The position numbers were made by a program, and so were the translations under genes. 43,644 nucleotides of DNA from Candidatus Latescibacterota bacterium. Lineage in GTDB: Bacteria; Latescibacterota; UBA2968; SICM01. Below the pieces are notes generated by a model. It did not search any database. It worked only from the letters and a program-made list of their open reading frames with translations, and was not told the DNA's origin. The stretch lies in NCBI GenBank assembly GCA_009694805.1, contig SICM01000015.1:1-43644 (forward strand), given 5' to 3'. This document shows, one piece after another, positions 1 through 43,644 of this stretch. The number at the start of each line of letters is the position of its first letter. Position 1 is the stretch's first letter.

Positions 1-123
1 CTTGAAAAAGCCCTGGAACTGGACCTGTATGCCCGCATGCTGAAACACCCTTTGTATCAACAGAAAATCAACGAGTTGTCGGGTCTCCTTGAAAAGCCAT
101 CAAGCTTGAAGAAGGCAGCATAA
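1..123 (+). CDS. 3' end of an unidentified protein
   Basis: The first reading frame is open from base 1 to a TAA at 121-123 and gives 40 residues, ending in KPSSLKKAA. The start lies outside the window. The tail is helical and charged (leucine, lysine and glutamate rich, with a YQQKINELSGLLEK stretch). I do not recognise the family. The next + strand gene begins 12 bases after the stop, so the two could share a transcript. Confidence 0.5.
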   Translation, partial: LEKALELDLYARMLKHPLYQQKINELSGLLEKPSSLKKAA

Positions 124-135
124 CGGTGATCGTGA

Positions 136-501
136 GTGAACAGTGTCGAAAAACTCATCGAGTTAGGCTTCACACGGAGTTTGTCACGCCGTTGGGCGAA
201 AGCGATTGAGCTTGGAGCGAGGGTAGGGTTTGTGATCGTATTTCGCGGCACATTTGCGCCTATAGTTGCTAAAACGACCGCCACAATTCTGAGTCGTCGC
301 ACCTTGCTCTTTGCTGATGTACCAGTAGGCCTTATTGACGGAACTGAACTCGCTCGTTTACTTCGCGACCGGAAGGATTTTGATGCAATCTACTTGCGCA
401 ACGCAAATGTTTCCGCAATGGAAACGTATTTTTCACCTCTCCAAGACCTGGCAGCACAACGAATCACATTTGGTACAGGTACTTCCAAACCGCTAATGTA
501 A
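136..501 (+). CDS. Hypothetical protein, N-terminal part of a probably frameshifted gene
   Basis: This frame encodes 121 residues from a GTG at 136. The sequence is protein-like: mixed alpha/beta composition with LIELGFTRSLSRRWAKAIEL near the start and a hydrophobic GFVIVF strand. I recognise no domain. There is no clear ribosome site. It ends at 499-501 just after GTGTSKPLM. The frame two bases on is open across this stop and reads ANVTSLVDGPSALSLPP straight into the 546-815 frame, so both are probably halves of one gene of about 225 residues. The stretch is visibly richer in A and T than the genes that follow, which fits recent acquisition. The break could be a true mutation or a sequencing error. 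Confidence 0.45.
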   Translation: MNSVEKLIELGFTRSLSRRWAKAIELGARVGFVIVFRGTFAPIVAKTTATILSRRTLLFADVPVGLIDGTELARLLRDRKDFDAIYLRNANVSAMETYFSPLQDLAAQRITFGTGTSKPLM

Positions 502-545
502 CCAGCCTGGTTGATGGGCCAAGCGCTCTATCTCTTCCACCATCA

Positions 546-815
546 GTGGTCGCCGTTAGCTTCGCTCTGGATGTCGACGCACCAGAACCTGAAGGCTTGG
601 AGCAGGACCCAAAGGATCTTCTGGAAGCTACCAGAGAGCGACTCGATAAATTTGGGAGAACTGCGGATATTTGGCTTCGTGGCCTAAAGCGGTTCACCGA
701 CTTACTCGGTGAAGTCGATTCCGTCGACAGGTCGGGGGTGCTCGGGCTGGTAAAAGCAGGAGTGATTGATCCGTTCTTGAGCATGCTGGACCATTCTTTG
801 TCCGACAGTTCATAG
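546..815 (+). CDS. Hypothetical protein, C-terminal part of the same frameshifted gene
   Basis: This frame is open from before 480 to a TAG at 813-815. Starting at the GTG at 546 it gives 89 residues with an acidic, helical middle (DPKDLLEATRERLDKFGR) and a hydrophobic end. No ribosome site precedes the GTG, and sensible protein sequence continues upstream of it, overlapping the end of the 136-501 frame. I therefore read it as the downstream half of one coding region broken by a single-base or two-base shift at about 470-505, not as an independent gene. Its function is unknown. The DUF1016 nuclease follows about 30 bases later on the same strand. Confidence 0.4.
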   Translation: MVAVSFALDVDAPEPEGLEQDPKDLLEATRERLDKFGRTADIWLRGLKRFTDLLGEVDSVDRSGVLGLVKAGVIDPFLSMLDHSLSDSS

Positions 816-846
816 TCCGCGCATTACAAATAAGGTGTCTCGAAAA

Positions 847-1995
847 ATGAACCGATCCGCCGCCCGAAAGACCCCGGCCCAAAAGAGAACCGCCCCGACG
901 CTGCCCTTCGGCTACGCCCCCTTCCTCCAGGCCGTCAAGGACCGCATCCGCGCCGCCCAGGTGCGCGCCTCACTGTCGGCCAACAGTGAGATGATCCACC
1001 TTTACTGGGACATTGGCCGGGCCATTGCCGAACGGCAGGAGCGCGAGGGCTGGGGCGCATCGGTCATCCCCCGGCTGGCGCGGGACATCCAGAATGAACT
1101 GCCGGAGGTGAAGGGATTCTCCGAGCGGAACATCGGGCGGACGATCGCCTTCTACCGCGAGTATCCCGACCCCGCTACAATTTTGCCAACGCCGTTGGCA
1201 AAATTGCCCAACGCCTCCGATCCCGTCGTAAAAGAGCCACTACCGGTGGTCCAGTTACCCTGGGCGCACAACGTCCTTCTTATCCAGAAGGTCAAGGATC
1301 TCCCCACCCGGTTCTGGTATATGCAGCAAACCCTTGAACAGGGCTGGAGCCACGACATGCTGGCGCAGATGATCAACAGCCAGGTCCACCGACGCACGGG
1401 CAAGGCCGTCCACAACTTCCAGCGCACTCTCCCTCCCCCGCAGTCCGACCTCGCGGAGCAGATTCTGAAGGACCCCTACATCTTCGACTTCCTGACCCTC
1501 GCCGAGCCTTTCCGCGAGCGGGAACTCGAAGTGGGGCTACTTCGCCACGTCGAAAAATTTCTCCTGGAGTTGGGACAGGGTTTCGCCTTCGTGGGCCGTC
1601 AGTTCCACCTCGAAGTCGGGGACGACGACTTCTACCTAGGCCTGCTGTTCTACCACCTGCGCCTGCGCTGCTTTATGGTCGTGGACCTCAAGAAGGGCGC
1701 GTTCAAAGCGGAATACGCAGGCAAGATGAACTTCTACTGCAACGTGGTGGACGACCGCCTCCGGCATCCCGATGACCGGCCCACCATCGGCCTCATCCTC
1801 TGTCAGCAGAAAAACCGGGTGGTGGCGGAATATGCGCTCAAGGGCGTGAACAAGGCCATCGGTGTGTCCGAATACCAGTTCACTCGCGCCCTGCCGAAGG
1901 AACTGCAATCGAGCCTGCCCACGGTGGAGGAGATGGAGGCCCGACTGGCGGAACTGACCACGCCGAAACCACGCGTCAGGCGAAGGAGGCAATGA
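847..1995 (+). CDS. DUF1016 / YhcG-type PDDEXK nuclease family protein
   Basis: The product is 382 residues with the two-part layout of the YhcG/DUF1016 family. A helical N-terminal part (IHLYWDIGRAIAERQEREGWG, then RNIGRTIAFYREYP) leads to the conserved WAHNVLLIQKVKDLPTRFWY segment. The C-terminal PDDEXK-like nuclease core follows: FVGRQFHLEVGDDDFYLGLL, FMVVDLKKGAFKAEYAGKMN and IGLILCQQKN. The aspartates of GDDDFY and the D-x-K of VVDLKKG match the expected metal-binding core. I chose the ATG at 847 because AAGG lies about 11 bases upstream; a GTG at 835 in the same frame would overlap that site. The family is known as predicted nucleases common in defence islands and near restriction systems. 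No methylase or partner is visible here. The interdomain linker is encoded by a near-perfect DNA palindrome. Confidence 0.88.
   Translation: MNRSAARKTPAQKRTAPTLPFGYAPFLQAVKDRIRAAQVRASLSANSEMIHLYWDIGRAIAERQEREGWGASVIPRLARDIQNELPEVKGFSERNIGRTIAFYREYPDPATILPTPLAKLPNASDPVVKEPLPVVQLPWAHNVLLIQKVKDLPTRFWYMQQTLEQGWSHDMLAQMINSQVHRRTGKAVHNFQRTLPPPQSDLAEQILKDPYIFDFLTLAEPFRERELEVGLLRHVEKFLLELGQGFAFVGRQFHLEVGDDDFYLGLLFYHLRLRCFMVVDLKKGAFKAEYAGKMNFYCNVVDDRLRHPDDRPTIGLILCQQKNRVVAEYALKGVNKAIGVSEYQFTRALPKELQSSLPTVEEMEARLAELTTPKPRVRRRRQ
1178..1206. repeat. Perfect 14-bp palindrome inside the nuclease gene
   Basis: CAATTTTGCCAACG (1178-1191) is followed after one base by its exact reverse complement (1193-1206). 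The palindrome lies in frame and encodes part of the interdomain linker (ILPTPLAKLP). It is AT-richer than the gene around it. Confidence 0.8.
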
Positions 1996-2110
1996 CCCGC
2001 ATCGCAATCGGGTTGGCGACGTATGGAATATCTTGAAGGGTTGAGGAGGCATATCACATCCGGGTAGAGACAACATACTGGGCGTCTGAAACAGGACAAA
2101 GCTGCGAGCG

Positions 2111-2722
2111 ATGAAGATCTACTTCACCCGGCACGGAGAGAGCGAGGCCAATGTCCTGCACGAGGTCTCCAACCGTGGGCTCAGGCACGGGCTGACGCGC
2201 AGGGGCCGGGAACAGGCAGTCGCCCTGGCGCACAAACTCCAGGACCTGCCCATCTCCCGGATCTACTCCAGTCCGGTACTGCGGGCCATCGAGACCAGCG
2301 TGATCCTGGCGAACCGGCTGGATCTGGACTACGAGGTGGTGGACGCCCTGCGGGAATACGACTGTGGCATCGTGGAAGGCAGGTCCGACGAATCCGGCTG
2401 GGAGATATGGAAAGGATTATTCGAGGATTGGACCGTCCATAGACGCTGGGAGCAACGCATCGAAGGCGGCGAGAGCTTCCACGACATCCGGGAGCGCTTC
2501 GTGCCGTTCATCGAAGGCCTCGTTCGCCAGCACGGGAACTCGGACGAGGGGCTCCTGTGCGTGTCCCACGGCGGCATTTACAGGATGATGCTGCCGCTGG
2601 TGTTGAAGAACGTCGATCACGACCTCATCTCCAAGCATGGCTTCGACTACACATCGTGCATCGTCTCGGAGGTGAGACCGGAGGGGCTGATCTGCGTGGC
2701 GTGGAACGGAATAGAAATATGA
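2111..2722 (+). CDS. Histidine phosphatase family protein (phosphoglycerate-mutase-like)
   Basis: The product is 203 residues, a normal length for this family. The catalytic RHGE motif sits at residues 7-10, so H8 is the expected phosphohistidine. A second conserved histidine is H153 in VSHGG, and the phosphate-pocket segment SSPVLRAIET is present. Such enzymes remove phosphate from small molecules such as sugar phosphates, cobalamin intermediates or nucleotides; the substrate cannot be told from sequence. Start ATG 2111 has only a weak ribosome site. The gene faces the D-aminoacylase gene and the two stop codons are four bases apart, so there is no room for a dedicated terminator. A 115-bp gap to the nuclease gene holds no ORF. 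Confidence 0.9.
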   Translation: MKIYFTRHGESEANVLHEVSNRGLRHGLTRRGREQAVALAHKLQDLPISRIYSSPVLRAIETSVILANRLDLDYEVVDALREYDCGIVEGRSDESGWEIWKGLFEDWTVHRRWEQRIEGGESFHDIRERFVPFIEGLVRQHGNSDEGLLCVSHGGIYRMMLPLVLKNVDHDLISKHGFDYTSCIVSEVRPEGLICVAWNGIEI

Positions 2723-2726
2723 AAGA

Positions 2727-4343
2727 TCAAGCGGCTGTCTCCCGCCGCAGCACCCGCCCCGGCCTCGCCCCGGTCGTCCGGCCCTCCGCGATCACGGCGG
2801 CCCCGTTCACGAACGCCCACCGCACCCCCTCCGAGTAGCGGCACGGGTGCTCGATCGTCGCCCGGTCCGTGATCCCCTCCGCGTCGAAGACCACCACGTC
2901 CGCCAGCGCCCCCTCCCGCAGCGCCCCCCGGTCCTTCAGCCGCATCCGCGCCGCCGGAAACGCCGTCACCTTCTGGATCAGCTTTTCCAGGGGCATCACC
3001 TTCCGCTCCCGGACCATCGTGCGGATCAGATACGCCATCCCCCCGTAGCAGCGCGGGTGCTCCCGCTCGCCCGCCAGAGGGCCGTCCTCCGCCAGGGCCA
3101 GCCCGTCCGACCCCACCCCGCACAGCCGTCCCTGCGCGAGCCGGTCGATGTCCGCATTCGCCTTGTCCTCCCCGTAGAAGCTCACCGCGCCCCCCTCCTC
3201 AATCAGAATATCGCAGATCGCCTCGAACGGGTGTTTCCCCCGGACCTTCCCGATCTCCGCGAACGTCCTCCCGGTCATGCCCGCGTTAACCGCGCAGTTC
3301 CCCAGCCAGAGCTTCTCCCACTGCCCGTACTGCATGAGCACTGTCTTCGTGCTCCCGCCCAGCTCCGACCCCTTCGCCTGGATCTCCCCCCACATCCGCG
3401 CCCGCATCTCCGGCTGCCGCAGCCGCTCGACCATCGCCTCGTTCCCCCCCACCAGCGCCCAGGGCGGCAGCAGGGATCTCATGGAGGTCGATCCCGTGGC
3501 ATAGAACTCCGTCTCCGCCGTCACATCCAGCCCCTCCGCCTCCGCCCGCTCCAGTCGGTCCAGCAGCGCCCCCGCGCTCCCCGTGGCCGGCGGGCAGGGC
3601 GTGATGTGGGAGAGATGGACCGGCACCCCCGCCTCCCGCCCGATGGTGATGGACTCCTCCACCGCCGCCATGATCGCCGCCGTGTAGTTCCGCATGTGCG
3701 TCGCGTAGATCCCGCCGTAGGGCGCGGTCGCAGCGGCCAGCGCGATGATCTCCTCCGTCCGCGCATAGCTCCCCGGCACATACGTCAGCCCCGTCGAAAG
3801 CCCCAGCGCCCCCTCCTCCATCTGCCGCGCCACCAGCCCCTGCATCGCCTCCATCTCCACCCGCGTCGGCGTCTCCACCGACTGCCCCATGATCGCCTGC
3901 CGCACGGCCCCGTGCCCCGTGAAGAACGCGGAGTTGATCCCGAGGCCCTGCGCCTCCAGCGCGGCGAAATAGCCCGATGCCGAGTCCCACTCCAGGCGGA
4001 TCACGTCCCGCAGCCGGGCCGACTCAAACACCCCCAGGTAAGCCCCCTCCGGCCCAACCGGAAACGCCGAGATGCCGCAGTTCCCGTTGACCTGCGTCGT
4101 CACCCCCTGGTACAGCGCGCTCGCCCCCCGCCCGTCGATCAGCAGGCTGAAGTCCGAGTGCGTGTGGATGTCGATGAACCCCGGCGCTGCGGTCAGTCCG
4201 GTCCCGTCCACCTCTAGCCGCGCACCCGCAGGCGCGTCCCCCACGCAGGCGATCCGGTCCCCCGCGATCCCCACGTCGCCAGCCCTGCCCGCCTCCCCTG
4301 TGCCATCCACGATCGTGACGTTTCTGATCAACGTATCAATCAT
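2727..4343 (-). CDS. D-aminoacylase / N-acyl-D-amino-acid deacylase family amidohydrolase
   Basis: The product is 538 residues and would hydrolyse the acyl-amide bond of an N-acyl-D-amino acid or a related N-acyl compound, in the cytoplasm (no signal peptide). Seen in order: H60-T-H62 in GFIDIHTHSD, C89 in NGNCG, H216 in ATHMRN, H246 in HLSHITP and D413 in VGSDG. This is the metal-ligand and catalytic series of the D-aminoacylase group, which uses a cysteine in place of the usual carbamylated lysine. I start at ATG 4343 (MIDTLIRNVTIVDGTG), where the family normally starts; an in-frame ATG at 4388 would add 15 odd residues. It is the last gene of the minus-strand run. In this context it may act on N-acyl amino sugars or peptide side chains, which is inference. 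Confidence 0.9.
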   Translation of the reverse strand: MIDTLIRNVTIVDGTGEAGRAGDVGIAGDRIACVGDAPAGARLEVDGTGLTAAPGFIDIHTHSDFSLLIDGRGASALYQGVTTQVNGNCGISAFPVGPEGAYLGVFESARLRDVIRLEWDSASGYFAALEAQGLGINSAFFTGHGAVRQAIMGQSVETPTRVEMEAMQGLVARQMEEGALGLSTGLTYVPGSYARTEEIIALAAATAPYGGIYATHMRNYTAAIMAAVEESITIGREAGVPVHLSHITPCPPATGSAGALLDRLERAEAEGLDVTAETEFYATGSTSMRSLLPPWALVGGNEAMVERLRQPEMRARMWGEIQAKGSELGGSTKTVLMQYGQWEKLWLGNCAVNAGMTGRTFAEIGKVRGKHPFEAICDILIEEGGAVSFYGEDKANADIDRLAQGRLCGVGSDGLALAEDGPLAGEREHPRCYGGMAYLIRTMVRERKVMPLEKLIQKVTAFPAARMRLKDRGALREGALADVVVFDAEGITDRATIEHPCRYSEGVRWAFVNGAAVIAEGRTTGARPGRVLRRETAA

Positions 4344-4777
4344 ATAAAATCCCTGTAGAAGTCCACCAAGCCCATAGTACAGTCTCAAAGCCCAGAGGCG
4401 CGTCGTCCTGGCAAGACCTCACCCCCCATCCTCCTCTCCCACGGGAGAGGGGGAGAACATGTCAGAGGGATAGCGTTCTTTCGGTCCTATAGCAGTCCTC
4501 AAGATCCGACCCCAGGGCAGCGCGGCGTCGGAATCCCCCTCGACAATGGTCCCTCAGAGGCAACGCCCCTGTCGCGGCCATCCATTCCCCGATCTGACAG
4601 GGGGAGCATTTACGCCGCGCTAAAGCCCCTCGCGGCGTCTGAGCGAGCGTGTTTCTTTGGCCCCACCTTTCTTGCACGAGCAAGAAAGGTGGGAAAGGTC
4701 GCTATGAAAATCTCTGAGCGGGCATCCTGTCTGCCGTTGAACCCGCTCTGCCCTCTCCCCTTTCGCCCTTTCCCTTC
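4344..4777. other. Non-coding gap of 434 bp with two hairpins
   Basis: No gene is convincing here. A 73-codon frame on the minus strand (4462-4683) is arginine and cysteine rich and overlaps the hairpin, so I do not call it. The gap lies downstream of the isochorismatase-type gene and upstream of the D-aminoacylase gene. It contains a CCTCTCC/GGAGAGG hairpin at 4434-4451 and a strong 14-bp hairpin at 4662-4693. Both resemble extragenic repeat elements of the kind spread through genomes. The last gene may therefore be transcribed separately. Confidence 0.6.
4662..4693. repeat. Perfect 14-bp inverted repeat with 4-nt loop
   Basis: CCCACCTTTCTTGC at 4662-4675 pairs exactly with GCAAGAAAGGTGGG at 4680-4693 around the loop ACGA. 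It is not followed by a run of T on either strand, so it is not a standard intrinsic terminator, though it could still stop transcription or stabilise an mRNA end downstream of the gene at 4778-5500. It may be a REP-type element. Confidence 0.75.
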
Positions 4778-5500
4778 CTATCGCGCCACGGCCTCGCACG
4801 ACGCCACGAACTCCGCGCAGGTCGTCGTATATCCGATCAGATGCTCGAAGTGCCGGAGCATGATCCGGTTCACCCAGCCCCCCTCGGGCAGACTCGGGTC
4901 CAGCGTGTCCGGCATCTCGATCTCCCCGGGCGGGTTGGAGCAGTCCCGCAGCAGGATCACCCGGTAGTTAAGCCCGATGGCCTCCGCGCAGGTGTAGTGC
5001 AGGCAGGCGCGCCGACTGTAGCCCACCGCGAACAGCGTCTGAATGTCGTGCCCCCTCAGGTGCTGGTCCAGACCCGTGCCCCGGAACCCGCTCCACATCC
5101 ACTTTGGAAAATTCCGCTCCCCCGGCCTCGGAGCCACGCTCGGGTGATAGGTCGGCTTGAAATCCGGCGTCTTCAGCCACGCCTCCACGAACTTTCCATC
5201 CGGTGTCTTGGTCTTCCCCCAGATCTCCGCGCAGATGTTCCCGGCGTCCGCCACCAGCCGCATGTCGTTGTTGACGTAGGCCACCAGCATGCCCGCGCCC
5301 CGCGCCGCCGCGAGCGCCGGGGCAATGACGTTCACCGTGGTCGGGTGAGGCTGGCCGTCGGCCTTGTAGGAATACGCGCCGTCCACGTCTACGACCAGAA
5401 ACGCGCACCGGGCGAAGTCCAGCGTCAGATCCTCATACCCGTAATCATAACCGCCGGGATAGTCCTTGTAGTAGCGTACCGGCGCCGTGATCCGTGACAT
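4778..5500 (-). CDS. Isochorismatase-family cysteine hydrolase
   Basis: The product is 240 residues. The cysteine-hydrolase triad of the isochorismatase superfamily is visible: D38 in FLVVDVDGAY, K133 in NFPKWMW and C166 in GYSRRACLHYTCAEA, the last aligning with the usual G-x-x-T-x-x-C-V-x-x-T motif. Members cleave amides such as nicotinamide, N-carbamoyl amines, ureidoacrylate or biuret, or vinyl ethers. There is an N-terminal extension of about 25 residues with a tyrosine-rich stretch (YYKDYPGGYDYGYE). There is no signal peptide, so it is cytoplasmic. It lies 16 bp from the beta-helix gene upstream, and is probably co-transcribed. With the deacylase downstream it suggests amide or carbamoyl chemistry on a product of the locus; the true substrate is unknown. 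Confidence 0.88.
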   Translation of the reverse strand: MSRITAPVRYYKDYPGGYDYGYEDLTLDFARCAFLVVDVDGAYSYKADGQPHPTTVNVIAPALAAARGAGMLVAYVNNDMRLVADAGNICAEIWGKTKTPDGKFVEAWLKTPDFKPTYHPSVAPRPGERNFPKWMWSGFRGTGLDQHLRGHDIQTLFAVGYSRRACLHYTCAEAIGLNYRVILLRDCSNPPGEIEMPDTLDPSLPEGGWVNRIMLRHFEHLIGYTTTCAEFVASCEAVAR

Positions 5501-5516
5501 CGCAGTACCTGCCTTT

Positions 5517-6788
5517 CTATGATTTTCTCAGATCGAGCACGGGTTGCGCAAACCCCTCGATGCGGTTGTCCTGCAGATGGATCTCCCCCGTCTGCTCCCC
5601 GATCTTCACGCCGATGCGCCCGGCGGGCCCCCGCGTCTCCCGGATGTCGTTGTTCGCGATCACGACCTGACCCACGCCCCCCTGCAGGTCCACGCCGATC
5701 CCATCCTCGCCGCCGGTGTCCAGGATGCGGTTGCCCTCCAGGCGGTTGCGGTGCGGCGCGTACTCCGGGCCGCGCTCGGGCCGGAACAGGACACCCACGT
5801 GGGTGCTCTGGAGCACGTCGTTGTCGCGAATGAGGTTGTCGTTGTCCCGATGACCGATGGAGATGCCCCGGCGGCACCCCACGATCCGGTTCTTCTCCGC
5901 CAGGCCGTATTTGACCCCCCAGCAGAAGAAGAGACCGATACCGTTGCGCTCGATGAGATTATTCCGGATCAATGGCCGCTGCGACCCCGAGCCCGGATGC
6001 AGGCCCAGGTCCTTGTTGTCATGCACGTGACAGTGCTCCACGAACACGTCGTGACAGATCTGCCAGCTGATGCCGTCACCGTTGGCGTTGCGGGCGATCA
6101 CCCCGCTGATCCGCACCCGGCTACAATCCTGCAACCAGATGCAGCCGGAGTAATTGCCGTCCAGCCATCCGTTGTGCTCCCGGTTGCCGTCCAGCGCCAC
6201 GTCCTCGATCTGGACATCCGTGACCCCCTCGCCCCGGATCAGGGGAAAGAGCGTCTCGGCGATGCTCTCGCCCTTCACCCAGAAGTCCTCTCGCAGGGGG
6301 CGATCCAGCTTGAATCGATTCCCCCTCCGGGCCACCAGCGTGCGGTTGAGCACCACGACCCCGCCGTGGTGAGGGTTGCGGGTCCTCAGGCAGACCCCGT
6401 CCCCCACGCCGAAACCGCCGGCGTCTTCAAGGGTGATCTCCTGATCGTACCAGTCGGAGTCCGTAGAAAGACTCGTTTTGGCCGACGGCCCCTTCATCAA
6501 CACGCTGTCCGGCCCACTGCCCACGATGCGCGTGCCCGTGCGCAGATGCACGCTGTTTTTCATGTGATAGACCCCGGGCAGGAGGCGCACCGTGCCCCCG
6601 CCCACGTTCTTGCAGTAGTCCACCGCGGCCTGGATGGCCCGGTCATCGCTCCCCACGATCTGGGCGTTCTGATGCCCAACCGTGATCGTCAGACCCTCCT
6701 CCCAGTCGGGCTCGTGCCGGTCATCTCCTGAGGTCGCGCGCGGGTCCGTCACCGGCGGACGGCCGTGGTCTCTGGCAAAGTCGCTCAA
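5517..6788 (-). CDS. Right-handed parallel beta-helix protein (pectate-lyase-like fold)
   Basis: The product is 423 residues. After an unstructured, charged N-terminus comes AIQAAVDYCKNVGGGTVRLL and PGVYHMKNSVHLRTGTRIVG, the classic opening of pectate-lyase-like or NosD-like beta-helices. Repeated coils follow, marked by N-x-I and C-x-V steps: VTDVQIEDVALDGN, VRISGVIARNANGDGIS, FVEHCHVHDN, PLIRNNLIERNGIGLFF, HRNRLEGNRILDTGGEDGIG. The fold is typical of polysaccharide lyases, epimerases and GH28-type enzymes, but I cannot identify a catalytic set. No signal peptide is seen. The start is TTG 6788, supported by AAGGGAG six bases upstream; an ATG at 6804 is out of frame. It sits between the heparinase-like lyase 1 and hydrolase genes with short gaps. 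Confidence 0.85.
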   Translation of the reverse strand: MSDFARDHGRPPVTDPRATSGDDRHEPDWEEGLTITVGHQNAQIVGSDDRAIQAAVDYCKNVGGGTVRLLPGVYHMKNSVHLRTGTRIVGSGPDSVLMKGPSAKTSLSTDSDWYDQEITLEDAGGFGVGDGVCLRTRNPHHGGVVVLNRTLVARRGNRFKLDRPLREDFWVKGESIAETLFPLIRGEGVTDVQIEDVALDGNREHNGWLDGNYSGCIWLQDCSRVRISGVIARNANGDGISWQICHDVFVEHCHVHDNKDLGLHPGSGSQRPLIRNNLIERNGIGLFFCWGVKYGLAEKNRIVGCRRGISIGHRDNDNLIRDNDVLQSTHVGVLFRPERGPEYAPHRNRLEGNRILDTGGEDGIGVDLQGGVGQVVIANNDIRETRGPAGRIGVKIGEQTGEIHLQDNRIEGFAQPVLDLRKS

Positions 6789-6794
6789 CAGGCT

Positions 6795-6801
6795 CTCCCT
6801 T
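6795..6801 (-). promoter_or_regulatory. Ribosome binding site deciding a TTG start
   Basis: AAGGGAG on the minus strand ends six bases before the TTG at 6788. No in-frame ATG is available near the start of the beta-helix gene, so this site fixes the start. Confidence 0.6.
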
Positions 6802-6838
6802 CATGTGTGTGGGTCATCGCAAACATTCTCAAGGTTGA

Positions 6839-9800
6839 TCAATCCTTCAAATACCGGACCTCGTCGAGTTCAAAGCCCCTCGCCTTCGGCAGCGGGAATC
6901 GCTCCACGATGACCCGGTCGCGCCTCACCGACCGCACCGGGAAGCCGGTCACGTGGGGACCCGTCCGGACCACGGCGTAGCTCGTGACCCCCTCCGGCAG
7001 CGTCGCCCACCCTGCGGGCCGCTCCCCATCTGCGACCATCTCCCGCTCCGTCTGCGAAACCACCTTCCCCTTCCAGGTCGCAGGCGCATCCTCAAACCCG
7101 AAGCCCTCACCCCGCCTTCTGCCTTCCTTGTCCTGAGCGGAGCGGCCATTAGGCCGCGAAGTCGAAGGATGCCTTCTGCCTTCTTCTTTTAACGTCCTCG
7201 CCCCCACGCTCATCATCCACCGCCCCCCTGTCCGGCACAGGACGCCGAACTTCCCCTGGAACCGCACCCCCTCCACCTCCGCCTCCCTGCGAAACGCGCT
7301 GAAGATCAGATACTCCCCCCACTTCGAGTCGATGCGCAGGGCCACCGCATCCGGCCCCGCCTGCTTTGGCACGTCCAGACGCACGGCCTCCCGGATCGGC
7401 ATCTGCCCATTCGGCCCGCTCGGCTCGTGGACGACCACGAACGTGCTCTCCAGGTCCTCCCCCTCCCGGACCGCGTCCACATACCGTATCCGACGCCCGA
7501 CCTGCCGCACATCGTACATCGTCTCCTGGCCCGGCCCGTGCGATGCCCGGGCCGCGTCCACCTGGCCCAGCACCCACATCCGGTGGCCCCGCCCCGGCTC
7601 ACGCCAGGTGGCCTGCCAGGCGGCAGGGGGGCGTCTGGCCTCCCGGACATCCAGGAGACCCGCAATCGCCTCGGGCCTGTCCTTCCCGTCCATCGGGCGG
7701 AGCGGCCGCCCGGCGGGCATCCGGACGCCCTCAAAGTCCAGCCTGCCATCTTGGCCCGCATCGCTGGAGGCCAGTTCGCAGAACACCCGGTAGTCGTGCC
7801 GCTTTCCCCCCTTCACCCGGAAGATGTCCACGCAGAACGTCTCCGCCCCCGGCCCCTTGATCAGCGCCACCAGCCGACGATAGTCCCGGCACTGTTCATA
7901 TGCCTTCGAGGATGCCTCCACCACCGAGACCTTCGGCGAAGCCGCCATCATCCGGAACTCGGGACGCCGCTCCCCGCCGGTCCGAAGGAGCTGCTGCTGG
8001 TCGTCCACGACCACCAGGTTGTGACTGAAGGTGGACCGGACCCACGTCTGGATCGGCGATTCCCACAGATAGCCGAGCTCCCCCAGGAGGGCCTGCCCCC
8101 GGTCGGAATAATAGAGCGAAAGGTTGTCATAGTGCCGGTGCCCGCCCGGCGGGTTGAACGCCAGGGACAGCACCGTCCCCTCCGTCCCGACGCCGTGCCG
8201 CAGGATCGCCGTCATCCAGTTGGGGAAACAGACCTCCGGAAGCTCCAGTTCCTGCCGCACGCCTTTTTTCAGCGCCAGTGCCCCGGCGTCCAGGCGCAGC
8301 GCCGCATACTCCGTCGGGTCACACCCCCGGTAGCGGTAGATGGCCGGCAGCCGCTCCGCGTGGTCCTCCGGGAACCGCTTCAGCCCCACCTCCAGAATGG
8401 GGGAACTCCCCGCCTCCACCAGGTCGTGATGCGTCTTCTTCTTCTTGAGCGACGTGTGCGTGGTGTCCGACAGCGGCAGGTAGCGGCTGTCCGGCCGCAT
8501 CTGGTCCACCTCTGCCTTCAGCATCAGTCGGAGCATCGGATCGGTCCGGTAGAGATCCACCTTCCCTTTCCTTTTAAACCCGCTCGGCCACCGGAACCCG
8601 TCCAGCGTCTCCGGGATCTGCAGCAACTGCCTCAGATACATCTCGTTGTAAGAGGGGGCCTCAAGGCAGAAGCCGTCGAACCCGAAGGACCGGTCCCGGA
8701 TGGCCTCGTACCCGCGCAGGGCCGTGTCCGCGAACGCCGGGATGCCCAGACACCGGGCCACCGCCGCCTGGGCGAGGTACACGCGGGGGGCCTTGTTGGA
8801 TACATTTTCCGTCTTCCCCGGCCCGCCTACAAAGACCTCGGACTCGATGACCCACTCCAGGATCAGCCCCTTCTCCACCTTCTCCCGCAGCGCCGGCGTC
8901 CAGAGCGGTCTTCCATCCCCGCCCCGTGCCTCCCGCGTCAGGTCATACGCCAGGCAGATATCCGGCAGGACCCGGACCTCCCCCGTGCTGCACTGCCAGC
9001 GCCCCGCCCCCCAGTAGGTCTGAAGCATCGCGGCCCGGTCCGGCGTATCCTTCTCGTACGCGCTCGTGAACAGGCTCCGCTTCCATTCCAGTGGCAGGGC
9101 CCGGTCGTGCCACGCCGCGTAGAGCGGGTCGCAGTCCGCCACCGCGTCCCAGTAGTCGTGATACAGCCAGCTCGCAAAGCAGTCCGTCAGCCGGTCCAGA
9201 ATCCGCGCGACAGGCCGCGCGTACCGCTCTTCCCCCGTCATCCGATAGACCAGCGCCAGGGTCCGGGCCGCGTCGATCGTGAAGGATACCTTGCGCTCCC
9301 GCACGATCCCGGAGAAACACGCGTGGGTTGGGTGTTTGGCCCACCAGTAGGAATACTTCCCGCTCCGGTCCTCCGGATGCCGCCGCTCCGCGTCATTCAG
9401 GTAGAACGCCAGCGTCTCCCCCCGGCGCGGGCAGGCCAGACGCCCCGCCTCCGGGTACTTCGCGTCGGGATAGACCTGGCCGCATCGCCTGCAGCGGATC
9501 ACGTCCGGATCGCGATGGTCCCAGGCGATGATCGAATATTCGGTCCCCTCCTGGGACTTCACCCCGATGCAGTTCGGGCAGGCGAACGTGAACCCCGTCC
9601 ACGGCGTCTCCTTCGGCAGCATCCGCTCCACATACCCGTCGCCCTGTCCTGCCACGTAATCGGCCAGCGCCCGCTGCCCCTCAAACCACCGCTTCGCCCA
9701 GTCCGCCCGCCGGATGTTCTTTCGCGCCTGCTCGATCTCCCGCTCCCCCAGCAGGACCGGATGCCGCACCCGAACCCTGGACGAAAGCATCTCCTCCTTC

Positions 9801-9937
9801 CGCCGCTCCACACCCTCCCGGAACGCCCGTTCCTCCGCTGAGCTCGACCCCTGGTCCTGCCAGGGCATCCATCCCTCCCCCCGCGTCACCCGCGCCACAT
9901 AATCCGCCTTGCGGTTCAAGGCCTTTCGATTCGCCAT
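6839..9937 (-). CDS. Heparinase II/III-like polysaccharide lyase 1 with zinc-ribbon insert
   Basis: The product is 1032 residues. A helical N-terminal region contains a zinc-ribbon-like insert with C120-P-N-C123, C149-R-R-C152-G and a further cysteine in LACPR. The (alpha/alpha) toroid runs through DYWDAVADCDPLYAAWHDRA and the E-A-P-S-Y430 motif. The heparinase II/III-type beta-sandwich carries H600-R-H602-Y-D604 (GGHRHYDNLSLYY). Y430 and the HxHxD histidines are the candidate catalytic and metal residues by comparison with heparinase II. The enzyme would cleave a uronic-acid polysaccharide by beta-elimination; the substrate is unknown. ATG 9937 is preceded by GGAG at normal spacing. The same frame stays open to 11320, but that upstream part is antisense-type sequence over the TetM-like gene. 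No signal peptide is seen. It is the most divergent of the four paralogues. Confidence 0.87.
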   Translation of the reverse strand: MANRKALNRKADYVARVTRGEGWMPWQDQGSSSAEERAFREGVERRKEEMLSSRVRVRHPVLLGEREIEQARKNIRRADWAKRWFEGQRALADYVAGQGDGYVERMLPKETPWTGFTFACPNCIGVKSQEGTEYSIIAWDHRDPDVIRCRRCGQVYPDAKYPEAGRLACPRRGETLAFYLNDAERRHPEDRSGKYSYWWAKHPTHACFSGIVRERKVSFTIDAARTLALVYRMTGEERYARPVARILDRLTDCFASWLYHDYWDAVADCDPLYAAWHDRALPLEWKRSLFTSAYEKDTPDRAAMLQTYWGAGRWQCSTGEVRVLPDICLAYDLTREARGGDGRPLWTPALREKVEKGLILEWVIESEVFVGGPGKTENVSNKAPRVYLAQAAVARCLGIPAFADTALRGYEAIRDRSFGFDGFCLEAPSYNEMYLRQLLQIPETLDGFRWPSGFKRKGKVDLYRTDPMLRLMLKAEVDQMRPDSRYLPLSDTTHTSLKKKKTHHDLVEAGSSPILEVGLKRFPEDHAERLPAIYRYRGCDPTEYAALRLDAGALALKKGVRQELELPEVCFPNWMTAILRHGVGTEGTVLSLAFNPPGGHRHYDNLSLYYSDRGQALLGELGYLWESPIQTWVRSTFSHNLVVVDDQQQLLRTGGERRPEFRMMAASPKVSVVEASSKAYEQCRDYRRLVALIKGPGAETFCVDIFRVKGGKRHDYRVFCELASSDAGQDGRLDFEGVRMPAGRPLRPMDGKDRPEAIAGLLDVREARRPPAAWQATWREPGRGHRMWVLGQVDAARASHGPGQETMYDVRQVGRRIRYVDAVREGEDLESTFVVVHEPSGPNGQMPIREAVRLDVPKQAGPDAVALRIDSKWGEYLIFSAFRREAEVEGVRFQGKFGVLCRTGGRWMMSVGARTLKEEGRRHPSTSRPNGRSAQDKEGRRRGEGFGFEDAPATWKGKVVSQTEREMVADGERPAGWATLPEGVTSYAVVRTGPHVTGFPVRSVRRDRVIVERFPLPKARGFELDEVRYLKD

Positions 9938-9993
9938 GGGTTCTCCAGTCACAGGTTTTGTACGGTTCCATATCGTTCGGCGCAGGCCCGCCC

Positions 9994-11964
9994 TCACGCC
10001 GTCGCAGAGGCCGTGATCGCCCCGCGCATTTTGAGGATGTATTTCGCCCTGTCCAACGGCGAGATCCCCTTGTACTCGCGTACCGCGCCCAGGTGGTCGG
10101 GACACGCCTCGTATCCTTCGAGCCTCACGGAAAGTTTCGCCTTCCCCCCGGTCAGCGCGCTCAGGCGGATCGGATAGTCCAGGGAGCTCGCCAGCGGGAA
10201 TCTGCCCCCGAGTACGAAACGCCCGTCGGCCGTTTCGGCGGGCTGGAAGCTGCCGCGCATCGCGGTGACGTCGGCCATGACCTTGCCCAGGAACGCTTCG
10301 GACGCCGAAATGCGGAAGGCGAGGATCGGTTCGAGCAGGGTGGTGCCCGTCTCCGTCAGACCCTTCATGGTCGCGATGTTCATGGCCAGCTTGAAATCCC
10401 CCGGGCGGCTGTGCAGGACGTGGTCGGACCCTTCCGTCAGGGTGATCTTCAGGTCCGTCACCTCCCAGCCCTTGATGCCCTGCGTCAGGGCTTCGGGAAT
10501 GGCCGAGGCGATCTCGTTCTGGTACTTCTGCTTGATGTCGTTCGTGCGCACTTCCGAACGATAGGACACCCCGCTGCCCCGCGCCGCCGGCTCCAGCAGG
10601 AACTTCACGATGGCCCAGCACGGCTTCGGCATGGTATAACTGTCGGCGCCGTAGCCGGGCCTTGCGGGCGTCTCCCTGTAGATCACCGTCGGGTCGCTGA
10701 GGACCGCCTCGATGTCGAATCGGCTTTTCAGCGCCTCGGCGAGGATCTCCGTCTGCACCGCGCCCGCAACCCTGACCTGCAGTTCCCGCTCTTCGTGGAA
10801 CCACCGGAAGCCCAGGTGGGGGTCCTCGCTGGAGAGCTGCTGGAGCGCTTCGGCCAGGCGGACGTAATCGCCTTCGTTCTCCGGTCTCACCTGGACAGAC
10901 AGGAGCGGCTCCATCAGCGTGTATTGACCCGGAACCCGTCCCGGATCGCCGAACACGTCGCCGATCCGCACGTCGGGCATTCCGCACAGGAAGCCGATAT
11001 CCCCCGCCTCCAGGACGCCGGTATCCTCGTACCGGGTGAGGGAGCGCCGCTTGATCTGGGAGACCTTCTCCTCGCGGCCAGCCGTCGTGTTCAGGACCGT
11101 ATCCCGGTTCCTCAGGCGGCCCGCGTACAGGCGCACGCCCGCGACGCGCCCCAACTTCCGATCGTGGTCGATCCGGAAGACTAGGCCCGAGACCGGCTGA
11201 TCGCAGTCCGTGTCCGCGTCCGGGAGACACGCGACGATCGCGTCGAGCAGCCCCTCGGTCCCGACGTTGTACTTGGCGGCCCCATGGAGCAGGGGGAAGA
11301 GCTTCCGGCCCCTCACGCACCGCGCCAGGGCGGCGTGGAGCGTCTCCATGCCCGGGTTTCCCGCGTTCAGGTAGCTGTCCAGAAGCGCGTCGTCCTTCCC
11401 GGCGACGGCCTCGATGAACTCCCTGTTCCGGTCGTGGACCAGGCTCGTCACGGCCACGTCCGCCCCGCCCTCGCGCTCGGGACGGTTGAGCGGCAGCACA
11501 TCCCGGGAGAACGCCTTCCGGAGGCTTTCGAGCACGCCGGCCGAATCGGCGCCGGTCCGGTCGATCTTGTTGATGTGGAGGATCACCGGCAGGCCGACCG
11601 CTTCAAGGGCCTCCCAGAGCGCCTCCGTCTGCGCCTGAATGCCCTCCACCGCCGAGAGCATCAGCACCGCCCCGTCCAGAACCCGGAGCGAACGCTCCAC
11701 CTCGGCGGAGAAATCCGCATGCCCCGGGTTGTCGATCAGGTTGATCTGCACGCCCTTCCAGGCGAAGGGCAGGACCGACGCCCGCACCGAGATCCCGCGC
11801 CTCCGCTCGACCTCGAGACCGTCGGACACGGTCGTCCCCCTGTCCACGCTTCCGACCGACCGGATGCTGCCGCTGAGGTACAGCATGGTCTCGGTCAGGG
11901 TCGTCTTCCCGGCGTCTGCGTGGGCCAGGATGCCCAGATTCCTGATCCTGCGGCCTTCCCTCAT
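9994..11964 (-). CDS. TetM/TetO-like translation-factor GTPase (ribosomal protection protein family)
   Basis: The product is 656 residues, close to the roughly 640 of Tet(M). Seen: P-loop AHADAGKT at residues 14-21, switch II DNPGHADF, NKID for guanine recognition, and the TetM-like order of EF-G domains through to a C-terminal RAKYILKMRG segment. The stretches RSLRVLDGAVLMLSAVEGIQ and TGTTLLEPILAF line up with Tet(M), which is closer than EF-G itself. The domain IV tip reads HSRPGDF where Tet(M) has a Y-S-P-V-S-T-P loop, so tetracycline protection is not assured. I chose ATG 11964 because AGAGGAG precedes it; ATGs at 11982 and 11988 lack a ribosome site. It lies 51 bp after lyase 2 and 56 bp before lyase 1, in the same orientation, so it is very likely co-transcribed with them. 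A translation factor inside a lyase operon is unusual. Confidence 0.88.
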   Translation of the reverse strand: MREGRRIRNLGILAHADAGKTTLTETMLYLSGSIRSVGSVDRGTTVSDGLEVERRRGISVRASVLPFAWKGVQINLIDNPGHADFSAEVERSLRVLDGAVLMLSAVEGIQAQTEALWEALEAVGLPVILHINKIDRTGADSAGVLESLRKAFSRDVLPLNRPEREGGADVAVTSLVHDRNREFIEAVAGKDDALLDSYLNAGNPGMETLHAALARCVRGRKLFPLLHGAAKYNVGTEGLLDAIVACLPDADTDCDQPVSGLVFRIDHDRKLGRVAGVRLYAGRLRNRDTVLNTTAGREEKVSQIKRRSLTRYEDTGVLEAGDIGFLCGMPDVRIGDVFGDPGRVPGQYTLMEPLLSVQVRPENEGDYVRLAEALQQLSSEDPHLGFRWFHEERELQVRVAGAVQTEILAEALKSRFDIEAVLSDPTVIYRETPARPGYGADSYTMPKPCWAIVKFLLEPAARGSGVSYRSEVRTNDIKQKYQNEIASAIPEALTQGIKGWEVTDLKITLTEGSDHVLHSRPGDFKLAMNIATMKGLTETGTTLLEPILAFRISASEAFLGKVMADVTAMRGSFQPAETADGRFVLGGRFPLASSLDYPIRLSALTGGKAKLSVRLEGYEACPDHLGAVREYKGISPLDRAKYILKMRGAITASATA

Positions 11965-12015
11965 CTCTCCTCTCAAGGACATTGGCATCCGAGCGTTGCG
12001 AGGCCGGGTGAGGGC

Positions 12016-14898
12016 CTACCGCTCGACCCAGCTCGAGTTCAGAAGCGTGACCTCCGCGCACTCGAAGGGTGGGTAGTCCCGGACCGTGAGGGTGTCGGCG
12101 GTCCGCGATTCGACCTCGAACCCCGTCACCGGGTAGGGCGTCCGCGTATCCTCGCAGTGGCGTGCGGGGCCCTGGGCCAAAAGGTGCGTGCCCGGTGCGG
12201 CCAGCCCTTTGGGCACGGGCGCGGCAAGGTGGATCGTCCGGTCGGACACGGACCGGACCGGGAGCGGGGTCGTCGCCTCGGGCAGGCGGATCTCCAGATC
12301 CCCGCACCCCAGCGACGTGCCGCCCAGCAGGTACCCCCGCACCGCGCGGCCCTGTCCGTCCAGCGACACGAACGCGAAGGCGCCGGCCGCGGTGACCGGC
12401 CCGTACTGCCGGCTGACCGTGTCGGGCGTCGAGATGACGATGTCGATCCGGCCCTCGAACTGGACCTCCACGGCTACAACGCCGGTGGCCGGATCGTTCA
12501 CCAGCAGTCGCGCGGAGCGCACCGGGGAGGCGGAATCTTTGTAGGGCACGATCACGGACGCGTACTGGGTGGTCAGGTCACCCCCGGACGACGATGCCGC
12601 GTGCTCGGCCAGGATCTGCTGGATCGGAGACTTCGCGAACTCCTCCAGCGACGCGGACCGCCACGCCGGGGCATCCACGATCACAACCCGGTCCACCGTG
12701 TCCCGGCCGTTCAGCAGCATCAGGTCCAGGTTCACGTCCCCGGCCTGCCAGGTGAACGTGGCCGGCGTCTCCGGGATCACGGCCCGGGGGTTGTCCACCC
12801 ACTTGCTCCACGACTCGGGCAGTTGCGCGGGCTGCGGCGTCGGCTGGTCCGGCGCAACGCGCCGCAGGGATCCCAGGCATTGAAAGCTGTACTGGTGGGT
12901 CTTCCCCCCCTTCACGCGGAACACGTCCACGGTGTAGTTCCCCCCGTCGGGCGCGGGGATGAGGGCGCAGGTGCGGCGGTAGGTCTCGCACTGGGGGTAC
13001 ACGGCCGTGCCGCGGGCCTGTACCACCTCGATCCCCGGCGCGACGCCGAACAGCTCCAGGTCCGACCCGCAGCCTTCCGCCGCCTGCTGCTCCGCGTCGA
13101 CCACCACCAGATTGTGCGAGAGCGTGTTGTTCACCCACATCTGCCCGGGCCGTCCGTCCGGCGTCAGCTGTGAACTGCCGGAAAAATAGCCCCTGTCGGA
13201 AGCCAGTTCCTGCCCGAAGGCATAGGTGCTGATGCTCAGCACGTCCCGGTGCCGGTGCGAGGTCTGAGACCGACCCGGTGAGGGTTTTTTGCCTGTGTGG
13301 AGGGTGCGGCGGTTCTCGTTCCCGTCGAAGTAGAGGGCCGTGTCGTTCGAGCCGCGCCCGCCGCGCAGCACGCCCACGTGCCATCCCGGCCACCATTCGG
13401 ACCTGAGCGGCAGGCTCACGAGCCCTTCGGCCTTCAGGTCCGCCGGCCGGAACCACAGGGCATATTCGCTCCCCTTTTCCGCCAGGCCCGCGCCCTGGAT
13501 CGCCTCCAGCATACCCGCATACGGACCGCCCAGCCGGGCGGCCAGAACCTCCACGAACGAGGCGTCCGCCCCCGTGTCATAGTGCGTGTCCCCGATCACG
13601 GGCAGCCGGTTCCCCGGGGCCAGCATCCGGACCATGGACAGCATCGCCCGGTTGAAGTGCCCGGATGCGAATGGGTTCAGGTTCTCGATCCGCGGACCTT
13701 CCTTCGGGGTGTATCCGGGGGGATCACTGTACCCCAGCAGCAGGTCCGGCATCTCGCGCGCGGTGGAGAAATTCGTGATCGCATACGCCGGCGTCTCCGT
13801 GTAGAACCCGTCGAAGTGGTAGCGCTGGTCCATCATCCGGTTGAAACCGTCCAGCGCCCGCCGAACCCGGTCAGGCTGACTCAGCAGCAGGCCGACCGCC
13901 GCGGACAGGGAGAAGGTGACCACGCCGAGGTTCGTGAGGTTGTCCCAGTGCTCCAGGTCTGCACATCCGGCGACGAGCAGGTTGTCCACGATCCGGCGGC
14001 CCGTCCCGTCACCCACCACCGGCCGACCGTCCGGAAACCGCGCCTCGCGGATCAGGTCATAGGCCACCGTCATGTCGATCAGCATGCCGGCGCCGCTCCC
14101 CTTGCCGTGGGTGTCCAGCCGACCCGCGCCCCAGAACCCGTTGAACAGGGTCGCGTGGTCCTCGTGTTGATTCAACCCGTACGCGTGTCGGATCACCTCC
14201 TTCGGCATCCGTCCCCCGCCGCCGTGCCGGCCCATGTTCTCGGCCACCTCGGCGGGCGGCCAGTCCGCGTAGCTGCCGTCATAGGAATGGTACAGGTAGC
14301 CGGGAAAGACCCGCGCGAACCGGTCCAGGATCCACGCGGCCCGTTCCGCGCACGCCGCGTCTCCGTACAGGGCGTACAGCTTGGCCATCCGGATGACCTG
14401 TCCCGCGGCCCATCTCACCTTGCGGTCCCGGATCATGCCCGAGAAGCTCGTCATCTCGGGCAGGTCGCCGAGCCATCGGAGGGCGTACCGCGCGCGGTCC
14501 TCCGGATGGGCCCGTTCTTCAGGGGTCTCGTAGTAGGTGAAAGTCTGCCCCATGCGGGGGCACTCCAGCGCGCCGGTCTCGGGGTACCGGTCGTTCGGGT
14601 ACACGGCGCCGCACGCCCGGCACGTGATCCGGTCGGGGTCGGTGACCTGCCAGTCGAAGGGCGAGGTGCCCATCAGGGACTGTTTGCCCACGCAATGGGG
14701 ACAGCTCTGGCCGTAGTGCGTCCCGGGCGTCAGGGCTGGAATCAGCCCGTCGAAGAACGCCCGGTCCTTCCCCAGGGCGTACGCCGCATCCCGCTTCCAG
14801 CCCGCCACGAGGTCGCGCGCCCATCCGTAGCGTTCGGCGTTCCGGCGGGCGTTCTCCACATCGCGGGGTTTGTAGAGCGTCTGCATGCCGTTTCCCAT
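12016..14898 (-). CDS. Heparinase II/III-like polysaccharide lyase 2 with zinc-ribbon insert
   Basis: The product is 960 residues. It opens with TLYKPRDVENARRNAERYGW, shared with lyase 3 (19072-21978), and ends with a shared motif (RDYPPFECAEVTLLNSSW). The zinc-ribbon insert has C66-P-H-C69 and C93-R-A-C96-G followed by YPNDRYPETG. Candidate catalytic Y372 sits in E-T-P-A-Y, and H548-R-H550-R-D552 forms the HxHxD motif of the heparinase II/III domain. The long C-terminal beta-sandwich region of about 350 residues is also shared with lyase 3. Start ATG 14898 has AGGAGG six bases upstream, while the same frame extends to 14985 without support. No signal peptide is seen. The paralogues probably arose by duplication and differ in substrate or cleavage site. 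Confidence 0.88.
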   Translation of the reverse strand: MGNGMQTLYKPRDVENARRNAERYGWARDLVAGWKRDAAYALGKDRAFFDGLIPALTPGTHYGQSCPHCVGKQSLMGTSPFDWQVTDPDRITCRACGAVYPNDRYPETGALECPRMGQTFTYYETPEERAHPEDRARYALRWLGDLPEMTSFSGMIRDRKVRWAAGQVIRMAKLYALYGDAACAERAAWILDRFARVFPGYLYHSYDGSYADWPPAEVAENMGRHGGGGRMPKEVIRHAYGLNQHEDHATLFNGFWGAGRLDTHGKGSGAGMLIDMTVAYDLIREARFPDGRPVVGDGTGRRIVDNLLVAGCADLEHWDNLTNLGVVTFSLSAAVGLLLSQPDRVRRALDGFNRMMDQRYHFDGFYTETPAYAITNFSTAREMPDLLLGYSDPPGYTPKEGPRIENLNPFASGHFNRAMLSMVRMLAPGNRLPVIGDTHYDTGADASFVEVLAARLGGPYAGMLEAIQGAGLAEKGSEYALWFRPADLKAEGLVSLPLRSEWWPGWHVGVLRGGRGSNDTALYFDGNENRRTLHTGKKPSPGRSQTSHRHRDVLSISTYAFGQELASDRGYFSGSSQLTPDGRPGQMWVNNTLSHNLVVVDAEQQAAEGCGSDLELFGVAPGIEVVQARGTAVYPQCETYRRTCALIPAPDGGNYTVDVFRVKGGKTHQYSFQCLGSLRRVAPDQPTPQPAQLPESWSKWVDNPRAVIPETPATFTWQAGDVNLDLMLLNGRDTVDRVVIVDAPAWRSASLEEFAKSPIQQILAEHAASSSGGDLTTQYASVIVPYKDSASPVRSARLLVNDPATGVVAVEVQFEGRIDIVISTPDTVSRQYGPVTAAGAFAFVSLDGQGRAVRGYLLGGTSLGCGDLEIRLPEATTPLPVRSVSDRTIHLAAPVPKGLAAPGTHLLAQGPARHCEDTRTPYPVTGFEVESRTADTLTVRDYPPFECAEVTLLNSSWVER

Positions 14899-15018
14899 GG
14901 CGTTCCTCCTCTTCACCCGTTTTCCGGGCAAGGGCCTCGATGCCCGCCCGGATGCTTCGAAACATCTGTCGCTCAGAGGGCGCAAGCCGTTCCTCCCTCC
15001 GCACTGGCCGCCTGGACC

Positions 15019-17526
15019 CTACAGCTTCAGCACGCGGCTAAAGCCGTACGGGTGTGAGGGCAGGAGCGGGCCCGGCACCGGCGGTTCGGGGCGCTTCAGC
15101 GTCTGTCGCGCCGGGCTCTCAAAGCCGGTCAGCCAGGCGTTGAACCCCAGCGTCTCAGCTCCAGGGCCCAGCAGCTCCACTGTCAGGCCGGTCCACCCGC
15201 CGTCCGGCACCGGCATCAGGTAGTCGTCGCGCGCCCGGGGCTCCAGCGGGGGCAGAATGACCCGCGTCCCATAGCCATGCTTCTCACCGCGGAAAATGCG
15301 GGTCAGCGGGCTGCTCTCACGGATGACGTCCCCGCGGTAGCGTGAGGTCCCGGCGCGCACCTGAACGTGATCGAGCAGGTCGTGCGGCCCGCGGGTCGTG
15401 AAGAACAGCTCGGCCTGCTCCATGCGATGTGGCACGCCCGCGTACCACTGCCTGCGGAAACCGCCCTCGACAGCCGCGGCGCTGACCTCCTCCGCTGTCA
15501 GGTCCGGGATCTGCATGTCAGGGTGGACAACCGGGCCGATGCCGTGGCCCAGTGGCCGGTTGCCGGGGAAGGAGTAGCGGAACCCATCGCCGACCGCCTC
15601 GGCCAAGAACGGCACCCCTTCCAGGGGCGACATCGGCGGCGCCGCCTCCAGCAGGAACTGCAGCACCCGCACCTCATGGCCCAGCAGCGTGATGTCATGC
15701 GAAATGGTGTCCTGATAGTATGGGTAGATCTGCCGTGTCGTCATCGGATCATACCCGAGCCACGCCTCCGGGAACAGGCGCACGCCCTGCGGCTCCGGCG
15801 ACGGGTTGCGCAGCGCCAGCCAGGCCCCGCCCCGGCAGGGGTGAAGGAAGCCGTACACCTCGCCCTGGGCCGGGTTGCCGAGGACCATCCGGGACTCCCG
15901 CCCGCCCAGCTCATCGGCGTGATACTCCCACCAGTCCAGCACGCCCTGCAGCATGTCCGCCTGCCACTGCCGGATCGCCTCCGGGCACAGCGGAAAGTGG
16001 ATGTAGGTGGTGCCGCGCAAGGCGGAGAGCACGGCGTTGTCCAGCCAGGTGTGTCGCTCAGTGGTGAAACAGTTATCCAGGGCATCGGCAAAGCCGTGGT
16101 TGTCATAGCCATCCAACGGAAAGGGGGTCTCCGCCTTCCGGGTGATGTGGTAGTACATGGCGTCGCGGTGGGTGATGTCACGGTCGCGCTGCGTGCGCGA
16201 AGGCCAGGCGATGAACTCGCAGTCGCCCGAGTCCACCAGCCACACGTGGTCGGCGTACTTGAGCCACCACGGGCTCGGCCACCAGCCGTTGCGGGTGATC
16301 AGGTCCGGGTTTACCTTCCGCATGCGGGCGTCGAGGCGGTTGAAGACCAGGACGGAGGCCTCCCGGACGTGATCGGGGGTGGGGTATCTTTCGCTGAAGT
16401 GCTCGTTGGTGGCGCACTCGTTGTCCCAGTCGATCTTGAGGTGATCGGCTCCCATGGGGCCGACGATCTGCCTAAAGCGCTGCCCGAGCGCTGCCTCGAA
16501 CTCCGGCTGCATCATGACCACGTACTGACCCCAGGAGTACGACCCCGGCCCCTCCCCTATCTCCCAGCCCTGCTCCTGGATCCAGTCCATGTCAAAGCCC
16601 GTACGCCCGTTGTGACTCACCCAGACCGACAGCTTCAGCCCCCGCTCCTGCAAACTGTGTCGAAAGGCGATCATCCGCGTGTCCCGGTCGTCATCACCCT
16701 TGGCATGGTACATGGAAGCCCGCTCGAACCATCCGGCATCGATGCCCAGCGCCGTCGGCCGCAGGCCCAACCGCAGCATGGCGTCCACGAAGGCTTCGCG
16801 ACCCTCAAACGAGTCGACGTACTCACCGGGGGCGAAAGAGCGGGTGGACCACCCTGTCGTGACATGGATGAAGGGCTTTGCCAACCGGGGGTTCCGGATC
16901 TGCCAGATGTAGTCCATGAAGGCGCACGGGACGTCGACATGGCTCCGGCCGACGCCGAAGACAGCAGGGAAGGAGGTGATCCGCCCCTGTTCATTCCACA
17001 CGGGATGGTGGTACAACTCCAGGGTCTCACCGGGAACCGCGAAGCCGACCGGGTGCTCCAGGCCGAAGAACCACTCCCCGGCATAGACCGGATAGCCACA
17101 GCCGGGGGTGTTGGCATAGGTGTCCAGGCCGATGACTTCCTCGGAGGCCGGGCCCCCACGCAGGCCGTAACCCACCCGCCGCAGCGGCAGGGGCGGCTCC
17201 GACTGGCGGTCCACGAGCAGCCGGCCGGGAGTCGGTGTGCCAGGAGGTGCCTGCAGGGTCACCTGCTTACGGAACCAGGGCTCCTCGCCCTCGAGCCAGT
17301 AGCGAACGGCGGCGCTGATGCCGCTTGCGGCATCCCGACAGGTGAGCAGCACCTCGCCATCCCGGGCCCGTACTTCCGCGTCGGTGAAGCTGATCGCCTC
17401 GCCCCCAAGGCTCAGCGCCACTCCGGGGCAGGCCAGGCGCGTGAGGCTGCCGGCCAGGCGGTTCGTGGCGAGGATATGCCCGTCCTTGAACTCGAGGGCT
17501 ATGGAATTGTTGGACAGTGTGGCCAT
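15019..17526 (-). CDS. GH36-like glycoside hydrolase (alpha-galactosidase-type fold)
   Basis: The product is 835 residues. The layout fits a GH36/melibiase-like enzyme: an N-terminal beta-supersandwich to about residue 260, then a TIM barrel with ALGIDAGWFER and KLSVWVSHNGRTG. The strand HLKIDWDNEC carries D366 or D368 as candidate nucleophile, and WLVDSGDCEF carries D432 or D435 as candidate acid/base. The spacing of about 66 residues is near the 60 of known GH36 enzymes. A C-terminal beta domain follows. It would hydrolyse a terminal alpha-linked sugar. The acid/base motif differs from the usual SGGGR pattern, so it may define a new subgroup. ATG 17526 follows GGAGGTG. The in-frame extension to 17688 overlaps the stop of the ceramidase-like gene and is not likely coding. 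No signal peptide is seen. Confidence 0.75.
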   Translation of the reverse strand: MATLSNNSIALEFKDGHILATNRLAGSLTRLACPGVALSLGGEAISFTDAEVRARDGEVLLTCRDAASGISAAVRYWLEGEEPWFRKQVTLQAPPGTPTPGRLLVDRQSEPPLPLRRVGYGLRGGPASEEVIGLDTYANTPGCGYPVYAGEWFFGLEHPVGFAVPGETLELYHHPVWNEQGRITSFPAVFGVGRSHVDVPCAFMDYIWQIRNPRLAKPFIHVTTGWSTRSFAPGEYVDSFEGREAFVDAMLRLGLRPTALGIDAGWFERASMYHAKGDDDRDTRMIAFRHSLQERGLKLSVWVSHNGRTGFDMDWIQEQGWEIGEGPGSYSWGQYVVMMQPEFEAALGQRFRQIVGPMGADHLKIDWDNECATNEHFSERYPTPDHVREASVLVFNRLDARMRKVNPDLITRNGWWPSPWWLKYADHVWLVDSGDCEFIAWPSRTQRDRDITHRDAMYYHITRKAETPFPLDGYDNHGFADALDNCFTTERHTWLDNAVLSALRGTTYIHFPLCPEAIRQWQADMLQGVLDWWEYHADELGGRESRMVLGNPAQGEVYGFLHPCRGGAWLALRNPSPEPQGVRLFPEAWLGYDPMTTRQIYPYYQDTISHDITLLGHEVRVLQFLLEAAPPMSPLEGVPFLAEAVGDGFRYSFPGNRPLGHGIGPVVHPDMQIPDLTAEEVSAAAVEGGFRRQWYAGVPHRMEQAELFFTTRGPHDLLDHVQVRAGTSRYRGDVIRESSPLTRIFRGEKHGYGTRVILPPLEPRARDDYLMPVPDGGWTGLTVELLGPGAETLGFNAWLTGFESPARQTLKRPEPPVPGPLLPSHPYGFSRVLKL

Positions 17527-17637
17527 GCGAACACCTCCGCCGCGCAGTTGCGGCCCGCATCGCAGCATCTCCGCTCGAAACGCCCCCCTCTCGCGCGTGG
17601 CGCCCCTCGCCGGGGCGTAGTCACCCGCCGCCAGGCC

Positions 17638-17673
17638 CCATACGTCCCATAGGTCGTATGCGTCCTGTTCGTC
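17638..17673. repeat. Short imperfect 9-bp tandem repeat
   Basis: Four consecutive 9-mers all end in GTC: CCATACGTC, CCATAGGTC, GTATGCGTC, CTGTTCGTC. They lie in the 158-bp gap between the GH36-like and ceramidase-like genes, just after the stop of the latter. A CGCCCC/GGGGCG hairpin follows at 17601-17617. Function is unknown. Confidence 0.55.
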
Positions 17674-17684
17674 CCCGTCCCCGC

Positions 17685-19001
17685 TCACTTCATCTGGCCG
17701 AGGAGTCCCACGGCGGTGTCCGCCCAGAGTTTGCCGGTGCCTTTCGGAGCGCGCACGTGCCGGCAGAGTCGCGTCTCATAGCTGCCCTCGTCCAGGGCCT
17801 TGTCGGTGGCGACGTAGCCGATCGAGCCGTTGGCGAGACCGACAACCATGGTCTGGGGGTATGGCGAGCGAGCCTTGATGTCCAGCCCTATCTCGCAGAA
17901 CGCCTCGCCGAACAAGCCTGCAATTCCGAGGTCGCCGACGCGCATTGTGTGCACCGGCACATCCCACTCCGTGGGCAGTTCGCTCAGCAGCACCAGTTCG
18001 CGGGCATATGCCCACTCGAGGTCAGCCGGCTTCGCCTCGCCCTTGAGCCGCTCGCGCGCCTTGCCGAGTTCCTCCGGCGTGGCGGTGCGCGCTTTGAACC
18101 GGACCCTTTCCAACCGCGCGTCGAGCGTGACGTCGGAACGGAAGTCCTCCTCGCGCAGGAGGTTCCAGGCCTTCCATGCCTCGGACGCCACCACGTTGGC
18201 TACGCGCTCGATCTGGGCATACGGATGCGGCGAGGTGCGCGCCGGCCTGGTGAAGTCGCAGTTGTTGATATCGCCCTGACAGCCGTTGGACAGGATGGCG
18301 GTAAACTCCGCACCGGCGCAACGCTGCAGGGCCTTTCCGAACGCCCCGAAGTAGTCGGCCGAGATCCAGCAATGCTCCTTTGAACCGCCGGCTCCGACGT
18401 AGTGCAACGCGAGGTTCGCAAACACGGCAATGGGCTGGCGCTGCGGGGTGCGCACGATCATCAGGCCGAGTTGCGGGTCGGTCGGACCGGCAGGACGCAC
18501 GCTGTCCGGGTTCTGGTAGCCCGGGTTCATGCGCACCGACCCGTCCTTCATGTGCCAGCGACGGTTGTGCACCTCGCCGGTGCAGTCGCCGGCGGTGAAC
18601 GCGACCTGTGCGGGTTGCAGCCGGCCGAGCGCCATGGTGAACGCGTCGACGATACGCGGTATCGTATCCTGAGCGTACTTCTCCTCCTTCGGAGTGCCCA
18701 GCGCGCCCACGATGCTCGGGCCGGTGTGCGTGTGCGTGGCCGAGATCAGCACGTTCTGCGGCGGTACCCCGGTCAGCTGCTGAATCCGCGCCTTGGCGGC
18801 ATCGACCACGTCAGCCGGGACGTCAATCACGTCGCAGATGACGAACCCGAGCGTCGTGTCGCCGGCACGCAGCGCGATCGCCCTGGCGAACAGCGGGTCG
18901 TGGATGCCGGTCGCCAGGCGGTCGTTGAAGTAGCCAACCATGTGGCAGCCCAGATTCGGTGTGATGTCGACCGACGCGGTTCCTGCGAGCAGCTCCGGCA
19001 T
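17685..19001 (-). CDS. Neutral/alkaline ceramidase-like hydrolase
   Basis: The product is 438 residues and matches the N-terminal catalytic domain of the neutral/alkaline non-lysosomal ceramidase family. Seen: AGTASVDITPNLG at the start, the zinc-binding ISATHTHTGP segment (H90 and H92), NLALHYVGAGG and SNGCQGDINN, the last at the place of the conserved GD-[IV]-[ST]-P/N active-site loop. True ceramidases are longer (about 650 or more) and add an immunoglobulin-like C-terminal domain, which is missing here. They cleave the amide of N-acyl-sphingosine; in Planctomycetes-type genomes the short form is common and its substrate unknown. There is no signal peptide. In a locus of glycan lyases an N-acyl amide of an amino sugar is a possible target, which is inference. 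The ribosome site is weak. Confidence 0.87.
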   Translation of the reverse strand: MPELLAGTASVDITPNLGCHMVGYFNDRLATGIHDPLFARAIALRAGDTTLGFVICDVIDVPADVVDAAKARIQQLTGVPPQNVLISATHTHTGPSIVGALGTPKEEKYAQDTIPRIVDAFTMALGRLQPAQVAFTAGDCTGEVHNRRWHMKDGSVRMNPGYQNPDSVRPAGPTDPQLGLMIVRTPQRQPIAVFANLALHYVGAGGSKEHCWISADYFGAFGKALQRCAGAEFTAILSNGCQGDINNCDFTRPARTSPHPYAQIERVANVVASEAWKAWNLLREEDFRSDVTLDARLERVRFKARTATPEELGKARERLKGEAKPADLEWAYARELVLLSELPTEWDVPVHTMRVGDLGIAGLFGEAFCEIGLDIKARSPYPQTMVVGLANGSIGYVATDKALDEGSYETRLCRHVRAPKGTGKLWADTAVGLLGQMK

Positions 19002-19071
19002 GGTGTCGTCTCTTTCTCTGTTGAGGTACGGCGAAGGAACTTTTTGTGGTTCCTTTTGGACGGCGCGGCAG

Positions 19072-21978
19072 TCAGCTCTCGATCCATTTCGAGTTCAGCA
19101 AGGTGACCTCGGAGCATTCGAAGACCGGGTAGTCACGGACCGTGATGGTCTTCCCGCATGTGGACTCGATCTCGAACCCCGTGACTGGCAGCGTCGTGGG
19201 CGTTTGCGCGTCGCCGGGGGCCGGCCCACGTGCCAGTAGATAGGCGCCACGCGCGGCCAGTCCCCCGGGCGCCGGCCTTTCCAGGTGGATCGTCCGATCC
19301 GATACGGACGCCACGCGCAGCGTGGGGGTCGCCTCGGGCAGCGTGATGTCCATATCGCCGCACTGCAGGCGCGTGCCTGCCAGCAGATAGGCCTGGACGA
19401 CGTTCCCCGCGTCGTCAACGGATACGAAAGCGAGTTCGCCGGCGGCACCGACCGGGCCGACCTGTCGATGCCGCCGGTCCCTGGCGGACAGGAGGTAGTC
19501 GGTGCGGCCCGCGAGCCGCACCTCGACGGCCATGGCGCCGGTCTCGCAGTCGTTCTCCAGCATCCGGGCCGACAGAACCGGCGAGGCGTCCCCCCGATAT
19601 GCCGCCGCCACCGCGGCGTACTGAGTCGTCAGCGCCTCAACGCCCTCGGCGGCGCGGCTCTCGGCCAGGATCTGCTGGATGGGCGGCCGGCCTTCCAGGG
19701 CTTCGCTGCAGCACCGCCAGCCGGGAGCATCGGCGACGATGATCCGGTCTATGGTGCTGTCGGTGTTGAGCACGGTCAGGTCGAGATTCACATCGTTCCG
19801 CTTCCAGGTGAAGACGCACGGTGCTTCGGGAACGACGGCCCGAGGGCTCTGTAACCACGAACTCCACATTCCCGACAACTCGACCGGGCAGGACGCGGGG
19901 TGAATCGGCGTCATCCCCTTGAGCGAGCCGTTGCAGTGGAAGGCATACTGGTGGATCCGGCCGCCGCTCACCCGGAAGAGGTCCACGACGTAATGCCGTC
20001 CGCCGGGAATGCGGATCATCGCGCACGTGCGGCGGTAGTCTTCACACTGCGGATAGGCTTCCACGGCGGAGGCCTGCACCACCTCGATTCCGGGAGCCAC
20101 CCCGAACAGCTCCAGGTTGGACCCGCACGGGCGCCGCTCACCCACCACCGAATACCCGCTCTGGTCCTGTTCGTCGACGACCACCAGATTGTGGGACAGG
20201 GTTCCCGTGGCCCAGCATCGTCGGCGTCCATCGGGGGTTACCACATAGCCGCGGTCGGAGGCCAGCTCCTCGCCGAAGGCATAGTAGCTGAGACTGAGAA
20301 TGTCGTTGTGACGGTGGCCGGTGTGGATGGTCCGGTTCCACTCGTTGCCATTCAGAAAGAGCGCCGATTCGTTCGCCTCAGGGTCTCCGCGCAGGACTCC
20401 GACGTGCCAGCCGGGAAACCACTCGGTACGCAGGGGCAGCCGGGTCTCTGCTTCCGCACGAAGGTCGGGGTCCCGGTACCAGAGAGAATACTCGCCGCCC
20501 CACTCCGACAGGCCGGTGCCCATCACAGCCTCGAGCAGACCGGCATACGGGCCTTCCAGCCGCGCCGCCAGCACCTCTGCGTAGAGAGGATTGATACGCG
20601 TATCGGGAAAGGTATCCCCGATGACCGGGAGGAGGTTCCGGGGGGCAAGCTGGCGCACCATCGACAGCAGGGCAAGACGAAAGCGTCCGTGCGCGTACGG
20701 GGCCAGGCCGTCGATCCGCCGTCCGCCTTCCGGCTGGTAGCCGGGGGGGTCGGAATAGCCCTCCAGCAGGTCCGGCAACTCGCCCATGTTGCCGTAGTTG
20801 TGGGCCGCATAGGCCGGCGACTCCGAGTAGAACCCGTCGAAATGGTAGCGCGTGGCGAGGATCTGGTCGAAACCATCCAGGGCGCGCCGCACCCGCTCGG
20901 GTTGCTGCAGCAGGAGCCCGACCGCCGCGCTCAGGGACCGGGTGGCCACCCCCTTGTTGCTCAGGTCGTTCCAGTGATCGTAGTCCGTGCACCCAGCGTC
21001 GATCAGGTCCGCTACGATCCGCCGATGCGCCTGCCCTTCGTAGACGGGGCGGCCATCGGGATACCGCGCGTCCCGGGTCAGGTCGTAGGCCACGGTCATG
21101 TCCAGCAGCGGCCCGGAGTCGCTGCCCTTGCCGTGAGGCTCGAGCCGGCCCGATCCCCAGAAACCGCTGTACATCGTGGAGTAGTCGCCCCGCTCGTCCC
21201 GCTGCCGGCTGAGCCCGTAGGCATCCCGGATGGCGTCCGGCGGGAACCGGCCGCCCGGCGGGGTCGCCGGATTGTCCATTTCAGCGGCCACCGCTGCCGG
21301 CGGCCAGTCGGCATAGCTGTCTGTGTACGTCTTGTACAGATAGCGTGGGAACACCCGGGAGAAGCGGTCCAGGATCCAGGCGACCCGCTCGGCACAGGCC
21401 ACTTCGCCGGTGACCGCGTACAGCTTGGCCAGCGGCAGCGTCTGCCGCCACGCCCACTGGGCCCTGTAGAAGCGGATCAGGCCGCTGAGGCTCGTCATCT
21501 GAGGGCGATGGGGGACAAGCCCCATGAAGGCGTGTTTCCGCCGTTCCTCGGGAGTCGCGAGGGGGCCCAGCGCTCGCTCTGCGGGCGGCTGGTAATAGGT
21601 GAAGGTCTGGCCCATGCGGGGACATTCCAGCGTGCCGGTTTCGGGATAGGCGTCATTGGGATACTCGGTGCCGCACCGGCTGCAGGTCAGTCTGTCCGGG
21701 GCGCTGATGCTCCACCGGAGCACGAACTCCTCCGCGCCCTCGGTTGAGTGAACGCCGACGCAGGCCGGGCAGTTCTGCCCGTAATGCTGGCCCGGGGTGA
21801 GTTCAGGGATCAGGTGCTCGAAAAAGCCCCGGTCCCGTTGCGTGGCGTATGCAACGGCCTGCTCCCAATCGCGCACGATCTGCTGCGCCCACGGGTAGCG
21901 TTCGATATTGCGGCGGGCGTTCTCCACGTCGCGGGGCTTGTACAGCGTCCGACTGTTGATGGCGACGGAACCGTTCAT
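19072..21978 (-). CDS. Heparinase II/III-like polysaccharide lyase 3 with zinc-ribbon insert
   Basis: The product is 968 residues, paralogous to lyase 2 over its whole length (same start motif TLYKPRDVENARRNIERY and end motif FECSEVTLLNSKW). The zinc ribbon has C70-P-A-C73 and C99-S-R-C102-G, then YPNDAYPETG. Candidate catalytic Y390 lies in E-S-P-A-Y, and the HxHxD motif is H555-R-H557-N-D559 (GHRHNDILSLSYYAFG). ATG 21978 has AGGAGG upstream with good spacing. No signal peptide is seen. The gene begins only nine bases after the stop of the upstream gene, strong evidence for one transcript. The lyase 2 and 3 genes are separated by the GH36-like and ceramidase-like genes, so the duplication was not a simple tandem. 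Confidence 0.88.
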   Translation of the reverse strand: MNGSVAINSRTLYKPRDVENARRNIERYPWAQQIVRDWEQAVAYATQRDRGFFEHLIPELTPGQHYGQNCPACVGVHSTEGAEEFVLRWSISAPDRLTCSRCGTEYPNDAYPETGTLECPRMGQTFTYYQPPAERALGPLATPEERRKHAFMGLVPHRPQMTSLSGLIRFYRAQWAWRQTLPLAKLYAVTGEVACAERVAWILDRFSRVFPRYLYKTYTDSYADWPPAAVAAEMDNPATPPGGRFPPDAIRDAYGLSRQRDERGDYSTMYSGFWGSGRLEPHGKGSDSGPLLDMTVAYDLTRDARYPDGRPVYEGQAHRRIVADLIDAGCTDYDHWNDLSNKGVATRSLSAAVGLLLQQPERVRRALDGFDQILATRYHFDGFYSESPAYAAHNYGNMGELPDLLEGYSDPPGYQPEGGRRIDGLAPYAHGRFRLALLSMVRQLAPRNLLPVIGDTFPDTRINPLYAEVLAARLEGPYAGLLEAVMGTGLSEWGGEYSLWYRDPDLRAEAETRLPLRTEWFPGWHVGVLRGDPEANESALFLNGNEWNRTIHTGHRHNDILSLSYYAFGEELASDRGYVVTPDGRRRCWATGTLSHNLVVVDEQDQSGYSVVGERRPCGSNLELFGVAPGIEVVQASAVEAYPQCEDYRRTCAMIRIPGGRHYVVDLFRVSGGRIHQYAFHCNGSLKGMTPIHPASCPVELSGMWSSWLQSPRAVVPEAPCVFTWKRNDVNLDLTVLNTDSTIDRIIVADAPGWRCCSEALEGRPPIQQILAESRAAEGVEALTTQYAAVAAAYRGDASPVLSARMLENDCETGAMAVEVRLAGRTDYLLSARDRRHRQVGPVGAAGELAFVSVDDAGNVVQAYLLAGTRLQCGDMDITLPEATPTLRVASVSDRTIHLERPAPGGLAARGAYLLARGPAPGDAQTPTTLPVTGFEIESTCGKTITVRDYPVFECSEVTLLNSKWIES

Positions 21979-21987
21979 CCAGGCCTC

Positions 21988-23187
21988 CTATGCCTTGCCC
22001 AACGTATCCCCGGGGGCCAGGGAGGCGCCCGCAGGCCGGGGTCCGACAGGCCGCCAGGGAATGCGGTCCGGCGGGCGGTAGGTCACATCGAGCCAGGGGG
22101 TCTCCAGCCGGCAATGGCCCTGGTGGCGCGAGGTCAGGGCCGCATCCAGCACCCCGGTGGTCAGCAGCGTGCGTTCCACCGGATACGAGGGGCTGCCGGT
22201 CAGGAACATTTCCTCGACGTTGAGCGACAGGTAGCTGAAGTGGGCGTATGGGCCGCTATGCGCGCCGTGCCCCTGCGCGAAAAACTCACAACCTTCTGTC
22301 CGGCCGCCGATGCGCGCGGCGTAGGCCAGGTCGGTGACATAGCCATTGAGCATGAGGACCACACCGCGCAGGCCATCGCGATACTCCACCACGAAAAGCG
22401 CCGGATGCGCGCAGTGGTCCTCCATCCGCCCCGCCGGTTTGTCCACGATGGCGGCGCAGGCAGCCTCGGCCAGCGCCCGTGACCAGCGGCCCTTGGCAGC
22501 TGCCCGCCAGACAGCCTCCCCTTCCAGGCACGTGACGGCGGCAACCCCGGTTTCCCCGCCCCGGCGGCGTTCGACCATGCACTGCAGGACCTCCAGGGTG
22601 TGGGCCCCGTAGATGTCCAGACCCGAAAACCCGATGGCGACCGCCTCTTCGATCGGGCTTTCCAGGTCGTGCTCCAGCCAGGGGTTGCGCCAGCCCACCG
22701 GCAGCGAGGAGCCGGCCATGAAGGGGATGCCCAGCTGCCGGGCGCGCTCGTACATCCAGTGCGCATCCGGCCAGCAGGGCCCCAGATGCTTGTCGTTGAA
22801 CACCGGGACGGCCCGGCCGCTGACGGCTATCACGCCACAGAGCTGTTCCATGAAATAGCGGCGTGGGTAGAGGTGCTGTTCCTTTTCGTTCCAGGCATAG
22901 TCGCCGTGCTCGCCGATCAGCAGCACCCCGTCCACGGCCAGGTCCTTGCTGCCCAGGGTGAGGGCCTGGACGATGCTGGGGAAGATGGGAACCCCCTGTT
23001 CGGCAGCCAGGGACCGGCCGATATCGCTGTCTGGAAACTGGTCAATATACAGTGAGGCCAGTTCGACCCGGGGAGCGAAAAACCCTTCGTCCGTGTGAAA
23101 CCCCTTCATGAACTTGGTGGCGATCACGTCGGCGTGGGAGTAGGGCTGGTATTCGGTGACCAGCGCCGCGATTCTCTTCTTGGCCAT
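21988..23187 (-). CDS. Uncharacterised conserved protein of Planctomycete-type genomes
   Basis: The product is 399 residues from ATG 23187. The start MAKKRIAALVTEYQPYSHAD looks like a Rossmann-type first strand, as in Gfo/Idh/MocA proteins, but without a clear GxGxxG. Other strong motifs: LLIGEHGDYAWNEKEQ, VPVFNDKHL, FMAGSSLPVGWR and LQCMVERRRGGETGV. I recall proteins with this motif set in Planctomycetes-like genomes labelled hypothetical; their function is not known to me. The clustered histidines, aspartates and arginines suggest an enzyme. The in-frame extension to 23319 is not supported. It lies between the split-LamG protein (49 bp) and lyase 3 (9 bp), so it is probably part of the same pathway. 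Confidence 0.72.
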   Translation of the reverse strand: MAKKRIAALVTEYQPYSHADVIATKFMKGFHTDEGFFAPRVELASLYIDQFPDSDIGRSLAAEQGVPIFPSIVQALTLGSKDLAVDGVLLIGEHGDYAWNEKEQHLYPRRYFMEQLCGVIAVSGRAVPVFNDKHLGPCWPDAHWMYERARQLGIPFMAGSSLPVGWRNPWLEHDLESPIEEAVAIGFSGLDIYGAHTLEVLQCMVERRRGGETGVAAVTCLEGEAVWRAAAKGRWSRALAEAACAAIVDKPAGRMEDHCAHPALFVVEYRDGLRGVVLMLNGYVTDLAYAARIGGRTEGCEFFAQGHGAHSGPYAHFSYLSLNVEEMFLTGSPSYPVERTLLTTGVLDAALTSRHQGHCRLETPWLDVTYRPPDRIPWRPVGPRPAGASLAPGDTLGKA

Positions 23188-23236
23188 GTCGAATACTCGC
23201 TTGTTTTCAGGTCCGGGCGGCCATACTTGCAGAGGG

Positions 23237-24928
23237 TTAACCCGTCCGGTCAACTCCCCGGGCCGCGTGCAGTTCGACAATCTCCGGATCGCCGAGGGCT
23301 CCGTCGTAGAGGCGCACATCGCCCAGATCCCCGCTGAACGGCCCCTGGGGGCCGTTGCCGAGCAGCAGCGGCTCCGGATTCCCGAGGTCGAACGTGGTGC
23401 GATCCGGCCCTCGCGCGGTGGCCGCCAGCCGTCCGTTGAGATAGAGACGGAGGTCCCGCCCCTCGCGCACGCCAGCCACGTGGGTCCAGTCCGCTCCGAT
23501 ATCCTTTTCGTGGCTGGCCATCAGCCCCGCCTGACAGGCCAGAACCCGGCCATGGTTGCCCTCGGGATCGCAATCAATAGACCTGGCCTGGCAAACGCCG
23601 GTGCCCGCCATGAGCCGGCCCTGGAACGAGGCCATGCAGCTGACACGACCCCAGCTGGGAAGGCGATCCTGGCTCCAGTCCGGCCGCGTGGCCAGGCTTC
23701 CCAGCAGGGTCCACTGGTCGTCCTTCTCGAAGCGGTAGACCTGCGACTTGGGCAGCACGCCGGCATACAGCTTGCCGTTGTGCACGGTGAGGTCGTTGAC
23801 CTCGTTGATGAGCGGGGTTCCCGGACCGAGCGGGAGCCCGAGACAGCCGACCCTGGCCCAGTCTGTGTTGCCCTCGTGCCTGAGGACATAGGCATGCGGC
23901 CAGGTGCCGATGTGGAGCCGGCCGCCGTAGGCCCGCATGGAATGGATCTGGGTGATGGAATGGGGTCGATCTCCCAGCAGGCGCCAGCCCCCTTCCCCCT
24001 CGAGGCGATAGATTCTCGTGTGCGTGGCCCCGTGGAGCGCCCCGTCCATCGGCATCAGGTTCTCCACGTTGTCGCCATTCAGGCTGCCGCAGTCCACCCA
24101 GCGATCCCCTTCCATCCGGAACACGTGGCCGCCGCCCACGCGGTCCAGCCCGGCATACAGAAAGCCGTCGAAACTGGCCAGCGTCAGCACCCGCACGCTC
24201 TCTCCCACCTGGCCCAGGTCGCGCCAGCGTCGCCCCCCTTCATGGACGAAGACGTGCGAGGGGGCGGGCGCAAAGCCGTCCTTCCCGGCGGACCGGACCC
24301 AGTCCCAGACGCCGGTTCCAGCGTAGAGCCGGCCGGCGTGCACAAGCATGGACTGGACCGACAGATGCCCGGGGTCGCTTCCGAGCCGGCCGCAGTCCTC
24401 CCATTCTGTACCGCCCGCCCATCGAAACACGCGCGCGGCGTCCCGGGGGTCAGAGGCGTCCGAGATGCCCGCATAGAGCGATCCCTCGTAGACCGCCAGG
24501 TCGCTGACCAGCCCGTTGGACGGCCACGGCCTGCCGTAATCCTGCCACGGCCCCAGGTAGGCGTCGTCGATGCCGAAATGGACGTGGCGCGTGTCGCACA
24601 TGGCGTTGTAGCCGGGCGAACTTCCCGCCACGCAGAGCGTAAAGCCGCACCGGGCAGGCCCGTGGAACTTGCCGAGGATCTCCCCGAAGTTACCCCGCAT
24701 CACCGCGGGGCAACGCACCCAGGCCGAGACGGTGAAATCGCGACTTCCCAGCATCAGGCCGGGGGAAGTCGGGACCTCGATCCGACTCCGGCCGGGGCCG
24801 AACCGGACGGCGCCCGTTCCTGGCGAAGGGCCTTCGACATAGCCGACATCGTGGGCGGCGCCCGGATGCCTGCCGGTCCTGTCCCCGGCATTGCCCTTCA
24901 GCGGCCAGTGGGCGATCAGGCTGTTCAT
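23237..24928 (-). CDS. LamG/concanavalin-like domain split by an inserted beta-propeller
   Basis: The product is 563 residues. Residues 1 to about 120 look like the first half of a LamG/concanavalin A-like domain (LIAHWPLKGNAGDRTG, DFTVSAWVRCP, GEILGKFHGPARCGFTLCV). From about 125 to 470 there are roughly seven propeller blades of the form GRLYAGTG, FLYAGLD, GRLHIGTW, GKLYAGVL, RLMAGTGV. From about 475 the second LamG half returns (D480-WTHVAGVREGRDLRLYLNGR, then GDLGDVRLYDGALGDPEI). LamG domains bind sugars or glycans and propellers often bind ligands or proteins. No signal peptide is seen. ATG 24928 is preceded by GGAGGTGAAGGAG. The propeller inserted in the LamG sheet is an uncommon layout. 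Confidence 0.75.
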   Translation of the reverse strand: MNSLIAHWPLKGNAGDRTGRHPGAAHDVGYVEGPSPGTGAVRFGPGRSRIEVPTSPGLMLGSRDFTVSAWVRCPAVMRGNFGEILGKFHGPARCGFTLCVAGSSPGYNAMCDTRHVHFGIDDAYLGPWQDYGRPWPSNGLVSDLAVYEGSLYAGISDASDPRDAARVFRWAGGTEWEDCGRLGSDPGHLSVQSMLVHAGRLYAGTGVWDWVRSAGKDGFAPAPSHVFVHEGGRRWRDLGQVGESVRVLTLASFDGFLYAGLDRVGGGHVFRMEGDRWVDCGSLNGDNVENLMPMDGALHGATHTRIYRLEGEGGWRLLGDRPHSITQIHSMRAYGGRLHIGTWPHAYVLRHEGNTDWARVGCLGLPLGPGTPLINEVNDLTVHNGKLYAGVLPKSQVYRFEKDDQWTLLGSLATRPDWSQDRLPSWGRVSCMASFQGRLMAGTGVCQARSIDCDPEGNHGRVLACQAGLMASHEKDIGADWTHVAGVREGRDLRLYLNGRLAATARGPDRTTFDLGNPEPLLLGNGPQGPFSGDLGDVRLYDGALGDPEIVELHAARGVDRTG

Positions 24929-25020
24929 ACTCCTTCACCTCCGGATGGCGCAAACCTGGCGCCTCGGTGGATGTCGTTTTCGCGGGCGCTTGACCGGCTC
25001 CGAATCCTTCCCGGGTGGCT

Positions 25021-28000
25021 TCACCCCACGGATATCCGGGGAATCTCGACCCGGTCGCCGACCCCGTACTGCCAGATGCCGATGACCTGGCCGCCATAGT
25101 CGCGCTGAAGGTCCGAACCGGGCGCCTCCTCCGCAAGAAACAGCTCACTGGGCACGCCGCGCACGGCGCCGCGAAGCTGCCGTGCCCGGCCCCCCTCTCC
25201 CAGCCACGCACCCGCGAAGTAGTCGCCGCCGGGCTGGGGGATGAGGTCTCCGTCCGCGGACTTTTTGCTGAGGGTCCAGTCCAGGAAGGCATCGACCCAC
25301 AGCCTCCCGTCGGCAGTCCGGGTCACGGGCCCCCGGGCCAGGAGCGCCGTGGGGTCGAAGGTCAGCCAGAGATCGCGCCCTTCGACCTCCGTCTTCACGA
25401 TCCGGAACATGGCGGTGCGGCTGCCGTTGTAGACGCGCACGCACCGGCCGGGAATGAAGTCCTCCGCGCGGTGTCCGGCCCCCGCGATGCGGGCGCGCTG
25501 TCCCGCGTGGTCCGTCTCGCGGATCACCCCCTCGGCGTAGCCTGGTTCACCGGGGCCACCGTACTCCCCGATGCGGATGTCGCGCACGCAGCGCTCGCCC
25601 TGCAGCGTCCACACGCGGATGCCCAGGGCGCGATGCCCCTTGTCGCGGCTCGATCCGACAGGGCTGGCCAGGGTGATCTCGTCCACGGCGCCCTCTCGCG
25701 CCACGCGCAGCGTCAGCGGCGAAGTCCCCACGACCTCGATCTGCTCCACAACCGGCGTGCCCTGGTAAGGGTCCATCACGGTCAGGAAGTGCGACGCCTC
25801 GCCGTCCCTGGCCTCGCGCCGCGCCAGGACATAGTCGAGCCCCCAGTCCGCCGGGCGGGCGGGAGAGCGGCCGGTTCCCACGATCACCTGAAGCGGCGCC
25901 CCCACCGGCACGATGTGCAGGTTGAGCCGGTCGCCGCCCTCTATGCCATAGTCCCACGTCCAGCCGGAAGGCCTGTCCAGGGTCGCCCGCCGTATCCTCG
26001 ACAGGAAGCACCCAAACGCCGTCCCCGCTCGCCCCCATCGGTCGGTGAACGCGGCGAACTGCGACACCTCCGGCCCGGCCAGCGTGCCGGTGCGCTGCTC
26101 CGTCCAGTCCAGCGACGGCAACTGCACGGGCCTGAGCGGGCCGTGCCAGCTCTGGGTGTGCTCCTGGCCTCCCCGCACGGCAAAGAGGTCCACGACGTAG
26201 AACCGGCCGGGTGCGACATCCACCAGGACCGTGGTGCGTTCGTAGAGGTCCACCCCGTGGGCCGGCCCTTCGGCAAACAGCGGGGCCGGATAGGGGTCGT
26301 GGGAGGCCGTGACCGCGTGCACCCCGTCGATAGACACGAAGAGACGGCACGCGCCCCCGCGTCCGTCCGCGCCGTTGGTCTGATCCACGGTCACGGTGTT
26401 GTGGGCGATGGTGGCATTGTCCCATTCCTTGCGGTACTCCCACGTCGTGGGATAGCCCAGGTCCGGCAGGAGGTCCACGCCTCGCGCCCACAGCTCCAGG
26501 TTCAGGTTGTCGCACTGACGGTGCCCGATGATGGAGGTGTAGTTGAGGGCCAGTGCGCGGTGGTTCGGCCCGGGCTCGTTCTCGACGATGGCCACCCCGT
26601 ACCCGTCCAGCAGCCGGGGCCTCCGCTCGATGCAGGACTCCGGACGGGCCAGCAGCGCCCTGATCTCGGCCTCGGGGTACGGCTCGAACAGGTCGCCGGC
26701 GGTCAGCACCCCGTCGGGCCCGGTGCAGGCCCGCGCGTGTCGGGGGTCGCCGTACCGCGCCACGGCATAGAGGTTCTGTGCCCCCAGGAGGGAGTGCGTG
26801 CGGGGCTGCTTGCGGCGCTCCGGCCGGTCCGTGATGCCTCCGGTGTCCCCCACCGAGGGCGCGACGTCGCTCCCGATCAGGAGGTCGATGTGATGGTCGA
26901 AGATCGCCCGGCCTTTGGGGTTGCCGAACAGGTCCGGAAAACGGTCCTCCGTAAAGCGGCCGGGCTGCCGCCGGCGAACCTCCTCCATCAGCCGGTTCAC
27001 GCGGATGAAGTCCAGCTTGATCGTGTTGTAGCCAGGGCTCTCGATCCCGCCGCCGTCCGTGGTCAGTCCGTTGAGGATCACCCACGCGGCGCGGCCGTCA
27101 CCCTGGAAGGCGTACTCCACCATGTCCGCCGAGTTCGGGTGGCGGCCCTCATCGTAGTCGTCCATCACGAGCGCGCAGGCCAGCGCCGCGGCCTGATGGT
27201 GCCCCGCGTTCCCCCGGATGTGGCCGTTCAGCAGGCCCTCCATGCCCACCCGGAGGAGGTTCTCCTCGATGTAGCGGCGCAGGTCGTCGCCGCTCTGGAC
27301 GGACATCCCCCTGGCCCTCAGGAACCCGAGCATGCCCGGGTCCTGATCCATGTAGTTCCAGAGGCCGTCGTAGGCGTACGCCATCGCCTCCAGGCAGAAC
27401 GTCTCCCAGATCAGGTCGGTGATCATGCCCCCCGTCTTGTACCGGTAGTGCGGGTCGTGCCCGCCGAAGGGCCCGTACGCCAGGCGATCCTTCCGGTCCG
27501 TGAAGTTGGGGTACTCGCTGGCCAGCCTCGCCAGCAGGATGCAGCCCTTTCGGGCGTAGCGCTCGTCGCCGGTGAGCAGCCAGGCCTGAGACAACGAATG
27601 CAGGCAGGGGATGGTGTTGTTGCCGTAAGCCATGTGGGCGTATTCCACCAGGAAGTTGTAGCGCTTGCCGTCCACCACGCAACCGCCCCCGTCGTCCGGG
27701 AAATCCCCGGAGGTCATGTCCCCGTTCATGTAGTCGTTGCTGGGGTACCATTCCCCTCCCGCCCGGCACCGGACCTTGTACGGATGATGGATCGGATCCG
27801 TGGTCCAGGCGGTCCACACGCTGTGCTTCCGTACCTCCTCGCCGTGCACGGGGCACAGGGCCTGAGTGTCGTGAACCTGGAACCGTGGAATCAGCGTCGT
27901 GGGCTGCATCAACCAGATGAAGTCGTCGCTCTGGGCGATGCAGTCCGCGGCCGATCCGTACGTCCTGCCGATGTAGTACATGTTGGCGTCGCCGGCCATC

Positions 28001-28125
28001 ATGCGCCGCCGCAGGTCCCGAGACCATTCGTGGCCCGCGGCGAGGTTCGCCCTGCCCCGGGCCACGCGCTCGGGGGTGTAGTAGGTCGGCTCGGACTTGG
28101 CGCTGACGGAGTTGAGGGACATCAT
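25021..28125 (-). CDS. Heparinase II/III-like polysaccharide lyase 4, divergent active site
   Basis: The product is 1034 residues from an ATG-ATG pair with GGAGG upstream. It has an N-terminal YYTPERVARGRANLAAGHEW segment and a decayed zinc ribbon (C91-P-V-H94 and C120-R-A-G123 in place of two CxxC pairs). An alpha/alpha toroid (HMAYGNNTIPCLHSLSQAWL) follows, then candidate catalytic Y366 in E-S-P-G-Y and the heparinase II/III sheet region. At the HxHxD position it has H535-R-Q-C-D539 (GHRQCDNLNLELW), so the second histidine is glutamine. It may have another metal site, another substrate or reduced activity. A C-terminal region of about 350 residues is unlike lyases 2 and 3. No signal peptide is seen. 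Its first 45 codons are repeated in a chimeric fragment at 32299-32433. Confidence 0.83.
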   Translation of the reverse strand: MMSLNSVSAKSEPTYYTPERVARGRANLAAGHEWSRDLRRRMMAGDANMYYIGRTYGSAADCIAQSDDFIWLMQPTTLIPRFQVHDTQALCPVHGEEVRKHSVWTAWTTDPIHHPYKVRCRAGGEWYPSNDYMNGDMTSGDFPDDGGGCVVDGKRYNFLVEYAHMAYGNNTIPCLHSLSQAWLLTGDERYARKGCILLARLASEYPNFTDRKDRLAYGPFGGHDPHYRYKTGGMITDLIWETFCLEAMAYAYDGLWNYMDQDPGMLGFLRARGMSVQSGDDLRRYIEENLLRVGMEGLLNGHIRGNAGHHQAAALACALVMDDYDEGRHPNSADMVEYAFQGDGRAAWVILNGLTTDGGGIESPGYNTIKLDFIRVNRLMEEVRRRQPGRFTEDRFPDLFGNPKGRAIFDHHIDLLIGSDVAPSVGDTGGITDRPERRKQPRTHSLLGAQNLYAVARYGDPRHARACTGPDGVLTAGDLFEPYPEAEIRALLARPESCIERRPRLLDGYGVAIVENEPGPNHRALALNYTSIIGHRQCDNLNLELWARGVDLLPDLGYPTTWEYRKEWDNATIAHNTVTVDQTNGADGRGGACRLFVSIDGVHAVTASHDPYPAPLFAEGPAHGVDLYERTTVLVDVAPGRFYVVDLFAVRGGQEHTQSWHGPLRPVQLPSLDWTEQRTGTLAGPEVSQFAAFTDRWGRAGTAFGCFLSRIRRATLDRPSGWTWDYGIEGGDRLNLHIVPVGAPLQVIVGTGRSPARPADWGLDYVLARREARDGEASHFLTVMDPYQGTPVVEQIEVVGTSPLTLRVAREGAVDEITLASPVGSSRDKGHRALGIRVWTLQGERCVRDIRIGEYGGPGEPGYAEGVIRETDHAGQRARIAGAGHRAEDFIPGRCVRVYNGSRTAMFRIVKTEVEGRDLWLTFDPTALLARGPVTRTADGRLWVDAFLDWTLSKKSADGDLIPQPGGDYFAGAWLGEGGRARQLRGAVRGVPSELFLAEEAPGSDLQRDYGGQVIGIWQYGVGDRVEIPRISVG
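27988..28122. repeat. 135-bp direct repeat, copy 1 (start of lyase 4)
   Basis: This segment matches 32299-32433 over 135 bp without gaps, with about 12 mismatches by eye. It covers the first 45 codons of lyase 4. Several mismatches are clustered at the codons for RANLA/QQNLA; others are scattered, so the copies have had time to diverge. Confidence 0.8.
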
Positions 28126-28155
28126 GGACGAGACCTCCGAGAAGGAACGGACCGA

Positions 28156-30108
28156 CTACGGCAGGACGTTCTCCAGCACCGCGACTTTGTGCACGCAATC
28201 GCAATAGACGCTCTTCCCGTGCACCCAGCATCGGTGGAGAAAGCCCTTGCGGAAGACGGCCATGTCAGAGAAAGCATCGCGCGGAAAGTCCCACAACCGC
28301 AACGAGCGGTCGGTGGTTACCAGGAACAGCCCCGGCGTCCCCGCGTAAAGAATGTCCTTCGCGCCTTTCGGCAGGGGGATCATATCGGCATCGGATGCGA
28401 AGGCGCATGCGGCTTCGTCGAACACGCCCAGGCGGCCGTCGTCCCCGCGCATCAACCAGTTCCGTCCGCCGAGCGGGCCGACGGTCATCAGCTGACGCAG
28501 TCCGCGCGGGGCAATGGCACGTTTGACGACGTCCATGGTGACCGGGTCCATGGTGACGGCGTAGACCCTGTCGCACACGGGGACGGCGGTACCCGCATCG
28601 CTGAGGAACGAGGTGCCCGCGACCAGATGCTTCGTGGCCGGGTCCCACAGGGGGTTCAGGACGTGCTGATTCTTGAGGCTGGCGTTCCGGTAGGCGGCCT
28701 CGCCGGTCTTCGTGTCGTAGCGGATCAGGGCGCCGTCCAGCGTGCCGTAAAGCGGCTTGAACGCGGCCCAGACGATTTGACCGTCGGTCGCCATGCCCGC
28801 GCCGTGCTGGCCCTGGTCGCTCTTCGCCACCAGCCGGGGATTGCGCGGCCAGTTGGCCGGACGCCCGGGGTCGAACTCGGTGAGCTGGGACCCCCCGTAC
28901 GCGATGAAGTAGACCTTCCCGTTCACGGTCAGCGCGGCGTCGATCTGGCCGTAGGAAGCGGCCGCGCGGCCGCCGTCCTGTCCCTTGCCCGTCTTCGTAT
29001 CCAGGATCCAGAAGTTCTGGCAGATGAAGGGCGTGCCGACGACCCTGTCCTTCCCGGCGGGACAGACGGCATGGCCCAGATGGACATCCCGATGCTCGTA
29101 TTTGACCGTCCGCTCCAGGGCGCCGCTCCGGGCGTCAAAACGCTGGATGAGGCCGTGAAGGTCCACCGCGAGGATGCGACCACTCCGCGTCAGGGCGATC
29201 CCCTGCCCCAGATGATCGGCAAGCACCGCCATCGTGCGCACGTCGCCGGTCCGGGCGTCCCACCGGAGCAGCTTGCTGTCGCCCGAGTCCTGGCTCTGGA
29301 TCCCATAGACAACGTTCCCGATCGCGCCGAACCAGGTCGCCTCCTCGCGCGGCGGTCTCGGGCAGCGAGCGACGCGGCCCGTCAGGCCGTTCAGCCATCC
29401 GAGATGCGGGATGTAGATTTTTCCGCTCTTGATATACGAACCGGTTCTCACATGCCTCAGGGCCGGATGCCGGGGATCCTCGATCAGGACCCGAGCGTCG
29501 ATGCGCTCCTCCTGGGGGAACCAGCGCACATAAGTGAGTCCGGGCGTCTCAAGCAGGAAGCCGTAGGACCCGTCGGGGTTTCGCCAGTGGAACCAGTGGA
29601 AATGGCAGGGACCCATCTCCTCCTGCGAGTAGGTCCGGATGTACTTCCTCCTCACAGTGTCGAAGGAGACCATCGCGCTGCCGCAGCCGGTGAAAACCTT
29701 TTTCGTGTCCGGGTCGTAGGCCAGGCCGGATTGGATGTAATGGCCCGCGGGAGCCGGGTAGGATTCCAGGGCGCCCGAGGAGAGCGTCAACCGGTAGAGG
29801 CCCGGACCGGCGGGGCCGCCGCCGCCCATCCAGACCGTGTCGGGGTCACCCCCCGCGACCGCGCCGTAGCAGTAGGTGGGACGCGCGCCTTTCGGCCAGG
29901 CGTAGGCGCGATAAGCGCCCCGTTCGTCCAGGACGAGGGTGCGGGCGCCGGTCGTGCCGTTCAGGCTCGAGATGGCGAACCGTTCCAGGCCTCGACGGTC
30001 GACGCCCAGGCTGACGAGCCCGCTGTTGACGAACGGGTCCTCGGTTTCCGGCTTTGGAAATACGCTTGCCCGTCCCCGTTTCCGGGCCAGGGTGATCTCG
30101 TGCGCCAT
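28156..30108 (-). CDS. Beta-propeller protein (PQQ/YVTN-like repeats)
   Basis: The product is 650 residues, made almost entirely of beta-propeller-like blades: GLYRLTLSSGALESYPAP, KVFTGCGSAMVSFDTVRR, LLRWDARTGDVRTM, LIQRFDARSGALERTV, NFWILDTKTGKGQDGG, ALIRYDTKTGEAAYRN, RLGVFDEAACAF, SLRLWDFPRD. The D-x-K/R-T-G turns are typical of PQQ-like or YVTN repeats, but the tryptophan-docking motif of PQQ enzymes is not evident. I assign no enzyme activity; such proteins bind ligands or act as non-catalytic platforms. No signal peptide is seen, which is odd for this class. ATG 30108 has AGGAGG upstream. It lies 30 bp before lyase 4 and is likely translated from the same mRNA. Confidence 0.75.
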   Translation of the reverse strand: MAHEITLARKRGRASVFPKPETEDPFVNSGLVSLGVDRRGLERFAISSLNGTTGARTLVLDERGAYRAYAWPKGARPTYCYGAVAGGDPDTVWMGGGGPAGPGLYRLTLSSGALESYPAPAGHYIQSGLAYDPDTKKVFTGCGSAMVSFDTVRRKYIRTYSQEEMGPCHFHWFHWRNPDGSYGFLLETPGLTYVRWFPQEERIDARVLIEDPRHPALRHVRTGSYIKSGKIYIPHLGWLNGLTGRVARCPRPPREEATWFGAIGNVVYGIQSQDSGDSKLLRWDARTGDVRTMAVLADHLGQGIALTRSGRILAVDLHGLIQRFDARSGALERTVKYEHRDVHLGHAVCPAGKDRVVGTPFICQNFWILDTKTGKGQDGGRAAASYGQIDAALTVNGKVYFIAYGGSQLTEFDPGRPANWPRNPRLVAKSDQGQHGAGMATDGQIVWAAFKPLYGTLDGALIRYDTKTGEAAYRNASLKNQHVLNPLWDPATKHLVAGTSFLSDAGTAVPVCDRVYAVTMDPVTMDVVKRAIAPRGLRQLMTVGPLGGRNWLMRGDDGRLGVFDEAACAFASDADMIPLPKGAKDILYAGTPGLFLVTTDRSLRLWDFPRDAFSDMAVFRKGFLHRCWVHGKSVYCDCVHKVAVLENVLP

Positions 30109-30140
30109 GGTGCACTCCTCCTCGGTGAAGCGGTTCGGGG

Positions 30141-30459
30141 CTATGGCGCTTTCGGTTCGTAACCGGAAGCGTCCAGATAATCCAGGGCGAAGGGAATCAC
30201 ACTCCCCTTGACGAGCAGGTTCCCGACGGCGAATCCGACTCCCGCCGAGTCGATCCCGGTCGATTCCCCGCTGAAGAGGCAGTTTCGGAAGCTACAGCGC
30301 AGATTGCCCTGATCGCTGAACCCGGCATCCGCGACGGAACAGGCATCGAACGTGTACTCGACTTCGCGACCCTGAACATCGCCGATCGGGTGGCAGTTCC
30401 GGACCAGGACCGGGCCGTAGGGGGAGTCGGGCGAGCCGCAGGCATTGAGCCTAAATCGT
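30141..30459 (-). pseudogene. C-terminal remnant of a beta-helix-like protein
   Basis: From about 30459 down to the TAG at 30141-30143 the frame gives roughly 105 residues with beta-helix coil character (VLVRNCHPIGDVQGREVEY, FDACSVADAGFSDQGNLRCS, FRNCLFSGESTGIDSAG). No start codon or ribosome site belongs to it: it begins abruptly inside the end of the truncated Kelch frame and in a different frame. The open frame extends upstream to 30761, but there it is only a shadow of the Kelch frame. I read it as the 3' part of a lost gene joined to the Kelch gene by deletion or recombination near 30455. It ends 33 bp before the propeller gene. Confidence 0.5.
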
Positions 30460-30894
30460 CGTTTTGCCGTCGGCGGAGTTCCAGATGTCGTTGATGTAGT
30501 AGCGCTGGTTGGCGTCGCCGCCCACGATCCACATCCGGTCCTTGTAGACGACGTACCCGGCGGTATGGCGCCCCTCCCAGTCGGCGGCCGGGTTGAAGGT
30601 GGCATCGAGGTACGTGTTGGGCTTGACGAGGGTCCAGTCGAGTCCTTCCTCCGAAGACCAGACCTCGTTGTTGCAGATCCGGGGGAAGTGGACCTTGTCG
30701 TTCGGGTTCCAGCCGCCGAGGAGCCAGAGGCGATCCCTGAAGACCAGGGCACCCGCCCCATCGCGCGGCGCCCACGGCGCGGTCGTGGTCACCTTCCTCC
30801 ATTCGTAGCGCGTCTCGGCACGTACGACGGAAGCAACGCACAATGCGGCCAGCATCACCGTCGCGGTCACACACAGAGACATCCAGTCGCTCAT
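30451..30894 (-). pseudogene. Truncated Kelch-repeat protein with signal peptide
   Basis: The frame gives 147 residues from ATG 30894. Residues 1-26 form a clear signal peptide: a hydrophobic VTATVMLAALCVASVV stretch ending in RAE. Kelch blades follow: ALVFRDRLWLLGGWN, NNEVWSSEEGLDWT, YVVYKDRMWIVGGD and NDIWNSADGKTTI, where it stops at TAG 30451. A Kelch propeller needs about six blades, as in the intact paralogue at 33436-34380, and this has under three. The last blade is cut just where W-x-x should follow GK, and another frame with beta-helix character takes over. It is the only gene in the locus with an obvious secretion signal. Confidence 0.6.
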
Positions 30895-31005
30895 CGCCTG
30901 CCCTTTTCTCCTGGACTCCATCGTCGGATTCCCCGGTGAGGTACTGCCCGGCCGGCTCACTTGCACGTCTTGCAGATTCAGCGCATTCTACAGGTCCCCC
31001 TTTCC

Positions 31006-31902
31006 TCACTTCGGTGTGCCCGGCCTCGCCTCCCCGGTATCCAGCCCGAGATACTCATACATCACGGCGGCCATCTCCGACGTATCGTGTTTGCCTCTGC
31101 CGTCCTTCACCGCGTTGCGCAGCAGGTTCAGCCCGCCGTCCAGGAGGAATGCCGGCACGTTGAACTGATCGTAGAGCCTTTTCATGTAGACCATGTCCTT
31201 GAGGGCCATCTCCAGCGCGAAGTCCATGCGGTAGTTCTTCTCGACGAACTTGCGGCCGTAGAAGTCGAAGACCCGGTTGCCGAAGGGCCCCTCGTTCATG
31301 ATCCGGAACAGGTTCTTCGTGTCGATGCCCAGCTTCTCCATCAACGGGAACATCTGAGCGGCCAGTGCCGCGTACATCAGGCCCTGGAAGTTCATGGCGA
31401 TCTTGACCGTGTGGGCGCTCCCGATGGGGCCCATCTCGTTGATGGGCGTGGCATAGCAGGCCACGATTTCCCGAACGTCCTTCACGGCCTCCGGATCGCC
31501 TGAGATCATGCAAGGGGCCGTTCCGGCGGCCGTATCGGCCGGACCGCCCAATAACGGCGCATCGATGAACTGGCCTCCCTTGGCCCTGAACCTGGCGTAC
31601 AGCTCCTTGGTCGACTCAGGATAGCTGGTCGAGGTATCCACGATGGTCTTGCCGGAAACGCCCTTTTCCAGGAACTCCCCCGTGACGGCTTCCACCACAT
31701 TGGAGTTGGGCAAGGAAAGGAAGGTAACCTCGCTGGCCAGAAAGACCTCGAGGCTGGATGCGGCCGTTTTGGCTTTTTCTCTGAAATTGGCAAGCGCCTG
31801 CGGATCCGCGTCGAACACCGTCGTGGGATAGCCTTTCTTCACGATATTCTCACACATCCCGCGCCCCATTTTACCGAGACCAATGTATCCAACCTTGCGC
31901 AT
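31006..31902 (-). CDS. NAD(P)-dependent beta-hydroxyacid dehydrogenase (3-hydroxyisobutyrate dehydrogenase family)
   Basis: The product is 298 residues, the standard family length. The Rossmann motif is G8-L-G-K-M-G13 in VGYIGLGKMGRGM. The substrate loop reads DAPLLGGPADTAAGT and the catalytic lysine is K167 in TVKIAMNF, with the conserved asparagine four residues on. The family includes 3-hydroxyisobutyrate, tartronate-semialdehyde and succinic-semialdehyde reductases. In uronate-degrading loci such an enzyme often reduces tartronate semialdehyde or a related aldehyde, which is inference here. ATG 31902 has an AAGGAGGA ribosome site. The gene is intact, yet both neighbours are chimeric fragments. 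It is cytoplasmic. Confidence 0.92.
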   Translation of the reverse strand: MRKVGYIGLGKMGRGMCENIVKKGYPTTVFDADPQALANFREKAKTAASSLEVFLASEVTFLSLPNSNVVEAVTGEFLEKGVSGKTIVDTSTSYPESTKELYARFRAKGGQFIDAPLLGGPADTAAGTAPCMISGDPEAVKDVREIVACYATPINEMGPIGSAHTVKIAMNFQGLMYAALAAQMFPLMEKLGIDTKNLFRIMNEGPFGNRVFDFYGRKFVEKNYRMDFALEMALKDMVYMKRLYDQFNVPAFLLDGGLNLLRNAVKDGRGKHDTSEMAAVMYEYLGLDTGEARPGTPK

Positions 31903-31965
31903 CGTGTTCCTCCTTGTTTTTCGCGGATGGACTCTGCACCGAAAGCCGTCAAGCCGCTCGACGGA

Positions 31966-32433
31966 TCATTTGGCCGTGCTGCCGTCCATTTCGCCCGCCA
32001 GCGGTCCGAACAACCCGTTGCCCCACGTGATCCTGGCGCCCTTCAGCGCGACCGCCGTCGCCGAATCGATCGCGGCCGCGGCGATCTCCACCCCATCCTG
32101 GCTAACGTTCATCCTGTCCGTCGACACGAAGAACCGGAAAGTAGTCGATCCGTCCACCCATCGCGTCTGGCAGGAGAGGTGGCCCGGCAGCCTGAGCCGG
32201 TGTACCAGACCGTATTCGGCCAGCATCGCGTCGTCGATGAAGGCGTAGTCCGGAGGACGCAGCGACCCGCCCTTGTTCGACGTGCCGATGTAAAGGGCGT
32301 CTCCGGCCATCATGCGCCGCCGCAGGTCCCGAGACCATTCGTGGCCCGCGGCGAGGTTCTGCTGGCCCCGGGCCACGCGCTCGGGAGTGTAGTAGGTCGG
32401 CTCGGATTTCGCACTGACGACGTTGAGCGACAT
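31966..32433 (-). CDS. Chimeric ORF: heparinase N-terminus joined to an unrelated tail
   Basis: The ORF encodes 155 residues from ATG 32433. Residues 1-45 are nearly identical to the start of lyase 4 (KSEPTYYTPERVARG, AAGHEWSRDLRRRMMAGDA). From about residue 46 the match ends, and the rest (YIGTSNKGGSLRPPDYAFID, RWVDGSTTFRFFVSTDRM, ARITWGNGLFGPLAGEMDG) is unrelated to any part of lyase 4 and not a family I know. No lyase active site remains. The frame is intact, so it may still be translated, but I think it is a recombination product: the first 135 bp of a lyase 4 copy placed on the 3' end of another gene. A purine-rich site is weak upstream of the ATG. Confidence 0.55.
   Translation of the reverse strand: MSLNVVSAKSEPTYYTPERVARGQQNLAAGHEWSRDLRRRMMAGDALYIGTSNKGGSLRPPDYAFIDDAMLAEYGLVHRLRLPGHLSCQTRWVDGSTTFRFFVSTDRMNVSQDGVEIAAAAIDSATAVALKGARITWGNGLFGPLAGEMDGSTAK
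32299..32433. repeat. 135-bp direct repeat, copy 2 (start of the chimeric ORF)
   Basis: This is the partner of 27988-28122. Similarity stops on the left near the codons for residue 45 and on the right at the start codon, so the upstream non-coding sequences differ. Confidence 0.8.
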
Positions 32434-32586
32434 GGGACAGGGCCTCCGGGTAGGAATGGGACGGGTTCGGTCGATGGTTCTCCGCGCGCCGCGACGGTGG
32501 TTGACGCCGGCCACACGATGCCGCCGGATAGGCCGGCCGGGTAACGGGTCCGGCCGTCTGCCGGGGGCGGCCTGCGCCCCTGGCGA

Positions 32587-33414
32587 TTACTCAAACCGAC
32601 GCCCCGCCCAGTCGGAGGCGTCCCTGACCACCTGATCCGGATGATTCCGGCTGCGCGCCAGGTGGCCTTTCTCGTCGCGCAGGGTGGGCTGACGGGCATC
32701 CTGGTAGCGCCAGTCGCAACTCCATCGAATGGCCCCGGAATGATTGGGCAGGCCGCGATGGAACAGCAGGTTGTGGAACAGGACCAGGTCGCCGGGATCC
32801 ACCTCGATCGACACGGGATGCTGCGCGTAACGGTCCAGGTAATCCGCCGATACCTCCAGGTAGAACGGCCTGGTCTCGTGGGGGACGACGCCCAGGCGGT
32901 GCGTGCCGGGGACAAACTGCATGCATCCGTTGGCCTCGCGGGCGGGGACGAGCGGGGCCCAGGCATTGACCATGCGCAGGTCGCCGACGCCCTGTGCGCC
33001 GGGGGCGGTGTACCCGCCGTCCTGGTGCCAGAGGACCTCCGTGCCCTTCCATTCGGGGAACTTCGGACGGACCGTATAGTTGGGATACAGCCGGATTTCG
33101 GGCCCCAGAATCGGCTCGACGAGGTCGAGAACATGCGGGTTGAAAAACAGGTCGAACATGCCGGACAGATGCAGCTCGGGCCGGAACTGCGTGGGCGCGT
33201 CGTCCATGTGACCTTCATAGAGCCGGAAGAGCCGCGTCTCGAAGGGCTCGTCTTCAAATCGGTGGGGGATCTTGCCTTCCCCGACCCGTTTCTCGGCCGT
33301 CAGCCCGACAAGGTGGTCAAGCTCCCTGCGAACGCCCTCCAGAACGGAGGGCGTAAGGACCTCTTTTATGAGGATATAGCCCTGTTCCTCAAACTGCCCT
33401 GGGAATATGTCCAA
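32587..33414 (-). CDS. Phytanoyl-CoA dioxygenase family protein (Fe(II)/2-oxoglutarate oxygenase)
   Basis: The product is 275 residues. The iron-binding facial triad is complete: H130-x-D132 in WHQDGG and the distal H219 in NLLFHRGLPNHS, 89 residues on as expected for this family. R228 in HSGAIRWS is the likely 2-oxoglutarate anchor. Members hydroxylate small molecules or CoA esters. The N-terminal QFEEQGYILIKEVLTP is the usual family opening. The start is TTG at 33414 with GGAGG six bases upstream, and no in-frame ATG is near. It is cytoplasmic and ends 153 bp before the chimeric ORF. It differs from the second PhyH protein in the window, which lacks the aspartate. Confidence 0.9.
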   Translation of the reverse strand: MDIFPGQFEEQGYILIKEVLTPSVLEGVRRELDHLVGLTAEKRVGEGKIPHRFEDEPFETRLFRLYEGHMDDAPTQFRPELHLSGMFDLFFNPHVLDLVEPILGPEIRLYPNYTVRPKFPEWKGTEVLWHQDGGYTAPGAQGVGDLRMVNAWAPLVPAREANGCMQFVPGTHRLGVVPHETRPFYLEVSADYLDRYAQHPVSIEVDPGDLVLFHNLLFHRGLPNHSGAIRWSCDWRYQDARQPTLRDEKGHLARSRNHPDQVVRDASDWAGRRFE

Positions 33415-33420
33415 AGCCGA

Positions 33421-33425
33421 CCTCC
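33421..33425 (-). promoter_or_regulatory. Ribosome binding site fixing the TTG start of the PhyH gene
   Basis: GGAGG on the minus strand lies exactly six bases before TTG 33414, which fixes the start of the oxygenase. It is inside the 21-bp gap after the Kelch gene, so the two genes are translationally close. Confidence 0.7.
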
Positions 33426-33435
33426 ATACAGACCC

Positions 33436-34380
33436 TTAACGGTCCCCAAACCAGTCCTCCGGGATTTCCAGGGACCAGACCTCGTTGCTGAGGGGCTCGG
33501 CATGGCCGCCGGCGAGCCATATCTTGTCCTGGAACACATAGGGGGCGATCTCGTGGCGGGCCTTCCAGATCACGTCGGATTTGAGCTCGGTCCATCCCAC
33601 GCCGTCGGCGCTGTACCAGACGTCGCCGAAGTTGCCGTGCTCCTTGGACCATCCGCCGAAGACCCAGAGGTGTTCGCGGTAGGCCACGGCCCCAAACCAC
33701 AGCCGTGGCGCCCAGGAGGCGGCCGGTGTCACCTGCGTCCAGTGCACGCCGTCTTCCGAGCACCAGACATCGTTGGTCGCGACGTGCTGCGGATTCCACA
33801 GCCCGCCGCCCATGATCCACAGCTTGTCCTTGAAAACGACCGCCTGGGAATGGGCCCTCTTCGACCAGCCGGCGTTCGGGGTCTCGAGCTTCCAGCCCTT
33901 CCCGTCCGCCGAGGACCAGACGTCGTTCTTGACCATCGCCTCGCTGTGATCGTAGAAACTCTCGGTGCCGCCGAAGACCCACATCCGGTCCTTGAACACG
34001 GCGAAGCAGGGCGACACCCGCGGGCGCCAGCCGGCCTGGCCTTCGAGGATCCACGCCACGCCGTCGGTCGACGACCAGACCTTGTTGCTGCACTCGGTGC
34101 CCGGCAGCTTGCGACCGCCCATAATCCACATCCTGTCGTCGAAGGCCAGCGACACCGGCAGGTCGCTCTGCACCCACGGCGCATGCTCCTGCACGCAGGT
34201 CCATTTCTTGCCGTCCGGAGACTTCCACACATCCACCGGATTGGGGTCCTGCGGCGTGAACCAGCCGCCCAGAATCCAGAGGTGGTCGCGGTACACAAAA
34301 TCGCCCATCGAGTCCCGGGCCTGCCAATCGGCCTTCGGGTTCACGCACACCCAGTTCGGACCTCGCCTAGCCTCACCCAT
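33436..34380 (-). CDS. Kelch-repeat propeller protein
   Basis: The product is 314 residues with six Kelch blades, each with a hydrophobic strand and a double glycine followed by an N-x-V-W-x-S-x-D-G turn: DHLWILGGW, DRMWIMGGR, DRMWVFGGT, DKLWIMGGG, EHLWVFGGW and DKIWLAGGH, with turns such as SNKVWSSTDG, KNDVWSSADG and TNDVWCSEDG. Six blades form one complete propeller. No catalytic domain or signal peptide is attached (start MGEARRGPNWVC). ATG 34380 has AGGAGGA upstream. Kelch propellers bind proteins or glycans, and sialate epimerases have this fold, so binding or epimerase activity is possible but not shown. It is the intact counterpart of the truncated gene at 30451-30894, which had a signal peptide. 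Confidence 0.85.
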   Translation of the reverse strand: MGEARRGPNWVCVNPKADWQARDSMGDFVYRDHLWILGGWFTPQDPNPVDVWKSPDGKKWTCVQEHAPWVQSDLPVSLAFDDRMWIMGGRKLPGTECSNKVWSSTDGVAWILEGQAGWRPRVSPCFAVFKDRMWVFGGTESFYDHSEAMVKNDVWSSADGKGWKLETPNAGWSKRAHSQAVVFKDKLWIMGGGLWNPQHVATNDVWCSEDGVHWTQVTPAASWAPRLWFGAVAYREHLWVFGGWSKEHGNFGDVWYSADGVGWTELKSDVIWKARHEIAPYVFQDKIWLAGGHAEPLSNEVWSLEIPEDWFGDR

Positions 34381-34485
34381 GGTTTCTGTTCCTCCTGTCG
34401 ATGTTGCTTGCCTGGTATCCGGAGGCCACCGCCGTGCACCCCCGGTGTCGATCTGCCGCGCGCCGTCGACGCTGCAGTCTGTCTT

Positions 34486-35304
34486 TTAAGTGGTGTCCGC
34501 GCCGGACGCGGGAGCCGTCCGGGATTGACCCTGCCCACCCCATGAGCCGGGTGACGCATCCGCAGACTCCAGCGGCAGGCTGCTTCCCGGCATCACGTGG
34601 TGGCACAGGGCCATCGCCAGGGAATACCCGGCCCACCCGCACAACAGCGCCGGTACCATCGGAAACCGCCCGTATTGCTGCGCCAGATAGACCACCCCGA
34701 TCATCACCGCAAACAACGCGGCATTCACGCTCATCTGCCGAATCACCGTCCACAGGCAGTTGCGCGCCTCATACGCCGCGATGGTCGTCACCATCGGAAA
34801 CACGGTCATGAACCCCCCCAGCCAGTTCTTGACGATCACCAGAACCAGGACAATCGCCGAAATGCAGGGCAGCTTGACCCAGAGCGGCAGCGGGGTCCGG
34901 CTGCCCGCCTCATGCCTGTGACCCATCCCGAAGAAGAGCGCTACGCCCAGAACCACGTCAAGGAACAGGAATCCCCAGAAGAGCCAGGAGACATCGGTCG
35001 GCAGCAGATGTTTCAGCAACCGCGCCGTGCTGCAATAGAAGACAAGCGACGCGGCTATGGCCAGCAGGATCGGTACTCGTAGCAGGAGGTACAGCGCATA
35101 GATCAGCGCCAGGTACATCAAAATCAGCGGCTGCCCCGCCAGATGGTGAACGCTCACCGGCAGCCGCAGGGCCATGTTCGCAAAGAAAAACGAAACCGGG
35201 AGCATCAGGATAAAGGCCTTCCCTTGCGGCCGGTGCGTGTAGGCCAGTGCCGTGCTCTGCGCCGAAACGGCGGCAATCAGGAGGAGATCCCAGGAGCCGA
35301 TCAT
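34486..35304 (-). CDS. Multi-spanning membrane protein of unknown function
   Basis: The product is 272 residues from ATG 35304, with about eight hydrophobic segments: WDLLLIAAVSAQSTALAY, AFILMLPVSFFFANMAL, ILMYLALIYALYLLL, ILLAIAASLVFY, WGFLFLDVVLGVALFFGM, CISAIVLVLVIVKNWLG, LFAVMIGVVYLAQQYG and LLCGWAGYSLAMALC. I recognise no transporter family. It is the only integral membrane protein in the locus, so it is the best candidate for uptake or export, but this rests on position alone. The frame extends to 35418 with a charged, unlikely leader. The ribosome site at 35304 is weak. The tail after the last segment is serine and glycine rich and cytoplasmic or periplasmic. Confidence 0.65.
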   Translation of the reverse strand: MIGSWDLLLIAAVSAQSTALAYTHRPQGKAFILMLPVSFFFANMALRLPVSVHHLAGQPLILMYLALIYALYLLLRVPILLAIAASLVFYCSTARLLKHLLPTDVSWLFWGFLFLDVVLGVALFFGMGHRHEAGSRTPLPLWVKLPCISAIVLVLVIVKNWLGGFMTVFPMVTTIAAYEARNCLWTVIRQMSVNAALFAVMIGVVYLAQQYGRFPMVPALLCGWAGYSLAMALCHHVMPGSSLPLESADASPGSWGGQGQSRTAPASGADTT

Positions 35305-35401
35305 CGTGTCATTCCGGTGCCCAACATCATTCGTGTGCCAGGCGCCAACCACGCCGCCGAAAAGCCGGCGCCAACCTGCATGCAGCGCGCCATAGAAAAA
35401 G

Positions 35402-36877
35402 TCATGGCGTGGCGCCAAGCGTCTGTGTGCCCGTGGTGACGGCCCGCCAGTGGAAGGCCGCGGTGGGCGCGCCGGGCGGGGTGTCCACGCGAATGACGAA
35501 CTGCCGGCCGGTCACCTCATCGACCCAGAACTTCGTCGCCGCACCCAGGCTGTTCGCGGGGGTGACCTGGACGGAGGCGGGAACGGCCACCAGGCCGTGT
35601 TCCACCACGGCTGCAGTCTGGTCTGTGGCGATGACGGCTGTCCCGGCATTCTCGGTCGGATAGCCGGGATTGGTCCCCCAGACGACGACCCCGTCCGTGT
35701 GCCTGACGCTGGAGTTGAAGAACTGGTTGCCGTCGATCAGGATGCGGCTCTCCTCGGAACGGTGCGGGCTCCTGATCTCCAACGAACTCCCGATCAGCAG
35801 GTTGTGCTCAAAGGAGACGCCCATGCCGCCGTTGGGACAGCCGATCACCACCGGGACACCGCGGAAGATGTTACCGTTCACCAGGTCCATGTACCCGTCC
35901 AGCCGCACATAGCCGGTCGTGCCGTGGTTGATCAGGATATTCCCGGAGATGATGCCGTGGAACTCCCGATCCGTCGTGATCGCGCGACCCGGCAACAAGG
36001 GGGGCCAGTTGTTGATGGGATGCCCGTTGATCCTGCCCCCGGCTTCGACCAGGATCTTGTTGTTGACGATGTGGTAGTAGCAGGACCGGTCTGTGGAGAA
36101 ACCGAAGCCGACCGTGTCGCCGTCCTTCACCCGCAGGGTGCAGCCCTCGATGCGGCCGGAGTGGCCCAGGATCTCGACCACGTGGCTGCCGAAATCCCCC
36201 GTGAAGTAGCAGTTCAGCACCTCGACGGCAGTGCCGTGCGCCATGACGGCCATGAGCTGGCAGTTCTCGATGTGGCAGTCGGACACCCTGACATTGCGGG
36301 GCGTCGGATCGTAGATCCCCGCGGAGTCCCTGCCTCCCGCGGGGTTGATGATCTTGATGCCGTTGCCTCCGTTCCACTGGGATCGCTCCCGGACCCAGGG
36401 CACCTGCTTTTTCCCATTGCCGTTGACATACAGATCCCTGACGGAAACGTCATGGAGGTCTCCCCTGATCCAGATCACATTGATGTCGGTCAGGCCGTCC
36501 TGCAGCAGTAGGCGGGTGGCGCTCCCTTCGCCGGTCAGCAGGACGTTGCTACGTGCGATCGTGACGCCGCCGAACGTCCCCGGCACCGCGCCGATACTGT
36601 AGGTGCCGCCGGTCAGATGCACGCGGCCGCCGGTCTCCGGGAGGGCGGCGATGGCCGCGTTGATGACCAGGTGGTCATCCCGGCTGGGGCAGACGAAATC
36701 AGCCCCCCGCTTCAGATGGTCTGCCGCGTCGGCGGCCGCCACCACCACCGTGGCCGTGCGCACGGCGGCAACCGCTTCCTTTCCGGGTACGGGCGCCTCG
36801 CCCGCCGCCGTCCCCGTCGATACGGCCGCTTCCACCGCGGTCAGCGCCGCCACCACGCCTTGCTGCGCGCTTTTCAT
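35402..36877 (-). CDS. Right-handed beta-helix protein with phage tail-spike-like C-terminal module
   Basis: The product is 491 residues. An alanine-rich N-terminus is followed by LVINAAIAALPETGGRVHLT and GGTYSIGA, the usual opening of pectate-lyase-like or tail-spike helices. Coils then run VSVRDLYVNGNGKK, VRVSDCHIENCQLM, VEVLNCYFTGDFGSHVVEI, HGIISGNILINHGTTGYV and LIDGNQFFNSS. The last 60 residues (HGLVAVPASVQVTP, FWVDEVTGRQFVIRVDTPPG, AAFHWRAVTTG) look like the small C-terminal beta module often found on phage tail-spike or minor structural proteins. No signal peptide is seen. ATG 36877 has AGGAGGTG eight bases upstream. It may be a glycan-binding or glycan-cleaving spike rather than a metabolic enzyme. 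Confidence 0.78.
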   Translation of the reverse strand: MKSAQQGVVAALTAVEAAVSTGTAAGEAPVPGKEAVAAVRTATVVVAAADAADHLKRGADFVCPSRDDHLVINAAIAALPETGGRVHLTGGTYSIGAVPGTFGGVTIARSNVLLTGEGSATRLLLQDGLTDINVIWIRGDLHDVSVRDLYVNGNGKKQVPWVRERSQWNGGNGIKIINPAGGRDSAGIYDPTPRNVRVSDCHIENCQLMAVMAHGTAVEVLNCYFTGDFGSHVVEILGHSGRIEGCTLRVKDGDTVGFGFSTDRSCYYHIVNNKILVEAGGRINGHPINNWPPLLPGRAITTDREFHGIISGNILINHGTTGYVRLDGYMDLVNGNIFRGVPVVIGCPNGGMGVSFEHNLLIGSSLEIRSPHRSEESRILIDGNQFFNSSVRHTDGVVVWGTNPGYPTENAGTAVIATDQTAAVVEHGLVAVPASVQVTPANSLGAATKFWVDEVTGRQFVIRVDTPPGAPTAAFHWRAVTTGTQTLGATP

Positions 36878-37056
36878 GTTCGTCGCACCTCCTGGATTCA
36901 GCACCGGATTCCCGACACCACTGACGACGAGTGCACTCTCGTCTTAGAGCTTGTACGAATAATCGCTACGGACTCTTATTGCTCGCCCTCCCCGCTGCGG
37001 CGCTGGCCGGCCACCGCTCGACGGGATCGATGTCGCCGACCGGGGCGGGGTCAGGG

Positions 37057-37137
37057 TCACATGGCCACATCCGCGCCTGCCTTGAGGACGAATGGCAGGA
37101 TGCGCTTCATCTTGCCGTCGTCTTTGCCCCGCTTCAT
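37057..37137 (-). CDS. Possible 26-residue ORF overlapping the lyase stop
   Basis: An ATG at 37137 overlaps the TGA of the chondroitin-lyase-type gene as ATGA, a form of translational coupling. The ORF runs 26 residues (start MKRGKDDGKMKRILPF) to a TGA at 37057. It is basic and has no recognised motif. It may be a remnant or chance. Confidence 0.15.
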   Translation of the reverse strand: MKRGKDDGKMKRILPFVLKAGADVAM

Positions 37138-40100
37138 TTCGGGGCAACCGTCAAACCATAGCTTGCCCCGTGCCGGCAGACGATCTCCACGACCGTCTCG
37201 GTCGGGCTTGAGGACACGATGCGGACGTCCTGGCGCGCGTCCGGGAGCGGCCAGGCGCAGACGGTGGCCGTAGCCTCCTGCAGCCGCCACCCGCCCCGGA
37301 GGGTGACGCGCATCGCTCGCGGCGGGAGCGGGGCCGCACCCGACTGGCTCTCGGGCTTCCCCAGGCTGAGGTCCGGGTCCGCTACGCTGACGTGCAGAAG
37401 ACCGTCTTGCCCGGTCTCGGTCATGACGAGGCAGGGCCGTTCGACCGCCTTGACCGGCAGCGCGTCGCCGGCAACGGCGTGGGCGGCGACTTCGCCCGGG
37501 GCATAGAAGGCGCAACACCACCGACGCCCCGGGACGTCCCAGACGATGTGGGCGGCCTGGTCGCGCTGGAGGATCCGGTAAGGGGGGGCCTTGGCGAGGG
37601 TCTGCATCGCTTCGGGTGTCGCACGGACGACGAGCACATATTCGTAGCTTGCGGCGACTGGGGCCTTGCCGTGGTCGATCCAGGCGGTGAGGAAGTCGCC
37701 CTCGGTGTCTCCCTGGTCCTGGTACTCCCGGCTCTTCTGGTGCCAGCGGGCCACGGTGACGTTCTGGCCGGCGGGAAGGTAGTACCCGGTCTGTTGCACG
37801 TCCAGGAACCAGTGGGGACCCGCCTGGTCGAGAACCCGTTCCTCCGGGAAGGCCGTGAAGTGAGCCCCGTCGAGGTAGGTCGGGACGAATCGTCTGTCGC
37901 CGTCCTTGAAAAGACGCTTCTGGCACAGCGTGGTCTGGGTGGGAACCTCCGCTTCGTCGCACGTGATATCAGAGCCCAGGCAGAGGATCCGATCGTCGAT
38001 GAGGAACCAGGTCTTGCACCCCCGGAGGACCTGTTCCCCGGGCATGGGCTCGTTCTGCCACGACGGTCGTCGGTGGATGTCTGACCCGGTCCCCTGGCCT
38101 GGCATGGGCTGGTTCAGGCGCATCGCGAAGATGCCCTGACGCCCCAAGTGGGAGAGCCCGCCCACGAAGGTCTCGGGGGAATAGGGTGACGTCCATCCCT
38201 CGTCGATCCTTTTCAGCGGCAGCCGAGGGGCGGTGACGCCCTCGTACCGACGCCAGTCCCAGCCCTCCTTCTCGCAGCCGCTTGCCTTCAGGCTCACCGG
38301 GTCTCCCCCGGCCAGGATCTCCACGCTGCCCAGGCCCTGGAAGAGCCCGAAGCAGTTCACCTTGGACTGCCGCTCGGTTCCCCACACGTACCGGCTCTGA
38401 CCGTGGACGCTGACGAGCCAGTTGTCCCGCCGATGGCTGAGCAGGGCCGCGTAAGGCATCACGAAACATCCATTCGGCTCCGGCTCGGGACCGATACCCA
38501 GGCTTCGATATGGCTCTTCCCGAGCAGCCTCGGGCGCCAGGCGCAGGTACGCGGCCGCTGCCTCCCGGTCCACGGTCCCCCTGCCGTCCGGCGTGCCACA
38601 CCGCGCGATGGCGTCCAGCCCCGCCGGCAGGATTCCCAGGGAGTACTCCACGAAGGGCATGCGTCCGCTCAGCGTGAGGGGCTGATCACGCTGGTTGCAG
38701 AAGATCCGCTGGGCCAGGAGGGCGCGCCGAACCCGTTCGTGCGCCTCGGCGCAGAGCCGCCAGGGGGTGTCGCTCAAAAACCGGAGAGTCGAGGCCAGCC
38801 CCGGCATCGACGCGTAAGTATAGTGGAAATAGTGCCCCCCGTGGTGATAGGCGGAGCCGTCGATCTTCAGGGCGCTTGAGGGCTGCAGGATCGAGCGCTC
38901 CAGGGTTGTCTTGAAGGCACGCAGCCAGCGGATCTGCTCGGCCGGTTCAGTCTGCAGCAGACAGGCCCGAAGCAGTCGGGGCACATCGAGCAGGAAGTAG
39001 TCCGAATAGGAGGGGGGTGCGGCTTCGGAAAAGAGCGCCCCGCCGCCCCAGTTCCAGAGGAAGTAATCGCACTGCCGCGAAAGCCGGCCGGCTTCTGCCA
39101 GGACGCTGCGCATCAGGAACACGGCATCGGCCCACGACCCGCCGTACCACCAGTTCCAGTGGAATCCCGAGGCGGCCTGCATCCCCTGGTCGTACAGGTG
39201 GGCTTCGATGAGGAGGAAGGCATCTGCCAGGCGGCGGCGCTGGTCGGCATCCCGGCTGGCCCGATAGGCCGTGGCTACCTGGAGGGCGAGGGAGCTGATG
39301 GCACCGGGGGCCTGGACGCCAGGGGGGAATTCGGGCCCGTGCTCGTCGGGCCAGTAGTCCTGGTCCTTTGCGCCGTGTTCCCCGAACTCGCAGCAATACT
39401 GGAGGTGACGGTCGATGCCCGGTCCGCCCCGGACGCCGTGCTCATCCTGCACGATGCCAAGGGCCTCCACCTGGGCGCAGAGGTCCTTCGCGCTCGCCTC
39501 GCCGATGCCCGGACCCTCGTCGGGACCCAGCAGCGCGCGAATCCCCGACAACTCGGCTTCGGTCACGCGCTCGGGCTTGGGGTAGCGCCCCTCGTCAGGT
39601 ACCGGGCGTTGCCACCGGGCCTCCTTTTCGATGTCGAGGCCCCGGCTGGGGTGGGTCAACGTGTTGTACTTGATCAGGTCCAGGAATAAGGTGCCCGAGG
39701 GCGCGCCGTTCGGCGCCACGATGCGGATGGTATCCACTTCCGTCGTCGGTTTGCCACTCGGGAAGGCATGGTAGAAGGGACGACCCTGCCGCCAGCCGGT
39801 GTATGCCAGGGGAAACCGGAACGATCCGGCAACCTTCCCGCTTTCGCGGAATTCGAAAACCAGGGCCTCGGGGATCGGCGCCTCCACATACACCCACACG
39901 GAAAAAGAAGGTCTGTTGGACCGGCCGATTCCTCCGACACGGTCAAGGTCCCCGATCCCGTGACGGATGACGATCTCCTCTCCACTCCGCCAGTCCCAGC
40001 GGAGCGAGTTCTGCCCGTGCTTGCTGTGCCGCTGGCTGAGGGTCAGACTCTCCGATCGGGTCGCCGTAAAGTAATTCGGCACGCCGTCTTCGAACGACTC

Positions 40101-40274
40101 GCAATAAGGCATATCCATGGAAGTGAGCTCATTGTTGGGATGGGATGCGGCATTCTCCCGTTCGAATTCCTTCACTCCGGTATTCCGCACGTCCCTGTTG
40201 AAGTGCGGTCCGTTCGGCCCCAGCCAGTACTCCGAGAGGTGCAGCAGGCAATCGTACGCGAACTCCCCCCGCAA
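37134..40274 (-). CDS. Polysaccharide lyase family 8 protein, chondroitin ABC lyase type
   Basis: The product is about 1046 residues from a TTG at 40274. The order is an N-terminal carbohydrate-binding-like sandwich (YCESFEDGVPNYFT, FSVWVYVEAPIPEALVF), an alpha/alpha toroid with WNWWYGGSWADAVFLMRS, then the catalytic region and C-terminal beta sandwiches. H478 in SAYHHGGHY, Y485 in YFHYTY and R538 in LSGRMPF align with H501, Y508 and R560 of Proteus vulgaris chondroitinase ABC. These enzymes cleave chondroitin, dermatan or hyaluronan by beta-elimination. The P. vulgaris enzyme is secreted and this one shows no signal peptide. The true start is uncertain: ATG 40118 is another choice, and neither has a good ribosome site. 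The TTG is 17 bp after the M14 gene. Confidence 0.88.
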   Translation of the reverse strand: MRGEFAYDCLLHLSEYWLGPNGPHFNRDVRNTGVKEFERENAASHPNNELTSMDMPYCESFEDGVPNYFTATRSESLTLSQRHSKHGQNSLRWDWRSGEEIVIRHGIGDLDRVGGIGRSNRPSFSVWVYVEAPIPEALVFEFRESGKVAGSFRFPLAYTGWRQGRPFYHAFPSGKPTTEVDTIRIVAPNGAPSGTLFLDLIKYNTLTHPSRGLDIEKEARWQRPVPDEGRYPKPERVTEAELSGIRALLGPDEGPGIGEASAKDLCAQVEALGIVQDEHGVRGGPGIDRHLQYCCEFGEHGAKDQDYWPDEHGPEFPPGVQAPGAISSLALQVATAYRASRDADQRRRLADAFLLIEAHLYDQGMQAASGFHWNWWYGGSWADAVFLMRSVLAEAGRLSRQCDYFLWNWGGGALFSEAAPPSYSDYFLLDVPRLLRACLLQTEPAEQIRWLRAFKTTLERSILQPSSALKIDGSAYHHGGHYFHYTYASMPGLASTLRFLSDTPWRLCAEAHERVRRALLAQRIFCNQRDQPLTLSGRMPFVEYSLGILPAGLDAIARCGTPDGRGTVDREAAAAYLRLAPEAAREEPYRSLGIGPEPEPNGCFVMPYAALLSHRRDNWLVSVHGQSRYVWGTERQSKVNCFGLFQGLGSVEILAGGDPVSLKASGCEKEGWDWRRYEGVTAPRLPLKRIDEGWTSPYSPETFVGGLSHLGRQGIFAMRLNQPMPGQGTGSDIHRRPSWQNEPMPGEQVLRGCKTWFLIDDRILCLGSDITCDEAEVPTQTTLCQKRLFKDGDRRFVPTYLDGAHFTAFPEERVLDQAGPHWFLDVQQTGYYLPAGQNVTVARWHQKSREYQDQGDTEGDFLTAWIDHGKAPVAASYEYVLVVRATPEAMQTLAKAPPYRILQRDQAAHIVWDVPGRRWCCAFYAPGEVAAHAVAGDALPVKAVERPCLVMTETGQDGLLHVSVADPDLSLGKPESQSGAAPLPPRAMRVTLRGGWRLQEATATVCAWPLPDARQDVRIVSSSPTETVVEIVCRHGASYGLTVAPK

Positions 40275-40291
40275 TTCACGGATTATCCAGG

Positions 40292-41518
40292 TTAGTCTTC
40301 TTCCCGGGCAAGCGCCTCAAGCAACGCCCGGACCCCCTCGAAGTGACGGGTCTGGTAGTTCTTCAACAGGGAGAGATCCGTCTCATCCCTCCGGCACCTC
40401 CGCAGGGCGTCCGTGTCAAACCCGCACTCCAGGTCGAAGGCGGGAACCTGGCCCCGCTCGACCAGCCAGGCCGGAAGCGACCCCGCGCAGCAGCCGAACC
40501 CGAGCCACTTCCCGGCGAACTGGGGCTCGGGATAGAAGGCCTTCCCGAAGATGTCGATCAGATACTTGCACCGGTTCACGTAGCCCTCGGACCCTTCGGC
40601 CGAGTTGGCGGCCAGCGCGGGGGGGCCGCAGATGCTGGCCAGCGCATGGTAGCTGAACACCGCCTTGGGGAGTTCCCCCGAAAATGCCGACACGACCGCC
40701 TTCGTTTCCGGCGCGCTCGCAGGAGCGGGCCCCCGGTACGTGAGGGATCCCGGCTCGTCCGTGGAAAAACCATACCCATACTCCACCTGATCCCACAGGG
40801 CGGGGAAATTCCGGTTGAGGTCAACGCCACTGGGATTCGTCCGGATATACCAGGGCGCTCCCTGAACCTCGTCCTCTCTCGAATCGATGTTGACCGAGGG
40901 CAGCGCGACGACCTGGACCGTCTGAAGCAGGTCGGGGCTTTCCTCGACCAGTCTTCTCAGCGCAGGGATGATCAACTCGGGGCCGGACTCCCCGCCGTGG
41001 ATGGCCCCCACCAGGCCCATCGCCAGCTTGCCCTTGCCGATTCGAACGCAGGGAATATCGAGCCCCCTCGTGGTCTGGCCGCAGACCGACAGCTCCACCG
41101 TGCCGGGCGCGGTATCGCGGAGGGCCTCCAGACGGCGCATCATTTCGCGGTAGGACCACCACACCTCCGGGTCGCGCACCCGCACGGGAATGGGTCCGAC
41201 CGGGGCGGAGTTTCGGGTCTGAATCCAGTAGGCGTAGGTTCGGCCCAGGGCCGGCGATCTGTCCAGAAACACGTACTTGCGGCGGTTGGTCGCCTCGATG
41301 CTGCCCTCGAACAGAAGATCAGCGCCCGAGGCATCCGCGTTGAAGAAAAACTCCTCGTAGTCCTCCCCGAACACGAACGGCTCTTCTCTGCGGAAAATCC
41401 GAATCCGGGCGAATTCTTCGTCGTCGTTCGCCTGAAACATCGGCGTGCTCTTCAGCCAGCTCAGCTCCACGGAGCCTTCCACCGCAATGGCCTTTGCCCC
41501 GTAGATGGGTTTTCTCAT
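40292..41518 (-). CDS. M14 zinc carboxypeptidase-like protein with N-terminal beta domain
   Basis: The product is 408 residues. Residues 1 to about 115 resemble a fibronectin-type beta sandwich (VEGSVELSWLKSTP, RIRIFRREEPF, YAYWIQTRN). The M14 catalytic domain follows with H174-G-G-E177 (zinc), N235-R236 in DLNRNFP (substrate carboxylate), H291 in SYHALAS (zinc) and E364 in FDLECGF (general base). This is the full carboxypeptidase A-type set. In family M14 such proteins cleave C-terminal residues, or act as deacylases or amidases on small molecules; here the target may be the peptide part of a proteoglycan or an acylated sugar (inference). There is no signal peptide. It ends 17 bp before the lyase start and begins 38 bp after PhyH 2. 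Confidence 0.85.
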   Translation of the reverse strand: MRKPIYGAKAIAVEGSVELSWLKSTPMFQANDDEEFARIRIFRREEPFVFGEDYEEFFFNADASGADLLFEGSIEATNRRKYVFLDRSPALGRTYAYWIQTRNSAPVGPIPVRVRDPEVWWSYREMMRRLEALRDTAPGTVELSVCGQTTRGLDIPCVRIGKGKLAMGLVGAIHGGESGPELIIPALRRLVEESPDLLQTVQVVALPSVNIDSREDEVQGAPWYIRTNPSGVDLNRNFPALWDQVEYGYGFSTDEPGSLTYRGPAPASAPETKAVVSAFSGELPKAVFSYHALASICGPPALAANSAEGSEGYVNRCKYLIDIFGKAFYPEPQFAGKWLGFGCCAGSLPAWLVERGQVPAFDLECGFDTDALRRCRRDETDLSLLKNYQTRHFEGVRALLEALAREED

Positions 41519-41556
41519 GTCTTGCCTGTCGATGGGTGTCCTGGCCGTGACGAAGC

Positions 41557-42402
41557 TCAGACCACCCGGTTGGCCTCGTCATAGTACTTGTTGATTTTGG
41601 GCACCTCGGTCATGCCGTGCCATGCCCCGCGAAACAGGGTCTGCCGCTTGGGAGCCATGGCGGCGATCACCTCGGCGGCTGGGCAGCCCTTGCCCCATTT
41701 CGAGTTGACCGTGTTGTAACAGGTGAAGAGGCTCAGCCGGTCGCGCTCCGGGTGGGTCCAGCGCGTGCCCGTGTGGCAGAGGGCCTCGGTGAAGATCACC
41801 GCCGAACCGGCCGGGCAGGTGTAGCTCTCCCACAGGGGGCTGTCCCTGCCGCTCACCTCCTCGGGCCGGGGGAAGGCGGCCTTGTGGCTTCCCGAAAGGA
41901 ACGCGGTCACCCCATCGCCCGGCCCCACCTCGTTGAGTTCCCACACCACCCGGGTCAGACCCGAGTGTACGCGGCCGGGCAACATCTGGTAAATGTGGGA
42001 GTTGCCGCAGAAATTGAAATACCCGCCCCCGCCGTGCGGACGCCAGTTGTCGTGGCCGGCCTTGCGGTGGCTGGTGTAGGTGTGGTCGTAGCGGAAGCCA
42101 TAGCAGTCCTCGGAGGCCAGGGCCTGGTGGGAAAGGATGGCGTTGAGCACGCCGACCACGGCCGGGTGGTCCAGCAGGATCTGGGAGGGCCCGCCGTGGT
42201 TGTCGCGGTGTTCAGGGGGCAGGGAGTCGCGCTCGTACATGAACTTCATCTGGTGGGCCTGCACCGGCGTCAGTTGCTCCTCGCTGAGCAGGCCGGGCAG
42301 GCAGATCCAGCCCTTCAGGTCGAAAAGGTACTTCTGGGCGGCGCTCATCGGCGTCACCGGCAGCCCATCGCCATTGGTGGTGGGCAGAAGGGTTTCGGAC
42401 AT
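41557..42402 (-). CDS. PhyH-like protein with HxG in place of the iron-binding HxD
   Basis: The product is 281 residues and has the phytanoyl-CoA dioxygenase fold: FDLKGWICLPGLLSEEQL at the start, a distal H210 in ALCHTGTRW and an arginine about ten residues later in HPERDRLS. Placing the first histidine by the usual spacing of 87-89 residues gives H123 in RPHGGGG, so the motif is H-G-G where H-x-D is expected. Loss of this carboxylate is seen in iron halogenases such as SyrB2, which leave a site open for chloride, but also in inactive or other variants. ATG 42402 has AAGGAG upstream; the frame open to 42453 is not supported. Gaps of 17 and 38 bp place it firmly in the operon. No signal peptide is seen. 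Confidence 0.82.
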   Translation of the reverse strand: MSETLLPTTNGDGLPVTPMSAAQKYLFDLKGWICLPGLLSEEQLTPVQAHQMKFMYERDSLPPEHRDNHGGPSQILLDHPAVVGVLNAILSHQALASEDCYGFRYDHTYTSHRKAGHDNWRPHGGGGYFNFCGNSHIYQMLPGRVHSGLTRVVWELNEVGPGDGVTAFLSGSHKAAFPRPEEVSGRDSPLWESYTCPAGSAVIFTEALCHTGTRWTHPERDRLSLFTCYNTVNSKWGKGCPAAEVIAAMAPKRQTLFRGAWHGMTEVPKINKYYDEANRVV

Positions 42403-42419
42403 CGCGTGCTCCTTGTGGT

Positions 42420-43478
42420 TTAGGACCTGAGTTCCGCCTTCACGAGACGCCACCCGGAGGCGTCAGCGCTCAGCGCGGTGTGGCCCCTGTGCCGGTCGTA
42501 CACCCTGTGCATGTCCTCGATACCGTCGAAGTAGCCCACGATGTGGGCCGCGCTGAAGGACTCGCCCGCCTTCACCGGCCTGCCGTGGATCTCCTCGATC
42601 ATGACGATGATGTCCCCGGTCCGCTGGCTGCACCACGCCTCGTAGACCACGGACGGTTCGAGCGTCAGACCGGCCAGCCAGGGGCCGTCTTCACCCGTCT
42701 TCATGTCCCGCAGATGATACGCGCGGATGAACCGCTCCGGCGTCCGGTTCAGATCGCGGCGATACCCGAACTTCAGGTCCGGCGGGAACGGAGTGAAGAA
42801 CTCGCCGGACGGGATGCGCACCCCTCCGGGGCCGCTCAGATAGCTGAGATAGACCTCGCTGAACGTGTCGCCCTTCTCGTGGCGGATACAGCCCGGCGTG
42901 TCGTTGCGGAGGAACATCTCCCCCGAATCGTTGACGCTGTCGATCCTGTCCATCAACACGAAGAACCGCTCACCCTTGGGGAATACGATCACCTGCGTCC
43001 AGCGCGATCCGGCCCTGCGGCCGGGGGCGGCGTATTCGTACTGGTAGGTCGTCTTGACTGCGACGAAGTCCGTCCCTCGGATGACCTCCGGCTGCACGGG
43101 CTTCATCCGGTGGCAGAGCTGCGGCCCCTCGACCACGCGCTTGCGATGGCTGCTGCCGTGACAGGTCAGGGCATAGGACCGCCGTGCCGGGTCGGTCTCG
43201 TTTTCGTGCCAGAGATATTGGCTGACGCCGTGTCCGTCCGGTGCGATCACCTGATCGCCGTAGGCTTCGTCGCTGCCCGCCTCCATGAGCCAGTCCACGA
43301 CCATCAGGCCGTCGCCGACTTCCCGGAAGCCCGTCGCCTTGTCGAGAAATGAGCCCTTTTCGATGCCGGTCATCCACTGCTTCGGGTTCTTCTTGGGAAT
43401 CACGGCTTCGAGCCTGTCAGTCTCGATGGTGACGGCGCGGTCGTCCTCGCTCACGCGCACCCACCCGGTGTCTTTCAT
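42420..43478 (-). CDS. Uncharacterised protein, first gene of the minus-strand run
   Basis: The product is 352 residues, predicted to be mainly beta: DDRAVTIETDRLEAVIPKKN, GLMVVDWLMEAG, FVAVKTTYQYEYAAPGRR, RWTQVIVFPKGERFFVLMDR, GLTLEPSVVYEAWC and IIVMIEEIHGRPV. The pattern of paired strands with tryptophan and aromatic clusters recalls the beta-sandwich of galactose-mutarotase-like or lyase accessory domains, but I see no catalytic motif and no known family. ATG 43478 follows AAAGGA. There is no signal peptide. The next gene starts 17 bp downstream. As the first gene of the run it sits beside an apparent insertion element, so its own promoter would lie within 43479-43596. Confidence 0.65.
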   Translation of the reverse strand: MKDTGWVRVSEDDRAVTIETDRLEAVIPKKNPKQWMTGIEKGSFLDKATGFREVGDGLMVVDWLMEAGSDEAYGDQVIAPDGHGVSQYLWHENETDPARRSYALTCHGSSHRKRVVEGPQLCHRMKPVQPEVIRGTDFVAVKTTYQYEYAAPGRRAGSRWTQVIVFPKGERFFVLMDRIDSVNDSGEMFLRNDTPGCIRHEKGDTFSEVYLSYLSGPGGVRIPSGEFFTPFPPDLKFGYRRDLNRTPERFIRAYHLRDMKTGEDGPWLAGLTLEPSVVYEAWCSQRTGDIIVMIEEIHGRPVKAGESFSAAHIVGYFDGIEDMHRVYDRHRGHTALSADASGWRLVKAELRS

Positions 43479-43524
43479 GGCGTCCTTTCCTCTGTCCCAT
43501 AGTACACGACAGTTAAAATAGTTG

Positions 43525-43597
43525 CAGTGCAGTTCAGGAAGTGGTTAACTAAATGGTGTCCAAGCCAAAAGTTAACCTCAAACCCGGAGCTGCACTG
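43525..43597. repeat. Nested inverted repeats ahead of a + strand gene
   Basis: The outer pair is CAGTGCAG (43525-43532) with CTGCACTG (43590-43597). The inner pair is GGTTAAC (43543-43549) with GTTAACC (43571-43577). Together they could fold into a two-step hairpin immediately upstream of the gene starting at 43597. The region is AT-rich compared with the run on its left. It fits the terminal part of an insertion sequence. Confidence 0.5.
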
Positions 43598-43644
43598 TGA
43601 ACATGATCAATACACTGAAGCAGGCGTTTTCGCAACAGGAAATT
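43597..43644 (+). CDS. 5' end of a gene, probably a transposase
   Basis: GTG 43597 with GGAG seven bases upstream opens a frame that runs off the window (start MNMINTLKQAFSQQE reading GTG as Met). Only 16 residues are visible, so the family cannot be named. The nested inverted repeats before it and the change in base composition suggest an insertion-sequence transposase. Confidence 0.35.
   Translation, partial: MNMINTLKQAFSQQEI

Follow-up and report, generated by a model that had tools for sequence, protein, structure and literature searches.

Joining of a beta-propeller and a lectin-like sandwich in a single polypeptide chain has several known solutions, differing in the order and mutual embedding of the two folds. 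The propeller of sialidases and trans-sialidases is six-bladed and furnished with Asp-boxes, and in the sialidase of Vibrio cholerae a lectin sandwich is inserted into the propeller, which is the reverse of the nesting considered below. Insertion of a whole seven-bladed propeller into another fold is exemplified by the prolyl oligopeptidase family, where it interrupts the alpha/beta hydrolase and gates the protease; this precedent has no visible sequence relation to the protein studied here. LamG domains and seven-bladed propellers as such commonly serve binding or scaffolding. In sialidases and trans-sialidases the lectin-like domain comes after the catalytic one (PMC8865650). They share with our protein the presence of a propeller and a LamG-like sandwich in one chain (e.g. 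1ms9), but in the latter the propeller is nested inside the LamG domain, has seven blades and lacks the Asp-box.

The window, by which we mean the whole analysed stretch of 43,644 nucleotides, belongs to a Latescibacterota MAG and contains on its minus strand the open reading frame 23237-24928 coding for this protein of 563 aa. Its ATG start is preceded by GGAGGTGAAGGAG, and the in-frame stop situated three codons upstream leaves no room for a signal peptide. The gene and the structural elements of its product are as follows:

23237..24928, minus strand: whole nested LamG-propeller-LamG protein, 563 aa, without signal peptide (ORF and AF2 model)
24554..24928, minus strand: N-terminal part of LamG, residues 1-125, strands 3-8 to 115-125, the last strand being RHVHFGID (DSSP, LamG alignment, covariation)
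23510..24553, minus strand: inserted seven-bladed beta-propeller, residues about 126-473, 348 aa (DSSP, repeat register, PDB fold matches)
Residues 140-181, 190-240, 247-282, 290-320, 327-362 and 375-411, minus strand: propeller blades 1-6 (DSSP)
Residues about 127-131 and 427-473, minus strand: blade 7, with strand d as N-terminal Velcro and strands a-c, respectively (DSSP)
23258..23509, minus strand: C-terminal part of LamG, residues 474-557 with WTHV.., ..LYLNG.. and ..GDVRLYDGAL.. (PF13385 match at 480-550 and AF2 model)

Architecture of the interrupted LamG domain

The Pfam profile LamG_3 (PF13385, curated cut-off 27.6 bits) recognizes residues 480-550, aligned to positions 80-150 of 151 with 63.1 bits, and the N-terminal part taken alone stays below the threshold with 12.3 bits. 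Residues 1-125 joined to 474-557 give a single continuous match covering profile positions 11-150 of 151 (65-68 bits), so that the gain in score, as judged from this alignment, is modest but collinear. The sandwich is that of the LamG_3/ConA-like domain, with 348 residues inserted into the hairpin that precedes the W-x-H-V strand, and such a nested layout explains why annotation recognizes only half of a LamG. All 23 members of homologue alignment A1 match PF13385. On LamG domains from the same phylum that lack the insert (L229-L232) the family profile aligns as two pieces, 3-77 and 468-557, which are only 36-60 residues apart versus about 390 in the nested family, implying that the latter has approximately 350 extra residues at this place; in PDB entry 6hox both pieces align within one solved sandwich. 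The first-pass annotation described two recognizable LamG halves about 350 residues apart, in agreement with the 348 aa found between them, and the collinearity of this order in 153 distinct homologues indicates that the LamG-propeller-LamG arrangement is not a matter of chance.

Structure prediction over residues 1-563, suggested at that stage, led to the same outcome. The AlphaFold2 model built from 74 homologues reached pLDDT 95.4 and pTM 0.94, and prediction from the window protein as a single sequence gave pLDDT 35. DSSP assignment of the former places LamG strands at 3-125, propeller strands after them and LamG strands again at 482-542, strand pairing being derived from DSSP, homology and covariation together. 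Strands of the middle segment fit a 7 x 4 scheme, with two series of seven repeats in register, i.e. tryptophans (W128, 176, 235, 277, 315, 357 and 406) and GxL-type, or GxLYAG-type, motifs (G149, 199, 255, 296, 336, 385 and 437). Since W128, which corresponds to the tryptophans in strand d of blades 1-6, precedes blade 1, blade 7 is assembled from both ends of the propeller, the N-terminal one supplying strand d and the C-terminal one strands a-c (3+1 Velcro); the ring-closure pair 131-464 ranks 198th among 129,382 covariation pairs. With Velcro self-closure of this kind, both ends of the propeller would emerge side by side and fit the hairpin between strands 115-125 (RHVHFGID) and 482-489 (WTHV) without disturbing the sandwich, as the model, homology and covariation suggest. 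The family provides a clean natural example of a Velcro-closed propeller inserted into a beta-hairpin.

Independent information on the relation between the two LamG parts was obtained from regularised-covariance analysis of the 153 distinct homologues (effective number 114; 129,382 residue pairs). The strongest couplings connecting them are 69-538, 98-484 and 116-484, ranked 2nd, 6th and 23rd, respectively, and the pair 87-517 also falls among the 26 strongest. Pairs between the N- and C-terminal parts are enriched about 1.9-fold, while pairs of either part with the propeller are depleted, and the odds ratio of N-C versus half-propeller coupling is 4.0 for the top 100 pairs (p 1.6e-4) and 2.5 for the top 500 (p 2.1e-9), these p-values being nominal and indicative only, as residue pairs are not independent. 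Strand 115-125 covaries with 482-489, the two forming the hairpin that holds the propeller. Its assignment to LamG follows homology and the couplings and is partly post hoc. With 115-125 counted as propeller, a test over whole strand ladders gave a weak result by Fisher test (p 0.21) and a strong one by rank test (p 3e-5); exclusion of residues 113-125 left the pair-level N-C enrichment unchanged (2.1-fold).

Taken with the model and the insert-free LamG relatives, these couplings uphold the initial proposal of one LamG domain interrupted by a complete propeller, and we consider it nearly certain that a whole seven-bladed propeller resides inside a single LamG sandwich. The alternative of two separate domains, folding independently around a central propeller as beads on a string, can refer to HMMER, which by itself passes the threshold for the C-terminal part only, but is highly improbable in view of the continuous match of the joined halves, the location of both parts within one domain in intact LamG homologues, the covariation that links these parts to one another and not to the propeller, and the mere five or so strands available in the C-terminal part alone.

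Among solved structures, Foldseek finds seven-bladed propellers, and streptogramin B lyase Vgb (2z2p, 2qc5) has the same fold with TMt 0.74-0.78 (0.78 for 2z2p), but it is a stand-alone enzyme with 8-9% identity to our protein. The top PDB match is a trans-sialidase (propeller plus lectin); within the top 50 chains TM, taken over the query length, stays at or below 0.43, and a viral fold library yielded only partial matches to propeller or LamG. Affiliation with described families was considered as well. Membership in the Kelch repeat family was rejected, as Kelch_1 matches one of the 23 alignment members with E 0.085; so was membership among sialidase/BNR proteins, since the Asp-box S/T-x-D-x-G-x-x-W/F is absent from the window protein and occurs 0.09 times per homologue over 153 sequences. 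The best NCBIfam match is TafC (22.9 of 410 bits), and LamG_3 is the only Pfam family found; neither library contains a model spanning the whole protein.

Distribution and probable localization of the family

Alignment-based scanning of genome contigs revealed 255 loci encoding relatives, 80 of which were retained; the same scan with the single window protein as query gave no match. The search for other proteins of the same nested order was fruitful, resulting in the 153 distinct sequences mentioned above, which come from Latescibacterota, Hydrogenedentota, Planctomycetota and Armatimonadota and rarely from other phyla. The share of genomes in which a strict profile search detects the family is 31 of 68 in the Hydrogenedentota group, 20 of 392 in the Planctomycetota, 15 of 251 in the Armatimonadota, 3 of 289 in the Verrucomicrobiota and 1 of 247 in the Acidobacteriota group, each group being named after its centre genome and counted with it. 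Within the class of the host it occurs in most families, and the host genome itself carries two further full-length copies on contig C40, either side of a gene of the sister family described below; a paralogue of the window protein lies at L038:8244-9884. Hence, the rarity initially ascribed to this architecture holds for solved structures, where no full-length PDB match exists, and does not hold for genomes, in which the family is widespread. A propeller nested in LamG was not found in literature searches, solved structures (top 50 PDB matches), Pfam or NCBIfam. Both folds are common and known already, the novel element being the complete enclosure of a propeller by LamG in a conserved multi-phylum family, an arrangement that is itself well supported.

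By a crude test, 74 of 147 relatives possess a hydrophobic stretch upstream, so that about half of them have a signal-peptide-like leader, and it is lacking in 33 of the 34 relatives whose reading frame is preceded by a stop codon at most 25 residues upstream. Secreted and cytosolic versions of the nested protein thus seem to exist, and cytosolic location, as far as such leaders can tell, is not a family-wide property. One homologue from another MAG (L010, G039:C34:96497-98173) contains two in-frame TGA codons and may be decayed or affected by an assembly error.

Conserved residues of blades 5-7 and the sister family

Residues conserved among the homologues include the following:

23948..23950, minus strand: Q327, invariant, first residue of the inner strand of blade 5
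23801..23803, minus strand: E376, invariant, start of the inner strand of blade 6
23645..23647, minus strand: R428, invariant, start of the inner strand of blade 7
23897..23902, minus strand: W343-P344, conserved at 100% and 96%, respectively, where strand b of blade 5 ends and its b-c loop follows

The inner strand opens with Q in blade 5 (frequency 1.00), E in blade 6 (1.00) and R in blade 7 (0.99), the corresponding residues of blades 1-4 being L (0.42), S (0.47), A (0.37) and R (0.70), respectively. The b-c loops of blades 5 and 6 contribute W343, P344 and P393, with 96-100% conservation. Assuming usual propeller geometry, we take all six residues to share one face near the axis, and a conserved pocket on blades 5-7, a candidate for ligand binding or catalysis, appears likely. 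The invariant trio makes the function accessible to testing.

A sister family of about 500-535 aa from the same phylum (L038:6606-8240 on host contig C40, L224-L227 and L234-L247) keeps the Q, P344, E, P393 and R positions at about 20% identity. Its propeller is homologous, with whole-length HHalign probability of 99.6%, but its ends differ from those of the nested family, each half aligning at E about 0.03 only, and most members have a leader-like N-terminus. It shows no LamG match in Pfam and is covered by no Pfam or NCBIfam model. The ends (GQNFGSLFEA... and ...QDGRLLGSAP...WGKGVYG) may represent a second, unrecognised split sandwich. Conservation of Q327, E376 and R428, extending to this family, is the best pointer to a putative functional site.

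Gene neighbourhood and possible function

The gene lies within a long cluster (5517-40274) of co-directional minus-strand genes, which also encodes beta-helix proteins and PhyH and includes:

6839-11320, minus strand: heparinase II/III-like protein, above cut-off
12016-14985, minus strand: heparinase II/III-like protein, weak match of 17.8 bits
17685-19001, minus strand: ceramidase-like protein
19072-21978, minus strand: heparinase II/III-like protein, above cut-off
25021-28125, minus strand: heparinase II/III-like protein, above cut-off
37134-40274, minus strand: PL8, family 8 polysaccharide lyase

By its predicted content, the cluster looks like a locus for degradation of uronic-acid polysaccharides. 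Synteny with the window genes is almost lacking across the 80 loci of relatives, as only 2 of them have within 6 kb a neighbour matching the heparinase-like proteins of the window and 6-7 have ceramidase-like neighbours. Because the cluster combines heparinase-like, PL8 and beta-helix proteins, uronic-acid saccharides would be the likeliest ligands here, and together with the absence of a signal peptide these lyase neighbours make binding or processing of uronic-acid-rich saccharides the most likely role in the host. We infer that the working site is most likely formed on the propeller face at the inner-strand starts of blades 5-7 (Q327, E376 and R428 with W343, P344 and P393), LamG being a pedestal and possibly a second carbohydrate-facing surface. 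At first reading it was suggested that nesting would place two binding surfaces next to each other, which is a plausible idea. As a whole, the explanation uniting nested architecture, a site on blades 5-7 and a role with uronic-acid-rich saccharides seems rather probable; for its components, a saccharide ligand has about even chances and catalysis is a possibility of lower weight. The protein would thus act in saccharide recognition or processing with a putative working site on blades 5-7, and sequence cannot separate binding from catalysis.

Of the two narrower readings, the slightly stronger, albeit still tentative, one regards the protein as purely binding or scaffolding, with the propeller making protein or ligand contacts, LamG binding glycan and no catalysis. 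Weak profile matches to Kelch propellers speak in its favour, but Kelch membership is unsupported, and an invariant polar trio restricted to three blades exceeds the needs of a scaffold. The same trio, located where the inner strands of three successive blades begin and kept in the sister family, can instead be read as the putative active site of a lyase, hydrolase or isomerase acting on saccharide or another small substrate, with LamG as an accessory substrate-binding domain, by analogy with trans-sialidases and arabinanases, whose catalytic propeller is followed by a LamG-like domain. The lyase-rich neighbourhood and the trans-sialidase as top fold match are consistent with such an enzyme; however, neither a known catalytic motif, Asp-box included, nor an enzyme family of Pfam or NCBIfam was found, and the trio could equally bind ligand or be structural, which leaves this reading possible but somewhat doubtful. 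Its extension to a widespread enzyme family with a Gln-Glu-Arg active site for uronic-acid saccharides, LamG presenting the chain, and to a second, secreted nested family with the same trio is unlikely.

Besides the recognition or processing protein preferred here, the host encodes other proteins with propeller features. A separate Kelch propeller protein is encoded in the same cluster at 33436-34380 (PF24681, E 6e-18), and the 650-aa neighbour at 28156-30108 gives a weak match to the PQQ_2 propeller (23.9 bits, below the cut-off of 27.6). On host contig C144 (L228:1233-5627), a secreted-looking protein of 1465 aa contains many propeller-type repeats, ..SLYAGT.GGGVFRSDNGG.SWT.., resembling those of the insert.
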